Origin: Strigamia acuminata
Taxonomy: Eukaryota > Arthropoda > Chilopoda > Geophilomorpha > Linotaeniidae
Assembly: GCA_949358305.1 (NCBI GenBank)
Contig: OX442314.1
Coordinates: 59,157,369 to 59,221,368 of the forward strand
Length of the DNA stretch: 64,000 bases
Direction of reading: 5' to 3'
Part shown: in pieces, positions 1-64,000 of the stretch
Layout: each line of letters begins with the position of its first letter
How positions within the stretch are numbered: the stretch's first letter is position 1
Made by a program: the position numbers and the translations under genes
The notes under the pieces: model-generated
What the model saw: only the letters and a program-made list of their open reading frames with translations
Database searches by the model: none
What the model was told of the DNA's origin: nothing

Positions 1-629
1 CACTCTTCGGGCTCGCTTGGATAGTCCTTTTTCAAAAACTTGTTCAGGAGCGGTGCTGGTGCGTCGTCGCGTTCTGGAATTTCGGCCCTCAGTGCGTCGC
101 GCATCTTTTCTGGGAAGTAGTGTATCAGGGTCTCCTGACTCGCCCAGAATCGCGATCGGGCTCTGGATGCGGTGAGCCGAATGTGCCATGGGCCAGCGTC
201 GATGTCGTCTTCTAACGCTCTTCGATATGGAGTCGGGATCTCGCTCCTCCAGAGTGTACCCGAAGATACGTTTTGCGGATCGATGGGTCCCCACGTAAGT
301 TGGTGTTCCGGCTGAGGAATGAATAATAAAAATTAGATTTTGTCACATTCCGAATTTGGATTCAAGATGGCGCCATGGTCGACCATGTGCTTTTTACACG
401 TGTTGAATTTTTTAATAAAGGTTTTCGTAATTTTTTCGTATTGTTGAAATAAAGATGTTTTCTTTTTACGAATATTGTTTCACGTGTTTTTCGTGGTTTA
501 GCCACGAATTAAATTCTTTGTTAATTTTACCTTTTCGTTACTATCGGGCTTTTCCCGATTCTCTTCTGGTTCAACCTCGTCCCATCTTGCGGGATCGTTC
601 CATTCGTCTTCGCTCGGGTCCCGATCCAT
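1..629 (-). CDS. ORF3 of element A, two inferred exons, 3' end outside the window
   Basis: Exon 1 is 531-629 (33 codons, acidic, starts MDRDPSEDEW). It ends GAAAAG before a GT donor, exactly on a codon boundary. Exon 2 starts at 311 directly after a pyrimidine-rich tract ending CCTCAG, also in phase 0, and stays open to the window edge. Exon 2 has no ATG near its start, so it needs exon 1 for initiation. Its product shares the WGP(I/L)DP motif and the following roughly 80 residues (for example P-x-x-YRR and FPE-(K/G)-MR) with El-2 ORF3. Function is unknown; there is no signal peptide or membrane segment in the visible part. The splicing is inferred from the splice-site match and conservation in El-2. 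Confidence 0.7.
312..530 (-). other. Inferred intron of element A ORF3 (219 nt)
   Basis: Minus-strand donor AAG|GTAAAATT at 530 and acceptor ATTCATTCCTCAG at 312, with a T-rich tract just upstream. Both flanking exons are phase 0. The corresponding intron in El-2 is 845 nt, so the position is conserved while the length is not. Confidence 0.6.
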
Positions 630-921
630 TTCTTCCTCCTCGTTGTCGGGTGATTGCTTCCAGTTTCTTCGCATTTCTTGATTTAATTTGTTGGTTGCGA
701 TTTTTGTCAAACACCTGTTGTCGTCGTGACAGAACGCGGAGTGCAAAGTTGAAAGGGTAGTCGAGGTTAAGTATCTTGATTGGCTTTCGTATGTAATACG
801 TAGTTGATTGTTGGAGTCTCCTTGTGATTGTTTTTGTCCCTAGGAGGTCGGGGTAATTACGTCATATTGTTTTGTCGCTTTTGATTGGTTATGCCAACCA
901 TTTTGGATTTTTCTTGCTTTA

Positions 922-1872
922 TCATGTCCTCCCGGTGATTTTACCGTCCTTTATAAACGGGTTTGGTACCTTTTTTCTTGTACTTTGTCGTGTTATAGGT
1001 TTCGGTATTTTACTTCTCGATCGTGTGGATCTTTTAGTAATCTCTATTTCTTTTTCAGGAGTTTTAGGAGTTTCTTCGTTAACTGCTGCTTCCTCCCCTC
1101 CTAAATTTCCATCTGGGGCGCTAGTTAGTTCGGCGCTGTCTGGAGTTACGTGAATCGTATTTTCGTTCAAGTCTGAAACGGTGGCAACGTCGTCGAACAT
1201 ATCTCGTATTGTGGGCGATGGAGATGGCTGCGTTTGGTCCTCGGCCCATTCTTCTTGTGGAAATTCCGGCAAGTAAGGCGTCAGTTCTCGAGCGTGGATT
1301 GATCGAAAATTTACATTATCGGCCAAACGTTGCAGCGAAAATGCGTTCCCGCCGTGGGCTTTGGTAATTACGTATGGGCCGTCTCGTTTGTCGGCTAAGC
1401 CGGCATGAATCCCTTTATCTGCACTGGATAAAATGTGAGTGTCTTTCCATACGAGATCATTGATTTTGAAATTACAAAATTGTGTGTTCTTTTCAGACTT
1501 TTTCACTCGTTCGCGCATGTCAAACACATGTGACATCATATGTTTGTAGGTTGCCGAAATTGCTTGTTCTAGTTGATATACGTAGATGTGAGGATTTTTT
1601 GGATCGACTTTTCGAATTCCTTCTGGGATGCGTGGATCCCAGGGCACTCGTAGCTCTCGAGCGAAGTTGAGATAAGCCGGGGAAAAGCCGCGGTTTCTCG
1701 AAATGGTCGTTCGGATGCTAAATGCTATTTCTTTAAGGAACTCGTCCCATTTGGAATGTACGTCTGTGAAAATAGCAAGCGCATATTTTATGTCGCGGTT
1801 GAGACGCTCCACGGGATTAGCCCGTGGGTTATACGTTGACGTAAATGATGGTTGAATGTCGAATTGATTGCA
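922..1872 (-). pseudogene. Integrase C-terminal part of element A Pol
   Basis: The frame runs from just before the TSTYNPRANPVERL motif, which carries the catalytic Glu of the retroviral-type integrase core, through the GPY/F-type module (KRDGPYVI) to the Pol stop at 922. It matches El-2 Pol from about residue 1040 to the end, including the terminal NPFIKDGK motif. The H2C2 finger and first two catalytic Asp residues are missing here because the element is broken near 1870. The stretch 630-921 between Pol and ORF3 exon 1 holds no recognised gene. Confidence 0.85.
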
Positions 1873-2672
1873 GATTGCAGATTGGGGGCTGCGTTAATGC
1901 AGATGCACGAAATCGACGGTACCCAACAAGAAGTACCCACAATCTTCATCAGCCGGAAGATTCAAGCCGCCGAGAAAAATTACTCAGCAACCGAGCTCGA
2001 ATGCTTGGCAATCGTATGGGCAGTCCGTAAATTCAGGCCTTACCTCGAATTCACAAAATTTACCGTCCAGACTGACCATCAAGCACTGAGGTGGTTCATG
2101 GGCCTTAAAGAACCGTCGGGTCGGATGGCTCGATGGCAATTAGAGCTCATGGCTTACGACTTACAAATCGAGTATAAACCAGGGAAGTACAACACAGTCG
2201 CCGACGCGCTCTCAAGAGCTCCTGCCTCAGAACCCGACGAGCCAGACGACGACGGCGACGACGATTCTCGAATAGCTTACTGTCCCACCCCGATCAGGAA
2301 ATGGGAGTTCAGAAAACAGAACGAACTACCAAAAGAAAAGTTGGAATCTTCCGACGAAAAATACGTCGGGTATTGGATGAGAGCGTATCAGTCAGCAAAA
2401 GACGCCAGACCAAATTACGACTTATCCATCGAACCCAGAATCTCAGATAAATTTGTGCGAGCTTTCGTTGCACACGTGAGTAAAGGCACGAACTGTGTCC
2501 CACCTACTCGCGAAGAGCTCATTGAAGCTCAGAAGAACGACACCGCCTTCTGTAAAAGATTCTACGACTACTTGACCAACGAAACTTTCCCTAGCGACGT
2601 CTACAGCGAAGAACACAGAGAAGAATTCAAAATTAAGGCATCCGCTTATCTAATAGACGATGTGTTCGTCAA
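1873..2672 (+). pseudogene. Inverted RNase H to pre-integrase segment of element A Pol
   Basis: This stretch is coding on the plus strand, opposite to the rest of the element. It begins inside RNase H (GAALMQM, then FISRK, ATELECLAIVWA and TDHQALRWF) and passes the tether (YKPGKYNTVADALSRAP) into the spacer before the integrase zinc finger, ending near YLIDDVFVK. It aligns without frameshifts to El-1/El-2 Pol from about residue 597 to 860. Both edges abut minus-strand Pol sequence, so it is an in-place inversion with loss of flanking Pol sequence on both sides. Confidence 0.85.
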
Positions 2673-4107
2673 AAGTCTGGGAAACAATAATAATATCGTC
2701 CAGGTAAGCCCAGGCGTATTTATGTAGCGCGGCGCCCAAAACCTTCTCGATTAATCGTTGAAATGTTGCCGGGGCATTTACTAGGCCAAATGGCATGACA
2801 TTAAACATTAATCGGCCCATCGGGGACCAAAAAGCGGTTTTTTCTTTGTCTTCGTCACGGAGTTCGACCTGCCAATATCCTTTCGACAGATCCATCGTTG
2901 TTACCCATTTAAATGGGGCTAATTCTCGAAGAATAGCTTCGATTGATGGCATCTGGACGGGGTCGATAACGGTAATGGCGTTTAGAGGCCGATAATCGAT
3001 ACACAGTCTGGGTTCCGATCCTGCACGCATGACGAGCACGATTCTCATCGCATATTCTCCTAATGCCTCGGACACTATCCCCTTGTCCAGCAAGTCTTGA
3101 CAGATCGTCTTGACGATTTCGCGTTTTTGGGGGTTCATGCCCTTGAATGGAACTTGTACTGGCTTATCCGTACTTAATTCTATTTCGTGTTTTACGTAAT
3201 TTGTCTTTCCCGGTTCTTTAGTCAGGATTTTTCGATGTTTTTGTAGCATTTCTTCAAGTAATTTAGTCTGGGTTTCTCCTAGGTTCGCGTCCATGGCCAG
3301 ATCGTGAGCCAAATTGTCTTCTTGGAGTCGGGCGTTAAAAGATTTGAAATCGTAATCTTGCACGAATTGCTTCAAATTTCCGCCTTTCCATTCGTCCTCT
3401 TCGTCGTTTGAATCCAGGAGTTCGGTAGGTACGGTCATCAGTCGGGGGTCCTCGCGTTTATCGATATAGTTCCAGGACCTCGTTATGGGGTTTGGCTGGA
3501 TCTCCATTATGGCCATGATGTCCATACCCAAGAGTAGGACCGTGTCGTAGGTTGGTAAAACGATGAAAGGATGGGTTATTACGCCGCCCTCCCATATGAC
3601 TTTTGTTGTTAGTACCCCTACTGGACGTACTTCTCCAGCAGCGGTTTTTACGGCCACATTTTCGCTTATTCCCCGTAGTTTGTCGCGTTGCTTTTTGTCC
3701 AAAGACTCGTATAGATCCGAAGAGATGAAGGACCGGTCGGCTCCCGAATCCAATAAACCGATGAATTTTTTGTCATTGAACTTGATTGTTAACATCGCGA
3801 GTGAATCCTTCCTCTCTTTAGCTAAATTACAATGTAAAATGCGTTTCTTTCGAGGTGGGGCCTCCTCGTAGGCGTGAGGTAATTCTTGGAATATTTCGGC
3901 TATTTTTTCGCCGTCTGCCGTATTAGTGGTTGGGCCACTATATTCGCGTTTTTCTGTGGTGAAGTAAGCCGTAGTAAAATAAACGACCTTTTTCTGTAAT
4001 TCTTTAATTTGTTTTTCTAACCAATTGGTGTTTATCCATTTGGCTTTTAATTCGTCTTCCGAACTTGAGTCGCTAATCTCTTTATTATTTGTTTCAATTT
4101 CTTTCAA
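2650..4107 (-). CDS. pol: Element A Pol: aspartic protease and N-terminal two-thirds of reverse transcriptase
   Basis: Protease motif LLDSGADRSF is near residues 117-126. RT motifs follow in order: LCIDYRPLNA, TTMDLSKGYWQV, MPFGLVNAP and the catalytic YLDDIII box. The frame then runs into the inversion breakpoint and stops after TFDEHIVY, so thumb, RNase H and integrase are lost from this frame. The Pol frame is open upstream of 4107 as far as the frameshift heptamer at 4263-4269, so the natural product is a Gag-Pol fusion and the 4107 Met is probably not the true start. Confidence 0.88.
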   Translation of the reverse strand: MKEIETNNKEISDSSSEDELKAKWINTNWLEKQIKELQKKVVYFTTAYFTTEKREYSGPTTNTADGEKIAEIFQELPHAYEEAPPRKKRILHCNLAKERKDSLAMLTIKFNDKKFIGLLDSGADRSFISSDLYESLDKKQRDKLRGISENVAVKTAAGEVRPVGVLTTKVIWEGGVITHPFIVLPTYDTVLLLGMDIMAIMEIQPNPITRSWNYIDKREDPRLMTVPTELLDSNDEEDEWKGGNLKQFVQDYDFKSFNARLQEDNLAHDLAMDANLGETQTKLLEEMLQKHRKILTKEPGKTNYVKHEIELSTDKPVQVPFKGMNPQKREIVKTICQDLLDKGIVSEALGEYAMRIVLVMRAGSEPRLCIDYRPLNAITVIDPVQMPSIEAILRELAPFKWVTTMDLSKGYWQVELRDEDKEKTAFWSPMGRLMFNVMPFGLVNAPATFQRLIEKVLGAALHKYAWAYLDDIIIVSQTFDEHIVY

Positions 4108-4222
4108 TTTTTTATTTTTTAATTCGAGTTTTAATTTGACTACTTCTTCCGTAATTACTTCGTTAATTGCCTGGTTAATTGTCGTATTTGTGGTAAAGTT
4201 TGGGGTTTGGTCTTCCGGGCGT

Positions 4223-4269
4223 GCAGACAGATTTATTATTTTTTCTCTGTCTGCTTTAACCAGTTTTTT
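4223..4269 (-). promoter_or_regulatory. -1 ribosomal frameshift signal, element A gag-pol
   Basis: On the minus strand the heptamer A AAA AAC (4263-4269) lies in the gag frame, followed by an 8-nt spacer and a perfect 9-bp stem GCAGACAGA/TCTGTCTGC (arms 4246-4254 and 4223-4231). The gag stop codon (4236-4238) lies in the loop. After a -1 slip the frame runs without a stop into Pol. A AAA AAC is the canonical heptamer known from retroviral gag-pro junctions. Confidence 0.85.
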
Positions 4270-6776
4270 GTCAGTTCCTCGAATTTAGCTGTTAGCTTTT
4301 CTAACAATGCGTCGTTTTTGGCGGCTTCCTTCTCTTCTTTCCTCTTCTTTCGTTTTGGACAATCTCTTCTCCAGTGTCCCACCTCGTTACAGTAATTACA
4401 AGGTTTTGTGGTGGAGTTATCTGTTTTCGGGTATGGTCGTCTCACGAACTCTTTTTTCTCGTAGGGTTTGTCGCTTTTTGGATTGTGGTGCTCCGTTTTA
4501 TTCGCGGTCTTCATTCGGGGTCGGTAGCTTGGGGCGATTTCTTTCCCCATGTTAGCGTGGAGAATCTCTTCTTCTTGTTGGCTATCGCTGGTATCCCCTC
4601 CTGAGTTCTGCTCGGAGTTATTGTCTTCACTTTCCCTCCCTTCTTCGAGATTAGTTGCGTCGGAGTTCGTACTGGCTCTGTAAGCTTTTGGAGCCGGTAT
4701 CGGGTTCGAGGTGGCTTTATCGTTCGCCTTTTTCGGAGGTGCGGCCTCGATTTCCCCGTTCAGGAAGCTACGCGACTGGATCAGTCTCCCTGCGTCATGA
4801 TTTTTAGCATGGATACGCTGTATGCGGAGTTGCGTTTGTGTCCTCTGTTCGGGCGTCAGGGCTTCCGTATAACGATCGTCTACTTCTTCGTGATAGTCAT
4901 TTACAAATTTTAGCAGCTGTTCGAAACTATCTGCTGTGGGAGCGTTCATATCTCTCAGTACTTTCTTCGAGGTGTCGTTTAACCCCTTTTCGAAAATCAC
5001 GTTTTGCGCATATTCGTCGAGTGGCGTATCCAACTCGTTGAACAAACTTTTCGCTCGTCGGAAATAGGCTCGTAATTCTTCTCCTGCGGCTTGTAGCATG
5101 AGACTGACTCTCTGCCTAATTTCTTTTTGTGTCTCGCCGTACTGACTGTTGAAAGCGACGACAAACTGTTCCCAAGTTTTTAATTTTGCTTCCACATACC
5201 AGGCTCTGGCTTCCCCTACTAACATTTCGGGTAGCCCTTTTGCTACCATCTCGTCGGGTTCGGCTCCGAGTCGTGAAATGGTGAGTGCCACTTCGTCTAA
5301 GAATTTATTGCCGGCCCTCCAGGTTCCGTCGAATCTCATCAGTCGCAACTGTGACCATTTTATGTTTCGGTCCTTTTGTTCTAAGGCCCATTGATCGGCG
5401 GAATATTTTCGAAGAAGGCTCTCGTTTTGTCTTGGGCGATTTCTCAGATTTCGATTTTGGTTGACCTGGGAGTTGGCGCGTGCTCGTTCCTCGAGTGCTC
5501 TTAATCTAGCTTCCATTATGGGATCGGCTTGGTATTGATTCCCACAGTTCGGGGACGTAGCTCCATTTTGTGGCGCAAATCGTTGGAAATTATCGTTGGT
5601 CGAGTTCGGGTCAGTCAAGGTCGGTGTTGTCGAGTTTAGCTGCGACTCGGTCAGTTGTGTTCCGGGGGGAAAAATTCCGTTTATGGCTGTTCCATTTAGG
5701 ACCCCGTTCTTCTGTCCGATCAAAATGGTCGACTTTCTCCCGCTGTAAAGTTGTGCTTTTTGTCTCGCGGCTTCTCGGTCGGCTTCGTTGGCGGCTTGTA
5801 TTTTCATTCTCTCCGCCTCATTCGCGGCGTCGACATTGGCTTGTACCGTCTGGATATCCTCGAGGCTTGGCATTGCCAACCTGTTCCGTCCTTGCTGGTT
5901 TCTGAGGTGGTTTCGCTGATTTATCAGTCTAATCATCTCTGCGTTAGGATCCTTTGGTGTTTGACTGGTGTGGCCAGCCTTCGTAGCGAAGGATTGGGCG
6001 ATTGCCCACGACTGTTGACCCTTATTTCGACGGTCCTGTTGGAAGGCTTCCAGAAATTCGTTCTGGATTTCGACTGGCTCGTCCACTATACTATCACATC
6101 CTTGAACGTTGATTCCTTTCGAGCTGAGGGAATCGGCCTCGCTTTCGTCGTCGGCGTCGGATGTTCGGGTGGAATCGTAGGAGTCCGTCGTTTGGTTATT
6201 CGTTTTTTGACGTTTTACGCTTTTTCGACCCCTTCTAAGGGCTCGTTTTTCCGCTCGCTCTTTGGCAAGACGAATGATCATGTTCATCTGTGCTAGCGGG
6301 TCCCCTTCTTCATCGTAAGGAATTCCCTCCAGTCGAGCGAGTTCGTACGCTTCTTTACAGCTATCGATCTGGGATTTCTTCGAATTATAACCGTGTGTGA
6401 TCGTGACACGATTACTCTGGCGATTATCCTGATTGTCGAATAGGTTATACCCGTTCTGACTTTGTTCGGATTCTTCTTCTTCCTCTTCTTCGACTTCTTC
6501 TTCGATTCGCTGGTTTATTGGCGTTTTATTCGTTGGGGTTTTGCTAGCGGGTACTTTACTAGCCGGCGTTTTATCGGTCGGTACTTTCTCGGGTGGTTTT
6601 TCCGCGTGGTTTTCGTTGACTGGTGTCTTTCCAGTCGTCTTTTCCCTCGTCGGCTCCGGTGGCTGCTTTTCTAACGCTGGACTAGCTAATGCTTCGGCCC
6701 TTGCCTTGGCGGATTCCATGGCTTTTCTTCGGGCGCTTGCGGTTGAAGGGTTTCGATTTTTTCCGCTTTTCGTCAT
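4236..6776 (-). CDS. gag: Element A Gag
   Basis: 846 codons from the ATG at 6774-6776. The N-terminal 200 residues are low complexity, with Thr/Pro/Lys repeats and an acidic EEVEEEEEEE tract. A helical Glu/Arg/Ala-rich stretch follows, then a retrotransposon Gag capsid-like region (RFDGTWRAGNKFLDEVAL, AWYVEAKLKTWEQF, QYGETQKEIRQR). One CCHC zinc knuckle, CNYCNEVGHWRRDC, sits near the C-terminus before a Lys-rich tail. Role: particle assembly and RNA packaging by family analogy. The ORF ends inside the frameshift hairpin. Confidence 0.92.
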   Translation of the reverse strand: MTKSGKNRNPSTASARRKAMESAKARAEALASPALEKQPPEPTREKTTGKTPVNENHAEKPPEKVPTDKTPASKVPASKTPTNKTPINQRIEEEVEEEEEEESEQSQNGYNLFDNQDNRQSNRVTITHGYNSKKSQIDSCKEAYELARLEGIPYDEEGDPLAQMNMIIRLAKERAEKRALRRGRKSVKRQKTNNQTTDSYDSTRTSDADDESEADSLSSKGINVQGCDSIVDEPVEIQNEFLEAFQQDRRNKGQQSWAIAQSFATKAGHTSQTPKDPNAEMIRLINQRNHLRNQQGRNRLAMPSLEDIQTVQANVDAANEAERMKIQAANEADREAARQKAQLYSGRKSTILIGQKNGVLNGTAINGIFPPGTQLTESQLNSTTPTLTDPNSTNDNFQRFAPQNGATSPNCGNQYQADPIMEARLRALEERARANSQVNQNRNLRNRPRQNESLLRKYSADQWALEQKDRNIKWSQLRLMRFDGTWRAGNKFLDEVALTISRLGAEPDEMVAKGLPEMLVGEARAWYVEAKLKTWEQFVVAFNSQYGETQKEIRQRVSLMLQAAGEELRAYFRRAKSLFNELDTPLDEYAQNVIFEKGLNDTSKKVLRDMNAPTADSFEQLLKFVNDYHEEVDDRYTEALTPEQRTQTQLRIQRIHAKNHDAGRLIQSRSFLNGEIEAAPPKKANDKATSNPIPAPKAYRASTNSDATNLEEGRESEDNNSEQNSGGDTSDSQQEEEILHANMGKEIAPSYRPRMKTANKTEHHNPKSDKPYEKKEFVRRPYPKTDNSTTKPCNYCNEVGHWRRDCPKRKKRKEEKEAAKNDALLEKLTAKFEELTKNWLKQTEKK

Positions 6777-6841
6777 TTCGATAGTTTGCAAATGTCAAAC
6801 CGTAAGATACGTTTATTTAAAATAGTCTGATTAGTCAAACT

Positions 6842-6859
6842 ATCCCGGACAGACCCCCA
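6842..6859 (-). promoter_or_regulatory. Primer binding site, element A
   Basis: Minus-strand TGGGGGTCTGTCCGGGAT begins 2 nt inside the 5' LTR end. It resembles the tRNA-Pro-type PBS of murine leukaemia virus and differs at one position from the El-2 PBS. The primer tRNA assignment is inference. Confidence 0.75.
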
Positions 6860-6861
6860 CG

Positions 6862-7470
6862 TGTCGTAACCTTGGTTCCGGTAAATAAACTTAACGCAAT
6901 ATCTTACAAATAACACTCTTTATTTGACACTTTAAATACAATAGTAATAATACTTAAGGTTGGTCTCGGATCCTTGTTGGTCGGATACGATTGTTGCTGC
7001 ACGGCAGTCTTACACGTGGCTTCTACTGTTGTCTAGGGTAATGGCGTCTGGCGAAACACGTGTTCGCAAACGCTTCGCTTCGGGAGATATTACAATCGTA
7101 GTATTGCTACGATAATATCTGTGACTTCTGATTTATAGATGTAATTGGCAACGGGCATCGATCCTCTATCAATCCGGTAAAACGGCCTGATGGTGAGGTG
7201 GTGATGCTAATGTTGCTCTGGTATCTATGAAGTGGCGGTTTCCGGTCAGACACGGGTTTAAATACTGGCTGGACCGGAAATGACGTATTCGCATAAATTC
7301 GGAGAATTATGCAAATTCATGACGTTGTCACGTCAGTCCCGCAGAAACGGTAAAACTAGTATAGCTAGTTTTCCCGCAATAATCTGACAATCATTTATTA
7401 TAAATACTAAAATCACTATTTATTAAGTCCTAACTAATTAAAACACTTTTGTGACCTCGTGGTCACCACA
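6862..7470 (-). repeat. 5' LTR of element A (609 bp)
   Basis: On the minus strand it starts TGTGGTGACCACG and ends ...CGACA, fitting TG...CA. Its start resembles the El-1/El-2 LTR start (TGTTGTGACCCG). It directly abuts the PBS. The flanking bases on the plus strand are AGTA; the matching target duplication would be outside the window. Confidence 0.82.
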
Positions 7471-7679
7471 AGTATACAAAGGCAGTCCTTAACTGGCCCA
7501 GTATTATACCGAATGGCCCACATAAAAGCGGCCCGACAATGCGAGGACGGTTACCACCAGAGTCTAACAAAAATGTATGTATTGTTCAATTAAATATATA
7601 TTAATCATTAGTGGCGGGTAGTATTGTTTCATTAATGTTTCTGGTGCAGTTTTTTCCGCTCTTTCGTTTGGTGTTTAGT
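7471..7679. other. Spacer with part of a dispersed repeat
   Basis: No gene seen. The phrase ACTGGCCCAGTATTATA near 7491 recurs almost unchanged near 21157 and 35548, so this is part of a repeat into which element A probably inserted. Confidence 0.5.
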
Positions 7680-7835
7680 TTTTCTATTTTCTAATTTCTT
7701 CTTTTTCTAATTTCTAATTTCTTCTTTTTCTATTTTCTAATTTCTTCTCTTTCTATTTTCTAATTTCTTCTTTTTCTATTTTCTAATTTCTTCTTTTTCT
7801 ATTTTCTAATTTCTTTTTTTTCTATTTTCTATTTT
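7680..7835. repeat. Pyrimidine-rich tandem repeat, about 23-bp period
   Basis: Roughly six to seven imperfect units of the form TCTATTTTCTAATTTCTTCT. It immediately precedes the R1 open frame. Confidence 0.85.
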
Positions 7836-9100
7836 CAATTGGTTCGATCAAAATGTGAACCAGCTAGTAGCCGCGATGGAGGTATTGGAGCAACAATATC
7901 AAGCGCAGCAGCAACTCCAACACGGGCAGGACCAAGCGCTTTGTTCACCACCACCGCCTTCACCATCGTTGCCACCACTACCCCCATGTTGGCCGCAGCT
8001 TTCACAGGCGGAATGCCCCGACTGGGACATCGAGTTTACGGCGCAGGCCGTGGAGGGAGCAGAGGCGACGGAGATCAGAGAAAATGAGTTGCGCCAGGAA
8101 ATGGCCGCACGGGCCAAGTCAGTCTCCATGTCGCCCGATTTGTTTGATTAATTTTTTATTTCTTTTATTATTTGATTTATTTTTTGTGTATATTTTATAC
8201 AATTACGCCAAAGTTTAGTGCGTTGTGAACAAGATTGTGAGAGACCTTTTTAGTTTTTTTATTTGCCATTTTCCAGGGAAAAGGCAAAATTTTTTTGTCC
8301 ACGACAGTACAATTGCACCAAAGACTGGTAAAATTTGTTTAGTTTTTTTTTTGTTTTGTTTTTAATTTCTATATTATTTCAGCATTTGGTTTATTATTAA
8401 TGAATCGTTTGATTCATAAAGTTTTAATTGATTGTATAGTTTATTGCTTGTGTTAACCAAGAATTTAGTAAGAAATGTATAATGTCTAATACTTGCATTA
8501 TGTCAAGAGTTGTTTTGTTGTTTATGCCTAATACACACAGTATTGTAATTGTGTAGGCATTTGATCAAATTAGTGCATTCTTTCATTCCAGTTAGAACAG
8601 TATTTGTTCTATTTGTTGTTGTGTACTAGCGTAAAGTATTGAACTTCACTGCAAGCAGGCTTATTCTATTAATTGATTAGCCATTCAGGAAGTGACACAG
8701 ACTGTGTGGGCAGCTGGTCACAATTGCGCCAAGGATTGGTGCGCCTATCGCAAAGTTGTGGGAGTTGTTTAGTTTTTTGGGCCACGGCATGAAATGATCA
8801 GTTTAGCGACTGTTGGTATAGCAATTTTTGGTGAAAATGATATGTTTTAGCGATGTACACGTAAACTGTTTGTTGCCTAAATTTAGTGAGCCTAGACCTG
8901 CAAGAAATATGCCTATAAGCGACCCGAACAACTTTGTAAATGCTAACATGGCGGCCGAAAATGAGAAACAAGAAGTTAACAGATTTGACATACGACATAC
9001 TTCGGAAGAAAAACAGCAGCAAACTCCAGATCGTGTTCCACTAGTGCCGGGGACAAGCTCAGATAAATAATTGTAATAATAATAATAATTATTCTTCAGT
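7836..9100 (+). repeat. R1 dispersed repeat, copy i
   Basis: It shares blocks with copies near 22164 and 35406: a coding-like end, a T-rich tail, the block AATTGCGCCAAGGATTGGTG (8729) with a following GTTGTGGGAGTTG, and, with copy iii, the block from AGCGACTGTTGGTATAGC to CAGATAAATAATTG. Between 8152 and 8700 it is AT-rich without a gene. Confidence 0.65.
7876..8151 (+). CDS. Small unrecognised ORF in R1 (SPDLFD C-terminus)
   Basis: 91 codons from MEVLEQQYQAQQQ. It has a Gln-rich start, a proline-rich middle (PPPPSPSLPPLPP), a helical Glu/Ala-rich end and the C-terminus SMSPDLFD. The frame is open upstream of the ATG but has no earlier ATG. The last residues (S-S/M-SPDLFD then stop) recur in R1 copy ii at about 22565-22584, suggesting a real coding end. 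The family is not recognised; it may be an exon of an R1-encoded protein. Confidence 0.3.
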   Translation: MEVLEQQYQAQQQLQHGQDQALCSPPPPSPSLPPLPPCWPQLSQAECPDWDIEFTAQAVEGAEATEIRENELRQEMAARAKSVSMSPDLFD

Positions 9101-11745
9101 TAAAAGTTATCGAAGTGAAAATTTTATCTTGCATCCGGAAAAAAAAACGAATAAAAAATTTTAAGCAATTTAAATTAAATTACGGTAATTGCCAGTTCAT
9201 AAATATTAACCAATTAAAAAAATTCCAAGCTCCTAAAAAATAGCTTGTTTTGATGTAAATATGGTAAATTATGACATTTCTTAAACGAAGCATAAAATTA
9301 CATCAATGACCTTTGGTGGCATAATAAAACCATTAAACTGGAAGAACGAAGACAGAACGAATTGAAACCTGTACACCAGGTAAATACCAGTGTACTCGCA
9401 AAATAACAAATAAATTGAATTAAATGTTACATCAGATAAATATTGCATACATTTATAGAATGCAGACTAACAGAACCAATATTATCTCTGCAATGTTGTG
9501 TGTGATAAATGCTACAATCATTTATGGAATGCAGACTAACAGAACCACATTGTACACACTGGTTTGTATGAATTAAAAACCAGCACAGAAATATCAAACA
9601 CCAGAGCTCTCATCTAGTACCGACTGGAACGAGTCCAGTGGTCCAGAGGCAACCACGAAGAGGTAGAGAGTTGGATTTGCTGCCCCCGATTCAAATAATA
9701 CGATATAAAGATGGATAAACTTAGTTGGTTGCGAGATATTTTTATCGCTGTCGTTCAATTGTAGGAATCGTTCACGTGATCCGCGTGAAAATGGCGACAC
9801 GAGCAATCTAGCAAAGAAAATAACATTTTAACATCACTACGAACATGAAATTACAAACAAAATAATTCGATGCTAATGGATTGTGAAGATAAATGGCAGA
9901 AACTTACGACTAGCAGAACGAAGCTGTCCCTCACTAACAAATGGCGCTAATGGAAGTGGAGTGATAAAGAAGGAATAAAGCTAATAAGAGCTCAGCTAGT
10001 GGATTGGTTGAATTATCTGCTTCATTACTTTTTAATTCTCTTCACAATCTGTAAAATAAAATAAAATAAAACGTGTATGGGGCTTCAACCGGATCTTTCT
10101 CATGATGAGCGCGAACAGCGAAAACGATTTTAGACTGGTCTTGCAAACTGCAGAAAAAAAAAAAAAATAAAAATAAATAAATAAAGCAAAGATGATTAAA
10201 GTTTACCAGAGATGTGCATTCATGGACCCAAAAATAAGGCACTTAGTTTTAAAGGAAAATAGCACTAAAATTGTAGTAAAAGTTGGGTAGGAACGACTCA
10301 AATTCAAATTAACACACACAACACGAAGAAAACAACTCGTGCTTACACATCTGAGGAAATTATACGTACGATTCGTGAGTGATTTTTCCGACCGGAGTTT
10401 TCGCATCCCATCCAATCCTTTGTCTGTTTCGTGACTACGGGGTTTAAAGATCTAAATCATGGGCATCGTTCTCGACAGAACGAATCTTTACGTTTTAGCA
10501 CATCTACGTATAGTAGCCTAGAAGGATCATTATTCCGGTGCAGTTACCTCCACATTTACCAGTAAGAACCTGATAAATGGCAGAAACTTAAATAACATTT
10601 TCGTGTTAAATAATGTGATCCTTGTTGACTGTTCGTGTTTTCGGGGTGTGTTCGTTATTATATCTTTGTTTTGTTTTTCTCAAAATGTAATGGGAAAAAC
10701 TGATCGGACAGAAATATGGTCCCAAAAATGGAAATCTAAATTACTAAAAATAAAACGTATTTACAGAACAAAAAAACCTACGAATTCTGGCGTCTTAGAA
10801 GGTTCAATTTAATAGGTTTTGAAACCCAGTAGGTAACCGGTTCTGGGCTCGTTTCTTCACACACTGAAAAAGTGTCCAAATAAGTGGCACTTTTACCCGG
10901 AACAGGAACCTCGCTATCACGACGTCTTTTGCGAGACTTTGTGACTCTGCGAGGTTTTGTGTTCACATTTATAAAAACATCCGGAAAATCAACACCTAGT
11001 TGTCTTTTCTTGACATATTTGCCATTTACTACGCCTTTATTTCCCCCAGCCTGTCTCTGTATAGAATCCGTGAAATTGTGCATCTCATACGTCAGATCGA
11101 CACGCAGATTCTCTACTTTCTCAAAACGAAGCCCAATAACCCAAAAGCACTTCAACCCCGCACCGCAATATCCTTTCGTGTTCACCTGCGACGCTTCAAC
11201 GTGTCGCACTTTCTCCAGGGCGTTCACTAAATGTCGTAATTTCGATTCGACCAATCCGCAAAAATTTAAATGCTCCTCTTTGGTTTCCCCACTCGCAGTC
11301 AACACCACAAAATTACGATATTTCTTAAAGAAATCAATCGGTTCAAACAACTTGCCCCAACCAGCTTTGCCAAGAATTATCTCCTTGCTGATTGCCAACC
11401 CCCGCGTCAATTCATCCACAATGATTTGCAATGTCGACTTGGAAACGTTGAAGGTCGAATTCTGGTGCGGGTACGACGGAGTAATAACGGGCATCAAGTG
11501 CGATCGATCAGCCGGATTCACTCTGGGATCCCACACTTTATAAGTCAAATTATTCTCCTCCGGGACCTTCAGCAAAACGGGGCTCGGCCACTCCCAGTTT
11601 GAAAATACAAAGAAAAACTTGTGCACGATGGTCGCGGCCGTTGCATCCGGGTACAGCTGGCAGGTGCGGGCCACGAGCAGCGCCCAAGTGACTCCGCCGA
11701 GGTATCCGAGTATGTTGGAATAAACGCCGCGTCGTTTCGCCCACA
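8710..11745. repeat. Segmental duplication, left copy (~3 kb)
   Basis: The sequence from the R1 3' block through AT-rich DNA to mid poly(A) polymerase is matched in order and orientation at about 36190-39246, with small indels (for example extra sequence at 37510-37560 and 38040-38120). The stretch 9101-10777 is otherwise noncoding, with repeated blocks such as ATAGAATGCAGACTAACAG (9457) and A/T runs. Confidence 0.8.
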
Positions 11746-12388
11746 GTTTGATCGCGCGCAGAGCCAGACGGAAATTCTCCTCGTTCGGAACCAAGTTGAG
11801 AATGGCGTCGGTCACTCTGAGACCGTTCAGGCTTCGCACGCATTCCTGGTCGAGGTTTTTCAATATTTCTGTGGACTGCAAGTCGAGATCGTCGGGGACG
11901 CATTCCACGTTCATTCTCGCGAACAACAAATCCACGTCGATGCCGGCGAAGTTCATCTTGATGACCGGCACGAAAGCCGCTTCGATGGCCCTGAGTTCGG
12001 TAACTTCCGACTGCAGCGCGAGGGTTTTGTAGAACGAGTCGAAGAAGTCGTTTCTGCGCACGTGCATCGGAGCGACGCACAGAGCGTCAATGTCTGCGCC
12101 TTTCGAGTGCACGCCTAAACGGTACGACCCGAACGGGTACACTTTGCCGCCGAAATTGCGAGTGTGCTCCGTGTTTTTCGATTCGCCCAAGCGTGCAATC
12201 CACTTCTTCAACAATTTATTCAACTTATTCACAACTCGCACTCTGTGATTCGATTCTGTTTCGGTTTCAAATACGCCGTTTTGTTGCAGAAAATCGCGCA
12301 ACTTTTCACAGTTCGCAATATCGTTTGGTGTCGGCGCTGAAACGCTGATCGCTGCAGATATTCCAAATGTTTTTCGTTCGGCTTCCAT
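10778..12388 (-). CDS. Intronless poly(A) polymerase (retrogene)
   Basis: 536 codons from an ATG to a TAG. It matches canonical nuclear poly(A) polymerase (PAPOLA/PAPOLG type), which adds poly(A) tails to mRNA 3' ends. The nucleotidyltransferase core holds FGSYRLG (86-92) and the Asp pair in GADIDALCV (D99, D101), with the third catalytic Asp in GIDVDLLFA (D153). The central domain has FRLALRAIKLWAKRRG, ILGYLGGVTWALLVARTCQLYP and WDPRVNPADRSHLMP. An RNA-binding-like domain follows from about 360, then a basic tract SRKRRRDS near 485-492 as a likely nuclear localisation signal. Vertebrate homologues are about 740 residues, so the Ser/Thr-rich tail is short. A single exon implies a retrocopy, as with mammalian PAPOLB. 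Confidence 0.93.
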   Translation of the reverse strand: MEAERKTFGISAAISVSAPTPNDIANCEKLRDFLQQNGVFETETESNHRVRVVNKLNKLLKKWIARLGESKNTEHTRNFGGKVYPFGSYRLGVHSKGADIDALCVAPMHVRRNDFFDSFYKTLALQSEVTELRAIEAAFVPVIKMNFAGIDVDLLFARMNVECVPDDLDLQSTEILKNLDQECVRSLNGLRVTDAILNLVPNEENFRLALRAIKLWAKRRGVYSNILGYLGGVTWALLVARTCQLYPDATAATIVHKFFFVFSNWEWPSPVLLKVPEENNLTYKVWDPRVNPADRSHLMPVITPSYPHQNSTFNVSKSTLQIIVDELTRGLAISKEIILGKAGWGKLFEPIDFFKKYRNFVVLTASGETKEEHLNFCGLVESKLRHLVNALEKVRHVEASQVNTKGYCGAGLKCFWVIGLRFEKVENLRVDLTYEMHNFTDSIQRQAGGNKGVVNGKYVKKRQLGVDFPDVFINVNTKPRRVTKSRKRRRDSEVPVPGKSATYLDTFSVCEETSPEPVTYWVSKPIKLNLLRRQNS

Positions 12389-12560
12389 TCTTACAATTCT
12401 CGCAATTTCAAATTTCAGAATGATGTTGTGACTCTCGAGCGAACGAGTTGTTTAAACTGCTTTATTCGTTTTACAACCTGGGTTATATACCCGAATAACC
12501 CCTAGTCGTCGTACCGACGTAACATGTCGAAAGGGGGACGTAGGCGAGACGTACCCCGTA
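12389..12560. other. Region upstream of the poly(A) polymerase retrogene
   Basis: No gene. It contains a short inverted motif GGGTTATATACCCGAATAACCCC and a GACGTA-rich stretch (GTCGTACCGACGTAACATG, GACGTAGGCGAGACGTACC). It may hold the promoter of the minus-strand gene, or the distal end of the neighbouring DIRS-like element. Confidence 0.3.
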
Positions 12561-12833
12561 ATGTAAACTCAGCTGAGTGAAGCGAAGTTTACGTAGCGAA
12601 TGATAGCTGCGTATCATTCTACCGACAGTTCGTAGGAATCACAGGAGAGGGCGCACCCGCTGGAGCCGTTCAGTATTCAGAGAGGAACTTGTGTGAACCT
12701 AAAAAATCCTGTTAAAACAAACAATAAACGGGTGGAAGTAGGGTGGGTCCTGTGATTCCTACGAACTGTCGGTAGAATGATACGCAGCTATCATTCGCTA
12801 CGTAAACTTCGCTTCACTCAGCTGAGTTTACAT
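12561..12833. repeat. Perfect 86-bp inverted repeat with 101-bp spacer
   Basis: Arms 12561-12646 and 12748-12833 are exact reverse complements by eye. Each arm contains nested palindromes: ACTCAGCTGAGT, GTAAACT...AGTTTAC, and GAATGATA-GCTGCG-TATCATTC (8-bp arms, 6-bp centre). It lies just beyond the 3' end of the DIRS-like element and may be its terminal structure or an inserted fold-back element. Confidence 0.9.
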
Positions 12834-12937
12834 TCTACCTCCCGTTCTACGGAATCCCAGGAGACTTCAGAGCAGGTTCACAGAAGTTCCAAATAAACTC
12901 AACAAATAAATTCTTGTTCTCAACAATTTTATTTTCA

Positions 12938-14149
12938 TTAAACATCATCAGCATAAGACAACACCGCAGCTTGAAATGCAGTTGGATTAACAACTGGACG
13001 ACAATAAAACTTAGCAAATGTGGCTTCATTTGCCCAACCAGCCGCTTTTAAAATATCTTGGATTGGAACCCGTTCAACAACAGCACTCGTAGCTGCAGAT
13101 CTTACCGAATGGGCCCCAAACACAGTGACATCCACTCCAGCTTGTTTTAAAATTCCCTTAGCCCAGCGTCGCAGCGTGTCAACGGTTACCGCCTTATGCG
13201 GCAATGTTTGCGCTATAAAAAAATTATCACCTACTCGCAAAGACTCAGATTGGGTCAAAAATTCGTTGACCGCCAACCAAGGACAAATCTTCTCATCTTC
13301 TTCAAAGCGTTTAATCACAAGTAGAGAATGTCGTCCTGGCTTTGTTGTTTTTTGGGCAGCCGAAGGCTGACAAACCATTTCCTCATTATTTATTCTAAAA
13401 TCAGTCAGTTTTAAAGATGCCAACGTAGCCATCCTGCTAGCTGTAGTTAACGCCAACAAAATCAGTACTTTTTTCTGCAAAAGTGGCCACCCAATAGAAC
13501 TATGTGGCCAAAAAGATCTCAAAAGATTTAGTACCGGCTTCACATCCCAAATATGTGTATATTTGGGCAAAGCCGGATTCACCTGAAAAACCCCACGCAG
13601 AACTCTCTTAACCTGCAAATCTTGACGAATTTCAGCCGAAAAACTCTCCCCTGCTACATTAGCAGCCAAACACGTAACAATAGCATTGTAAGAAAGCCCC
13701 CTTTTATGCAACCAAGCCACAAAATTAACTACATCCACCACCGTCGGGGCCTCAACAAGCGATTGTTCACAACAAAAACTTTTCCACTTTTCAATTCCTG
13801 GTGCATAAGATTTGATTGTTGAAGGTCTCCAGCTTCGCGTGAATAAATCTGCAGCGTCTGTTGAAAATCCTCTTGCCTCGAGACCTTCCCTGACAGAACC
13901 GATCCAATCAGATGTAGATTCTTTTCTAATCTGTGCCCCCTTGACAAATCCAATTCGCACCGAATCGCATGCTTCGCTAGAAAAACCACTGGAGTCTTCA
14001 CCATTAATCGCAACATCTCCTGAAACCAGCCTTGTCCTGTCCACAGTGGCAGGACCACCAACACAGTTGCCTTGTCCTCCCTGATTTTCCGCAGGATCCG
14101 AGGTATCAAACTGAAAGGTGGAAAGATAAAACCATAAATATTTTTCCAA
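12938..14149 (-). CDS. Tyrosine recombinase of the DIRS-like element
   Basis: 403 codons, uninterrupted. An N-terminal core-binding-like region (SWRPSTIKSYAPGIEKWKSFC, about 107-125) precedes the catalytic domain. The catalytic set is visible: Arg in TTASRMATLASL (R239), HSVR (H347, R350), Trp in AAGWAN (W372) and the nucleophile in FAKFYCRP (Y382). It would integrate the circular cDNA without a target duplication, by family analogy. It overlaps the upstream RT/RNase H frame by about 420 bp in another frame, so the first Met may not be the real start. Confidence 0.88.
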   Translation of the reverse strand: MEKYLWFYLSTFQFDTSDPAENQGGQGNCVGGPATVDRTRLVSGDVAINGEDSSGFSSEACDSVRIGFVKGAQIRKESTSDWIGSVREGLEARGFSTDAADLFTRSWRPSTIKSYAPGIEKWKSFCCEQSLVEAPTVVDVVNFVAWLHKRGLSYNAIVTCLAANVAGESFSAEIRQDLQVKRVLRGVFQVNPALPKYTHIWDVKPVLNLLRSFWPHSSIGWPLLQKKVLILLALTTASRMATLASLKLTDFRINNEEMVCQPSAAQKTTKPGRHSLLVIKRFEEDEKICPWLAVNEFLTQSESLRVGDNFFIAQTLPHKAVTVDTLRRWAKGILKQAGVDVTVFGAHSVRSAATSAVVERVPIQDILKAAGWANEATFAKFYCRPVVNPTAFQAAVLSYADDV

Positions 14150-16764
14150 ACATGTGCCAAGGCATCTATTTTCTCCGCCCCAGGTTCTGGCCCCCAGCTA
14201 AAAAACCTGGAAAGTTTTGCATTTATCCTAGATGCGAAAAAATCCACTTCAGGTCTACCAAATTCCTTGCATAAGCTATCAAAACAATTTTGAGTCAAAC
14301 TCCATTCTCCGTCCATGGATTTAAAATTCCTGGATAAAAAATCAGCATCCACATTCAATTTCCCTGGGATATGCACAACTGTCAAGATCAAACCATTTCT
14401 GCAAGCTGCATCCCAAACCTTCATACCTTTCTCATGCAATGATGGAACCCTACTTCCGGTATTTCGGAATAAAGAAACCACCACTTCACTATCTGACAAA
14501 AATTGCACACTGTTTGACTTAAATTAAGGCAAACATAATTCCCAAGCAAAAACAAGAGCCAAAACTTCCTTCTCATTTATGTGTAATTTACTCTCCTCCT
14601 GTTTCCATTTTCCATTGAATTCATTATCTCCAAATTTAGCCCCCCAACCTTTGTTAGAGGCATCCACAAACACAAAATCCCCAGGACTATACGTGGCCAA
14701 CTCCTTAGGTTTAAATGCCTCCAAACTTAACCAACTTCTTAAGTGCAACTTCAAATTATCTGTCATTCTAACCCCAGCATCATAATTTCCAGCTACCGCC
14801 TCTAATTTTGCATTTTTAAAATGCTCTAAAAGCTTAATGTGCCAAAAACCATTAAACAAGGCTGGTTCAACAGCCACCAAATTTCCTACCAATTGTGAAA
14901 ATTTTCGCAAAGAAAAAACTTTTTCAACCAAAATTTTCTTTACCAATTTCAATATTTTTTCCTTTTTCCTCTCTGGTACTGCAATCTGCATTTTAACTGA
15001 ATCCAAAATCAACCCCACAAATTCTATCCGTTGCACTGGTTGGAGAACAGATTTTTCCCAATTTAAAACCAATCCAAGTGATTGCAAAAAAGATATAGCA
15101 AAACTACAATCCAACCTGGCTTGCTCCAGCAATTTGCAAAAAAATATACCATCATCTAAAAAAGCCAAAGTTGAAATTCCTTGCACACGTAAGAAAGCAA
15201 AAACCGGTTTCATTATTTTAGTAAAAATCCGAGGGGCTGATGCCAGACCATTTGGAAGCACCTGGTATTCATATAACTCACCGTCCCATAAAAAACGCAA
15301 CAATTTCTTAAACACTTCCCCTACTGGCACCAAATAATAAGCATGCTTGAGATCGATCTTAAACATGTAAACCCCTTCTTGCATTAAACTAGTAGCTTCC
15401 TTAAATGTTGCCATTTTAAAATGATGATAAACAACATGTGCATTTAAATTTTTTAAATTTAAAATTATTCTAACGCTTCCATCAGGCTTTGGAACCGGAA
15501 AAATTGGACTTAAAAATTGCCCTGCCTCAAACAAAACTTTCTTAATTACTCTTAGCTCCAAAAGCTTTGATATCTCTAAATCAACTTGTCCCTTTTCATT
15601 TTCCTGAAATCTATACTCTTTCACAGAGGGAACCGCCTCTTGAAAATCAAAAAGTTCAATATCAACTCCTTGAATGGACTTTAAAATCCATTTATCCGAA
15701 GTAATTAAACTCCAATTCTTTACATAAGAGGCAATCAAACCTGCACTAAAGATCAGGCGTGCACTCACTTTATTCACATCAAAAAACATGAGATCAACTT
15801 GTTGTTCTTCTAATTCCTTTTCCTTGGAATCTTCTCCGTCTTCTCCTTGGGACGGCTCTGTCCTACAATAAATTTGATTTAATGACCCAATTCGTTTGCC
15901 AACACCAAGACCATTACAACCTGCATACGGATGAAATCCTCTTGGTTGTGGAGAGTCTCGCCTACTCTCAAAACGAGGAGGTCCGTCAGCATCACGGAAA
16001 AAGGACCGAAACTTCCGACCTCGACCAGCACCTCGAAACGAGGGAACAAAGGGTTTCTTTCTTGGTTGGATCAACTTCTTGCTCATATTCGAGACCTTCT
16101 CAATTTCTTCCAATTGGTGTGCCAAATTTGGTCCAAAAAGTGAGTCCGGATAACTCACAAATTTCCCACACAAAGGCCTAAAACGTGGCTGCACTTCATC
16201 CATTAATTCCAGTTTTCGTGCACGAGTTATCTTCATGTTTGCCGCACCCAACAAGGTTATTGCAGTCGAAATCAATTCCAACTGCCCTTGAAAAAAGGGA
16301 TCAGCCACTTGCACACCTGCTTGGTCAACAACTGCAGGAAATTTCCCAGCCAACTTCTCCAAAATCTGCGCCAAAGGCACCGCCACTTTCAACAAGGTTT
16401 CCTGCGACTTCCGCAAGGTTCGATCTCTAATTTTGATTTTCTGGCTTCTAATCTCGCCCCACAAATGGGACTCACATTCTGGAGGCACTAAAAACCGCAT
16501 ATTTCCTGGAATAAGTGTCTCCTCTTGTACTTGAACCTGACGATCTGGCAGCACTTCAAACAGTCTCTTCAAAAACATTGAAGCCATCGTAGGCGGCATA
16601 TCTGGCCCAAACTTTGGATCTGTTTTCTCTTCTCCCATGTCAAAATCATAAACTCCAGATGTAGCCGACACTGACGGAGATGAGCCAGAAATGGGTGCAT
16701 TTGCATTCGTTTGCACAGGGCCAGTAATTGCCGCTGGGATCGCAGGCAGCCCAGTATTTGCCAT
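13729..16764 (-). pseudogene. Fused Gag-like, reverse transcriptase and RNase H ORF with one in-frame stop
   Basis: The frame starts at 16764 (MANTGLPAIP). Residues 1-290 are Gag-like, with a basic stretch RGAGRGRKFRSFFR. RT motifs follow: SPIFPVPKPDGSVRIILNLK, FKIDLKHAYYLVP, LPNGLASAP and FLDDGIFF. RNase H begins FVDASNKGWGAKF and continues HINEKEVLALVFAWE. A single TAA at 14524-14526 interrupts it; the same frame then continues (FLSDSEVVVSLF, HIPGKLNVDADFLSRN) into the C-terminal region typical of DIRS RT proteins (VDFFASRINAKLSRF). One nonsense mutation, no frameshift. Gag and RT in one ORF is a noteworthy arrangement. Confidence 0.88.
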
Positions 16765-16930
16765 TAATTTTACTCATTAGTCTAAAGAGAGGCAGCTGGC
16801 AATTAAATATTACCCCTAGACAAGCTGGATTATTTTATTACAACCATAGGAATAAAACAGCGGGAAAAAAAACGATCAAACCTTTCGAAATAATTAATAA
16901 CCCTTTTTGAATTAATAGGACCACAACCTA

Positions 16931-17525
16931 CACCACAAGAGAAAAAATGCAAATAAATGGAGCCATTCTGGGAGGACAGGGACCCATTCTTTTTTCTGCT
17001 TGGCTTCGTAAAATAAAAATACGTATAATAACGATACCAGAAACCGGCTACGGTGTCCCATACCTAAAGTCAACCAGTTTGGGCCAGACCATGTACTGCT
17101 CACTGGAACCAACAAAAAGAAAATGTAGTGCTGAAGCACTTGCGGTTGCAGAAAAATTAAAATGCAAGAATTTTGGAATGAAAGAAATCCAGATAGTCTT
17201 CAAAAGAAATTATTTAACATAATGGCAGTCGAATTGGCACGGAGAGGGGGAGAAGGAGCAACAGCTGAATTAAGTTTTTTCAAAGAAGAAAAACAATGAA
17301 GGAAAAGTGACCGGACGGATTGAATATAATCCAATTTTTACTAAAACCCAGCAAGGAGGAGCAGCACCATGTGCTTCAAGCAAATGGTTAACACCAAATT
17401 TAGGCAACCCGAATTTATGCCCTGTCCGACTGTTTAAAAAACTAAAGAAAGTAAGACCAGCAACTATTACAACAAATAGACTTTTCTTAACACCAAATCC
17501 GTATTGGGTCGTGGTCAGACAATAG
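16931..17525 (+). pseudogene. Crypton/DUF3504-like recombinase fragment
   Basis: One frame from about 17162 reads RNPDSLQKKLFNIMAVELA RRGGEG with a TGA at 17297-17299; a second frame (17301-17525) continues with NPIFTKTQQGG and LCPVRLFKKLKKVRP. These resemble the DUF3504 domain of Crypton recombinases and ZMYM/QRICH-type host proteins (LRGG/E, TKT-x-QGG, CPVRL). The frameshift and missing ends mark it as decayed. Nothing is recognised in 16931-17160. Confidence 0.5.
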
Positions 17526-17977
17526 AGCCATGTGCGGTACCAAAGTATTCAGTAACCGTTAGTAGCACTGTTACTGTACGAGATTGACTCCATCACCTGA
17601 TGGTGCCAAAACAGTCTGCATGCAAAACATGTAGTTATCGCTGCTAGTAGCACCAAGTGTTTGGGAACGCTAATCTCCGCGGTAATGGTGCCAACACAGT
17701 CTGTTTGTGAGTAGTACCTCGTGTGGTTAATTCTGTTGTGCGGAGCTGCGAGCTATACCCCCCTGAGTATCAGTACCGTCTGCCACCGTACTGTTACTTA
17801 GGGCACCCGCGATACAGCTTCACTCGACAAGGCGAACTTATGACGGCAATTGTGTGTTGCGATGACTAACCCTACTATTTTTGACAGTGATATAAAAACT
17901 CAATTGTTTAACTTGAAGAAGAGTTAACAACCCAAATAAGTCACGAGACTTATTTGCTTTACAACGAAACAATTTGT
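17526..17977. other. Unassigned spacer
   Basis: No gene. Short GGTGCC and AACAGTCTG phrases repeat loosely (for example GATGGTGCCAAAACAGTCTG and AATGGTGCCAACACAGTCTG), about 110 bp apart. Confidence 0.4.
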
Positions 17978-18092
17978 ACCAATAAATTGGAAACAATTTA
18001 AACAATAAATTGGAAACAATTTAAACAATAAATTGGAAACAATTTAAACAATAAATTGGAAACAATTTAAACAATAAATTGGAAACAATTTA
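17978..18092. repeat. 23-bp tandem repeat, five copies
   Basis: Unit AACAATAAATTGGAAACAAT followed by TTA, nearly perfect in five consecutive copies. Confidence 0.93.
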
Positions 18093-18611
18093 TTTGTCAA
18101 TCATTTAACTTCACAACGTCACTAATTAAATATAATTCGTAAGCAGAACCTTGGTGAATAAATGACTTCATTTATTCAAACCAATGTCCACCCTAGTTGT
18201 GGCGGTGCAGACAAAGTCAACCGCACCTCTCGGATCAACCCAAGCAGCATTACACGAACCAGTTACACGATACGAACCAGGAACGCGAAGCCGACGAAAG
18301 CCGCGAGGACACAGCCAGCCCGGCTATCGCAGACGACATCTTTAACTTCGGTCGAGCGGGTGTTCTGCCGTTCCCGAACCCAGGATCACCACGAACCGTA
18401 ATGATATTATTTTAGGGCCATTTGGTCACTTTATTGTATAGTTTAATTGTGCTTTTAACTTGCCAAATGTCGACATTAGTTATTATATAATTTAGTATCG
18501 ATTGTATTGGATGAAACCAATAAATGTTAAGATTTGAAAAACCTTCTTGTCTTTATTTTATCTCGCTATTCTATCACTATTCACGCGACTTATACCCGGT
18601 ACCATTGAGTA
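18093..18611. other. Spacer, no recognised gene
   Basis: It contains GC-richer sequence (18180-18400) with short open frames that match nothing I recognise, then an AT-rich tail ending near ACCTTCTTGTCTTTATTTTA that looks like an LTR end, possibly belonging to the adjacent BEL/Pao relic. Confidence 0.35.
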
Positions 18612-19253
18612 ATGGGAGTTGTGGTCGTCACCGTCACAAAGTGGAAAACAAACAATGTGAAACTCCAAACTTTAATTGTGAAAGATGACCCAAATTGTGA
18701 TGTAGAGACCTTTCAAAAAAAAACTAAAGTTTTGGGGGTAGAATGTGATTTAAAATTAGACACCTTGAGATTAGATATTTCGGAATTATTAAATGAGATT
18801 AATTTATCCAAGTATACCAAAAGATTTATCATTAAAATAACTGCAATGATTTTTGACCCGTTGGGAATTGAAAACCCTTTTGTAATAACCGCTAAAATAC
18901 TTTTTCAGGAGTTATGAAAGCTTAACATTGGGTGGGATGACGTCATCCCAGAGGGTGTGAAAATTGCGTGGGAAAATTGGTATGTTCAGATACCGTACCT
19001 CAAAAATTTAAAATTAGATCGCCAATTGTTAAACTGGGGAGGAAATGGGAAAAGAAGAATTCACATCTTCTGTGATGCCAGTCCTAGAGCGTATGGCGTG
19101 GTAGCCTACGCTCGACTTCTGAACGTAAATTCAAACACTGTTAATGTTGACTTTATTATTTCTAAGTGTAGAGTGGCGCCTGTAAAGAAACTAACATTAC
19201 CAAAGCTGGAACTGACGGGCGCGCTGCTAGCAACAAGAGTGATTCCAACTTAG
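18612..19253 (+). pseudogene. BEL/Pao Pol fragment (RT C-terminus and following RNase H-like region)
   Basis: The frame contains KVLGVECDLK, TKRFIIKITAMIFDPLGI, GWDDVIPEGVKIAWENW, IHIFCDASPRAYGVVAYAR and CRVAPVKKLTLPKLELTGALL, a motif series typical of BEL/Pao polyproteins. A TGA at 18915-18917 replaces the usual Trp of the LW motif, and the homology ends abruptly near 19250. A dead fragment. Confidence 0.88.
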
Positions 19254-19312
19254 TTCTGCACTTCAGAAGTGATCGCCCCTTTGAGGTTATCCGCTTTGAC
19301 CAAAGTTGGAAA

Positions 19313-19414
19313 GTGCATCGCCATTGTGATAGTGCATCGCCATTGTGATAGTGCATCGCCATTGTGATAGTGCATCGCCATTGTGATAGTGCATCGCCAT
19401 TGTGATAGTGCATC
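19313..19414. repeat. 19-bp tandem repeat
   Basis: Five perfect copies of GTGCATCGCCATTGTGATA plus a 7-bp partial copy, directly after the BEL/Pao fragment. Confidence 0.95.
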
Positions 19415-20240
19415 AATTATCAGTGCTTCGATACTGTTTGTGTGCCATTTTCAACGTTCTACGGAAGCCTATACCACTTTCTCAGTCCTGACGTCTCGTC
19501 GTTAGTTTAACGTCATTCAACACGATATGGACGATTAAATGTCTGATTTATATTTATTATGGATTCATTATACGTGCATGAAGCACGTTTTATTATAGTT
19601 TATTACTTTGTATAGCTTCAAGTATCCAGCAGTCTGTAATTTCTGTTTGTTGTATCATTGATATTCGACAGAAGGTGTCACTGATGTAATTGGTTTTTAT
19701 GTTATCAAGATGGCAGCCGCCACAAGCAGGTGCTGCTTATTTCTGTTTCTTATCAAAAAGGATATTACACATGTAAGCATTAAAGTGTTTTATATTTTTA
19801 GTGTTTAGCCATTCATTTAGCACACTGATAAGTGCATAGTTTTAGTTGTAAAGCGCATATATAGGACGTTACGTCGAGCGCTTGTTCGCTTCGTGCAGAA
19901 GCGACGCCATTTTCAAGTCAGCACGCTTCATCTATGGTGTTTTAACACCTCTGCTGCGTTTTTACTCCGCTACAATTTTGATCCATTCTGAGAATTAAGA
20001 AGTTTTAATTTTTTTCCTTTGTAATTCTGAACAAAAAATAAAAATTTGGTTCTACTTTTGTAAATGTAACAACCACACGTATCTTCCTTGTGTCCGCAAC
20101 AATTTCGAACTAAATCAGGCTCCATCAGTCCTTCAAGATATGTTTTAAGTGTATTTCTATTTATTTAAGTTACGTGAGTAACTATAGTAACGAAGAAAGC
20201 GATGACAAAATCAAAATATTGTTATTCCTGGAAATCTACA
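19415..20240 (+). other. Promoter-like AT-rich segment, no gene
   Basis: It contains a TATA-like CATATATAGG near 19856, a following GC-richer initiator-like stretch with GAGCGCTTGTTCGCTTCGTG, and AATAAA near 20036. It may be the terminal repeat of the degenerate DIRS-like element whose Gag-like remnant follows. Inference only. Confidence 0.3.
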
Positions 20241-20700
20241 GTATTCTGAACCGCCTCCTTGCGAGAGTGCTTTTATCCAAAACGTTCCGAAGAACTTGAA
20301 ACAGCAGGACGAAAGATACAGTCCCATGCTTTATGGGCTGTGGTCCCATTGTGTCAAACAATGATTGACATTTCCACGGAAGCGAAAATGTTTCAGCAAG
20401 TATCCGACGTGCTTGTCATTTTTGGGCGGCACAAACGTCCAGATCAATCGGAAGCGCAAGGTTGATTTGCAACAAATGATGGCTAAACACATCAAACCCT
20501 TATTTTAGACCAGGAGTCTTTTCCATGCGACCTGTTTAGACAGAATGTTCAGAAACGCGTAGATGACCTCGAGACTTCGGCCAAATACATGGCGAAAGTC
20601 ACAGAAAAGAAGAGATCCGAACGCAAGAGCTTTGGACAACTTTATTGGATCGTTCAAAAGAGGATCCTAAAAAACAGTACGGTGGAGGTAAAAATATAAA
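20241..20700 (+). pseudogene. Degenerate DIRS-like Gag-like fragment
   Basis: In one frame it reads LGGTNVQINRKRKVDLQQ, then CDLFRQNVQKRVDDLETSAKYMAKV, with several stops. This aligns to the Gag-like part of the 13729-16764 ORF (LGAANMKITRARKLELMD ... HQLEEIEKVSNMSKKL). It is a second, older relative of that element on the opposite strand. Confidence 0.6.
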
Positions 20701-21639
20701 AGAAAAGGATATTTTAAATCCTTCATCTGTTTGTCTTTCCAGGCAAGAAAGTGCCCACATTAAAATTTTGCTTAACAATAATTTACGTATTCCTTTTACG
20801 CCTGGTGGTCTGGTCGCAAAGATTTAAAATTGAGCACAAATTTCTTCCGATAAGTGGCTTTTGAGCACTTTAAAAGGAATAACTTTTGATTTCATTATAA
20901 GGTAAGGCTAGTGCCGGATCCAATCACAGGTCAAGAATTGTCCTATGCTTAGAGCCTGGAATTTCCTGGTTTCAAACATAGCCCTGACTGCCATTCTGCG
21001 CTAGAAAATCTTACCCACGTGCAATGATAATAATTAACGCCATTTCAAGCTATACTCAACTTCAGCATGGTTTCTTCAAAGCTTCTTTTGTGTTAAAATT
21101 GGCTGTCAGTTTATTAGTGGCCAAGTTCAAAGTTAAGGACATGGATTGAATCCACTGGCCCAGTATTATAGTATTTGTTAGCAGGATGGTAAGGACGAAC
21201 TGCCACAACAAAACGTGGAATGGCATTACAGACGGAAAATCCGTAAAGCCGCAACATCACAGTATTGTCAAATGCACCAAGCTGGCGATGACCAGAGCTC
21301 TGAAAAAAGTTGGTCCGAGTATTTCCGGAAAACACCAGAATAGTGACGCTGAAAAAAGGGACGTCACTCTTTTTAGCGCAATTTTGATTCGTTTCATCAT
21401 CGCTGAAATTAGCGACGCCTAATAAGAGCGACGCCGTGGAAGTGCGTCGCACGTATAAGCGACGTTACAAAATAGCGACGCTATATTTGTAACGTCGCTC
21501 GAAGGTGCGTCGCTGTACACATAGTATATAAGCAGGGACCATTCACCACAATTACAACAACTGCAGCGATGGAGGAGCATTTGGAAATGACCACCACACA
21601 AAAAGGCAAATCCAAGTTGTGTTTACTTGGTTCATTGCC
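20701..21639. other. Unassigned spacer with a GCGACG-rich patch
   Basis: No gene. 21340-21520 is dense in GCGACG/CGTCGC hexamers and short inverted motifs; a mirror set lies at 22070-22125 (CGTCGCTCTTTTTAGC). They could be the terminal regions of the MULE remnant between them. Confidence 0.4.
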
Positions 21640-22017
21640 AGGTCGACCATCCATGTCCTCGACAGAAGGCACCGAACTGGCATTCGTACTCCACCAATGT
21701 TTCCTCCTACAGTGTAGAGCAATCACCATGTGTACAACACACAACAGCCACGAACTACAAACAATGTAGAGTCCTGGCACTCAAGGTTTAATCGAGTTAT
21801 TGGTGCAAGCCATGTGGGGTTGTACACAATGTTCGTGGCACTGCAGAGGGAGCAAGCAGACACAAAGGATACGTATGCAGCCATCGCACGTGGGGTCAGA
21901 AACCCCACAACTAGTCGCATAAACTGCTTGCGTGAGGAGCAGATCCGGCCGCTGATGGACGATAGGGGCAACACAGATGTGTTGGATTTCTTATGCTCCA
22001 TGGCCCTCAACCACTGA
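21640..22017 (+). pseudogene. MULE (Mutator-like) transposase C-terminal fragment
   Basis: The frame reads TPPMFPPTV, then a TAG where MULE proteins usually have Trp, then PRTTNNVESWHSRFNRVIG, matching the FP-x-x-x-W and RTNN-x-x-E-x-WH-x-x-(F/L)N signature of FLYWCH-associated MULE transposases. The frame ends with a TGA after MALNH. No catalytic core is present. Confidence 0.65.
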
Positions 22018-22129
22018 CTATCTTAATCATCAATCTTAATCATTTCATTATTCATTATTCATTTCCTGCGTCGCTCTTTCTAGTGATCGCTCTTTTCAGC
22101 GATCACTCTTTTCAGCGTCGCTCTTTTTA

Positions 22130-22720
22130 GCCATCCATCTCATCTTCTCTTATTATTTTTCAGGTAAGTTTAATTTTTTCTTTCTCCACTTTTTTTTGCC
22201 TCCATCACCATGTTCCTCAGGGTGATCAAATCCAAGACCTCAATTGCAAAATATAGACTTTGTCTCACATCCTCCAGTGATGACATCCAAAATCTTAACT
22301 GCACCGCTGTCACTTCGTTAGCGGCAAACTTCAAATCTTGGGACAAGGTTTTTTTTTCATTTTTTTCCTCAAAACATTGGATTAGCCATCCAGGAAATCC
22401 TCCAAATCCAATATCACCATCAAAAAGTTATTGCTCAATGAACTTCGTGTTTATTTTATTTTACAATATCTAATCTGTCAACATGTTCAATTAACAGAGA
22501 TCAAGTTATTAACAAACATGGAAATCATCGTCAATGAAGAACATACACGAAGGAAAGAAGCCATCATCGCCCGATCTATTTGATTAATTCTATTTTAGGT
22601 ATTTTTTTTTATTTTGGTAGTTTTTTCTAGTTTATTTTTTATTTTTTGGGCAATTGCGCCAAGGATTGGTGCGCCTATCCCAAAGTTGTGGGAGTTCGTA
22701 AGTGTTTTGGCGCAAGCGAA
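22130..22720 (+). repeat. R1 dispersed repeat, copy ii
   Basis: It shares with copy iii TTTTTCAGGTAAGTTTAATT, CATCACCATGTTCCTCAGGG and AAACATTGGATTAGCCATCC, and with copies i and iii the AATTGCGCCAAGGATTGGTG block. An open end reading KKPSSPDLFD then stop (22555-22584) matches copy i. Consecutive CAG/GTAAG contexts look like splice sites of a captured gene. Confidence 0.65.
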
Positions 22721-23298
22721 AAGGCATACGGTGCCTACTGTACGTCAGATGTACAGAAGAAAACAAAACCACATGCAACCTCATGATAAGCAAAACGAGA
22801 CTAGATTTCCCGAATTAGATCAATGGAATTCCGTTTCGCAGTGTATCCGTTCACATGAGTGGAACCGTTCCGTTGAACCCCATCCCCGAGCTGAAAGATT
22901 TAGCTCGGTACTTATAAATTATCGCCGCCTTGACCGAGCCAACGGTCGTTACGAGAAGCGAAACGACGGCCGAAGCACGAGTCCAATTCCGGACCGACGC
23001 GGAAGCCACATCAATCGCTAACGCTGAGCGATTATCAGCAATCCGTCAGTTTAGAACGGAATCCATTATTTTCATTACCAGTGTTTTCATTTTGATTTCC
23101 TTATTCGTTCTCATGGCATATTTTATCTTTAAGTCTTATCTTTAAGTTAAATAGGAAACATTACTGTTCTTTAAGACGAGCACAGCTCGCATTGTATTTC
23201 ATTTTAACACATTTTATTGTAAAGCGATTTCGGGCCGAAATCGCCCCATCTTTATTCCTAAAAGTGTTTATTAAATTTGAGAGTTTATTTGAGAAACT
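22721..23298. other. Flank of El-1 with a membrane-segment ORF remnant
   Basis: A plus-strand frame at 22918-23145 lacks an ATG but ends with a strongly hydrophobic run (ITSVFILISLFVLMAYFIF) and a short KSYL tail. It could be the 3' end of a decayed membrane protein or envelope-like gene. No family recognised. The hairpin GCGATTTCGGGCCGAAATCGC lies near 23226. Target duplication AACT at 23295-23298. Confidence 0.3.
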
Positions 23299-24286
23299 TG
23301 TTGTGACCCGACTGGACCGGGGTCAACGAAGAGTTTCTCTCGTGACCTCGTTTCGGGTGTAAGGGGAGCCGCAAGCGCGTCTCCCTTCCCTCAGTGCATT
23401 GACATCTAGTCAATGGACAGGCGTCTGCCCTGAGGGAGTGGGGATGGCTCGTCCACCCCACCATTGGGTGATTCCGGTCACCTGTCAACCCCGCTTTGTG
23501 CAAAGGAATGTGCCTTGCACTGAGCGGGCAGAACCAACACAACCATCAAACGAGAAACACACGTAAACCCGTCGTCCTACAAGATCAGGCCCAAGTAAAT
23601 ATACTGGGATTGACCAAGGACAAAGGACAATTTACCGTGAGTACGTTTGGTCAGTGTCAAACTCCGCAGAGTAACCTGCGAGATCAGATTACCACACTAT
23701 TTTAGCACTCCAGCTAGAAATAGTAAAAACCACTCCAGTTTAGCGAGTTGTGCAGACAAACGGTCGCACAAGCCTAAACTGCAGTAAACCAACGACGAGT
23801 GTTCCCGCCGCTGTGTGACCGCCGGGAGCCAGAAGAGTCCGCCGCTGTGTGATCGCCGGACACCACACAAAAAACCTAGACAACAGACCAGAAGTAAGAC
23901 CTTTTAGGCATTCACTCGCGCCCGACCAGCGTGAGCCCGAAGGACCGAACGAGAAACGTGAGACGAGGACGCCATTCATTGCCACGCCGGCCCAAGACGA
24001 CACCACGTTGCCACGCGGACGCCATCTTGGATCCAGAGCGCCAACAAAGGACGACCTCGACCAGTTTCCCGCCAACTTCACACACCTTACCTTTTACCTT
24101 TATTCCTGTACACATTTTATCCCTTTTAACTGTAAATTCCCATATAATAAATACATTTATTATATTTACCATTTTACATTGTTTGCCGTTTCACATTATT
24201 TGGGTAACCGCTTGAGTAAAGCGGTATTGCGAGATTAGAGAGTGATTCATACCACGTATCAGCGACAGACCGAGTTGAGCGCGACA
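23299..24286 (+). repeat. El-1 5' LTR (988 bp)
   Basis: TGTTGTGACC...GCGCGACA. AATAAA lies at 24146-24151 after a TATAATAAAT context. It contains the nested hairpin CCCTCAG/CTGAGGG enclosing CATTGAC/GTCAATG and, near the end, the hairpin ACCGCTT-GAGTA-AAGCGGT. Confidence 0.96.
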
Positions 24287-24288
24287 CG

Positions 24289-24306
24289 TGGGGGCCTGTC
24301 CAGGAT
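24289..24306 (+). promoter_or_regulatory. El-1 primer binding site
   Basis: TGGGGGCCTGTCCAGGAT, 2 nt after the LTR. It is one base different from the El-2 site (CCGGGAT) and similar to tRNA-Pro-type sites; the extra mismatch may lower priming. Confidence 0.78.
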
Positions 24307-24358
24307 CAAGTTGAATAACTGATTCTAACCTGTGATTACTTCATACCCAAAGCAAGAA

Positions 24359-27300
24359 ATGGCAGATAATACTCGAGTAACAGACTCCGACTCAGACGTT
24401 AACAAACGAGCCGGTAGTCGCAAAGGAACCGACTATCATTTGAGGTCGGGAGGTCCTTTGCCCAAGGCCTCAGCGCACGAGTCTAGGCAAAAACGCCGCA
24501 AGGCCAAGCCAGACCGACGAAGCGCTTCGGAGGCATCGCACCCGTCTCACGCCGAGACGAGGCAGCGATTAGACGAGACGGAGTGGAGTGAGGATCCGTC
24601 CCACCCCAAACCGCCGCGTCCCAATCGTGACGGCGAGACGAGCGGAAACGAGGTTTTATCCCGTAACCAATCGCCTCGTCTAACGCACGATACCGAGGTG
24701 AGCGATCCGAGAGCGACGTCTTCGATACAAAGGACGGCGTCCGACACGACAGCGAATTCAGCACTAAACACGCCAATTACGCACAGTCGACCAGCCTCGG
24801 TAATGTCTGAAGGACACAAGTCCAACTCGTCCTCTGTCAAGCGTGTTTCGAGCCAGCCTTACAGCGTCTCGGGCACCTTGATTGATGCGATGCAGTTGGC
24901 ACAAGCGGAAGGAGTGAGGTACACCCTTCCGACGGGAAAGATTACAGTGTACGAAACGTTACAAATCGTACGCGCAGCTTTAAAAGCGCACAGTGTATCC
25001 CCACAAATCACCATTGTTGAAGGTGCACACGCTCAAGAATTGGTTGATTCCGCTCAATTTGAAGCGGATGCAGAGAACGAGGCTCGACAAGCCATTCGCG
25101 AGAGACGGAGGAAGCTGGCGGAAAGAGAAGCGCAAGCTCTCGAGTACGGCAGAACCCAGCCCAATCCGACTACTCCCGAGGAGGTAGAAATAGTTGACCG
25201 AGCCCTGAGAGCACATCGATATGCTTTCCACTCGCAACAAGAAGCAGAGCGAGCATTTATGGCCAGATTGCGACGAGATGACCCGAAATCCGTTCGCAAA
25301 CCAGAGGTCAGTTCATCCGAGCTGTCCGACGAGAGCCTAGAGGGAGACCCAAAGCGCACGCCGAAGGCCAAACCCAAACCCCAGCCGGAGAGGGCAACAC
25401 CAGCTACTCCGCGCAAGAGAGATGCGTCGGCCAGAGAACAACAAACTCGGCCCCGCATGCAAGCTCTCGATTCAGCCACAAATAATGCGATAACGCGGTT
25501 AATCAACGCTAATAATGCTAGGCGAAATGAAGAGCAAGCTCTCACAAGCCAACAGCATGATAATCCGCAAGGGACTGAGTGGCAACAACCAGTGCCCATC
25601 CTTAAAGACGACGAGTCGTCAAGGAGACAATCGCATGATCGCACCTCTTCGCGAGAAGAAGGCAAACGCGATGAAAGACCGAAATATTTTCACTACGGAA
25701 ATAGTGATTCGTCGTCAGATGGACTGGAGTCAAATGCACCCAGTCATCACGATTCGGAGAGAGGTTCCGGAGAAAAACGAAGGGAAAGAGAACGCGATGA
25801 ACGCAGGGAAAGGGAACGTGACGACCGTCGTAGGGGCCGGAAAGAGTCAAACTCTTCACGGCGCAACCCGCCACGCCGCTCACCGTCTCCCGACCCCAGC
25901 TCCGACCCCTCATCCAACGACGACAGACGAAAGGATAAATCAAGTAATCGCCGGAAGAGATCCAACTCTCCACGCGATAGAGAGAAACGACGTCGATCGG
26001 AAAATAGCGACCACCGACGGGAGGAGTTTCAGGACCTTCCCCGACAAAGCGCGTTTACCGATTCGACGGGTCGGCAGTATACGATGGGAGAGCTTGGAAG
26101 AGCACTACTTGGCTCGTTAAAAGCCGAGGGAATCAATCTGAGCAAACGAAACGATCGTAATCGTAGCACTGGTGACCGCGTAAAGAAAAAATACGCTGTC
26201 TCCCGACGTGACACCATGAGTGTTACCGGGAATATTAGGTGGCAATTTTATATTCAGAACCGTTTCGACGGGTCATGGAAAGCGGGAGATCGCTTCCTTG
26301 ACGAAGTAATTCGAATTAAGACTGCCACTAAAGCCACCGTAGGAGACATGCTCACCCACGGTATTGTCGAGCTAATGACAGGCTCGGCACGTGAGTGGTA
26401 CCAAGGATTGAAAGGCGTCAATTGGGACGACTTTTTAATGAGATTCGACCTGCGCTACGGCGAGACACCCGAAGAGGTGAGCCGAAAGATGCGAGGTCTT
26501 CGCCAGATGCCTGGTGAAACCATAATGGATTACGACATTTGCGCCAGATTGTTGTTCGAAAAGGCCCCGATGGAATTTCATGCCACGGGATTCAACCTTT
26601 TCTTTCTCGGCGGTTTGTCGGAATACTCGCAACGAGTGCTACTTGAAGAAAGGGCACCGACAGGAGGCAGCTACGAAGAAATGAGCGCCTTCCTGTTCGA
26701 GAACACGATAGATATCGAGAAGAGATATTATTCCGCTTTACCAGAAGCGGAGAAAGCAGCGACCGCAAAACGTCTCAAGTTAAGTGCGGAAAGATATGGG
26801 GCGACAGATAAGATTATGCGCCCTACTGAATATCTTAGCGGTATAATGGAGCTGGCAGAAGCTAGCGTTGGTTTACAAATAAAAAATAAACTGACATCCA
26901 CGCTGCCTTCCAACCCTTTGGCCGCCCCTAAAAAGGCACCGACAGCGTCAGCCATGCAAGCGACACTGGAGGAGGTCAAGGAGGGGGAGGAAGCCGGACA
27001 AGATGCCGGAAAATCAGACGAAAAAGAAGAAAAAGACGATTATTCGACGGACGAAGAAATACGAAGCTATCGCGATACCTTATCAACGGGTTGCGATGAG
27101 GAAGGACCGCTAGTACATCTCATCCATCGAGATAGAGCGGTAGAAGAATTTCGCGCCAGGTTAAAACCAAATGCCGGCCGAATTCCGAAGTATTTTCGGA
27201 AAAATTACACGCCACCGTCGAAAGCAGACCCTGAAAAGAAAAAATCGACTGAAGCCCCAAGAGACAAATCAAATATTCGCTGTTTCAAGTGTAACCAACC

Positions 27301-27442
27301 GGGCCACTACTCCAATGAGTGCCCAAGAACAGCGAAAGAAGACGCTAAGTTTGACGCGATAATGAAGCAGATGGCAGAGATTAAACTCGCCATGGCAAAA
27401 AACGAGTCAAAAAACGAGTCAGCGCAGGCGGCGAAGAAATAA
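24359..27442 (+). CDS. gag: El-1 Gag
   Basis: 1027 codons from the ATG at 24359 (AGAAATGG context). The N-terminal third is hydrophilic and disordered-looking. A Glu/Arg/Ala helical stretch (about 215-320) is followed by an RE/RS-rich tract near 470-540 (RRERERDERRERERDDRRRGRK, then SPSPDPSSDPSS) like the C-terminal region of U1-70K or SR splicing factors. The capsid-like retrotransposon Gag region spans about 630-760 (RFDGSWKAGDRFLDEVIRI, EWYQGLKGVNWDDFL, LRYGETPEEVSRKM). One CCHC knuckle, CFKCNQPGHYSNEC, sits at about 975-988. The stop lies inside the frameshift hairpin. Confidence 0.94.
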   Translation: MADNTRVTDSDSDVNKRAGSRKGTDYHLRSGGPLPKASAHESRQKRRKAKPDRRSASEASHPSHAETRQRLDETEWSEDPSHPKPPRPNRDGETSGNEVLSRNQSPRLTHDTEVSDPRATSSIQRTASDTTANSALNTPITHSRPASVMSEGHKSNSSSVKRVSSQPYSVSGTLIDAMQLAQAEGVRYTLPTGKITVYETLQIVRAALKAHSVSPQITIVEGAHAQELVDSAQFEADAENEARQAIRERRRKLAEREAQALEYGRTQPNPTTPEEVEIVDRALRAHRYAFHSQQEAERAFMARLRRDDPKSVRKPEVSSSELSDESLEGDPKRTPKAKPKPQPERATPATPRKRDASAREQQTRPRMQALDSATNNAITRLINANNARRNEEQALTSQQHDNPQGTEWQQPVPILKDDESSRRQSHDRTSSREEGKRDERPKYFHYGNSDSSSDGLESNAPSHHDSERGSGEKRRERERDERRERERDDRRRGRKESNSSRRNPPRRSPSPDPSSDPSSNDDRRKDKSSNRRKRSNSPRDREKRRRSENSDHRREEFQDLPRQSAFTDSTGRQYTMGELGRALLGSLKAEGINLSKRNDRNRSTGDRVKKKYAVSRRDTMSVTGNIRWQFYIQNRFDGSWKAGDRFLDEVIRIKTATKATVGDMLTHGIVELMTGSAREWYQGLKGVNWDDFLMRFDLRYGETPEEVSRKMRGLRQMPGETIMDYDICARLLFEKAPMEFHATGFNLFFLGGLSEYSQRVLLEERAPTGGSYEEMSAFLFENTIDIEKRYYSALPEAEKAATAKRLKLSAERYGATDKIMRPTEYLSGIMELAEASVGLQIKNKLTSTLPSNPLAAPKKAPTASAMQATLEEVKEGEEAGQDAGKSDEKEEKDDYSTDEEIRSYRDTLSTGCDEEGPLVHLIHRDRAVEEFRARLKPNAGRIPKYFRKNYTPPSKADPEKKKSTEAPRDKSNIRCFKCNQPGHYSNECPRTAKEDAKFDAIMKQMAEIKLAMAKNESKNESAQAAKK

Positions 27443-27460
27443 TTTCTCGACCGTCTGCGC
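27397..27460 (+). promoter_or_regulatory. -1 ribosomal frameshift signal, El-1 gag-pol
   Basis: Two in-frame A AAA AAC heptamers (27397-27403 and 27409-27415), in a 12-nt direct repeat, are followed by a 6-nt spacer and a 10-bp stem GCGCAGGCGG/CCGTCTGCGC with one G-U pair (27422-27431, 27451-27460). Inner CG and AGAA/TTCT pairs extend the stem with single-A bulges. The gag TAA (27440-27442) lies in the apical part. The -1 frame is open from the heptamers into Pol. Confidence 0.88.
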
Positions 27461-27465
27461 CATTC

Positions 27466-30400
27466 ATGAAGAAAAAGGGGTTTAACAAAGGGTTCGATAA
27501 GCCGCCACCAGTCAAAGAAATGGGTAGTGACATAGCTAACGCCCAAATTCAAGACAGGGCCAACAACGCTTTGCAGGTAATTACCGCAAACGCTGAGGCT
27601 GAGGCGGAAGAACCGAACCTACTGCTTGAAGAATTACCTCAAGTAGTCGAAGACACAGAAGAATTTCGTGTTTTCATGTGCAACGTGGCGGTCGAATACA
27701 CCAACCGCCTATGCATGTTGCCCATGACAATAGAACGTGAAAAAATTATGGGACTGCTAGACTCGGGAGCAGATCGCTCGTTCGTTTCCGAAGACATAGT
27801 AGCATCATTGGGTCTCACCGATAAGATAAAAGGCGTTAATAAAAATATACGTCTAAAAACCGCCAACGGAATGGCACGTCCAAAAGGAGTTATATTATTG
27901 ACCATGGAGTGGCTCGGAGGGGTAGAACAGCACCCTTTCCTGGTCCTGCCCACATGCGACAGAATTTTTCTGTTGGGCTTAGACCTCATGGCGTCAATGG
28001 AAATACAACCAAATCCAATAACGAAATCTTGGAATTATATCAGAAATGATAAGGAAAGACCCGCAATTGTCGTGCCACCAGCTCTTGTAAAAGAAGCGGC
28101 CGACAAGACACAGTGGGAGAAAGGCCTAAACAAATTCGTTCAAGACTACGATTTTAAAGCATTCGTAACAGAATTGCAACGGGACAATGTAGTGGAAACG
28201 CTTGTCGCCGACGCCGCTTTAGAATTAAACGAAGCGGCAGCCCTACGAAGGGTCCTACTTAAATATGAGGGGATCCTGTCGAAAAAACCGGGCCGAACGA
28301 ATAGGGCTATTCACGAAATTAAATTGACGGATAATAAACCTATACGAGTTGCGTATAAGGGAATGAACCCGCAAAAACGTGAAATAGTGCAAAAAATGTG
28401 CCAAGAAATGCTAGACAGTGGCATTGTCTCCGAGGCCCAGGGAGAATACGCGACGCGAGTTGTGCTCGTGATGCGCCCGGGCTCGGACCCACGCCTATGC
28501 ATTGATTACCGCCCATTAAACGCGGTGACAGAGATAGATCCCATACAGATGCCGTCTATCGAATCCATTTTGAGAGAGCTTAGCCCCTTTTCTTGGGTTA
28601 CGACGATGGATCTGTCGAAGGGGTACTGGCAAGTTGAGATGAGGCCAGAGGATAAGATAAAAACAGCATTTTACTCGCCAATTGGACGGTTGATGTTCAA
28701 CGTCATGCCATTTGGTTTAGTGAATGCTCCCAGTACCTTTCAGAGGCTAATCGAAAGCGTATTGGGTGATATCCTGCATCAGTTTGTGTGGGCATACCTA
28801 GATGACATAGTTATTGCCTCCAAAACATTCGAAGAGCACATTGAGCACATCGACCAAGTGCTCACCCGGCTGGCAAAAGCTGGGTTACACGTGCACCCGG
28901 GTAAGAGCAAGTTCTGTCGAAAGGAGCTTGCCTTCCTGGGTTATCGCATTGGAGTCAATGGTTTAGCTATTGGCCCCGAAAAGATCGATGCGATTAATCG
29001 TTTCCCACCACCCGAGGACGTTAAAGGTGTCCAACGGTTTATGGGAATGATAAACTTCTTCGGCAGGTTGCTACCGGGTCTAGCTGAAGTGGCAGCCCCA
29101 GTTACCGACCTCCTGAAGAATGAAAACGAATTTGTATGGTCAAATGAGTGCAACATCGCATTTAATGCGATAAAGAGGATGCTGACGGAAGTCGGCGTAA
29201 TGCCTCTACCCGACCTAAACCGGCCGTTCATATTACATACGGACGCCAGCAGAGTTGGGTTGGGAGCCGCGTTGCTTCAAACACACGTGCGCGACGGAGT
29301 CGAACAAGACCTGCCGTGCATGTTTATAAGTCGCAAACTCCAAGGCGCTGAAAAAAATTACAATGCCACCGAGTTGGAGTGTTTGGCCGTTGTGTGGGCC
29401 ATAAGGAAATTCAGAGATTATCTCGAATATACCAAATTTGTGGTCCACACAGATCATCAAGCGTTACAATGGCTGATGAAATTAAAAGAGCCAGCCGGTC
29501 GACTAGCCAGATGGCAGTTAGAACTGATGGCATGCGACTTGACCATTCAATACAAGCCCGGCAAATATAACGTCGTGGCTGACGCTCTGTCACGGGCACC
29601 AGTGTCAGATCCTATCGACGCTGACGATGATGGCGAGGATGACTCCCGCATCATTTATTGCCCTACGAGTTGTCACCGTTGGGATTTAAGGAAGATGAAT
29701 GAAATTCCCACCGCGTCTCCGGCAGACGTAAAATTCTGTGGATTCTGGACGCGGTTATACCAACCAGCTGCTGACAATTACCCAAACGCAAAGAAGGAAT
29801 TTAAGCTAGAGCGGAGAATAAATGACCCGCTTCTAAGCGCCTTCCACGCTCATGTCGGCAAGCAGATGCAAAGCAATCCCCCGACAAGGGAGGAAATAAT
29901 TGTGCAACAAAAATTAGACAAAAAATGTCAGGACAGAGCTAGATTCGTACTGACAGGAAAATATCCGCCCAATCTGACCAGAAGGCAGAAGCGTCGTTAT
30001 GCGCACGAATCCATAGATTACCTATTGGATGACGGCCTTTTGGTGAAGCATCACCCAAATCACCAAGATGACTTGAGTGAATCGGACACCGCAGTAAAGG
30101 TAGTAATACCTGCTTCCTTAATCGGTCGCGTGCTGTGGTTGTTACACGGGCACCCGCTTGCGAGCCATGCGGGAGTAAGCAGAACACTCTATCGTGCTAC
30201 ACAGCTTTTTCACTGGACAGGGATGAAAAAAGATATTGCTCTTTTTGTCCACCAATGTCAGCGATGTCAAGCGTGCAAGCCGAGGAGAAAATCACCATTC
30301 GAAACTATTTTCTTAGGGCCTTACGCGCCTTTTGATTGTTTAAGTGTCGATGTGATGGGCCCAAAACCCGTTACGGGAAATAAAAATGCGTACATTATCG

Positions 30401-33400
30401 TTATAATGGACGTGGCAACTCGTTGGCCCGAGTTGTACGCCGTCGCTAGACCTTCAGCAGAGAAAATCGTTGAATGTATCTACGACGTGGCGTTACGTTA
30501 CGGATTTCCACGTAAAATAATATCCGATAACGGACCCCAATTTATCTCGAAAATTTGGAGTAAGTTTTGTGAGAAATTCGGGATTGTGGCGTCACATACT
30601 TCGACCTACAATCCCAGAACAAATCCCGTTGAGCGACTCAACAGGGACATTAAATATGCACTAAGCATATTCACTGACATCCACAATAGGTGGGATGAAT
30701 ACTTGAGGGAGATCGCGTTCAGCATACGAACAACAGTCTCGAGGACGAGAGATTTTTCTCCGGCCTACCTCAACTTCGCCCGAGAGCTACGAGTGCCTTG
30801 GGACCCACGAGTGGCAGAGTCGGTAAATGTGGTGGACCCAGAGAAACCACATGAGTATGTGTATAAATTGGAGCAAACAATTTCGAGCACATACAAACAT
30901 ATGATGGCGCACATTTTTAACATGCGCGACCGCATTTTACAAGATAAAAGCGGTGGAAAATTCGTGAATTTCGAGATCAATGATTTGGTGTGGAAAGATG
31001 CACACACCCTCTCAAATGCAGCGAGAGGGATCACCGCCAGCTTGGCCGACAAGAGAGATGGTCCGTATGTGATCATCGGCAAGCATGGCGGTAACGCGTA
31101 TAAATTACGTAAGCTCGAGGACAATACCGAGCATAAGTCGATACAAGTACGAGAGTTAACTCCGTACATTCCGGAATTCCCGCAAGAAATGTGGGCCAAG
31201 GGCCAAGTCAAGTCTAAAACTGACGGCCAAATCGTCGATATGTTCGCTGGCGAGTCGGAAAAAGCACCGCCAAGTGACAACGAGGAGTATTTCGACGCCC
31301 CTTCACCTCCGGTAAACGAGATAGTTGAATCCGTTCCGGATCCAATTTTGGTCGGGGGGGAAACAGGAGAAACTCCTGAAACAAACACAAAAAACACGGA
31401 TAAAAAAGAAAGCAATAATGAGGAGGTACAGACACAAAAAACAACAAAAAATATCGTACCTGTCTCAGCACATCACCTGCGGCCTCGTAGAAGTAATCCG
31501 TTTATAAAAGACGGAAAGGAGTGCAAGGAGGTTTGGATGTCTGGTGACGAAGAGCGAGTCTCTCGTCCCAGCACTTCTAGACGTCCGCTGACTCATCGCG
31601 AGCAGCGGAAAAGAGATCGCAAGGAGCGATACTTCGCGAGGTGCGAAGCTCGGGGCCGTCCCATCCCCGAACCCGCCTACATCTCCAAGAGAGCGGGTCG
31701 ACGAAGTGGTAGCCAGTCAGGTGAGCGAAACGTCCCAGCGGCAGATACGCGGGACCTTCGCGAGATTCTGACTCAGATGAAGCGGACGAAACTGACACGT
31801 TTCGATCCCGCAATGAAACACGCCAGGAAGATGGGTGTTGTCACCGACGGAATGGTGACCCCACACGAGGTGGCAAGGTGGCTCGCAGACTACATAAATT
31901 CGCGACCGCGACCCGATGGCATGCCAACCGCCATCGTGCAGCCCTCGAGCTCCGAACCACATCTCCCGGCGCCCCAAGTCGCAATGACTGGGGTGCAAAC
32001 GACGGAGACGCCACCACCGCCGACGCAGCCACCACCACCGCTGCCGACGCCAACGCTGCCGACCAAGACGCAGCCGCCTCCGGACCTGCCGCCACCGTCG
32101 TTGTTGAATTCGAGCGATCCGCCGGATTTACCCACCGACCGCTCAGTCCTTCTCCCCGTTGGACAGAGCATTATGCAGGAATGTCGAGCCAATTTGACCG
32201 ACATTTACAGGCCGAGCCGACCCCGACCCGGTTCCTCGGCCCTGTTCTTCGAGAGGCGAGACGAAGAAGCGCGACTCGCGAGAGAAGCCGCCAACCCGAC
32301 TATCTCCGAGCTCTCAGCGTTTCGTTTCGTGATGGAAGACCCAAGAGTCTCCGCGCCCGCCTTGCGAGGTGTGGATCAAACACAGCGATATTTTATCGAA
32401 TGGGCAACCGCGATGATGAGTAAGCTCTCGCGTGCCTTCACTGCGGATTCAGAGCGATCGAATCCAGTGAATCGTCGCAGCCTACAGCTATCATTGACCA
32501 AGGTCATGATGCAGCTGCTAACCCCAGCACTCTTCGGAGAAGGGCGTCAGGCGATGGCCGCATGGTCTGTCGTGGACAGAGAGGGTGTACAGGTTCCCCG
32601 TGCACTCCTCGCAGAGTGGAGCTCCATTCTGCCCGACCCTGTGTTGACTCGCTACGAGCTAACCAGGGATGTGGTAAACCCAGAATTTGAAGGGTACAAG
32701 TTGCGAAGCACGGCATTTCGTTACACCTCCGCCACCTGGACAGCGGCGCCTACCCAACAACTGCGCGCCTTGACCATCCAGACGGAAGAATCGGCAGAGG
32801 ATGTAGACATGGTGATCTCGCTGACGAGCGGAGTTCCGATTCCGCCACCGATGCCTGCGGAGATATCCCCGCAAGGACCCGCCCTGTTCGAAGTGGCGGG
32901 TAAACCAAAGCGCTTGCTGTGCCGAACGCCACCCGTCAGGTCCGTCGAGCAAACGAAGCCGACACCGCCCGGGACCCCACCGGCCCGAGCGGCGACAACG
33001 ACGCAAGCAGTGATTCCCGCGGCCACCCAGAAGCCGAAGCCGGCACCGCCTCCACCAGACTATTATGGGCGAATCATCGACGAGTTTCCCCATCTTTCGA
33101 TGACGACGGCGACCAGGAGGTTTATCCTCGCGCAGCGGGACAAAGGCAAATCGGTCTTCATCTGGCTTCACAACCAGATACGGAAGACTAAAGACCTCAT
33201 CTTCCACCAGAGGTTGTTGAGAGCCCACCGTGCGCCAGTGACGCCAGCGGAAGCCAATGCCATCCGGCATACGAACACCGGCTTCTCCGCCTACATCCCG
33301 AGCGTTTGGTTACACGAGAGGACGCGTGCCCCGCATGAGCCAGTTGACGGCCATGCATTATGCTTCATTACGGAGCATGAGGACCCCCGCGATCGGTCCT

Positions 33401-33510
33401 CGGCGCTAGTAGGCGATCTACCCGCGCCACCCGGCACTCAACCGCCTGTCCCTGGAGTGAGTTACGCCCAGGTGACGGACTCAGTGTCGGGTCCCCCAAA
33501 AAAGAAGTAA
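27466..33510 (+). CDS. pol: El-1 Pol fused in frame to the ORF3 C-terminal region (2014 codons)
   Basis: Protease DSGADRSF is at about 99. RT has LCIDYRPLNA, TTMDLSKGYWQV, MPFGLVNAP and YLDDIVIAS (about 444). RNase H has HTDASRVGLGAA (about 590) and TDHQALQWL. The integrase H2C2 finger (HPLASHAGVSRTLYR...CQRCQAC) is at about 894-933, catalytic Asp in SVDVMG (about 962) and SDNGPQF (about 1019), Glu in NPVERLN (about 1054). The GPY/F module (KRDGPYVI) is at about 1195. From about 1352 the frame continues directly into ORF3 (KECKEVWMSGDEERVS) to its stop. In El-2 these are separate genes. Expression is likely as Gag-Pol by -1 frameshift. Confidence 0.93.
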   Translation: MKKKGFNKGFDKPPPVKEMGSDIANAQIQDRANNALQVITANAEAEAEEPNLLLEELPQVVEDTEEFRVFMCNVAVEYTNRLCMLPMTIEREKIMGLLDSGADRSFVSEDIVASLGLTDKIKGVNKNIRLKTANGMARPKGVILLTMEWLGGVEQHPFLVLPTCDRIFLLGLDLMASMEIQPNPITKSWNYIRNDKERPAIVVPPALVKEAADKTQWEKGLNKFVQDYDFKAFVTELQRDNVVETLVADAALELNEAAALRRVLLKYEGILSKKPGRTNRAIHEIKLTDNKPIRVAYKGMNPQKREIVQKMCQEMLDSGIVSEAQGEYATRVVLVMRPGSDPRLCIDYRPLNAVTEIDPIQMPSIESILRELSPFSWVTTMDLSKGYWQVEMRPEDKIKTAFYSPIGRLMFNVMPFGLVNAPSTFQRLIESVLGDILHQFVWAYLDDIVIASKTFEEHIEHIDQVLTRLAKAGLHVHPGKSKFCRKELAFLGYRIGVNGLAIGPEKIDAINRFPPPEDVKGVQRFMGMINFFGRLLPGLAEVAAPVTDLLKNENEFVWSNECNIAFNAIKRMLTEVGVMPLPDLNRPFILHTDASRVGLGAALLQTHVRDGVEQDLPCMFISRKLQGAEKNYNATELECLAVVWAIRKFRDYLEYTKFVVHTDHQALQWLMKLKEPAGRLARWQLELMACDLTIQYKPGKYNVVADALSRAPVSDPIDADDDGEDDSRIIYCPTSCHRWDLRKMNEIPTASPADVKFCGFWTRLYQPAADNYPNAKKEFKLERRINDPLLSAFHAHVGKQMQSNPPTREEIIVQQKLDKKCQDRARFVLTGKYPPNLTRRQKRRYAHESIDYLLDDGLLVKHHPNHQDDLSESDTAVKVVIPASLIGRVLWLLHGHPLASHAGVSRTLYRATQLFHWTGMKKDIALFVHQCQRCQACKPRRKSPFETIFLGPYAPFDCLSVDVMGPKPVTGNKNAYIIVIMDVATRWPELYAVARPSAEKIVECIYDVALRYGFPRKIISDNGPQFISKIWSKFCEKFGIVASHTSTYNPRTNPVERLNRDIKYALSIFTDIHNRWDEYLREIAFSIRTTVSRTRDFSPAYLNFARELRVPWDPRVAESVNVVDPEKPHEYVYKLEQTISSTYKHMMAHIFNMRDRILQDKSGGKFVNFEINDLVWKDAHTLSNAARGITASLADKRDGPYVIIGKHGGNAYKLRKLEDNTEHKSIQVRELTPYIPEFPQEMWAKGQVKSKTDGQIVDMFAGESEKAPPSDNEEYFDAPSPPVNEIVESVPDPILVGGETGETPETNTKNTDKKESNNEEVQTQKTTKNIVPVSAHHLRPRRSNPFIKDGKECKEVWMSGDEERVSRPSTSRRPLTHREQRKRDRKERYFARCEARGRPIPEPAYISKRAGRRSGSQSGERNVPAADTRDLREILTQMKRTKLTRFDPAMKHARKMGVVTDGMVTPHEVARWLADYINSRPRPDGMPTAIVQPSSSEPHLPAPQVAMTGVQTTETPPPPTQPPPPLPTPTLPTKTQPPPDLPPPSLLNSSDPPDLPTDRSVLLPVGQSIMQECRANLTDIYRPSRPRPGSSALFFERRDEEARLAREAANPTISELSAFRFVMEDPRVSAPALRGVDQTQRYFIEWATAMMSKLSRAFTADSERSNPVNRRSLQLSLTKVMMQLLTPALFGEGRQAMAAWSVVDREGVQVPRALLAEWSSILPDPVLTRYELTRDVVNPEFEGYKLRSTAFRYTSATWTAAPTQQLRALTIQTEESAEDVDMVISLTSGVPIPPPMPAEISPQGPALFEVAGKPKRLLCRTPPVRSVEQTKPTPPGTPPARAATTTQAVIPAATQKPKPAPPPPDYYGRIIDEFPHLSMTTATRRFILAQRDKGKSVFIWLHNQIRKTKDLIFHQRLLRAHRAPVTPAEANAIRHTNTGFSAYIPSVWLHERTRAPHEPVDGHALCFITEHEDPRDRSSALVGDLPAPPGTQPPVPGVSYAQVTDSVSGPPKKK

Positions 33511-33535
33511 TCGCTCAGCCCCACGGTCTGAGCTC

Positions 33536-33546
33536 GGAGGGGGAGG
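33536..33546 (+). promoter_or_regulatory. El-1 polypurine tract
   Basis: GGAGGGGGAGG immediately 5' of the 3' LTR, the expected plus-strand primer. Confidence 0.85.
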
Positions 33547-34534
33547 TGTTGTGACCCGACTGGACCGGGGTCAACGAAGAGTTTCTCTCGTGACCTCGTT
33601 TCGGGTGTAAGGGGAGCCGCAAGCGCGTCTCCCTTCCCTCAGTGCATTGACATCTAGTCAATGAACAGGCGTCTGCCCTGAGGGAGTGGGGATGGCTCGT
33701 CCACCCCACCATTGGGTGATTCCGGTCACCTGTCAACCCCGCTTTGTGCAAAGGAATGTGCCTTGCACTGAGCGGGCAGAACCAACACAACCATCAAACG
33801 AGAAACACACGTAAACCCGTCGTCCTACAAGATCAGGCCCAAGTAAATATACTGGGATTGACCAAGGACAAAGGACAATTTACCGTGAGTACGTTTGGTC
33901 AGTGTCAAACTCCGCAGAGTAACCTGCGAGATCAGATTACCACACTATTTTAGCACTCCAGCTAGAAATAGTAAAAACCACTCCAGTTTAGCGAGTTGTG
34001 CAGACAAACGGTCGCACAAGCCTAAACTGCAGTAAACCAACGACGAGTGTTCCCGCCGCTGTGTGACCGCCGGGAGCCAGAAGAGTCCGCCGCTGTGTGA
34101 TCGCCGGACACCACACAAAAAACCTAGACAACAGACCAGAAGTAAGACCTTTTAGGCATTCACTCGCGCCCGACCAGCGTGAGCCCGAAGGACCGAACGA
34201 GAAACGTGAGACGAGGACGCCATTCATTGCCACGCCGGCCCAAGACGACACCACGTTGCCACGCGGACGCCATCTTGGATCCAGAGCGCCAACAAAGGAC
34301 GACCTCGACCAGTTTCCCGCCAACTTCACACACCTTACCTTTTACCTTTATTCCTGTACACATTTTATCCCTTTTAACTGTAAATTCCCATATAATAAAT
34401 ACATTTATTATATTTACCATTTTACATTGTTTGCCGTTTCACATTATTTGGGTAACCGCTTGAGTAAAGCGGTATTGCGAGATTAGAGAGTGATTCATAC
34501 CACGTATCAGCGACAGACCGAGTTGAGCGCGACA
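33547..34534 (+). repeat. El-1 3' LTR (988 bp)
   Basis: Same length as the 5' LTR and essentially identical; followed by the target duplication AACT. Confidence 0.96.
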
Positions 34535-34538
34535 AACT

Positions 34539-35235
34539 TGGTTTTATTATTTTAGTTCTATATTGTATAAGTCTTTTTAAAAGCATCCAACAAGCTTAGT
34601 GTAATATTCAAGATCGCAACATTTAAGTTTGTTGCAATGTGTGGATGCGGTAGTTTTAGCAATTGACCAGAGGTCTCTTCTGGTTTCACTGTCAGACTAA
34701 TATTGATTATTTTTTATTTTTATAGAAAACAAGAAAAATGTATAAAAATTAATATAAGTTTGAAAACATGAAAAAAGTGTTATTACAAGTGTTTAATTTT
34801 GTTTGTTTTAGTTCTGATGATATCATTTAGTTCAACAAAGCATCACCAGAGTGCGCCACATGTTAACGAGATGCACAGACTGATCCATTAGTTAATAGGG
34901 GAAACACTACATTACTTGGCAAGCAAAGCTAGCCAAATAGCTCAGTTCTCTTTCAATCTTCACGTTACGACTGTCAGCTGGTTTACGGTTAGACAGGAGT
35001 TAGGTTTCCAAATAATATCAAACACATCATCCTTATTTAGAGTAAATAAATGTGGGTTTATATTTTACTTTAGTTTATAATTGCTTTAGTTATAGTAGTT
35101 TGTAATAAGAGTTATAACCGAACATTTGTTATCACAAACGTCCGACTTAGAAATATAATAAAGCAGATGCATTTTACATATAAAACTCTTGACTCATTCT
35201 TAAACATTAATAAAGTCACGTGTTCTAAATCAATT
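34539..35235. other. AT-rich 3' flank of El-1
   Basis: No gene. The 3' part (AGAGTAAATAAATGTGGG near 35038, AATAAAGCAGATGCATTTTA near 35157) resembles an old LTR end, so El-1 may be nested in an older element. Confidence 0.35.
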
Positions 35236-35405
35236 CCCCTTTAGCCACGTCAAATGCACCAGCTGGGGGAAATAAAGGACCAGTAAATGGCAAATATGTC
35301 AAGAAAAGACAACTGGGTCTTGATTTTCCAGGTGTTTTTACAAATGTAAACACAAAACCTCGCAAAGTCACAAAGTCTCGTGATAGCGAGGTTAGCAAAA
35401 TAGGT
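35236..35405 (+). pseudogene. Poly(A) polymerase 3' fragment, third copy, plus strand
   Basis: It reads AGGNKGPVNGKYVKKRQLG, then TNVNTKPRKVTKSR and DSEV, matching the C-terminal region of the 10778-12388 gene. It lacks the four codons of the KRRR basic cluster present in both other copies. It is in inverted orientation to the 38288-39246 copy, 3 kb away, and ends where R1 begins. Confidence 0.85.
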
Positions 35406-36560
35406 TTTTCAGGTAAGTTTAATTTATTTCTGAATTTTTTTTGCCTCCATCACCATGTTCCTCAGGGTGATAAAATCCAAGACCTCAATTGCACTGCTGT
35501 GACTTCGTTAGTGGCAAACTTCAAAGTTTGGGACTTAGAATCCACGGGACCAGTATTGTAGTATTTGTTAGCCGCAACGAGCAGTGGATCTGGACAATCC
35601 GCAGCCCGGATCATCTTGATCATGTCGGCCGGCTAAACTGTGTTTTCCACCTTCCACTCATCAGCAAGGTCGCGCAGAACTACTGAAGAAAGGCCCAGCA
35701 CGTGCGATGAGCTCAGAGAACAGGCTCCACCAGCTGACGGAAGAATGGTGTCAACTTCACCTCGCAACCGCATCAGAGTACAATGCTTGGGAGAGAAAGC
35801 GGGTGAAGTTGCGCATTAAGAAGCGCGCTCGAAAGGTGAGGGCACAGGTGAAAAGAAGGTTTTGACATTTCACGGAAAATTTTCTCGTAGTTTTTGACAT
35901 TTTACGTGGATCTAATTTTTTTTTTCATTTTTTTCTCAAAACATTGGATTAGCCATCCAGGAAATCCTCCAAATCCTTGAGAACGAGGAGCCCGCCAACA
36001 TCACCATCACAGTTATGGAAATGGTCGGGCTCGTCATCTAATTGATTAATTATAATTTAAGTAGTTTTTTTTATTTTGGTAGTTTTTTTTTATTTTGGTA
36101 GTTTTTTTTATTTTGGTAGTTTTTTGGTAGTTTTTTTCTAGTTTTCTTATTTTTCTAGTTGTATATTTTTTTAGTTTTATTTTTTAGGTAATTGAGCCAA
36201 GGATTGGTGCGCCTATCCCAAAGTTGTGGGAGTTGTTAAGTGTTTTGGGTAACTGGGCATGATATGATCAGTTTAGCGACTGTCGGTATAGCAATTTTTG
36301 GTAAAAATGGTATGTTTTAGCGACGTACACTTAAACTGTTTGTTGCCTAAAATTAGTGACCCTAGACCTGCAAGAAATATGCCTATAAGCGACCAGAACA
36401 ACATTGTAAATGCTTACAGGGCAGCCGAAAATGAGAAACAGATTTGACATAATGAATACTGCGGAAGAAAAACAGCAGTGAACTCCAGATCGTGTTCCAC
36501 TAGTGGCGGGACACAAGCTCAGATAATTAATTGTAATAATAATAATTATTCTTCAGTTAA
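35406..36560 (+). repeat. R1 dispersed repeat, copy iii
   Basis: It starts CAGGTAAGTTTAATTTAT and contains the CATCACCATGTTCCTCAGGG, AAACATTGGATTAGCCATCC and AAGGATTGGTGCGCCTATCC blocks. A frame at about 35937-36041 (NIGLAIQEILQILENEEPAN ...) looks coding before its stop. Inserted between blocks at 35530-35930 is a frame with KRVKLRIKKRARKVRAQVKRR, not recognised. Confidence 0.6.
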
Positions 36561-39246
36561 AAGTCATCGAAGTGAAAATTTTATCTTGTATCCGGAAAAA
36601 AAAAACAAATAAAAAATTGTAGTCAATTTAAATTAAATTAATTGCAGTTCATAAATATTAACCAATTTAAAAATTTCCAAGCTCTTAAAAAATAGCTTGT
36701 TTTGATGTAAATATGGTAAATTATGACATTTTTTAAACGAAGCATAAAATTACATCAATGACCTTTGGTGGCATAATAAAACCTTTGAACTGGAAGAAAA
36801 TAATTCAATTATTTGCAGGGACATGTCAAAGGGATAGACAGAACGAATTGAAACCTGTACACCAGCTAAATACCAGTCTACTCGCAAAATAACAAATAAA
36901 TTGAATTAAATGTTACATCGGATAAATGCTACAATCATTTATAGAATGCAGACTAACAGAACCACATTGTACTCACTGGTTCGTACGAGTTATAAACCAG
37001 CACAGAAATATCAAACACCAGAGCTCTCATCTAGTACCAACCGGAACAAGTCCAGTGGTCCAGGGGCAACCACGAGGAGGTAGAGAGTTGGATTTGCTGC
37101 CCCCAATTCAAAATAAAACGATAAAAAGATCGATATACTTAGTTGGATGGATGCGAAATAATTTTATCGCTGTCGTTGAATTGTAGCAATCGTTTACACG
37201 ATCCGCGTGAAAATGACGACACGAGCAATCTAGCAAAGAAAATAACATGTTAACATCACTACGAACATAAAATTACAAACAAAATAATTCGATGCTAATG
37301 GATTTTGAAGATAAATGGCAGAAACTTACGACTAGCAGAACGAAGCTGTCCCTCACAAACAAATGGCGCTAATGGAAGTGGAGTGATAAAGAAGGGATAA
37401 AGCTAATAAGAGCTCAGCTAGTGGATTGGTTGAATTATCTGCGCCATTACTTTTTGATTCTCTTCACAATCTGTAGAATAAAATAAAATAAAACGTGTAT
37501 GGGGTTTCGCTAGCAATGTCTGGCGATCGGTAATGGGTGGATGATCTGTAGTGATGATGTGGAAAAAAATATATGCGAGCGCGAACAGCGAAAACAATTT
37601 TAGACTGGTCTTGCAAACTGCAGACGGCTTCGATCGCACCCAAGAAAAACGCCGAATAACAGGCGGCTGAAACACTGAAATAAATAAATAAAGCAAACAC
37701 GTTAAAAACACCTCGTGCTTACACATCTGAGGAAATTATACGTACAATTCAAGAGCGATTTTTCCGACTCGAGTTTTCGCATCCCATCCAATCCTTCGTC
37801 TGTTTCGTGGCTACGGGGTGTACAAACCTGAATCATGGGCATCGTTCTCGACAGAACGAATCTTTACATTTTAGCACATCTACGTATGGTAGCCTAGAAG
37901 GATCATTATTCCGGTGCAGTTACATCCACATTTACCAGCAAGAACCAGATAAATGGCAGAAACTTAAATAACATTTTCGTGTTAAATAATGTGATCTTTG
38001 TTGACTGTTTGTGTTTTCGGGGTGTGTTAGTGGGAAAACCCGATCGAACACCACATTCTGAGAAAGGAAGGAATATAGTCCGAAAATGGAAATTGTTGCC
38101 GCCGCCGCGAGTCTAAAAATTGTTTGCCGGTCATTTATCTTTGTTTTGTTTTTCTCAAAATGTAATGGGAAAAACCGTTCGGACAGAAATATGGTCCCAA
38201 AAATGGAAATCTAAATTACTAAAAATAAAACGTATTTACAGAACAAAAAATGTTTTCAAAATCCAGGATGCATCTTTCACTAAAAACCTACGAATTCTGG
38301 CGTCTTAGAAGGTTCAATTTAATAGGTTTTGAAACCCAGTAGGTAACCGGTTCTGGACTCGCTTCTTCACACATTGAAAAAGTGTCTAAATAAGTGGCAC
38401 TTTTACCCGGAACAAGAACTTCGCTATCACGACGTCTTTTGCGAGACTTTGTGACTTTGCGAAGTTTTGTGTTTACATTCGTAAAAACATGTGGAAAATC
38501 AACACCTAGTTGTCTTTTCTTGACATACTTGCCATTTACTACGCCTTTATTTCCCCCAGCTTGTCTCTGTATAGAATCCGTGAAATTGTGCATTTCATAC
38601 GTCAGATCGACACGCAGATTCTCCACTTTCTCAAAACGAAGCCCAATAACCCAATAGCACTTCAACCCCGGACCGGAATATCCTTTCGTGTTCACCTGCG
38701 ACGCTTCAACGTGTCGTACTTTCTCCAGGGCGTTTACTAAATGTCGTAATTTCGATTCGACCAATCCGCAAAAGTTTAAATGCTCCTCTTTGGTTTCTCC
38801 ACTCGTCGTCAACACGACAAAATGACGATATTTTTTGAAGAAATCAACCGGTTCAAACAACTTGCCCCAACCAGCTTTGCCAAGAATTATCTCTTTGCTG
38901 ATTGCCAACCCCCGCGTCAATTCATCCACAATGATTTGCAATGTCGACTTGGAAACGTTGAAGGCCGAATTCTGGTGCGGGTACGACAGAGTAACAACGG
39001 GCATCAAGTGCGATCGATCAGCCTTATTCACTCTCGGATCCCACACTTTGTAATTCAAATTATTCTCTTCCGGGGCTTTCAGTAAAACGAGGCTCGGCCA
39101 CTCCCAGTTTGAAAAGACGAGGAAAAACTTGTGCACGATGGTCGCGGCCGTTGCATCCGGGTACAGCTGGCAGGTGCGCGCCACGAGAAGCGCCCAAGTG
39201 ACTCCGCCGAGGTATCCGAGTATGTTGGAGTAAATGCCGCGTCGTT
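36190..39246. repeat. Segmental duplication, right copy (~3 kb)
   Basis: It parallels 8710-11745 in order and orientation and ends abruptly inside the poly(A) polymerase gene at about 39246. The stretch 36561-38287 is noncoding. Confidence 0.8.
38288..39246 (-). pseudogene. 5'-truncated poly(A) polymerase, second copy
   Basis: It matches residues from about 219 (GVYSNILGYLGGVTWAL) to the end of the intact copy with scattered substitutions and no internal stop. The nucleotidyltransferase domain with the catalytic Asp residues is missing. The frame enters unrelated sequence at the 39246 breakpoint (RGIYSN preceded by foreign codons). It cannot be an active polymerase, though it keeps the RNA-binding-like domain. 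Confidence 0.88.
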
Positions 39247-41343
39247 TCCGACTGTCTGTCTCTAGCACTGGTTTTTGATTGACGATGTCCACCCCGAGAT
39301 ACAAAGTTCAACCTCATCCATGATGATGTAAAAATGGGCGTAGAGTTTGGCATTTACGCATACATAAACAGGTCCAGTTGGGCATCGGGTGGTAGAAGAC
39401 ACGAAATTACTGACACTAAAGTTGGAACAGACACAGGCAATAGCAGAATTCATGTTAGAATCAAGGGGAATTCGTTACGATGATGAAACAATGGGCAAAG
39501 GAAATAGTTCAAAAACAAAAGTAAGAAAGATTTAGTTATTTTGGTAACATAAACGACGTTGGATTATCGTTACAGAGTTTTGCGCAAATCACAACACAAA
39601 CACATAGAAGAAGTTTTTAGATTATTGAAGAAGTATTTGTTCAATTGTCACACTTTAACAATCCACAACACTGAACCGGCACGCAAACCGCCATATTGTC
39701 GATGAGCAACGAAAGTCTGTTGATACTCCAACACATGGTTGACGTTGCCGAGTCCAGTTGTCGTCGTGATTCTTCGGGGGTATTCTTATCCGCCTTAATC
39801 GTTTTGCAATGCTGTAATTTGCTCTTGAAATGTGTTTCCACATTTACTGCCCAGTGATAAACGTTGCAAACATAATGTCTGTTCATTCCAAGCTAATTGT
39901 TACATTGATTTGGCACCAATCACGATACTGGACACAAAACCATTTAGACAAGGCAACATATAAAGGTGCAGGTTGCCATAGATGTGATTGTCTTTAAATC
40001 TGTTGGCAATATGTTGCAATGAGGTTAGATTATAAGTAAATACAGTTGTTGATATTGTAAGTTCCAAACCAAATTGGGCAATAGAAAAGTCAAAGTTTCA
40101 TAGTTATGCTAAACTGTGCCTAGATGTAATTCAGGTTCAGGAATACAAGTAGTCAGTCTCTGTGAATTCGCAAAGAAGCCATATTCGTCCTTGTATCACA
40201 GTGGTTAAGGTTGCGGAGGATGGTTCAGCAGATTAAATTGATGAACTCACATTGATCTGGCTCAGATGGGGCGTCAACAACTGTGGGTGGGCTTAACACA
40301 CTCAAAATGGTTGTGGTATCTAAAATGTTCAGACCTTTAGACATTACGAGCGTTAACACATAATTAGTGACGACTTCCAGCTGTCCTTGATGTTCAGGTA
40401 TCAATGCCGACAATGGATCACACAGTAATACCAGTGGTTAAATACGATGATATTGTTTTTTCTGTTTGTTGACAAATTGCAGTTATTGTATATAGTTACT
40501 TGCAGTCTTGCAGTTTAAACTCTTTACACCAATCTTTCCTTCAAGGTACAGTAGCTATGCTTCAATATGGTGTTGCTCTAACTCGGATAGTGTGCGCATT
40601 TGAAATTGCGCTTTAAACAGGAAAAGATCTAAACCCTGTCTCCAATCACGTGCTCATACTGCTTGACACAAAGATCCAAAGGCACAGCAACATCAGGCAC
40701 CAACAGTTCCAGACGTGTCACTCATGATGCAAAAGATCTCAGCTGGTTTGCCGGCCTATAACAATGCTCACAAACTATTTAAGTTATAAATGAACGATAA
40801 TAAATAAACATTTGGAAAATAAACATAAAATAATAAATTAATAATGAAAACAATAAAGATAATTTGAAACAAAAATACTAAACAAAAATATAAGTGGGTA
40901 GCACTATTTTCCATTTTTTTTTTTTTTTTTTTTTTTTTGTAGTAAAGAATGATATTGAAAAGATGGAAAATAAAATATGAAAGAAAGAAAAATAATGATT
41001 AAAAAGAATAATGAAAATATTCTAAAGTAAAATTGTAGAATTGTGGTTCACTAATAATAATATTAGGGTTGACTAATTTAAAGGATCTCGAAAATTTAAT
41101 TCGTTTGCAAGTCTAAAACTATATTTGGATATTATTCCTACATTACTGAACAGGAGAAATAAATTAATGCTTTTGCAATGACAATGGGAAATTAATTCAA
41201 TCACTTCCTTCGAATTTCATTAATTTAAGAGGAAAGAAAACGACATAACATGCCCTTATTTATATTGAAATTCTGCACGCAAATTTTATACTATTGGCTT
41301 GTTTGAAATTTAAATGGAAATACTAGAATAATCCAACATAACA
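39247..41343. other. AT-rich spacer, no recognised gene
   Basis: It includes a run of about 25 T near 40914-40938 and A/T-rich sequence around it. A minus-strand frame at 40225-40440 is open and protein-like (ALIPEHQGQLEVVTNYVLTL), but I do not recognise it. Confidence 0.4.
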
Positions 41344-42160
41344 ATGTCTCACGCAACCCGGGATCTCAAATTCCGCCTTGAAATTCTCGCTTGCACCTGG
41401 CAAAAATTCGAAGGATGCATGATGTCCGTTCAACTCTTAAAAATGGTATTTGTTTTCCCAAAAACCTCCGGTGAGCTGGCACTCGGAAATACTCTGGTAT
41501 ATTTAGCCGCAAATCCCGAAAATTCACAGAACCACGACGTTTCATTGCAGTCCCACTATGGTCTAGAAACAATTTTCCATCCCGACGGAAAAGTAGATTC
41601 AAGAGTGGTTCAGCTTCTTCCCTTGAGATGTGCAAATCAGCATTGGCTAAGAATCTAAATAGCCGACGGTGAGCCTGCATTAACCTCCCAAATGGAAGAC
41701 ATGTCCCAACCCAATTCGCAAAATTGCAAACCACACCAGCGGCTGGCAGCAAACCTGGTAGGAGTTCTTAAGTGATGACCAGGGTGATGTCCCAACCGAT
41801 TTGATCACAAGAAGGTGCGGTATTTTGAAGTATTTCGCGCAATCCCTCATTACGAAACGTCTCAGCTTGGCGGTTTTCCTTGGTTTCTTGTTCTTCTCCC
41901 CGCGCCCCCTTTTCCGCTTCGACCTGTCGGTATTTGGGCACCACACGTTGCGCGTGATAGTTTGCGGGGCAAATCTCCAGGTCCCTGGCAAGCACGACAC
42001 GGAAAGTCGGGCGCAACGGATGAACCCCAATCCCGCAACCTGAACAGATAGGACATCTCACAATTGGGAAAGCTTCCAATTAAAGGCACGTCCGGCGGCG
42101 CATGTAGTTCTAATTTCATGTGCCTACTAGGTTGAATGTTAAATTTATAAATCAATTAGA
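41344..42160. other. Unassigned region with old repeats
   Basis: Short open frames on both strands, none with a recognised domain. The block at 41350-41425 is weakly similar to 43152-43230 (GATGCATG context), suggesting a diverged repeat pair. Confidence 0.35.
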
Positions 42161-42837
42161 CAATTGAAGACGTAACACCCACGGTACTCACAAACGTTCA
42201 CAAGACATAACACAACAATTTTATGAGAAAAATGTTAGTGAAGATCTCTTATCGTCTGATAGACGCTTCTAGAACCCCTTCAAACAGATGTTAGCAAAAA
42301 TGCATGTGTGAGGAAAACATGGTTCCAGAATATTCACTACTATTGATGATAGGAGCGAACATTCCATTAGTGAACTTATGAAGTTGGCGAAAAATACTTA
42401 TGCACATAACTTTGGTCTATTAATCAATTGTGAAATAGTTTCACTACATATAATCGGGAATTCACACAAACTGTGCTAATCAAATAAAATGTACCGAAAC
42501 AACAACATGAATCTAAAGATGTTTACGTTAAAAGAAGCGCCAAATTAAAGAGTAAATGACATGAATGGCATCTGGTGAGCTTATCGCTCGCTAAAGCAGT
42601 GAACTTTGCTATTCATAACTCGCGCTATGAAATAACATAAATAAAATAAACATAAAACATGGAACATAAATTAAAAATAATTTTTTACAAACAAAAAATG
42701 AATGAATCAAATTATACCAATGTAACTACCGTATATTATCGATTACAACGCGGGCCTCTATTTTTGTAATTAAAAGAAAATTAGATGGAAAATGATATTT
42801 AAAATATCAAGAATAGGATTCTGCGCGCTGACATGCC
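42161..42837. other. AT-rich spacer
   Basis: Nothing recognised. Confidence 0.5.
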
Positions 42838-43146
42838 CTACACTTTTGGAACCCAAACTCGGACGTCTTTGCGCATTTTCGGGTAGAAAACACGCATTTT
42901 CAATCTGTGTAGGGTTTTTTCGACACTAATGTGTTCTACAATGGGAGGGTAGTGCAGCTCGCGAAAATATTGCTCTCGTAAGGACAATGGGAGGCAGATT
43001 TGACGTCTCTTTCTAGTTGCATCTGTGTGAGTTAACAAAAAACGACACAGTATGCTGTCATACATTTCAAATCGTTGTGCGCAAAATCTAACAGTCTCAA
43101 CCTCACTAGGATTTTCAGATAAAATATTAGCTATTAAATATTGCAT
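42838..43146 (-). pseudogene. Ty3/gypsy Pol fragment: integrase H2C2 zinc-finger region
   Basis: The frame has RQICLPLSLREQYFRELHYP, then HISVEKTLHRLKMRVFYPKM and RKDVRVWV, the pattern just before and within the integrase HHCC finger of gypsy elements (LHD...GH-x-G...KT-x-x-R-x-x-x-x-(F/Y)-x-(W/Y)P-x-M). It stops where the Cys pair should follow. A relic unrelated to El-1/El-2. Confidence 0.7.
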
Positions 43147-46100
43147 TTAACTTACGCGACCTTGGATCTGAATTCTGGGCATTGATGATTCCAGCAGCGC
43201 TTGGCAAGAGTTTGAAAGATGCATGTTCAGCTGATGAAATTTGTTCACTTTCTGTCCATTTTCTTTTAGATTTCCAATTGTGGACGCAAATTTTGTGATG
43301 TTTGTGGTGTTAGTGACAATCCTCCTGACTTCTGCTGACCAACTGGTCCAGTTGTTTCATAAGAGTGTCCAAATAGTTGCCTCACAAAGATTGGAATTAG
43401 TGAAATGGACGTCGGAGACATAAATCTTTGATTTATTGGTGATTGTCAAACTGGTGCAGGAATTTTAGATTTTTCTTTGTCCTGCTAATGTGTTTATCAT
43501 CATTGGGGGTGATGTATTCAGTTTCAATGATGTTTGAAGTTCTTCAGGTGATCCTATCACAATGTGCGCATCCAATAAAGTGATCAAGTCTACTGGTGAC
43601 ACCTCTGATTTATCCCTGGTAATAGACTAATTAGGTTTAGGGTAGTGAAATTCCCGAATGAGGGATCCACCACTAGGTGGAGTTGTGTAGACGCCTCGAG
43701 GCACTGGCTCACTTGCTGAATCTTCTCATGCCGAGCACGCGTCGAGGCAAAGTGTAGATTAAACCTTTGACCTTTTATATTCAATCATCCAGTCTCATTT
43801 TTGACATCCGATTATACAACAGTTTGAGCACGGGAATCTAGCAGTGCAACTCAAGAAATGTTTGCGCACTTGATCCTGACGTATGGTGCCTTGTCCGGTT
43901 GCTGATTTCCTGCAGCAATCTCGATGATTGGCTCTTGGTTGGAGGTGGATATGAATTTTTCCGGTGATGATGTAACAAACTTAGCAGCAAAAGGGATAGC
44001 TACTTCCTCTAGCCCCAAATCCGTTACAATGTCACTGGGAACAAAATAAGTTAGTGGATCCTCAACTGATTTGTCATTTTTGATGTTAATAGATGAAGCA
44101 ATAGTCTGTATCAGTTGATTTGAAATCTTGTGATGTAGAAAATTCCTTTGATGAGAACTTCACAAATCCAAAATTATCCAGAGCAGTTAATTGGTTCCTT
44201 ATGAATGGAAGACCAAACACTTTCTCTGGAAAAAAGACTATGTGAATTAAACACTTTAGGGGAAATTTTACAATAATTGGATTCCTTAATCTTAGCACTA
44301 ACAATTTCATTATTAGACTAAGAAATAAAGTTAGATTCAAATTCAACAAATTTAGCACTGGTTACTAAGTTAAGAATAGAATCAAAGTCAAATTCGGGAA
44401 AAGTCAAAATCCGAATTAAAAATTGAGATTAAAAATCAAAATTAAAAATTAAAATTAACAAAGTCAAATTTAGAAATGAGATTAATAACTTTATACTCCT
44501 TAGGAGTTGAGATTAAACATAATGAATGTTGGTTGGACACTGGTGAAACTTCACTATTTCTAGAAAATGATGCAGTTGATAATTAATTCATACTTCCCGG
44601 AATTGCTAAGCAGTGCCCTCGAAACGAGTGAGGCCCTTGAGTCCGCATAGATTACAGGTGTGCATACAACTGGCTTGAAAGGATTATTTCCCAAACTCGA
44701 CCTGCCTGCCCTTACTGATGGCAATGATAATTTTGCCTTTGTGGTCGACCTTTCCCTCGGAAATCCCATCTTGGAATACAACAACGAACTCATCAAGTCT
44801 CGGTTAGCCCGCATAATACGAAACTGGGCCGATTCCACTGATGGGGCCTGGGTATAGATTGTCGCCATTTTCGTTATCGGTGGGGTGGTCGTTGTATAAA
44901 CATTTTGCGCAGTTGCATCAGACGTTCTTACTTGCCGGCCTCTCTGCGTCGTTCCCTAACGCCGGTGTTGGGTCCTAGTTTGGCTCTCTAAGTTCACCAT
45001 ACTTGGTTGGGTGCTTCCTCCCTTCCTTTGATCATGTCCTTGAAGTAAATCCCGCAGAAAGAGGTTGAATGAGCGCAATTAAGTGGACAGGTTCGTAGGT
45101 TTACTTATAAATACCGTCGTCAAATGTGGACATCGGGCGGGAAATAATCCCGGACTCGCTGTAACCAAACGTTATTTATATTCGACAAGGATCAAACTCA
45201 CTTTGTATGTGTTTACACTAAAAAGAATGATAATGCACGGTGTAATTCCTTGGACGGGAGGGCGAGGAATATCACAGGCATTTCGAATTAAAAGGTGGGC
45301 AAAAAGAGGCGCTATTAAGAGTTAAAATGGAGGTGCGCTGTTGAGGACGCGATGTTTAAATAATAGTGACATTCTCAGCTCAATCTAAAGAAAGAGGTAT
45401 GAGAAGTGATGTTATTGTGGTCAGCAAAGCTATAAGTAACCTCTGATCATGTGACCAGAGGGACCAAACTATTGTTGTGAATATTAATTCTAAGAGGGGA
45501 AAAGTAGAATGAGTCACTCAACAATGATATGCGCAAGAAACTTCATGCGCATATCTTATTAGAATGAGTCGGCATCAATGAGTCATTTAGGTTAAAATGA
45601 ATAGAAAATAATATAAAATGATGGAAGAGTTCAACTAGTGAGGAAACAGAGAGAGGGAAGGAAAAAGAAACAAAGTAGAACTCAACAATACTAAGATGAA
45701 AGAAAAGGTAGGAATAATTTAAATTCAGAAAAATTAGAATGGGGTGTGAAAACCATGCCCGTGACAGCTACATTTTTTTTATTTGCTAAAAAACAATCTG
45801 TCCTTTGCCAAATCAACTGAATTCCAATTTTGCAGGGTGTGACTAGCTGCCCCTGCAGGCTGATCCCTGCCCTGCAGCACAATGCACTTAATGCAGCTCT
45901 GGCGCCTCTCATGTTTCTCATGCGCCTGTAGCGGTCCTCCACAACCAGGTGGAGCTGCGGGCCCTCGATTAAGCCAATCAGGCCCCAGAGTGACCCTTCC
46001 GGAAGTGGGTGGGCCCTGAATCCACTTGTTGTTCTTGCAGCCAGCATGGTGAACGGTCGCATTCCGACCGTCTCTCCAAGTCTGACTATGATGGCAACCC

Positions 46101-46900
46101 GAACGAACGGCGTGGCGACTGTCGCCCACCAGAACCTGATCGTCCATGTAAGCCTCGTCCAACTTATGTTCTCCACGAACGTACAGCCGCGTAATCAAAA
46201 CGTCTGATTAGGGATGGCTCAAGTAGCCATCGCATTGGGTCTCGTAGCCTTCCCCTGACCAAGTAGCGTCCATCCGAACACTCACAAGGAATGCAGCATA
46301 AATGCATTTTTCCAAAAAATACGTAGTTTTTTATTATTTACTCGTTTCTATTTTTTAGGTGCAATACCTACCAACATAATTTCTGAGATGCAAATTTTTA
46401 ATAAGTTTCTATTTAATAGAAATGATACATATCGCATAACATGCCCTCTTTGTGTCCAAACACCGCCCAATAGTATTCTATTAATAGTAAGATTATATTC
46501 ATTTATATATTTTTTATTCAAGTTTGATAATTAATTGATTATTTTTTTTAAAGACAACTTTAGGCATTGTATCAGAAATTCGGAATGGAGCCAGAAGAAT
46601 TGGATTTAGATACAGAAAAAGAAAACGACTTGAGTCCGGATCCATCACAAAAGGCGTAAAACTGAGGGTTTCATATAGTTTTAAGAGGAAAAGATTTTAA
46701 TTGCAAGTGGAAAAATATCGAATATAAAAAGGCCAACAAAAACGCCGTAATTATAGCCCAACATACATACAGTGGCCAGATGAATGCTGACCACAACCAT
46801 TATGAAGGCTAAAATCATCTTCGCGACCATTCCAATTTGCAAATTGGATCCGAAAAAAATCCGAATGCATCTTGGAGGAAAATCTAGCGAATTGAAGTCA
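43147..46900. other. AT-rich relic-rich region without a recognised gene
   Basis: Several open stretches look once-coding (for example minus strand 43850-44090 and 45691-46176, plus strand 44660-44857) but none carries a motif I recognise. Two minus-strand frames share the phrase QLHLVV(D/E). Confidence 0.35.
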
Positions 46901-47265
46901 CTAGACTACAAAATTCTATCCTCGCTGACCATCAAACAAGAAATAGACAACAAAATTAAGAGTTGTGCGTCCAATTACAATAAAAAAAATAATTGATTGT
47001 GAAGTGAAGATTCAGGAGGCGTCAGCCACGTTTTTGGCGCCGCGCCACCAAACAACTTCACCATTAGCTCCGATTACAAACAATTATCATGGCGCTGCAA
47101 GTGCGCTTCATGATGCGACCATGCGTCTACCTAAATATGAAGCCATTAAATTCAAAGGCGACCCACTCGAGTGGGGCAATTTTTGGGGAAAGTTGGAAAT
47201 AAGTATTGTCACGCGGTTGAGCCGCACCGACCTTCGGCTGGCTTCTTCGTACATTCTTAGTTAAT
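46901..47265 (+). pseudogene. BEL/Pao Gag fragment
   Basis: The phrase RLPKYEAIKFKGDPLEWGNFW is the hallmark of BEL/Pao Gag (DUF1759: LPK-x-x-(L/I)-x-x-F-x-GDP-x-x-W-x-x-FW). The frame ends at a stop soon after. It is separate from the BEL/Pao RT fragment at 18612. Confidence 0.65.
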
Positions 47266-47967
47266 TTAGTTTAATAAACCTTTTAATAAACCGTTTAGCC
47301 ACTATGACATCATGGGATGATCAACTAGATTGAATATGGGGAATAGGAGTTTTCCTCATAAATGATGAAACTCAGTTAATACAGATCTCCTCAACCTATT
47401 AAATTGACATCTAGCAACCGATGTACGGATTGCTAGAAACTCAGTTGTCTTTACTTAAAAAACCCATACATAATTCATCTTTAACTTAACCTATGATTTA
47501 GTTTTATTTATTTTCTAACTTAATTCTAGTTTGCTTAGATCAAACCATGTAATCCTTTCTTGTAAGAATAACATCAGCATTTTGCGCGATGTGTTGGATC
47601 CTGTGCCCCAGCTGCCCAGCAGAAATTGTATGACAAATGCGAATCCTATGTGCGGCAAAAAATGAACCAAGAAGCAATCGATGCTATGGCTTGCCCACTC
47701 ATTGTAGGAATAGTTCCGAAGCAAATATCACTCGATTTTTCTCGCCAGCATCCTGATGGCAAATATTTGGCCAAGGTGCGATATTCGCATATTTGTATCT
47801 AAAATATCATTTGCTATGTAAATTAGCATCACTCGTGATGCTTACTGTTTAAGTGCCACCTGGCGTACCTTGAATAAATCGCTTGATTGAACTCTACCAT
47901 CGTGACTAGTTGTCAATCATTTCACTCCACATCACTATTTTAAAGATTTGGTTAGAACATACCAAAT
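47266..47967 (+). other. Spacer ending in an LTR-like 3' end
   Basis: AATAAA near 47873 and a terminal ...ACATACCA directly before a PBS-like site. LTR limits not determined. Confidence 0.35.
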
Positions 47968-47985
47968 TGGCGACGAGAAAGGATC
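47968..47985 (+). promoter_or_regulatory. Possible gypsy (Mag-type) primer binding site
   Basis: TGGCGACGAGAAAGGATC resembles tRNA-Ser-type PBS of Mag-like gypsy elements (TGGCGACGAGG...). No matching coding region follows, so it is a relic at best. Confidence 0.4.
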
Positions 47986-48300
47986 AGATGAATCCTCATC
48001 AATGATTTTTCCTGAAATCTTTGGTGTTTTGTGAGTTTTTATATCGTTTTTTGTTGGCCCTTTTTAGCTTCCATGGTGAGTTTAGGACTTAAATATCGGC
48101 TAGAAAATGTTGGGAATCAAATGTGTCCAATCATTTGAATGACATATTTTAGTGTATATAGTTATTGTATAATTTATTGAGTACAATCTTGTTTTGATGT
48201 TATAATATGATTTAGAAGTGTATTCTTTATTGGCACGTAATTCGTTTTAACAGGGAACAAATGGTGTCATTGAGTGTATGCGCCGCACGTTATTATGACG

Positions 48301-48458
48301 TGCCGCGCAAGATCATCGAAACCGTACTTGCTTTTCAAATTGCCGCGCCAACCCATACTATGGGTATCAACAATAGCGGCGCCGCTATTGTTGATACAAT
48401 GGATGTGCGGCAAGAAAATTTGCCGCGCCAATTCATGCCGCGCCAAGTAATGCCGCGC
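48301..48458. repeat. Cluster of TGCCGCGC motifs
   Basis: Five copies of TGCCGCGC (48301, 48341, 48421, 48436, 48451) in 160 bp of otherwise AT-rich DNA. A TATAAAAGG box lies downstream near 48484 and AATAAA sequences near 48523 and 48545, so this may be the regulatory part of an LTR or promoter. Confidence 0.6.
48364..48397. repeat. 34-bp perfect palindrome
   Basis: GTATCAACAATAGCGGC followed with no spacer by its exact reverse complement. It is centred on GGCGCC between two groups of TGCCGCGC motifs. Confidence 0.93.
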
Positions 48459-48639
48459 GGAGTACTCGTCACCATAATTAAGTTATAAAAGGATATTTGG
48501 TTTAAGCTAAATCTTTGACTGAATAAAAGAAGTATATTTTCGTAATAAAATATCCTGAGTCATTTAAAACATAAAGACAATTGTTACGAGTTCATGCAAT
48601 CCCCTAAACCACGCAACAGTATTGACTCGAAACCCAACA

Positions 48640-49128
48640 CATCAAATTAAGACAAGTTGATATATTTGAAATAGTTTCTGAATGGAGAGGCCGTGCTAGT
48701 GCTAAAAGGTCTGCCACCCAAGCAAATATCCCTCAACTTGGTATCAATCATCATGTCGATCGTCGGCGAGAAGTGTTGAAAAACATCAATGTTTTCTAGT
48801 GTGTTTGAGTATTTGATTGTTTCTTAATTAACCTTTTTAGGTGAGACATTATATGTCCCATTGTAACGTGATAAGGGCTTCATATATCGTCCCATTTGGC
48901 TTTGCATACACAATGTAATGCCTAAGTCAAATGGGTAATTATATAAGTATTGTAATCTCTATATATGTTTATACTATATTATTCATGATAAGAGTAATTT
49001 GTCCAAGGACATTGTTTTTATTTTATAGACAGTTTACCCATGTTATATCATTCATTTGTTGTTTTAGTTACAATTGAGAAAAAGGACAGAACTTGTACTA
49101 GTGGAAAGCATAAGTTTGGAAACATCAA
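48640..49128. other. AT-rich spacer
   Basis: No gene; nothing recognised. Confidence 0.5.
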
Positions 49129-49130
49129 TA

Positions 49131-49745
49131 GGTGCGTTCAATCTGCTAGCAGAAAGTCACTTAACTGACTTAACTGCCTTTCAGAGGGCGGAAGTGACGA
49201 AAATTACGTCAAATTTTGACCAAGTAAAGTCAATAAAGTGACTTTTAGGAAAGTAACTGGCAAGTTACTTTTCCATCTTTTAGAAGTCACTTACATGTGC
49301 GTGCGCATGCGCATTGCACATTTAACAAAGCTACAGTGGCAGCCATTTTGTTCTCGATCTAACTGGCTAAAAAATGAATTCGTCACCACCAAAAGAAAAG
49401 GTATTTGGGTAAGGAAATGTGTTTCAACAATTTTTTCTACGGTAAATTCACACGTGTGGCACACGGTAAATTCGCACGTGTGGCACACGATTAATTCGGA
49501 CATGTGGCACACGGTTAATTCGGACGTGTGGCGCACGGTTAATTCAGACGTGTGGCACACGGTAAATTCACGTGTGGCACACGGTAAATTTACACGTGTA
49601 CACGGTAAATTCACACGTGTGGCATGTGAAGTCTGGTGCTAAGTAGGTGAAATCTGGTGCTAAAGTAAGTGCATTCAATAAAAAGTGACTTTGAGGAAAG
49701 GAAGGAAAGTGAAAGTCACTTCTTCTACCCCAGATTGAACGCACC
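49131..49745. mobile_element. MITE with 15-bp terminal inverted repeats
   Basis: GGTGCGTTCAATCTG at 49131-49145 and its exact reverse complement at 49731-49745, flanked by TA on both sides (49129-49130, 49746-49747). Subterminal AAGTCACTT-like motifs occur near both ends. No coding capacity; 615 bp. The superfamily is not determined. Confidence 0.85.
49439..49622. repeat. 24-bp minisatellite inside the MITE
   Basis: About eight imperfect units of ACGGTAAATTCACACGTGTG plus GCAC, each with a palindromic CACGTG-type core in most units. Confidence 0.9.
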
Positions 49746-49949
49746 TAATGATTCCAAAAAATATTTTTTCTTTCACCTTTGTTGTGTGCAAATAAATAAT
49801 TGACAAATATGACGAGTTACTACACATTGTTGCCCTTTTATTCAGCTTCAAAACAAAGTGTTTGAACTAAAAAAAAAATAAAAAATGAAAGAGAAATGAT
49901 CATTTTTCTTCATCTGTTCCGAAGCAAAAATATGGAAATATGTGTTCCC

Positions 49950-50308
49950 TGTTGCAAAAGTTTAGAAACTTGAAGTAAAAAAATTAAAACCACCATTATA
50001 AATGAGTTTTACCTCAGTATTTGGTGGGATGGTGCTTTCACCTGATCACTGCAGCAATCCTTCTCACCATTGATGATGTCAGTTTTTGTCATCCTCTGCG
50101 GTGATTGATTCCCACACTTGTGTTATTGCAGCTTTCATTTCTGGGTTTGTGAGCTCTTAATCGTTTCTACATCAGCAGTCAAATATTTTCCATGGGATTC
50201 ATAACTGGTGAATTACCTGTCTAAGGTAAAAGTAATTTTTTTTGTGTTAAACCATTTCATTATGGTCTTGGTCATATGGAAGGGTGCTCCATCTTGCTTG
50301 AAGGTACT
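49950..50308 (-). pseudogene. Tc1/mariner-like transposase, C-terminal part (split by El-2)
   Basis: On the minus strand: TFKQDGAPFHMTKTIMKWFN, the second catalytic-Asp box of Tc1/mariner transposases, followed by frameshifted remnants of the MNP-(M/I)-EN box and the C-terminal end (RIAAVIR, TKY). Internal stops mark it as dead before El-2 inserted. The N-terminal side continues at 63847. Confidence 0.85.
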
Positions 50309-51327
50309 TGTTGTGACCCGACTGGACCGGGGTCAACGAAGAGTTTCTCTCGTGACCTCGTTTCGGGTGTAAGGGGAGCCGCAAGCGCGTCTCCCTTCCC
50401 TCAGTGCATTGACATCTAGTCAATGGACAGGCGTCTGCCCTGAGGGAGTAGGGATGGCTCGTCCACCCCACCATTGGGTGATTCCGGTCACCTGTCAACC
50501 CCGCTTTGTGCAAAGGAATGTGCCTTGCACTGAGCGGGCAGAACCAACACAACCATCAAACGAGAAACACACGTAAAATCCGTCGTCCTACAAGATCAGG
50601 CCCAAGTAAATATACTGGGATTGACCGAGGACAAAGGACAATTTACCGTGAGTACGTTTGGTCAGTGTCAAACTCCGCAGAGTAACCTGCGAGATAAGAT
50701 TACCACACTATTTTAGCACACCAGCTAGAAATAGTAAAAACCACTCCAGTTTAGCGAGTTGTGCAGACAAACGGTCGCACAAGCCTAAACTGCAGTAAAA
50801 CCACGACGAGCGTTCCCGCCGCTGTGTGAGCGCCGGGAGCCAGAAGAGTCCGCCGCTGTGTGATCGCCGGACACCACACAAAAAACCTAGACAACAGACC
50901 GAAGTAAGCCTTTTAACTAAGCATTCACTCGCGCCCGACCAGCGTGAGCCCGAAGGACCAGCCAGAGACGAGCCGAGGACGCCATATTGCCACGCCGGCC
51001 CAAGACGACATCACGTTGCTACAACGAGGACGCCATCTTGGACACGCACGAGACAACAGACGACCTCGCCGATTCCAGCCAGCTTTCATCTTACCTTTGC
51101 CTTTCCATTTCCCATCACCCATTCCGATTTACCTTTTACTTACCCTTTATATATATATATATAAGATATATCTGTACATTGCCCCGCAGAATAAATCTAT
51201 ATTATATTTTACCTTTTATATCTGTGTAATCATTTCTTTGGGTAAACCGCTTGAGCAAAGCGGTAGTGAGTTAGTCGAATTAAGTAATCAACCCACGAGT
51301 TAGCGACGGTTAGAGTTGAGCGCGACA
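50309..51327 (+). repeat. El-2 5' LTR (1019 bp)
   Basis: TGTTGTGACC...GCGCGACA. The first roughly 590 bp are almost identical to El-1; the rest is strongly diverged. A TATATATATATATATA run lies near 51147 and AATAAA at 51190-51195. The terminal hairpin ACCGCTT-GAGCA-AAGCGGT is kept. Confidence 0.96.
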
Positions 51328-51329
51328 CG

Positions 51330-51347
51330 TGGGGGCCTGTCCGGGAT
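51330..51347 (+). promoter_or_regulatory. El-2 primer binding site
   Basis: TGGGGGCCTGTCCGGGAT. It differs from the murine leukaemia virus tRNA-Pro site only in a two-base transposition, by comparison from memory. The implied C discriminator base before CCA fits eukaryotic tRNA-Pro. Confidence 0.8.
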
Positions 51348-51399
51348 CAAGTTGAATAACTGATTCTAACCTGTGATTACACCATACCCAAAGCAAGAA

Positions 51400-54300
51400 A
51401 TGGCAGATAATACTCGAGTAACAGACTCCGACTCAGACGTTAACAAACGAGCCGGTAGTCGCAAAGGAACCGACTATCATTTGAGGTCGGGAGGTCCTTT
51501 GCCCAAAGCCTCAGCGCACGAGTCTAGGCAAAAACGCCGCAAGGCCAAGCCAGACCGACGAAGCGCTTCGGAGGCATCGCACCCGTCTCACGCCGAGACG
51601 AGGCAGCGATTAGACGAGACGGAGCGGAGTGAGGATCCGTCCCACTCCAAACCGCCGCGTCTCCATCGTGACGGCGAGACGAGCGGAAACGAGGTTTTAT
51701 CCCGTAACCAATCGCCTCGTCTAACGCACGATACCGAGGTAAACGATCCGAGGGCGACGTCTTCGATACAAAGGACGGCGTCCGACACGACAGCGAATTC
51801 AGCGCTAAACACGCCAATTACGCACAGTCGACCAGCCTCGGTAGTGTCTGAAGGGCACAAGTCCAACTCGTCCTCTGTCAAGCGTGTTTCGAGCCAGCCT
51901 TACAGCGTCTCGGGCACCTTGATTGATGCGATGCAATTGGCACAAGCGGAGGGAGTGAGATACACCCTTCCGACGGGGAAGATTACAGTGTACGAAACGT
52001 TACAAATCGTACGTGCAGCTTTAAAAGCGCACAGTGTATCCCCACAAATCACCATTGTTGAAGGTGCACACGCTCAACAATTGGTTGATTCCGCTCAATT
52101 TGAAGCGGATGCAGAGAATGAGGCTCGACAAGCCATTCGCGAGAGACGGAGGAAGCTGGCGGAAAGAGAAGCGCAAGCTCTCGAGTACGGCAGAACCCAG
52201 CCCAATCCGACTACTCCCGAGGAGGTAGAAATAGTTGACCGAGCCCTGAGAGCACATCGATATGCTTTCCACTCGCAACAAGAAGCAGAGCGAGCATTTA
52301 TGGCCAGATTGCGACGAGATGACCCGAAATCCGTTCGCAAACCAGAGGTCAGTTCATCCGAGCTGTCCGACGAGAGCCTAGAGGGAGACCCAAAGCGCAC
52401 GCCGAAGGCCAAACCCAAACCCCAGCCGGAGAGGGCAACACCAGCTACTCCGCGCAAGAGAGATGCGTCGGCCAGAGAACAACAAACTCGGCCCCGCATG
52501 CAAGCTCTCGATTCAGCCACAAATAATGCGATAACACGGTTAATCAACGCTAATAATGCTAGGCGAAATGAAGAGCAAGCTCTCACAAGCCAACAGCAAG
52601 ATAATCCGCAAGGGACTGAGTGGCAACAACCAGTGCCCATCCTTGAAGACGACGAGTCGTCAAGGAGACAATCGCATGATCGCACCTCTTCGCGAGAAGA
52701 AGGCAAACGCGATGAAAGACCGAAATATTATCGCTACGGAAATAGTGATTCGTCGTCAGATGGACTGGAGTCAAATGCACCCAGTCATCACGATTCGGAG
52801 AGAGGTTCCGGAGAAAGACGAAGGGAAAGAGAACGCGATGAACGCAGGGAAAGGGAACGTGACGACCGTCGTAGGGGCCGGAAAGAGTCAAACTCTTCAC
52901 GGCGCAACCCGCCACGCCGCTCACCGTCTCCCGACCCCAGCTCCGACCCCTCATCCAACGACGACAGACGAAAGGAGAAATCAAGTAATCGCCGGAAGAG
53001 ATCCAACTCTCCGCGCGATAGAGAGAAACGACGTCGATCGGAAAATAGCGACCACCGACGGGAGGAGTTTCAGGACCTTCCCCGACAAAGCGCGTTTACC
53101 GATTCGACGGGTCGGCAGTATACGATGGGAGAGCTTGGAAGAGCCCTACTCGGCTCGTTAAAAGCCGAGGGAATCGATCTGAGCAAACGAAACGATCGTA
53201 ATCGTAGCACTGGCGACCGCGTAAAGAAAAAATACGCTGTCTCACGACGTGACACCATGAGTGTTACCGGGAATATTAGGTGGCAATTTTATATTCAGAA
53301 CCGTTTCGACGGGTCATGGAAAGCGGGAGATCGCTTCCTTGACGAAGTAATTCGAATTAAGACTGCCACTAAAGCCACCGTAGGAGACATGCTCACCCAC
53401 GGTATTGTCGAGCTAATGACAGGCTCGGCACGTGAGTGGTACCAAGGATTGAAAGGCGTCAATTGGGACGACTTTTTAATGAGATTCGACCTACGCTACG
53501 GCGAGACACCCGAAGAGGTGAGCCGAAAGATGCGAGGTCTTCGCCAGATGCCTGGTGAAACCATAATGGATTACGACATTCGCGCCAGATCGTTGTTCGA
53601 AAAGGCCCCGATGGAATTTCATGCCACGGGATTCAACCTTTTCTTTCTCGGCGGTTTGTCGGAGTACTCGCAACGGGTGTTACTTGAAGAAAGGGCACCG
53701 ACAGGAGGCAGCTACGAGGAGATGAGCGCCTTCCTGTTTGAGAACACGATAGATATCGAGAAGAGATATTATTCCGCTTTACCAGAAGCGGAGAAAGCAG
53801 CAACCGCTAAACGTCTCAAGTTGAGTGCGGAAAGATATGGGGCGACAGATAAAATTATGCGCCCTACTGAATATCTTAGCGGTATAATGGAGCTGGCAGA
53901 AGCTAGCGTTGGTTTACAAATAAAAAATAAACTGACATCCACGCTGCCTTCCAACCCTTTGGCCGCCCCTAAAAAGGCACCGACAGCGTCAGCCATGCAA
54001 GCGACACTGGAGGAGGTCAAGGAGGGGGAGGAAGCCGGACAAGATGCCGGAAAATCAGACGAAAAAGAAGAAAAAGACGATTATTCGACGAACGAAGAAA
54101 TACGAAGCTATCGCGATACCTTATCAACGGGTTGCGATGAGGAAGGACCGCTAGTACATCTCATCCATCGAGATAGAGCGGTAGAAGAATTTCGCGCCAG
54201 GTTAAAACCAAATGCCGGCCGAATTCCGAAGTATTTTCGGAAAAATTACACGCCACCGTCGAAAGCAGACCCTGAAAAGAAAAAATCGACTGAAGCCCCA

Positions 54301-54483
54301 AGAGACAAATCAAATATTCGTTGTTTCAAGTGTAACCAACCGGGTCACTATTCCAATGAGTGCCCAAGAACAGCGAAAGAAGACGCTAAATTTGACGCAA
54401 TAATGAAGCAGATGGCAGAGATTAAACTCGCCATGGCAAAAAACGAGTCAAAAAACGAGTCAGCGCAGGCGGCGAAGAAATAA
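51400..54483 (+). CDS. gag: El-2 Gag
   Basis: 1027 codons from the ATG at 51400, same length and domain order as El-1 Gag: disordered N-terminus, helical middle, RE/RS-rich tract, capsid-like region and CCHC knuckle CFKCNQPGHYSNEC near 975-988. Differences are scattered single residues (for example RARSLF here versus CARLLF in El-1 after MDYDI). The N-terminal region has no membrane or signal features. It forms particles and packages RNA by family analogy. Confidence 0.95.
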   Translation: MADNTRVTDSDSDVNKRAGSRKGTDYHLRSGGPLPKASAHESRQKRRKAKPDRRSASEASHPSHAETRQRLDETERSEDPSHSKPPRLHRDGETSGNEVLSRNQSPRLTHDTEVNDPRATSSIQRTASDTTANSALNTPITHSRPASVVSEGHKSNSSSVKRVSSQPYSVSGTLIDAMQLAQAEGVRYTLPTGKITVYETLQIVRAALKAHSVSPQITIVEGAHAQQLVDSAQFEADAENEARQAIRERRRKLAEREAQALEYGRTQPNPTTPEEVEIVDRALRAHRYAFHSQQEAERAFMARLRRDDPKSVRKPEVSSSELSDESLEGDPKRTPKAKPKPQPERATPATPRKRDASAREQQTRPRMQALDSATNNAITRLINANNARRNEEQALTSQQQDNPQGTEWQQPVPILEDDESSRRQSHDRTSSREEGKRDERPKYYRYGNSDSSSDGLESNAPSHHDSERGSGERRRERERDERRERERDDRRRGRKESNSSRRNPPRRSPSPDPSSDPSSNDDRRKEKSSNRRKRSNSPRDREKRRRSENSDHRREEFQDLPRQSAFTDSTGRQYTMGELGRALLGSLKAEGIDLSKRNDRNRSTGDRVKKKYAVSRRDTMSVTGNIRWQFYIQNRFDGSWKAGDRFLDEVIRIKTATKATVGDMLTHGIVELMTGSAREWYQGLKGVNWDDFLMRFDLRYGETPEEVSRKMRGLRQMPGETIMDYDIRARSLFEKAPMEFHATGFNLFFLGGLSEYSQRVLLEERAPTGGSYEEMSAFLFENTIDIEKRYYSALPEAEKAATAKRLKLSAERYGATDKIMRPTEYLSGIMELAEASVGLQIKNKLTSTLPSNPLAAPKKAPTASAMQATLEEVKEGEEAGQDAGKSDEKEEKDDYSTNEEIRSYRDTLSTGCDEEGPLVHLIHRDRAVEEFRARLKPNAGRIPKYFRKNYTPPSKADPEKKKSTEAPRDKSNIRCFKCNQPGHYSNECPRTAKEDAKFDAIMKQMAEIKLAMAKNESKNESAQAAKK

Positions 54484-54501
54484 CTTCTCGACCGTCTGCG
54501 C
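54438..54501 (+). promoter_or_regulatory. -1 ribosomal frameshift signal, El-2 gag-pol
   Basis: Heptamers A AAA AAC at 54438-54444 and 54450-54456; 6-nt spacer; stem arms 54463-54472 and 54492-54501 (GCGCAGGCGG/CCGTCTGCGC). The only difference from El-1 in this hairpin is one loop base (T to C), leaving all pairs intact. The gag TAA is in the apical part. Confidence 0.88.
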
Positions 54502-54506
54502 CATTC

Positions 54507-57500
54507 ATGAAGAAGAAGGGGTTTAACAAAGGGTTCGATAAGCCGCCACCAGTCAAAGAAATGGGTAGTGACATAGCTAACGCCCAAATTCAAGACAGGG
54601 CCAACAACGCTTTGCAGGTAATTACCGCAAACGCTGAGGCTGAGGCGGAAGAACCGAACCTACTGCTTGAAGAATTACCTCAAGTAGTCGAAGACACAGA
54701 AGAATTTCGTGTTTTCATGTGCAACGTGGCGGTCGAATACACCAACCGCCTATGCATGTTGCCCATGACAATAGAACGTGAAAAAATTATGGGACTGCTA
54801 GACTCGGGAGCAGATCGCTCGTTCGTTTCCGAAGACATAGTAGCATCATTGGGTCTCACCGATAAGATAAAAGGCGTTAATAAAAATATACGTCTAAAAA
54901 CCGCCAACGGAATGGCGCGTCCAAAAGGAGTTATATTATTGACCATGGAGTGGCTCGGAGGGGTAGAACAGCACCCTTTCCTGGTCCTGCCCACATGCGA
55001 CAGAATTTTTCTGTTGGGCTTAGACCTCATGGCGTCAATGGAAATACAACCAAATCCAATAACGAAATCTTGGAATTATATCAGAAATGATAAGGAAAGA
55101 CCCGCAATTGTCGTGCCACCAGCTCTTGTAAAAGAAGCGGCCGACAAGACACAGTGGGAGAAAGGCCTAAAGAAATTCGTTCAAGACTACGATTTTAAAG
55201 CATTCGTAACAGAATTGCAACGGGACAATGTAGTGGAAACGCTTGTCGCCGACGCCGCTTTAGAATTAAACGAAGCGGCAGCCCTACGAAGGGTCCTACT
55301 TAAATATGAGGGGATCCTGTCGAAAAAACCGGGCCGAACGAATAGGGCTATTCACGAAATTAAATTGACGGATAATAAACCTATACGAGTTGCGTATAAG
55401 GGAATGAACCCGCAAAAACGTGAAATAGTGCAAAAAATGTGCCAAGAAATGCTAGACAGTGGCATTGTCTCCGAGGCCCAGGGAGAATACGCGACGCGAG
55501 TTGTGCTCGTGATGCGCCCGGGCTCGGACCCACGCCTATGCATTGATTACCGCCCATTAAACGCGGTGACAGAGATAGATCCCATACAGATGCCGTCTAT
55601 CGAATCCATTTTGAGAGAGCTCAGCCCCTTTTCTTGGGTTACGACGATAGATCTGTCGAAGGGATACTGGCAGGTTGAGATGAGGCCAGAGGATAAGCTA
55701 AAAACAGCATTTTACTCGCCAATTGGACGGTTGATGTTCAACGTCATGCCATTTGGTTTAGTGAACGCTCCCAGTACCTTTCAGAGACTAATCGAAAGCG
55801 TATTGGGTGATATCCTGCATCAGTTTGTGTGGGCATACCTAGATGACATAGTTATTGCCTCCAAAACATTCGAAGAGCACATTGAGCATATCGACCAAGT
55901 GCTCACCCGGCTGGCGAAAGCTGGGTTACACGTTCACCCGGGCAAGAGCAAGTTCTGTCGAAAGGAGCTTGCCTTCCTGGGTTATCGCATTGGAGTCAAT
56001 GGTTTAGCTATTGGCCCCGAAAAAATCGATGCGATTAATCGTTTCCCACCACCCGAGGACGTTAAAGGTGTCCAACGGTTTATGGGAATGATAAACTTCT
56101 TCGGCAGGTTGCTACCGGGCCTAGCTGAAGTGGCAGCCCCAGTTACCGACCTCCTGAAGAATGAAAACGAATTTGTATGGTCAAATGAGTGCAACATCGC
56201 ATTTAATGCAATAAAGAGGATGCTGACAGAAGTCGGCGTAATGCCTCTACCCGACTTAAACCGGCCGTTCATATTACACACGGACGCCAGCAGAGTTGGG
56301 TTAGGAGCGGCGTTGCTCCAAACACACGTGCGCGACGGAGTCGAACAAGACCTGCCGTGCATGTTTATAAGTCGCAAACTCCAAGGCGCTGAAAAGAATT
56401 ACAATGCCACCGAGTTGGAGTGTTTGGCCGTTGTGTGGGCCATAAGGAAATTCAGAGATTATCTCGAATATACCAAATTTGTGGTCCACACAGATCATCA
56501 AGCGTTACAATGGCTGATGAAATTAAAAGAGCCAGCCGGTCGACTAGCCAGATGGCAGTTAGAACTGATGGCATGCGACTTGACCATTCAATACAAGCCC
56601 GGCAAATATAACGTCGTGGCTGACGCTCTGTCACGGGCACCAGTGTCAGATCCAATCGACGCTGACGATGATGGCGAGGATGACTCCCGCATCATTTATT
56701 GCCCTACGAGTTGTCACCGTTGGGATTTAAGGAAGATGAATGAAATTCCTACCGCGTCTCCGGCAGATGTAAAATTCTGTGGATTCTGGACGCGGTTATA
56801 CCAACCAGCTGCTGACAATTACCCAGATGCAAAGAGGGAATTTAAGCTAGAGCGGAGAATAAATGACCCGCTACTAAGCGCCTTCCACGCTCATGTCGGC
56901 AAGCAAATGCGAAGCAATCCCCCGACGAGGGAGGAAATAATTGTGCAACAAAAATTAGACAAAAAATGTCAGGACAGAGCTAGATTCGTACTGACAGGAA
57001 AATATCCGCCCAACTTAACCAGAAGGCAGAAGCGTCGTTATGCACACGAATCCATAGATTACCTATTGGATGACGGCCTTTTAGTGAAACATCACCCAAA
57101 TCACCAAGATGACTTGAGTGAATCGGACACCGCAGTAAAGGTAGTAATACCTGCTTCCTTAATCGGTCGCGTGCTGTGGTTGTTACACGGGCACCCGCTT
57201 GCGAGCCATGCGGGAGTAAGCAGAACACTCTATCGTGCTACACAGCTTTTTCACTGGACAGGGATGAAAAAAGATATTGCTCTTTTTGTCCACCAATGTC
57301 AGCGATGTCAAGCGTGCAAGCCGAGGAGTAAATCACCATTCGAAACGATTTTCTTAGGGCCTTACGCGCCTTTTGATTGTTTAAGTGTCGATGTGATGGG
57401 CCCAAAACCCGTTACGGGAAATAAAAATGCGTACATTATCGTTATAATGGACGTGGCAACTCGTTGGCCCGAGTTGTACGCCGTCGCTAGACCTTCAGCA

Positions 57501-58577
57501 GAGAAAATCGTTGAATGTATCTACGACGTGGCGTTATGTTACGGATTTCCACGTAAAATAATATCCGATAACGGACCCCAATTTATCTCGAAAATTTGGG
57601 GTAAGTTTTGTAAAAAATTCGGGATTGTGGCGTCACATACTTCGACCTACAATCCTAGAACAAATCCCGTTGAGCGACTCAACAGGGATATCAAATATGC
57701 ATTAAGTATATTCACTGACATCCACAATAGGTGGGATGAATACTTGAGGGAGATCGCGTTCAGCATACGAACAACAGTCTCGAGGACGAGAGATTTTTCT
57801 CCGGCCTACCTCAACTTCGCCCGAGAGCTACGAGTGCCTTGGGACCCACGAGTGGCAGAGTCGGTAAATGTGGTGGACCCAGAGAAACCACATGAGTATG
57901 TGTATAAATTGGAGCAAACAATTTCGAACACATACAAGCATATGATGGCGCACATTTTTAACATGCGCGACCGCATTTTACAAGATAAAAGCGGTGGAAA
58001 ATTCGTGAATTTCGAGATCAATGATTTGGTGTGGAAAGATGCACACACCCTCTCAAATGCAGCGAGAGGGATCACCGCCAGCTTGGCCGACAAGAGAGAT
58101 GGTCCGTATGTAATCATCGGCAAGCATGGCGGTAACGCGTATAAATTACGCAAGCTCGAGGACAACACCGAGCAAAAATCGATCCAGGTACGAGAGTTAA
58201 CTCCGTACATTCCGGAATTCCCGCAAGAAATGTGGGCCAAGGGCCAAGTCAAGTCTAAAACTGACGGCCAAATCGTCGATATGTTCGCTGGCGAGTCGGA
58301 AAAAGCACCGCCAAGTGACAACGAGGAGTATTTCGACGCCCCTTCACCTCCGGTCAACGAGATCGTTGAATCCGTTCCGGATCCAATTTTGGTCGGGGGG
58401 GAAACAGGAGAAACTCCTGAAACAAACACAAAAAACACGGATAAAAAAGAAAACAATAATGAGGAGGTACAGACACAAAAAACAACAAAAAATATCGTAC
58501 CTGCCTCGATCCGTAACCTGCGACCAAAAAGAGATAATCCGTTTATAAAAGGCGGAAAGGTCGTAGGAAAGAAGTAA
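54507..58577 (+). CDS. pol: El-2 Pol polyprotein
   Basis: 1356 codons: protease (DSGADRSF, about 99), RT (LCIDYRPLNA; YLDDIVIAS about 444), RNase H (HTDASRVGLGAA about 590; ATELECLAVVWA; TDHQALQWL), integrase H2C2 finger (about 894-933), DDE core (SVDVMG, SDNGPQF, NPVERLN) with one residue fewer between the second Asp and the Glu than the usual 35, and GPY/F module (KRDGPYVI). It ends NPFIKGGKVVGKK. The Pol frame is open upstream to the frameshift heptamers, so the product is probably Gag-Pol and the 54507 Met is not needed. All catalytic residues I can place are intact. Confidence 0.96.
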   Translation: MKKKGFNKGFDKPPPVKEMGSDIANAQIQDRANNALQVITANAEAEAEEPNLLLEELPQVVEDTEEFRVFMCNVAVEYTNRLCMLPMTIEREKIMGLLDSGADRSFVSEDIVASLGLTDKIKGVNKNIRLKTANGMARPKGVILLTMEWLGGVEQHPFLVLPTCDRIFLLGLDLMASMEIQPNPITKSWNYIRNDKERPAIVVPPALVKEAADKTQWEKGLKKFVQDYDFKAFVTELQRDNVVETLVADAALELNEAAALRRVLLKYEGILSKKPGRTNRAIHEIKLTDNKPIRVAYKGMNPQKREIVQKMCQEMLDSGIVSEAQGEYATRVVLVMRPGSDPRLCIDYRPLNAVTEIDPIQMPSIESILRELSPFSWVTTIDLSKGYWQVEMRPEDKLKTAFYSPIGRLMFNVMPFGLVNAPSTFQRLIESVLGDILHQFVWAYLDDIVIASKTFEEHIEHIDQVLTRLAKAGLHVHPGKSKFCRKELAFLGYRIGVNGLAIGPEKIDAINRFPPPEDVKGVQRFMGMINFFGRLLPGLAEVAAPVTDLLKNENEFVWSNECNIAFNAIKRMLTEVGVMPLPDLNRPFILHTDASRVGLGAALLQTHVRDGVEQDLPCMFISRKLQGAEKNYNATELECLAVVWAIRKFRDYLEYTKFVVHTDHQALQWLMKLKEPAGRLARWQLELMACDLTIQYKPGKYNVVADALSRAPVSDPIDADDDGEDDSRIIYCPTSCHRWDLRKMNEIPTASPADVKFCGFWTRLYQPAADNYPDAKREFKLERRINDPLLSAFHAHVGKQMRSNPPTREEIIVQQKLDKKCQDRARFVLTGKYPPNLTRRQKRRYAHESIDYLLDDGLLVKHHPNHQDDLSESDTAVKVVIPASLIGRVLWLLHGHPLASHAGVSRTLYRATQLFHWTGMKKDIALFVHQCQRCQACKPRSKSPFETIFLGPYAPFDCLSVDVMGPKPVTGNKNAYIIVIMDVATRWPELYAVARPSAEKIVECIYDVALCYGFPRKIISDNGPQFISKIWGKFCKKFGIVASHTSTYNPRTNPVERLNRDIKYALSIFTDIHNRWDEYLREIAFSIRTTVSRTRDFSPAYLNFARELRVPWDPRVAESVNVVDPEKPHEYVYKLEQTISNTYKHMMAHIFNMRDRILQDKSGGKFVNFEINDLVWKDAHTLSNAARGITASLADKRDGPYVIIGKHGGNAYKLRKLEDNTEQKSIQVRELTPYIPEFPQEMWAKGQVKSKTDGQIVDMFAGESEKAPPSDNEEYFDAPSPPVNEIVESVPDPILVGGETGETPETNTKNTDKKENNNEEVQTQKTTKNIVPASIRNLRPKRDNPFIKGGKVVGKK

Positions 58578-58727
58578 AATAAATTACGAGTCGATGGCGG
58601 CACTAAAAATAAATTCTAATCGACCGATAGTGCAAGCCATCACGTTGCGAGACTCGAAGAAAATTCCGCTAAGTCCAACAAAGCGGATATCGGTCGAATT
58701 CACGTCACAAGATGGCGTGGAAGCGCG

Positions 58728-58884
58728 GGACCCGTAGCAAAATTATCGGCACGGGTCGGATACCGCGTGCAAAAGACCCCGTAGCAGCAATCGCGCACGG
58801 GAGTGAAAACAAAAAAGACCCCGTAGCAGCAATCGCGCACGGGAGTGAAAACAAAGGAGACCCGTAGCGTAACATGCGCACGGG
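58728..58884 (+). repeat. Four tandem CCCGT/ACGGG hairpin units in the pol-ORF3 spacer
   Basis: Two perfect 40-bp units (58771-58810, 58813-58852; GACCCCGTAGCAGCAATCGC then GCACGGGAGTG) are flanked by one degenerate unit on each side. Each unit carries the pairing arms CCCGT and ACGGG around an 11-16 nt loop. It lies between the pol stop and ORF3 exon 1, and is absent from El-1. Confidence 0.8.
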
Positions 58885-59095
58885 TAAGTGCGCACTAGTC
58901 TCAAACACCCGGGTTCTGGAGTATATTACCCAGAATCCATCGCGATTACCTCGTGTTCACACGGACTTCCGCTTTCACAGCTGATCGCTGCATTCGTGCG
59001 TGATCCTCGTTTTTAACGTTTTTATCGAGTTTTTTGAGATAGTTTTATCATCCTTTTTTCAATCGTGATTGAGCTTTTTGTGCGCGCTCCTCGCC

Positions 59096-62000
59096 ATGGA
59101 CGAGGAAGAGAACGACGTGCTTGCCATCGAGCACGAGGACGAGGCAAACTGGGACCACGATGTAAACCAAGTCCCACCCGATCAGGTAGAAGTCGGCGTC
59201 GGCACATGAGAATTATTTCCATGCTGCTGAAGAAGAAATTTTGTTGACTAATACCTGACATGAGTGCTTTGCACTCACAATAGCGTATAATTAATTATTA
59301 ACCGCGATCGCTCACACGATCGTATTTTTTTCTTGTTAATTTGTTTTCGGGATGCGATCGTAGACTTCACGTCGCCTCGCGTCTCGAAAATTCCTCATGA
59401 CATGAGTCACGAGCGAGACAATGGGCTCGAGCCATAAATAATTTTATGACAAGGGGAGAATATTCTGTAAAAGAATATTTTTCTCCACAAGTAATTTGAC
59501 GCATCGAATTGATGCAACTTAACATTCGTACGATGAATTTTTCGGTGTGTTGGATAAATTTAATTTGACTTTAACTTTTTTTAAAATTAGACAAAGTCCG
59601 ACTTCGGAATAATTCTTTATTAGATTTATTTATTTAATAAAATTTCGACAAGCACATTTATTGTGCAATTTTAGTAATAATTCACACCCGACGAACTCTT
59701 TTTACGAATGACTGATAATTATTAATTTAATTATTAGTAATGTTCTAATTAACGTTAGAATTAATTTGAAGTAAAATCTGATGATAAAAATCCGGATTAA
59801 AGGCTCGATTCCGTCTCGCTGTGCGTTTTGGACATGAGACAGATTTTTTACGTGATGACTTCTTTTTTTTCTATCCGACGAGGGACAATTCGTCCTACGT
59901 TTGCACCGATAGACAGGAATCGGTCTTGACGGACGGCTGCACGTATCGGCAACGTCCCTCGAAACCAACCATTTATCTACGTATTTAAATATTAACTTTT
60001 TATTAATTGTTTATTTCTCCATCCTTCCAGATGGCACTACGTAAAACATGGGGACCATTAGACCCCGCTTGCATCGCTCGTGGCGGGATATTTCGAGGCG
60101 CGCTGCCCGAATTTTACCGACGATGTTTCGGCGAGGACGCCGACCCTTGGCGCCTGCGAATACTACATTCCCGATGCATCGCCCGACGTTGGGTACGAGA
60201 CTGTACGCTCCTGGACACGTTCCCGGAGGGGATGCGCGAAGGCATCGCCACAGAGTTAGCTCGTGACGAGGACCCGAAATCGCCAATTTTCCACCCCGGA
60301 TTGTCAAGTCAGTACACTGGCACTCCGGCGGAGGAACACGTGCTGCATGCGTGGCGAGCAGCCGAGACAGAAGAGGCCCGTGAGGCCATCTATCAGCAGT
60401 ATAGACAACAGCTGGTGGATACCGCTGCGGCAGTGGCCGAGCGCATCCTCCAAAACGAGGGGATGACCGCGGATGATATTCATCTGTGGTTTGAGAGGCT
60501 GCGATTGGGAGAGAGTACGCCCCAGTGGAGACCTCGGATGGGAATTTTAACGTCCCAAGCCGAGATGTGGCAGCTCCACCACCTGGGGATTTTGGGGCCC
60601 AAAAGCAGCTACCCGCGGAAGCGCAAGCGCTCCAAAGGCGCCGGGAACAGCCAGTCGCGTTCCCCGGTGACAACCAAGAAGCAGCGTGTCGCTCAAAACA
60701 CGACTGAAAGCAACGACGCTGGGCCATCCACTAGTACGGTGCGTGACCCTTCGCAGTATTCCCGACCGCGAATTTTCGTAAACCGTCAGATTAAAGACGG
60801 TAAGGAGTGCAAGGAGGTTTGGATGTCTGGTGATGAAGAGCGAGTCTCTCGTCCCAGCACTTCTAGACGTCCGCTGACTCATCGCGAGCAGCGGAAAAAA
60901 GATCGCAAGGAGCGATACTTCGCGAGGTGCGAAGCTCGGGGCCGTCCCATCCCCGAACCCGCCTACATCTCCAAGAGAGCGGGTCGACGAAGTGGTAGCC
61001 AGTCAGGTGAGCGACACGTCCCAGCGGCAGATACGCGGGACCTTCGCGAGATTCTGACTCAGATGAAGCGGACGAAACTGACACGTTTCGATCCCGCGAT
61101 GAAACACGCCAGGAAGATGGGTGTTGTCACCGACGGAAAGGTGACCCCACACGAGGTGGCAAGGTGGCTCGCAGACTACATAAATTCGCGACCGCGACCC
61201 GATGGCATGCCAACCGCCATCGTGCAGCCTTCGAGCTCCGAACAACATCTCCCGGCGCCCCAAGTCGCAATGACTGGGGTGCAGACGACGGAGACGCCAC
61301 CACCACCGACGCAGCCGCCACCACCGCTGCCGACGCCGACGCTGCCGACCAAGACGCAGCCGCCTCCGGACCTGCCGCCACCGTCGTTGTTGAATTCGAG
61401 CGATCCGCCGGATTTACCCACCGACCGCTCAGTCCCTCTCCCCGTTGGACAGAGCATTATGCAGGAATGTCGAGCCAATTTGACCGACATTTACAGGCCG
61501 AGCCGACCCCGACCCGGTTCCTCGGCCCTGTTCTTCGAGAGGCGAGACGAAGAAGCGCGACTCGCGAGAGAAGCCGCCAACCCGACTATCTCCGAGCTCT
61601 CAGCGTTTCGCTTCGTGATGGAAGACCCAAGAGTCTCCGCGCCCGCCTTGCGAGGTGTGGATCAGACACAGCGATATTTTATCGAATGGGCAATCGCGAT
61701 GATGAGTAAGCTCTCGCGTGCCTTCACTGCGGATTCAGAGCGATCGAATCCAGTGAATCGTCGCAGCCTACAGCTATCATTGACCAAGGTCATGATGCAG
61801 CTGCTAACCCCAGCACTCTTCGGAGAAGGGCGTCAGGCGATGGCCGCATGGTCTGTCGTGGACAGAGAGGGTGTACAGGTTCCCCGTGCACTCCATTCTG
61901 CCATTCTGCCCGACCCTGTGTTGACTCGGTACGAGCTAACCAGGGATGTGGTAAACCCCGAATTTGAGGGGTACAAGTTGCGAAGCACGGCGTTTCGTTA

Positions 62001-62787
62001 CACCTCCGCCACCTGGACAGCGGCGCCTACCCAACAACTGCGCGCCTTGACCATCCAGACGGAAGAATCGGCAGAGGATGTAGACATGGTGATCTCGCCG
62101 ACGAGCGGAGTTCCGATTCCGCCACCGATGCCTGCGGAGATATCCCCGCAAGGACCCGCCCTGTTCGAAGTGGCGGGTAAACCAAAGCGCTTGCTGTGCC
62201 GAACGCCACCCGTCAGGTCCGTCGAGCAAACGAAGCCGACACCGCCCGGGACCTCACCGGCCCGAGCGGCGACATCAACGCAAGCAGTGATTCCCGCGGC
62301 CACCCAGAAGCCGAAGCCGGCACCACCTCCACCAGACTATTATGGGCGAATCATCGACGAGTTTCCCCATCTTTCGATGACGACGGCGACCAGGAGGTTT
62401 ATCCTCGCGCAGCGGGACAAAGGCAAATCGGTCTTCATCTGGCTTCACAACCAGATCCGGAAGACTAAAGACCTCATCTTCCACCAGAGGTTGCTGAGAG
62501 CCCACCGTGCGCCAGTGACGCCAGCGGAAGCCAATGCCATCCGGCATACGAACACCGGCTTCTCCGCCTACATCCCGAGCGTTTGGTTACACGAGAGGAC
62601 GCGTGCCCCGCATGAGCCAGTTGACGGCCATGCATTATGTTTCATTACGGAGCATGAGGACCCCCGTGATCGGTCCTCGGCGCTAGTAGGCGATCTACCC
62701 GCGCCACCCGGCACTCAACCGCCTGTCCCTGGAGTGAGTTACGCCCAGGTGACGGACTCAGTGTCGGGTCCCCCAGGAAAGAAGTGA
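59096..62787 (+). CDS. El-2 ORF3, two inferred exons, protein of unknown function
   Basis: Exon 1 is 59096-59185 (30 codons, strong GCCATGG context, very acidic: MDEEENDVLA...). It ends CAG before GTAGAAG on a codon boundary. Exon 2 is 60031-62787, starts right after TTTCTCCATCCTTCCAG in phase 0, and has its own ATG. Total about 948 residues. Visible parts: an N-terminal helical domain with WGPLDP and FYRRCF, shared with element A; basic nuclear-signal-like PRKRKRSK (about 230) and TKKQR; a Ser/Arg-rich linker; a proline-rich tract (PPPPTQPPPPLPTPTLP); a helical region (SAFRFVMEDPRVSAPALRG); a second proline-rich linker; and a conserved end (FPHLSMTTATRRFILAQRDKG). No signal peptide, membrane segment or envelope motif. 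Function unknown. Confidence 0.75.
59186..60030 (+). other. Inferred ORF3 intron of El-2 (845 nt)
   Basis: Donor CAG|GTAGAAG and acceptor TTTATTTCTCCATCCTTCCAG|ATG. The interior is AT-rich with many stops. Without splicing, exon 1 would end at a TGA 7 codons past the donor. An additional acceptor-like site, TTCCGCTTTCACAG ending at 58980, lies upstream of exon 1 and could join a 5' leader. Confidence 0.65.
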
Positions 62788-62812
62788 TCGCTCAGCCCCA
62801 CGGTCTGAGCTC

Positions 62813-62823
62813 GGAGGGGGAAG
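62813..62823 (+). promoter_or_regulatory. El-2 polypurine tract
   Basis: GGAGGGGGAAG immediately before the 3' LTR. Confidence 0.85.
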
Positions 62824-63842
62824 TGTTGTGACCCGACTGGACCGGGGTCAACGAAGAGTTTCTCTCGTGACCTCGTTTCGGGTGTAAGGGGAGCCGCAAG
62901 CGCGTCTCCCTTCCCTCAGTGCATTGACATCTAGTCAATGGACAGGCGTCTGCCCTGAGGGAGTGGGGATGGCTCGTCCACCCCACCATTGGGTGATTCC
63001 GGTCACCTGTCAACCCCGCTTTGTGCAAAGGAATGTGCCTTGCACTGAGCGGGCAGAACCAACACAACCATCAAACGAGAAACACACGTAAAATCCGTCG
63101 TCCTACAAGATCAGGCCCAAGTAAATATACTGGGATTGACCGAGGACAAAGGACAATTTACCGTGAGTACGTTTGGTCAGTGTCAAACTCCGCAGAGTAA
63201 CCTGCGAGATAAGATTACCACACTATTTTAGCACACCAGCTAGAAATAGTAAAAACCACTCCAGTTTAGCGAGTTGTGCAGACAAACGGTCGCACAAGCC
63301 TAAACTGCAGTAAAACCACGACGAGCGTTCCCGCCGCTGTGTGACCGCCGGGAGCCAGAAGAGTCCGCCGCTGTGTGATCGCCGGACACCACACAAAAAA
63401 CCTAGACAACAGACCGAAGTAAGCCTTTTAACTAAGCATTCACTCGCGCCCGACCAGCGTGAGCCCGAAGGACCAGCCAGAGACGAGCCGAGGACGCCAT
63501 ATTGCCACGCCGGCCCAAGACGACATCACGTTGCTACAACGAGGACGCCATCTTGGACACGCACGAGACAACAGACGACCTCGCCGATTCCAGCCAGCTT
63601 TCATCTTACCTTTGCCTTTCCATTTCCCATCACCCATTCCGATTTACCTTTTACTTACCCTTTATATATATATATATAAGATACATCTGTACATTGCCCC
63701 GCAGAATAAATCTATATTATATTTTACCTTTTATATCTGTGTAATCATTTCTTTGGGTAAACCGCTTGAGCAAAGCGGTAGTGAGTTAGTCGAATTAAGT
63801 AATCAACCCACGAGTTAGCGACGGTTAGAGTTGAGCGCGACA
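62824..63842 (+). repeat. El-2 3' LTR (1019 bp)
   Basis: Same length as the 5' LTR. I see three differences: GGGAGTA/GGGAGTG, GTGAGCG/GTGACCG and AGATATA/AGATACA. Confidence 0.96.
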
Positions 63843-63846
63843 TACT

Positions 63847-64000
63847 TGTCGGCCCAAATAAAACTTTCTCTTTGATGGCAATAGACTTTCCTTGAGAATC
63901 TGTTGATATTTCCCAGCATTCACTGTTCCTTCTGTGAATGTTAACTGAGCTGGGCCTGTGGAGGATATGGAAACCCAGATCATTAGGCTGATGGGATACT
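63847..64000 (-). pseudogene. Tc1/mariner-like transposase, middle part (other side of the El-2 insertion)
   Basis: The minus-strand frame has SLMIWVSISSTGPAQLTF and TEGTVNAGKYQQILKESLLP, the segment between the first and second catalytic boxes in Tc1/mariner transposases. It runs to the TACT duplication and would join the fragment at 49950-50308. It continues beyond the window edge. Confidence 0.85.

What the first reader, a model, noticed from the sequence alone, without database searches (positions are those of the whole stretch)
59096..62787. A spliced, non-envelope third gene (ORF3) in a Ty3/gypsy lineage
Two diverged elements (El-2 here, A at 1-629) carry the same structure downstream of pol: a short acidic exon starting MD, a GT donor on a codon boundary, an intron of very different length (845 versus 219 nt), a pyrimidine-rich AG acceptor, and a phase-0 second exon beginning near the WGP(I/L)DP motif. 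In A the second exon has no start codon, so splicing seems required. Known gypsy elements with a third gene mostly encode an envelope from a spliced RNA; this protein has no signal peptide or membrane segment and instead has nuclear-signal-like and proline-rich parts. Splice sites and homology are seen; the splicing itself is inferred.
Basis: partly seen in the sequence, partly recalled or inferred. Interest (0 to 1): 0.88.

Follow-up and report, generated by a model that had tools for sequence, protein, structure and literature searches.

The report
Spliced non-envelope gene in gypsy retrotransposons
Three related families of retrovirus-like jumping genes in this genome carry an extra protein gene with an intron, and a few copies that lost exactly that intron show that it really is spliced; the protein resembles nothing known and does not look like an envelope.

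Summary
El-2 is a complete Ty3/gypsy element (1,019-bp LTRs, TACT target-site duplication) with a third gene (ORF3) after pol, split by an 845-nt GT-AG intron. The genome holds 180 places with the intron's acceptor end of El-2 type, 54 of A type and 99 of a third family, B, with the same layout and phase. Four more copies lack exactly the predicted intron: one El-2-type element keeping both LTRs, gag and pol, and three A-type copies. Intron-bearing L027 and intronless L030 are 100% and 99.94% identical on either side of it.

ORF3 is under purifying selection (dN/dS 0.085-0.36, 11 pairs); Pfam, PHROGs, PDB and two protein-database searches found no relative, and no membrane segment is convincing. 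New here: ORF3 is mosaic; its C-terminal part differs by up to 18% (A) or 24% (B) between copies whose pol is about 99% identical. I read it as an intracellular, probably nuclear, accessory protein (inferred). Non-envelope third genes are known elsewhere, so this is a new variant of a known kind.

The parts
50305..50308 (.). 5' target-site duplication TACT of El-2
50309..51327 (+). El-2 5' LTR (1,019 bp, TG...CA)
   Evidence: 3 differences of 1,019 to the 3' LTR
51330..51347 (+). Primer binding site TGGGGGCCTGTCCGGGAT (tRNA-Pro-like; tRNA assignment recalled)
   Evidence: sequence
51400..54483 (+). El-2 gag (Retrotrans_gag, CCHC knuckle)
54426..58577 (+). El-2 pol (PR, RT, RNase H, IN) in the -1 frame relative to gag
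58578..59095 (+). pol-ORF3 spacer; possible internal promoter or 5' UTR (inferred); holds one donor-like site, CGG|GTAAGT at 58883 (8 of 9)
59096..59185 (+). ORF3 exon 1, 30 codons, net charge -12
59186..60030 (+). ORF3 intron, 845 nt, GT-AG; exactly absent from the C6 copy
60031..62787 (+). ORF3 exon 2, 918 codons plus stop
62813..62823 (+). Polypurine tract-like stretch GGAGGGGGAAG
   Evidence: sequence
62824..63842 (+). El-2 3' LTR
63843..63846 (.). 3' target-site duplication TACT
531..674 (-).
312..530 (-). A family ORF3 intron, 219 nt; exactly absent from three A copies
1..311 (-). A family ORF3 exon 2, first part; it continues outside the window to 851 codons (L016)
31504..33510 (+). El-1: ORF3 C-terminal part fused in frame to pol; exon 1, intron and N-domain lost

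Best explanation
El-2, A and B are related Ty3/gypsy families whose third gene, ORF3, lies between pol and the 3' LTR and is interrupted by one conserved phase-0 spliceosomal intron. The intron can be removed from element RNA (shown for El-2 and A types by reverse-transcribed intronless copies); most RNA that becomes new DNA still keeps it (shown by copy counts). Splicing joins a short, strongly acidic exon with a W-D motif to a body of about 850-920 residues: an N-domain, a basic arginine-rich linker with nuclear-signal-like clusters, proline-rich stretches, and conserved middle and C-terminal domains. Because the start codon lies downstream of pol, the protein most likely comes from a separate 3' transcript with its own start, spliced once (inferred). 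The product is an intracellular, probably nuclear, accessory protein that helps element expression or evades host control, rather than an envelope (inferred). ORF3 alleles are reshuffled among co-resident elements by recombination, most simply template switching (the mosaic is shown, the route inferred).
For: Junction search: one El-2-type hit on C6, 1 mismatch; that element has both LTRs, gag and pol, and lacks only 59186-60030; TSD AGTT; LTRs differ at 1 of 1,020 sites. Three A copies joined 531|311; L027 and L030 are 100% identical over 2,277 nt upstream and 99.94% over 3,257 nt downstream of the missing intron. GT and AG kept in 20 of 20 distinct intron-bearing El-2-type copies read, the window's own included, and in 12 of 12 intron-bearing fetched A copies. 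dN/dS 0.085-0.362 over 11 pairs that I chose. 140 of the 150 scored El-2-type copies (959 candidates) have a stop-to-stop frame of 873 aa or more (my count). Acidic exon 1 (-11 to -13), basic clusters. Mosaic.
Against: No RNA data; timing, abundance and the 5' end of the ORF3 mRNA are unknown. Only 4 of about 337 recognised places are intronless, and the three A copies probably trace to one event. No intronless B copy was found. One of 5 B copies read, L037, has lost the acceptor AG with both exons open. The El-2 donor is weak (6 of 9 consensus letters; A and B score 7). Nuclear location and function rest on composition only; basic clusters are expected by chance in an arginine-rich protein. 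Both structure models were poor (pLDDT 52 and 32). El-1 lacks exon 1, the intron and the N-domain, and yet its LTRs differ at 1 of 988 sites, so the complete protein is not needed in cis.
Confidence: 0.72

Rival explanations
1. ORF3 is a highly diverged envelope expressed from a spliced subgenomic RNA, as in insect errantiviruses.
For: Position after pol, use of splicing, and higher diversity than pol, as env genes often show.
Against: No convincing membrane segment and no envelope match. In Drosophila errantiviruses the env exon is spliced to an exon upstream of gag (ZAM, Beagle), an AU dinucleotide (springer) or within gag (idefix) (PMC12992720, passages); here exon 1 lies after pol and the spliced C6 copy keeps gag and pol.
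Confidence: 0.05
2. The acceptor at 60030 is also or mainly used with a remote 5' donor, and exon 2 (which starts with ATG in El-2) is translated without exon 1.
For: El-2 exon 2 begins with ATG; retroviral precedent; the 5' region 51328-51800 has two GT sites that score 6 of 9, the same as the true El-2 donor.
Against: Exon 2 of A and B has no Met before residues 70 and 66; four copies join exon 1 to exon 2 exactly; no leader-to-exon-1 spacing clearly shorter than an element in two limited lists (40 of 299 and 40 of 184 candidates scored, compared by eye).
Confidence: 0.12
3. The intronless copies arose by DNA deletion, not splicing.
For: Short letters repeat at both junctions (3 nt in El-2, 2 nt in A), as splice sites often do.
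Against: Exact agreement with sites predicted beforehand in two families, frame kept; the C6 element has a TSD and near-identical LTRs.
Confidence: 0.03
4. ORF3 is a particle or capsid-associated structural protein rather than a nuclear regulator.
For: Large size, proline-rich stretches, several conserved domains.
Against: No profile similarity to the elements' own Gag (hhalign E 0.68, shallow profiles); basic nuclear-signal-like clusters.
Confidence: 0.25
5. ORF3 antagonises a host defence such as small-RNA silencing.
For: Purifying selection together with deep allelic diversity and mosaic exchange would fit frequency-dependent selection.
Against: No homology or direct evidence; no sign of positive selection in the overall dN/dS (no site test was made).
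Confidence: 0.25

Closest known systems
Insect endogenous retroviruses / errantivirus env (gypsy, ZAM)
   Same: Third gene after pol, expressed by splicing in a Ty3/gypsy element.
   Different: Env there has signal peptide, furin site, fusion peptide and TM, and its upstream exon lies before gag or within gag in several subclades (PMC12992720, passages only). Here the intron lies wholly between pol and the 3' LTR and no membrane segment is evident.
Bdelloid rotifer Juno and Vesta elements with non-envelope ORF3
   Same: LTR elements with a non-envelope ORF3; the paper states that ORF3s typically are separate transcriptional units expressed from spliced messages (PMC5408684, parts 1-2 of 5 and passages).
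   Different: Their ORF3s include GDSL esterases and DEDDy exonucleases; no such Pfam match here.
Plant Ogre elements
   [quoted passage not shown] here it is inside a third gene.
Plant Grande accessory gene
   Same: Accessory gene in the 3' internal region encoding a nuclear protein from its own promoter (title in the reference list of PMC7264820, passages; the paper itself was not seen).
   Different: Host kingdom; own promoter and nuclear location are only inferred here. The sequences were not compared.
Drosophila MDG1-group sORF1/sORF2
   Same: Non-envelope extra genes in Ty3/gypsy elements.
   Different: Short proteins, sORF2 with a TM segment, transcripts showing no evidence of splicing (PMC11952523, passages).

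Membership tests
Ty3/gypsy LTR retrotransposon | LTRs TG...CA with short target-site duplications | tested here: met
   El-2, El-1 and the C6 copy
Ty3/gypsy LTR retrotransposon | gag with zinc knuckle and pol in order PR-RT-RNase H-IN | tested here: met
   El-2
Ty3/gypsy LTR retrotransposon | Named clade within Ty3/gypsy by RT phylogeny | not tested
   Among the 120 pol relatives listed (of 2,967) none exceeds 46% identity; no tree with named clades was built
Errantivirus (envelope-bearing) | Envelope with membrane segment | tested here: not met
   KD19 maximum 1.07 (El-2), 1.47 (A), 1.84 (B, three adjacent windows above 1.6); no envelope family in Pfam
Errantivirus (envelope-bearing) | env exon spliced to an exon upstream of or within gag | tested here: inconclusive
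   The shown splice uses an exon after pol and the spliced C6 copy retains gag and pol; use of a further 5' donor is not excluded
Bdelloid-type enzymatic ORF3 (GDSL, DEDDy) | GDSL esterase or DEDDy exonuclease domain | tested here: not met
   Pfam
MDG1 sORF2 (FAST-like) | Short protein with one transmembrane segment | tested here: not met
   899-948 aa; no convincing segment
Grande-type 3' accessory gene | Nuclear protein | not testable with these tools
   Only basic clusters seen
Grande-type 3' accessory gene | Transcribed from its own promoter | not testable with these tools
   No RNA data; spacer inspected by eye only

The most novel reading that the evidence does not exclude
ORF3 is a split-gene nuclear regulator of an animal-type Ty3/gypsy lineage, functionally like Tat, Rev or Tax: splicing attaches an acidic, activation-domain-like exon to a nucleic-acid-binding body, so that intron retention or removal switches between genome RNA and regulator mRNA, while a pool of divergent ORF3 alleles is kept and reshuffled among elements.
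Probability: 0.2. Interest if true: 0.85.

Novelty: new variant of a known kind. Interest (0 to 1): 0.6.

Why it matters
It defines an orphan protein family, under purifying selection, carried by hundreds of gypsy copies, with a spliced structure and a mosaic, unusually diverse coding region that the usual gag-pol-env picture does not explain. Because intronless sister copies exist naturally, the role of an intron in a retrotransposon's third gene can be compared directly. It also shows a general approach: precise intronless element copies in a genome are evidence of splicing without RNA.

Tried and rejected
Homology: Pfam, PHROGs and PDB gave only chance scores for ORF3 (best: Peptidase_M16_C E 0.02 for El-2 and Tax E 0.14 for the A fragment, both below cut-off; a PHROG at E 0.26; Filamin-C at E 0.44; none with the profile). 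Two searches of the 5.8-billion-protein set (7,993 and 7,990 candidates scored) found no relative of ORF3; the third, with pol, listed 120 of 2,967 relatives, none above 46% identity. ORF3 does not align with the elements' own Gag. Structure: both models were too poor to search, so no fold search was run. Subgenomic copies: leader and exon-1 lists, compared by eye, gave no pair clearly closer than a full element, but only 40 of 299 and 40 of 184 candidates were scored: inconclusive. A donor scan of the 5' region first looked negative at 7 of 9 letters, but the true El-2 donor scores only 6, and at 6 the region has two such sites; so that test excludes nothing, and I raised the remote-donor rival from 0.10 to 0.12. 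The spacer was inspected for a shared promoter by eye only; A and B share AACCAATCAAA, El-2 does not; not pressed. A DNA-deletion origin of the intronless copies was considered and rejected.
Full report
What is there. El-2 is an element of about 13.5 kb: LTRs 50309-51327 and 62824-63842 (3 of 1,019 sites differ), target-site duplication TACT, a tRNA-Pro-like primer site (assignment recalled; [quoted passage not shown] Between pol (stop 58575-58577) and the 3' LTR lies ORF3: exon 1 at 59096-59185, intron 59186-60030, exon 2 at 60031-62784, stop at 62785-62787. The A element at the left edge has the same order on the minus strand. The introns are A+T-richer than the exons and closed in all three frames.

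How common. With the N-terminal part of El-2 exon 2 as query, 150 of 959 candidates in the own genome were scored and all 150 matched at 95-100% identity; 140 of those 150 have a stop-to-stop frame of at least 873 aa (my count; one of the 140 is marked with a TGA inside the match; the scored set favours good copies). With the A exon-2 fragment, 150 of 806 candidates were scored: 57 A-like (87-100%) and 93 at 49-54% identity, a third family here called B (my count). B exon 1 (MRNDWK...GNWDEP...QPD in most) ends at GAC|GTAAGTA in 5 of 5 copies read, with introns of 268-284 nt.

Splice sites. All 20 distinct intron-bearing El-2-type copies that I read, the window's own included, keep GT and AG (rows L014 and L015 duplicate L002 and L008; intron 842-854 nt). 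So do 12 of 12 intron-bearing A copies fetched (its printed lengths are one too high because my donor index was one base early). Whole-genome acceptor patterns with up to 3 mismatches gave 180 El-2-type places (the 100 listed match exactly, the other 80 were not shown), 54 A-type, of which 53 keep AG, and 99 B-type, of which 98 keep AG. L037 is the B place without AG, with both exons open; L039, which that pattern misses, has a changed acceptor region that still gives AG in phase. The copies are mostly very alike, so retention alone is weak evidence. The El-2 donor matches only 6 of 9 consensus letters, those of A and B 7.

Direct evidence of splicing. A pattern of the predicted El-2 junction hit one place in the genome, C6:10318245-10318279, with one mismatch, and the reversed control none. 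Around it is an element with both LTRs, gag and pol, matching El-2 up to 59185 and again from 60028, a 3-letter overlap that fits the 60031 acceptor; only the intron is missing. It has a target-site duplication AGTT, LTRs differing at 1 of 1,020 sites, and its exon-2 stretch is 100% identical over 1,116 nt to the intron-bearing copy L045. In family A the junction pattern hit three places, all with no mismatch. I had fetched these three because their open frames were longer (960 aa). They are 99.92-99.96% identical to each other over their longest match and have different 3' flanks, so the intronless form seems itself to have moved; they most likely descend from one splicing event. Their 5' ends were not read. 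The intron-bearing L027 is identical to L030 over 2,277 nt upstream and 99.94% over 3,257 nt downstream. No B junction was found. So 4 of about 337 recognised places (180, 54 and 99 with the acceptor, 4 without the intron) are intronless. Because gag and pol stay in the spliced C6 copy, the intron can be removed from full-length RNA. That differs from Drosophila env splicing, where the partner exon lies upstream of gag or within it in several subclades (PMC12992720, passages read).

Selection. Exon 2 dN/dS (Nei-Gojobori, own script) over 11 within-family pairs that I chose is 0.085-0.362; three between-family pairs were saturated at synonymous sites. The gene is thus maintained as a protein. 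Between families exon 2 is 28-30% identical to El-2, with conserved N-terminal, middle and C-terminal blocks, such as HQRLLRAHRAP near the end.

In A copies the C-terminal half of pol can be near-identical while ORF3 is not: L029 and L034 differ by 0.4% in pol and 0.7% in the ORF3 N-domain, but 13.4% and 18.1% in its middle and C-terminal parts, then 5.3% in the LTR part. At fourfold sites, the median over 78 pairs of 13 copies is 7.0% in pol, 10.1% in the N-domain and 20.0% in the rest of ORF3; 72 of 78 pairs have more divergence in the rest of ORF3 than in pol, and of 16 pairs with pol under 3%, 6 exceed 20% there. Classes at a 3% cut-off per 200 nt number 1-4 in pol, 3-8 in exon 2 and 3-5 in the LTR part, and they change partners along the element (13 of 15 fetched copies plus the available part of the window's A copy; L024 and L033 were dropped there and because their upstream parts differ). 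B shows the same in L035 versus L036 (pol 1.0%, ORF3 C part 23.6%; 5 copies), and El-2 versus L012 falls from 97-98% to 58-75% identity inside exon 2. Silent sites carry this divergence too, so it is old variation brought together by recombination rather than a burst of amino-acid change. Template switching between co-packaged RNAs is the simplest route (inferred).

What the protein may be. Joined length is 948 aa (El-2), 899 (A) and 946 (B). Exon 1 has net charge -11 to -13; basic clusters such as PRKRKR or GRKRQK lie after the N-domain; hydrophobicity never reaches 1.6 over 19 residues in El-2 and A, and does so in three adjacent windows in B. The family and database searches found no relative, and it does not align with Gag. 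Models of two parts were poor (pLDDT 52, mostly helical, and 32). I conclude an intracellular, probably nuclear, accessory protein; regulator, defence antagonist and particle protein all remain open.

Against the reading. El-1 lacks exon 1, the intron and the N-domain, with ORF3 fused to pol in a 2,041-aa frame, and yet has LTRs differing at 1 of 988 sites; the same fusion is found at a second locus with 2 mismatches. So a full ORF3 is not needed in cis. How the ORF3 mRNA starts is unknown: the 5' region holds two sites that score as well as the true El-2 donor, the spacer one that scores better, and the limited search for subgenomic copies was inconclusive.

Known ground. Non-envelope or unassigned extra genes are described in bdelloid rotifers (PMC5408684, parts 1-2 of 5 read, plus passages), plants (PMC7264820 and PMC11963269, passages) and Drosophila MDG1 elements (PMC11952523, passages). 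A partly spliced Ty3/gypsy intron is known in plant Ogre (PMC6317226, passages). In ten literature searches I saw, in the listings, no description of this gene or of an intron within a non-envelope third gene of an animal gypsy element; these covered open-licence papers only.

Noticed in passing
27385-33510 (El-1) and L051: El-1 has pol fused in frame to the C-terminal part of ORF3 (2,041-aa frame; the join lies in a short shared stretch, NPFIKDGK and QIKDGK). The same junction occurs, with 2 mismatches, at a second locus, C1:1185709.
   Followed up: partly
L020-L039 and L012, ORF3 region: ORF3 is mosaic and often much more diverse than pol between copies.
   Followed up: partly
1882-2694: In the window's A copy a pol segment (matching El-2 pol residues 626-895) lies inverted, and no match was seen for the neighbouring residues 487-625 and 896-1061.
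   Followed up: partly
10778-12451 and 38288-39307, minus strand: A single-frame poly(A)-polymerase-like ORF and a partial second copy, with flanks repeated at 86-92% identity; the genome-wide count did not complete.
   Followed up: no
12938-16773, minus strand: DIRS-like element: reverse transcriptase, Dam-like methyltransferase and tyrosine recombinase (phage integrase family) matches (DIRS label recalled).
   Followed up: no
L037 and C1:55837049: Single copies with the acceptor AG lost; exons are still open in L037.
   Followed up: partly
58883: A strong donor-like site CGG|GTAAGT in the El-2 pol-ORF3 spacer, inside a short repeated stretch; a further upstream exon is possible but untested.
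   Followed up: no
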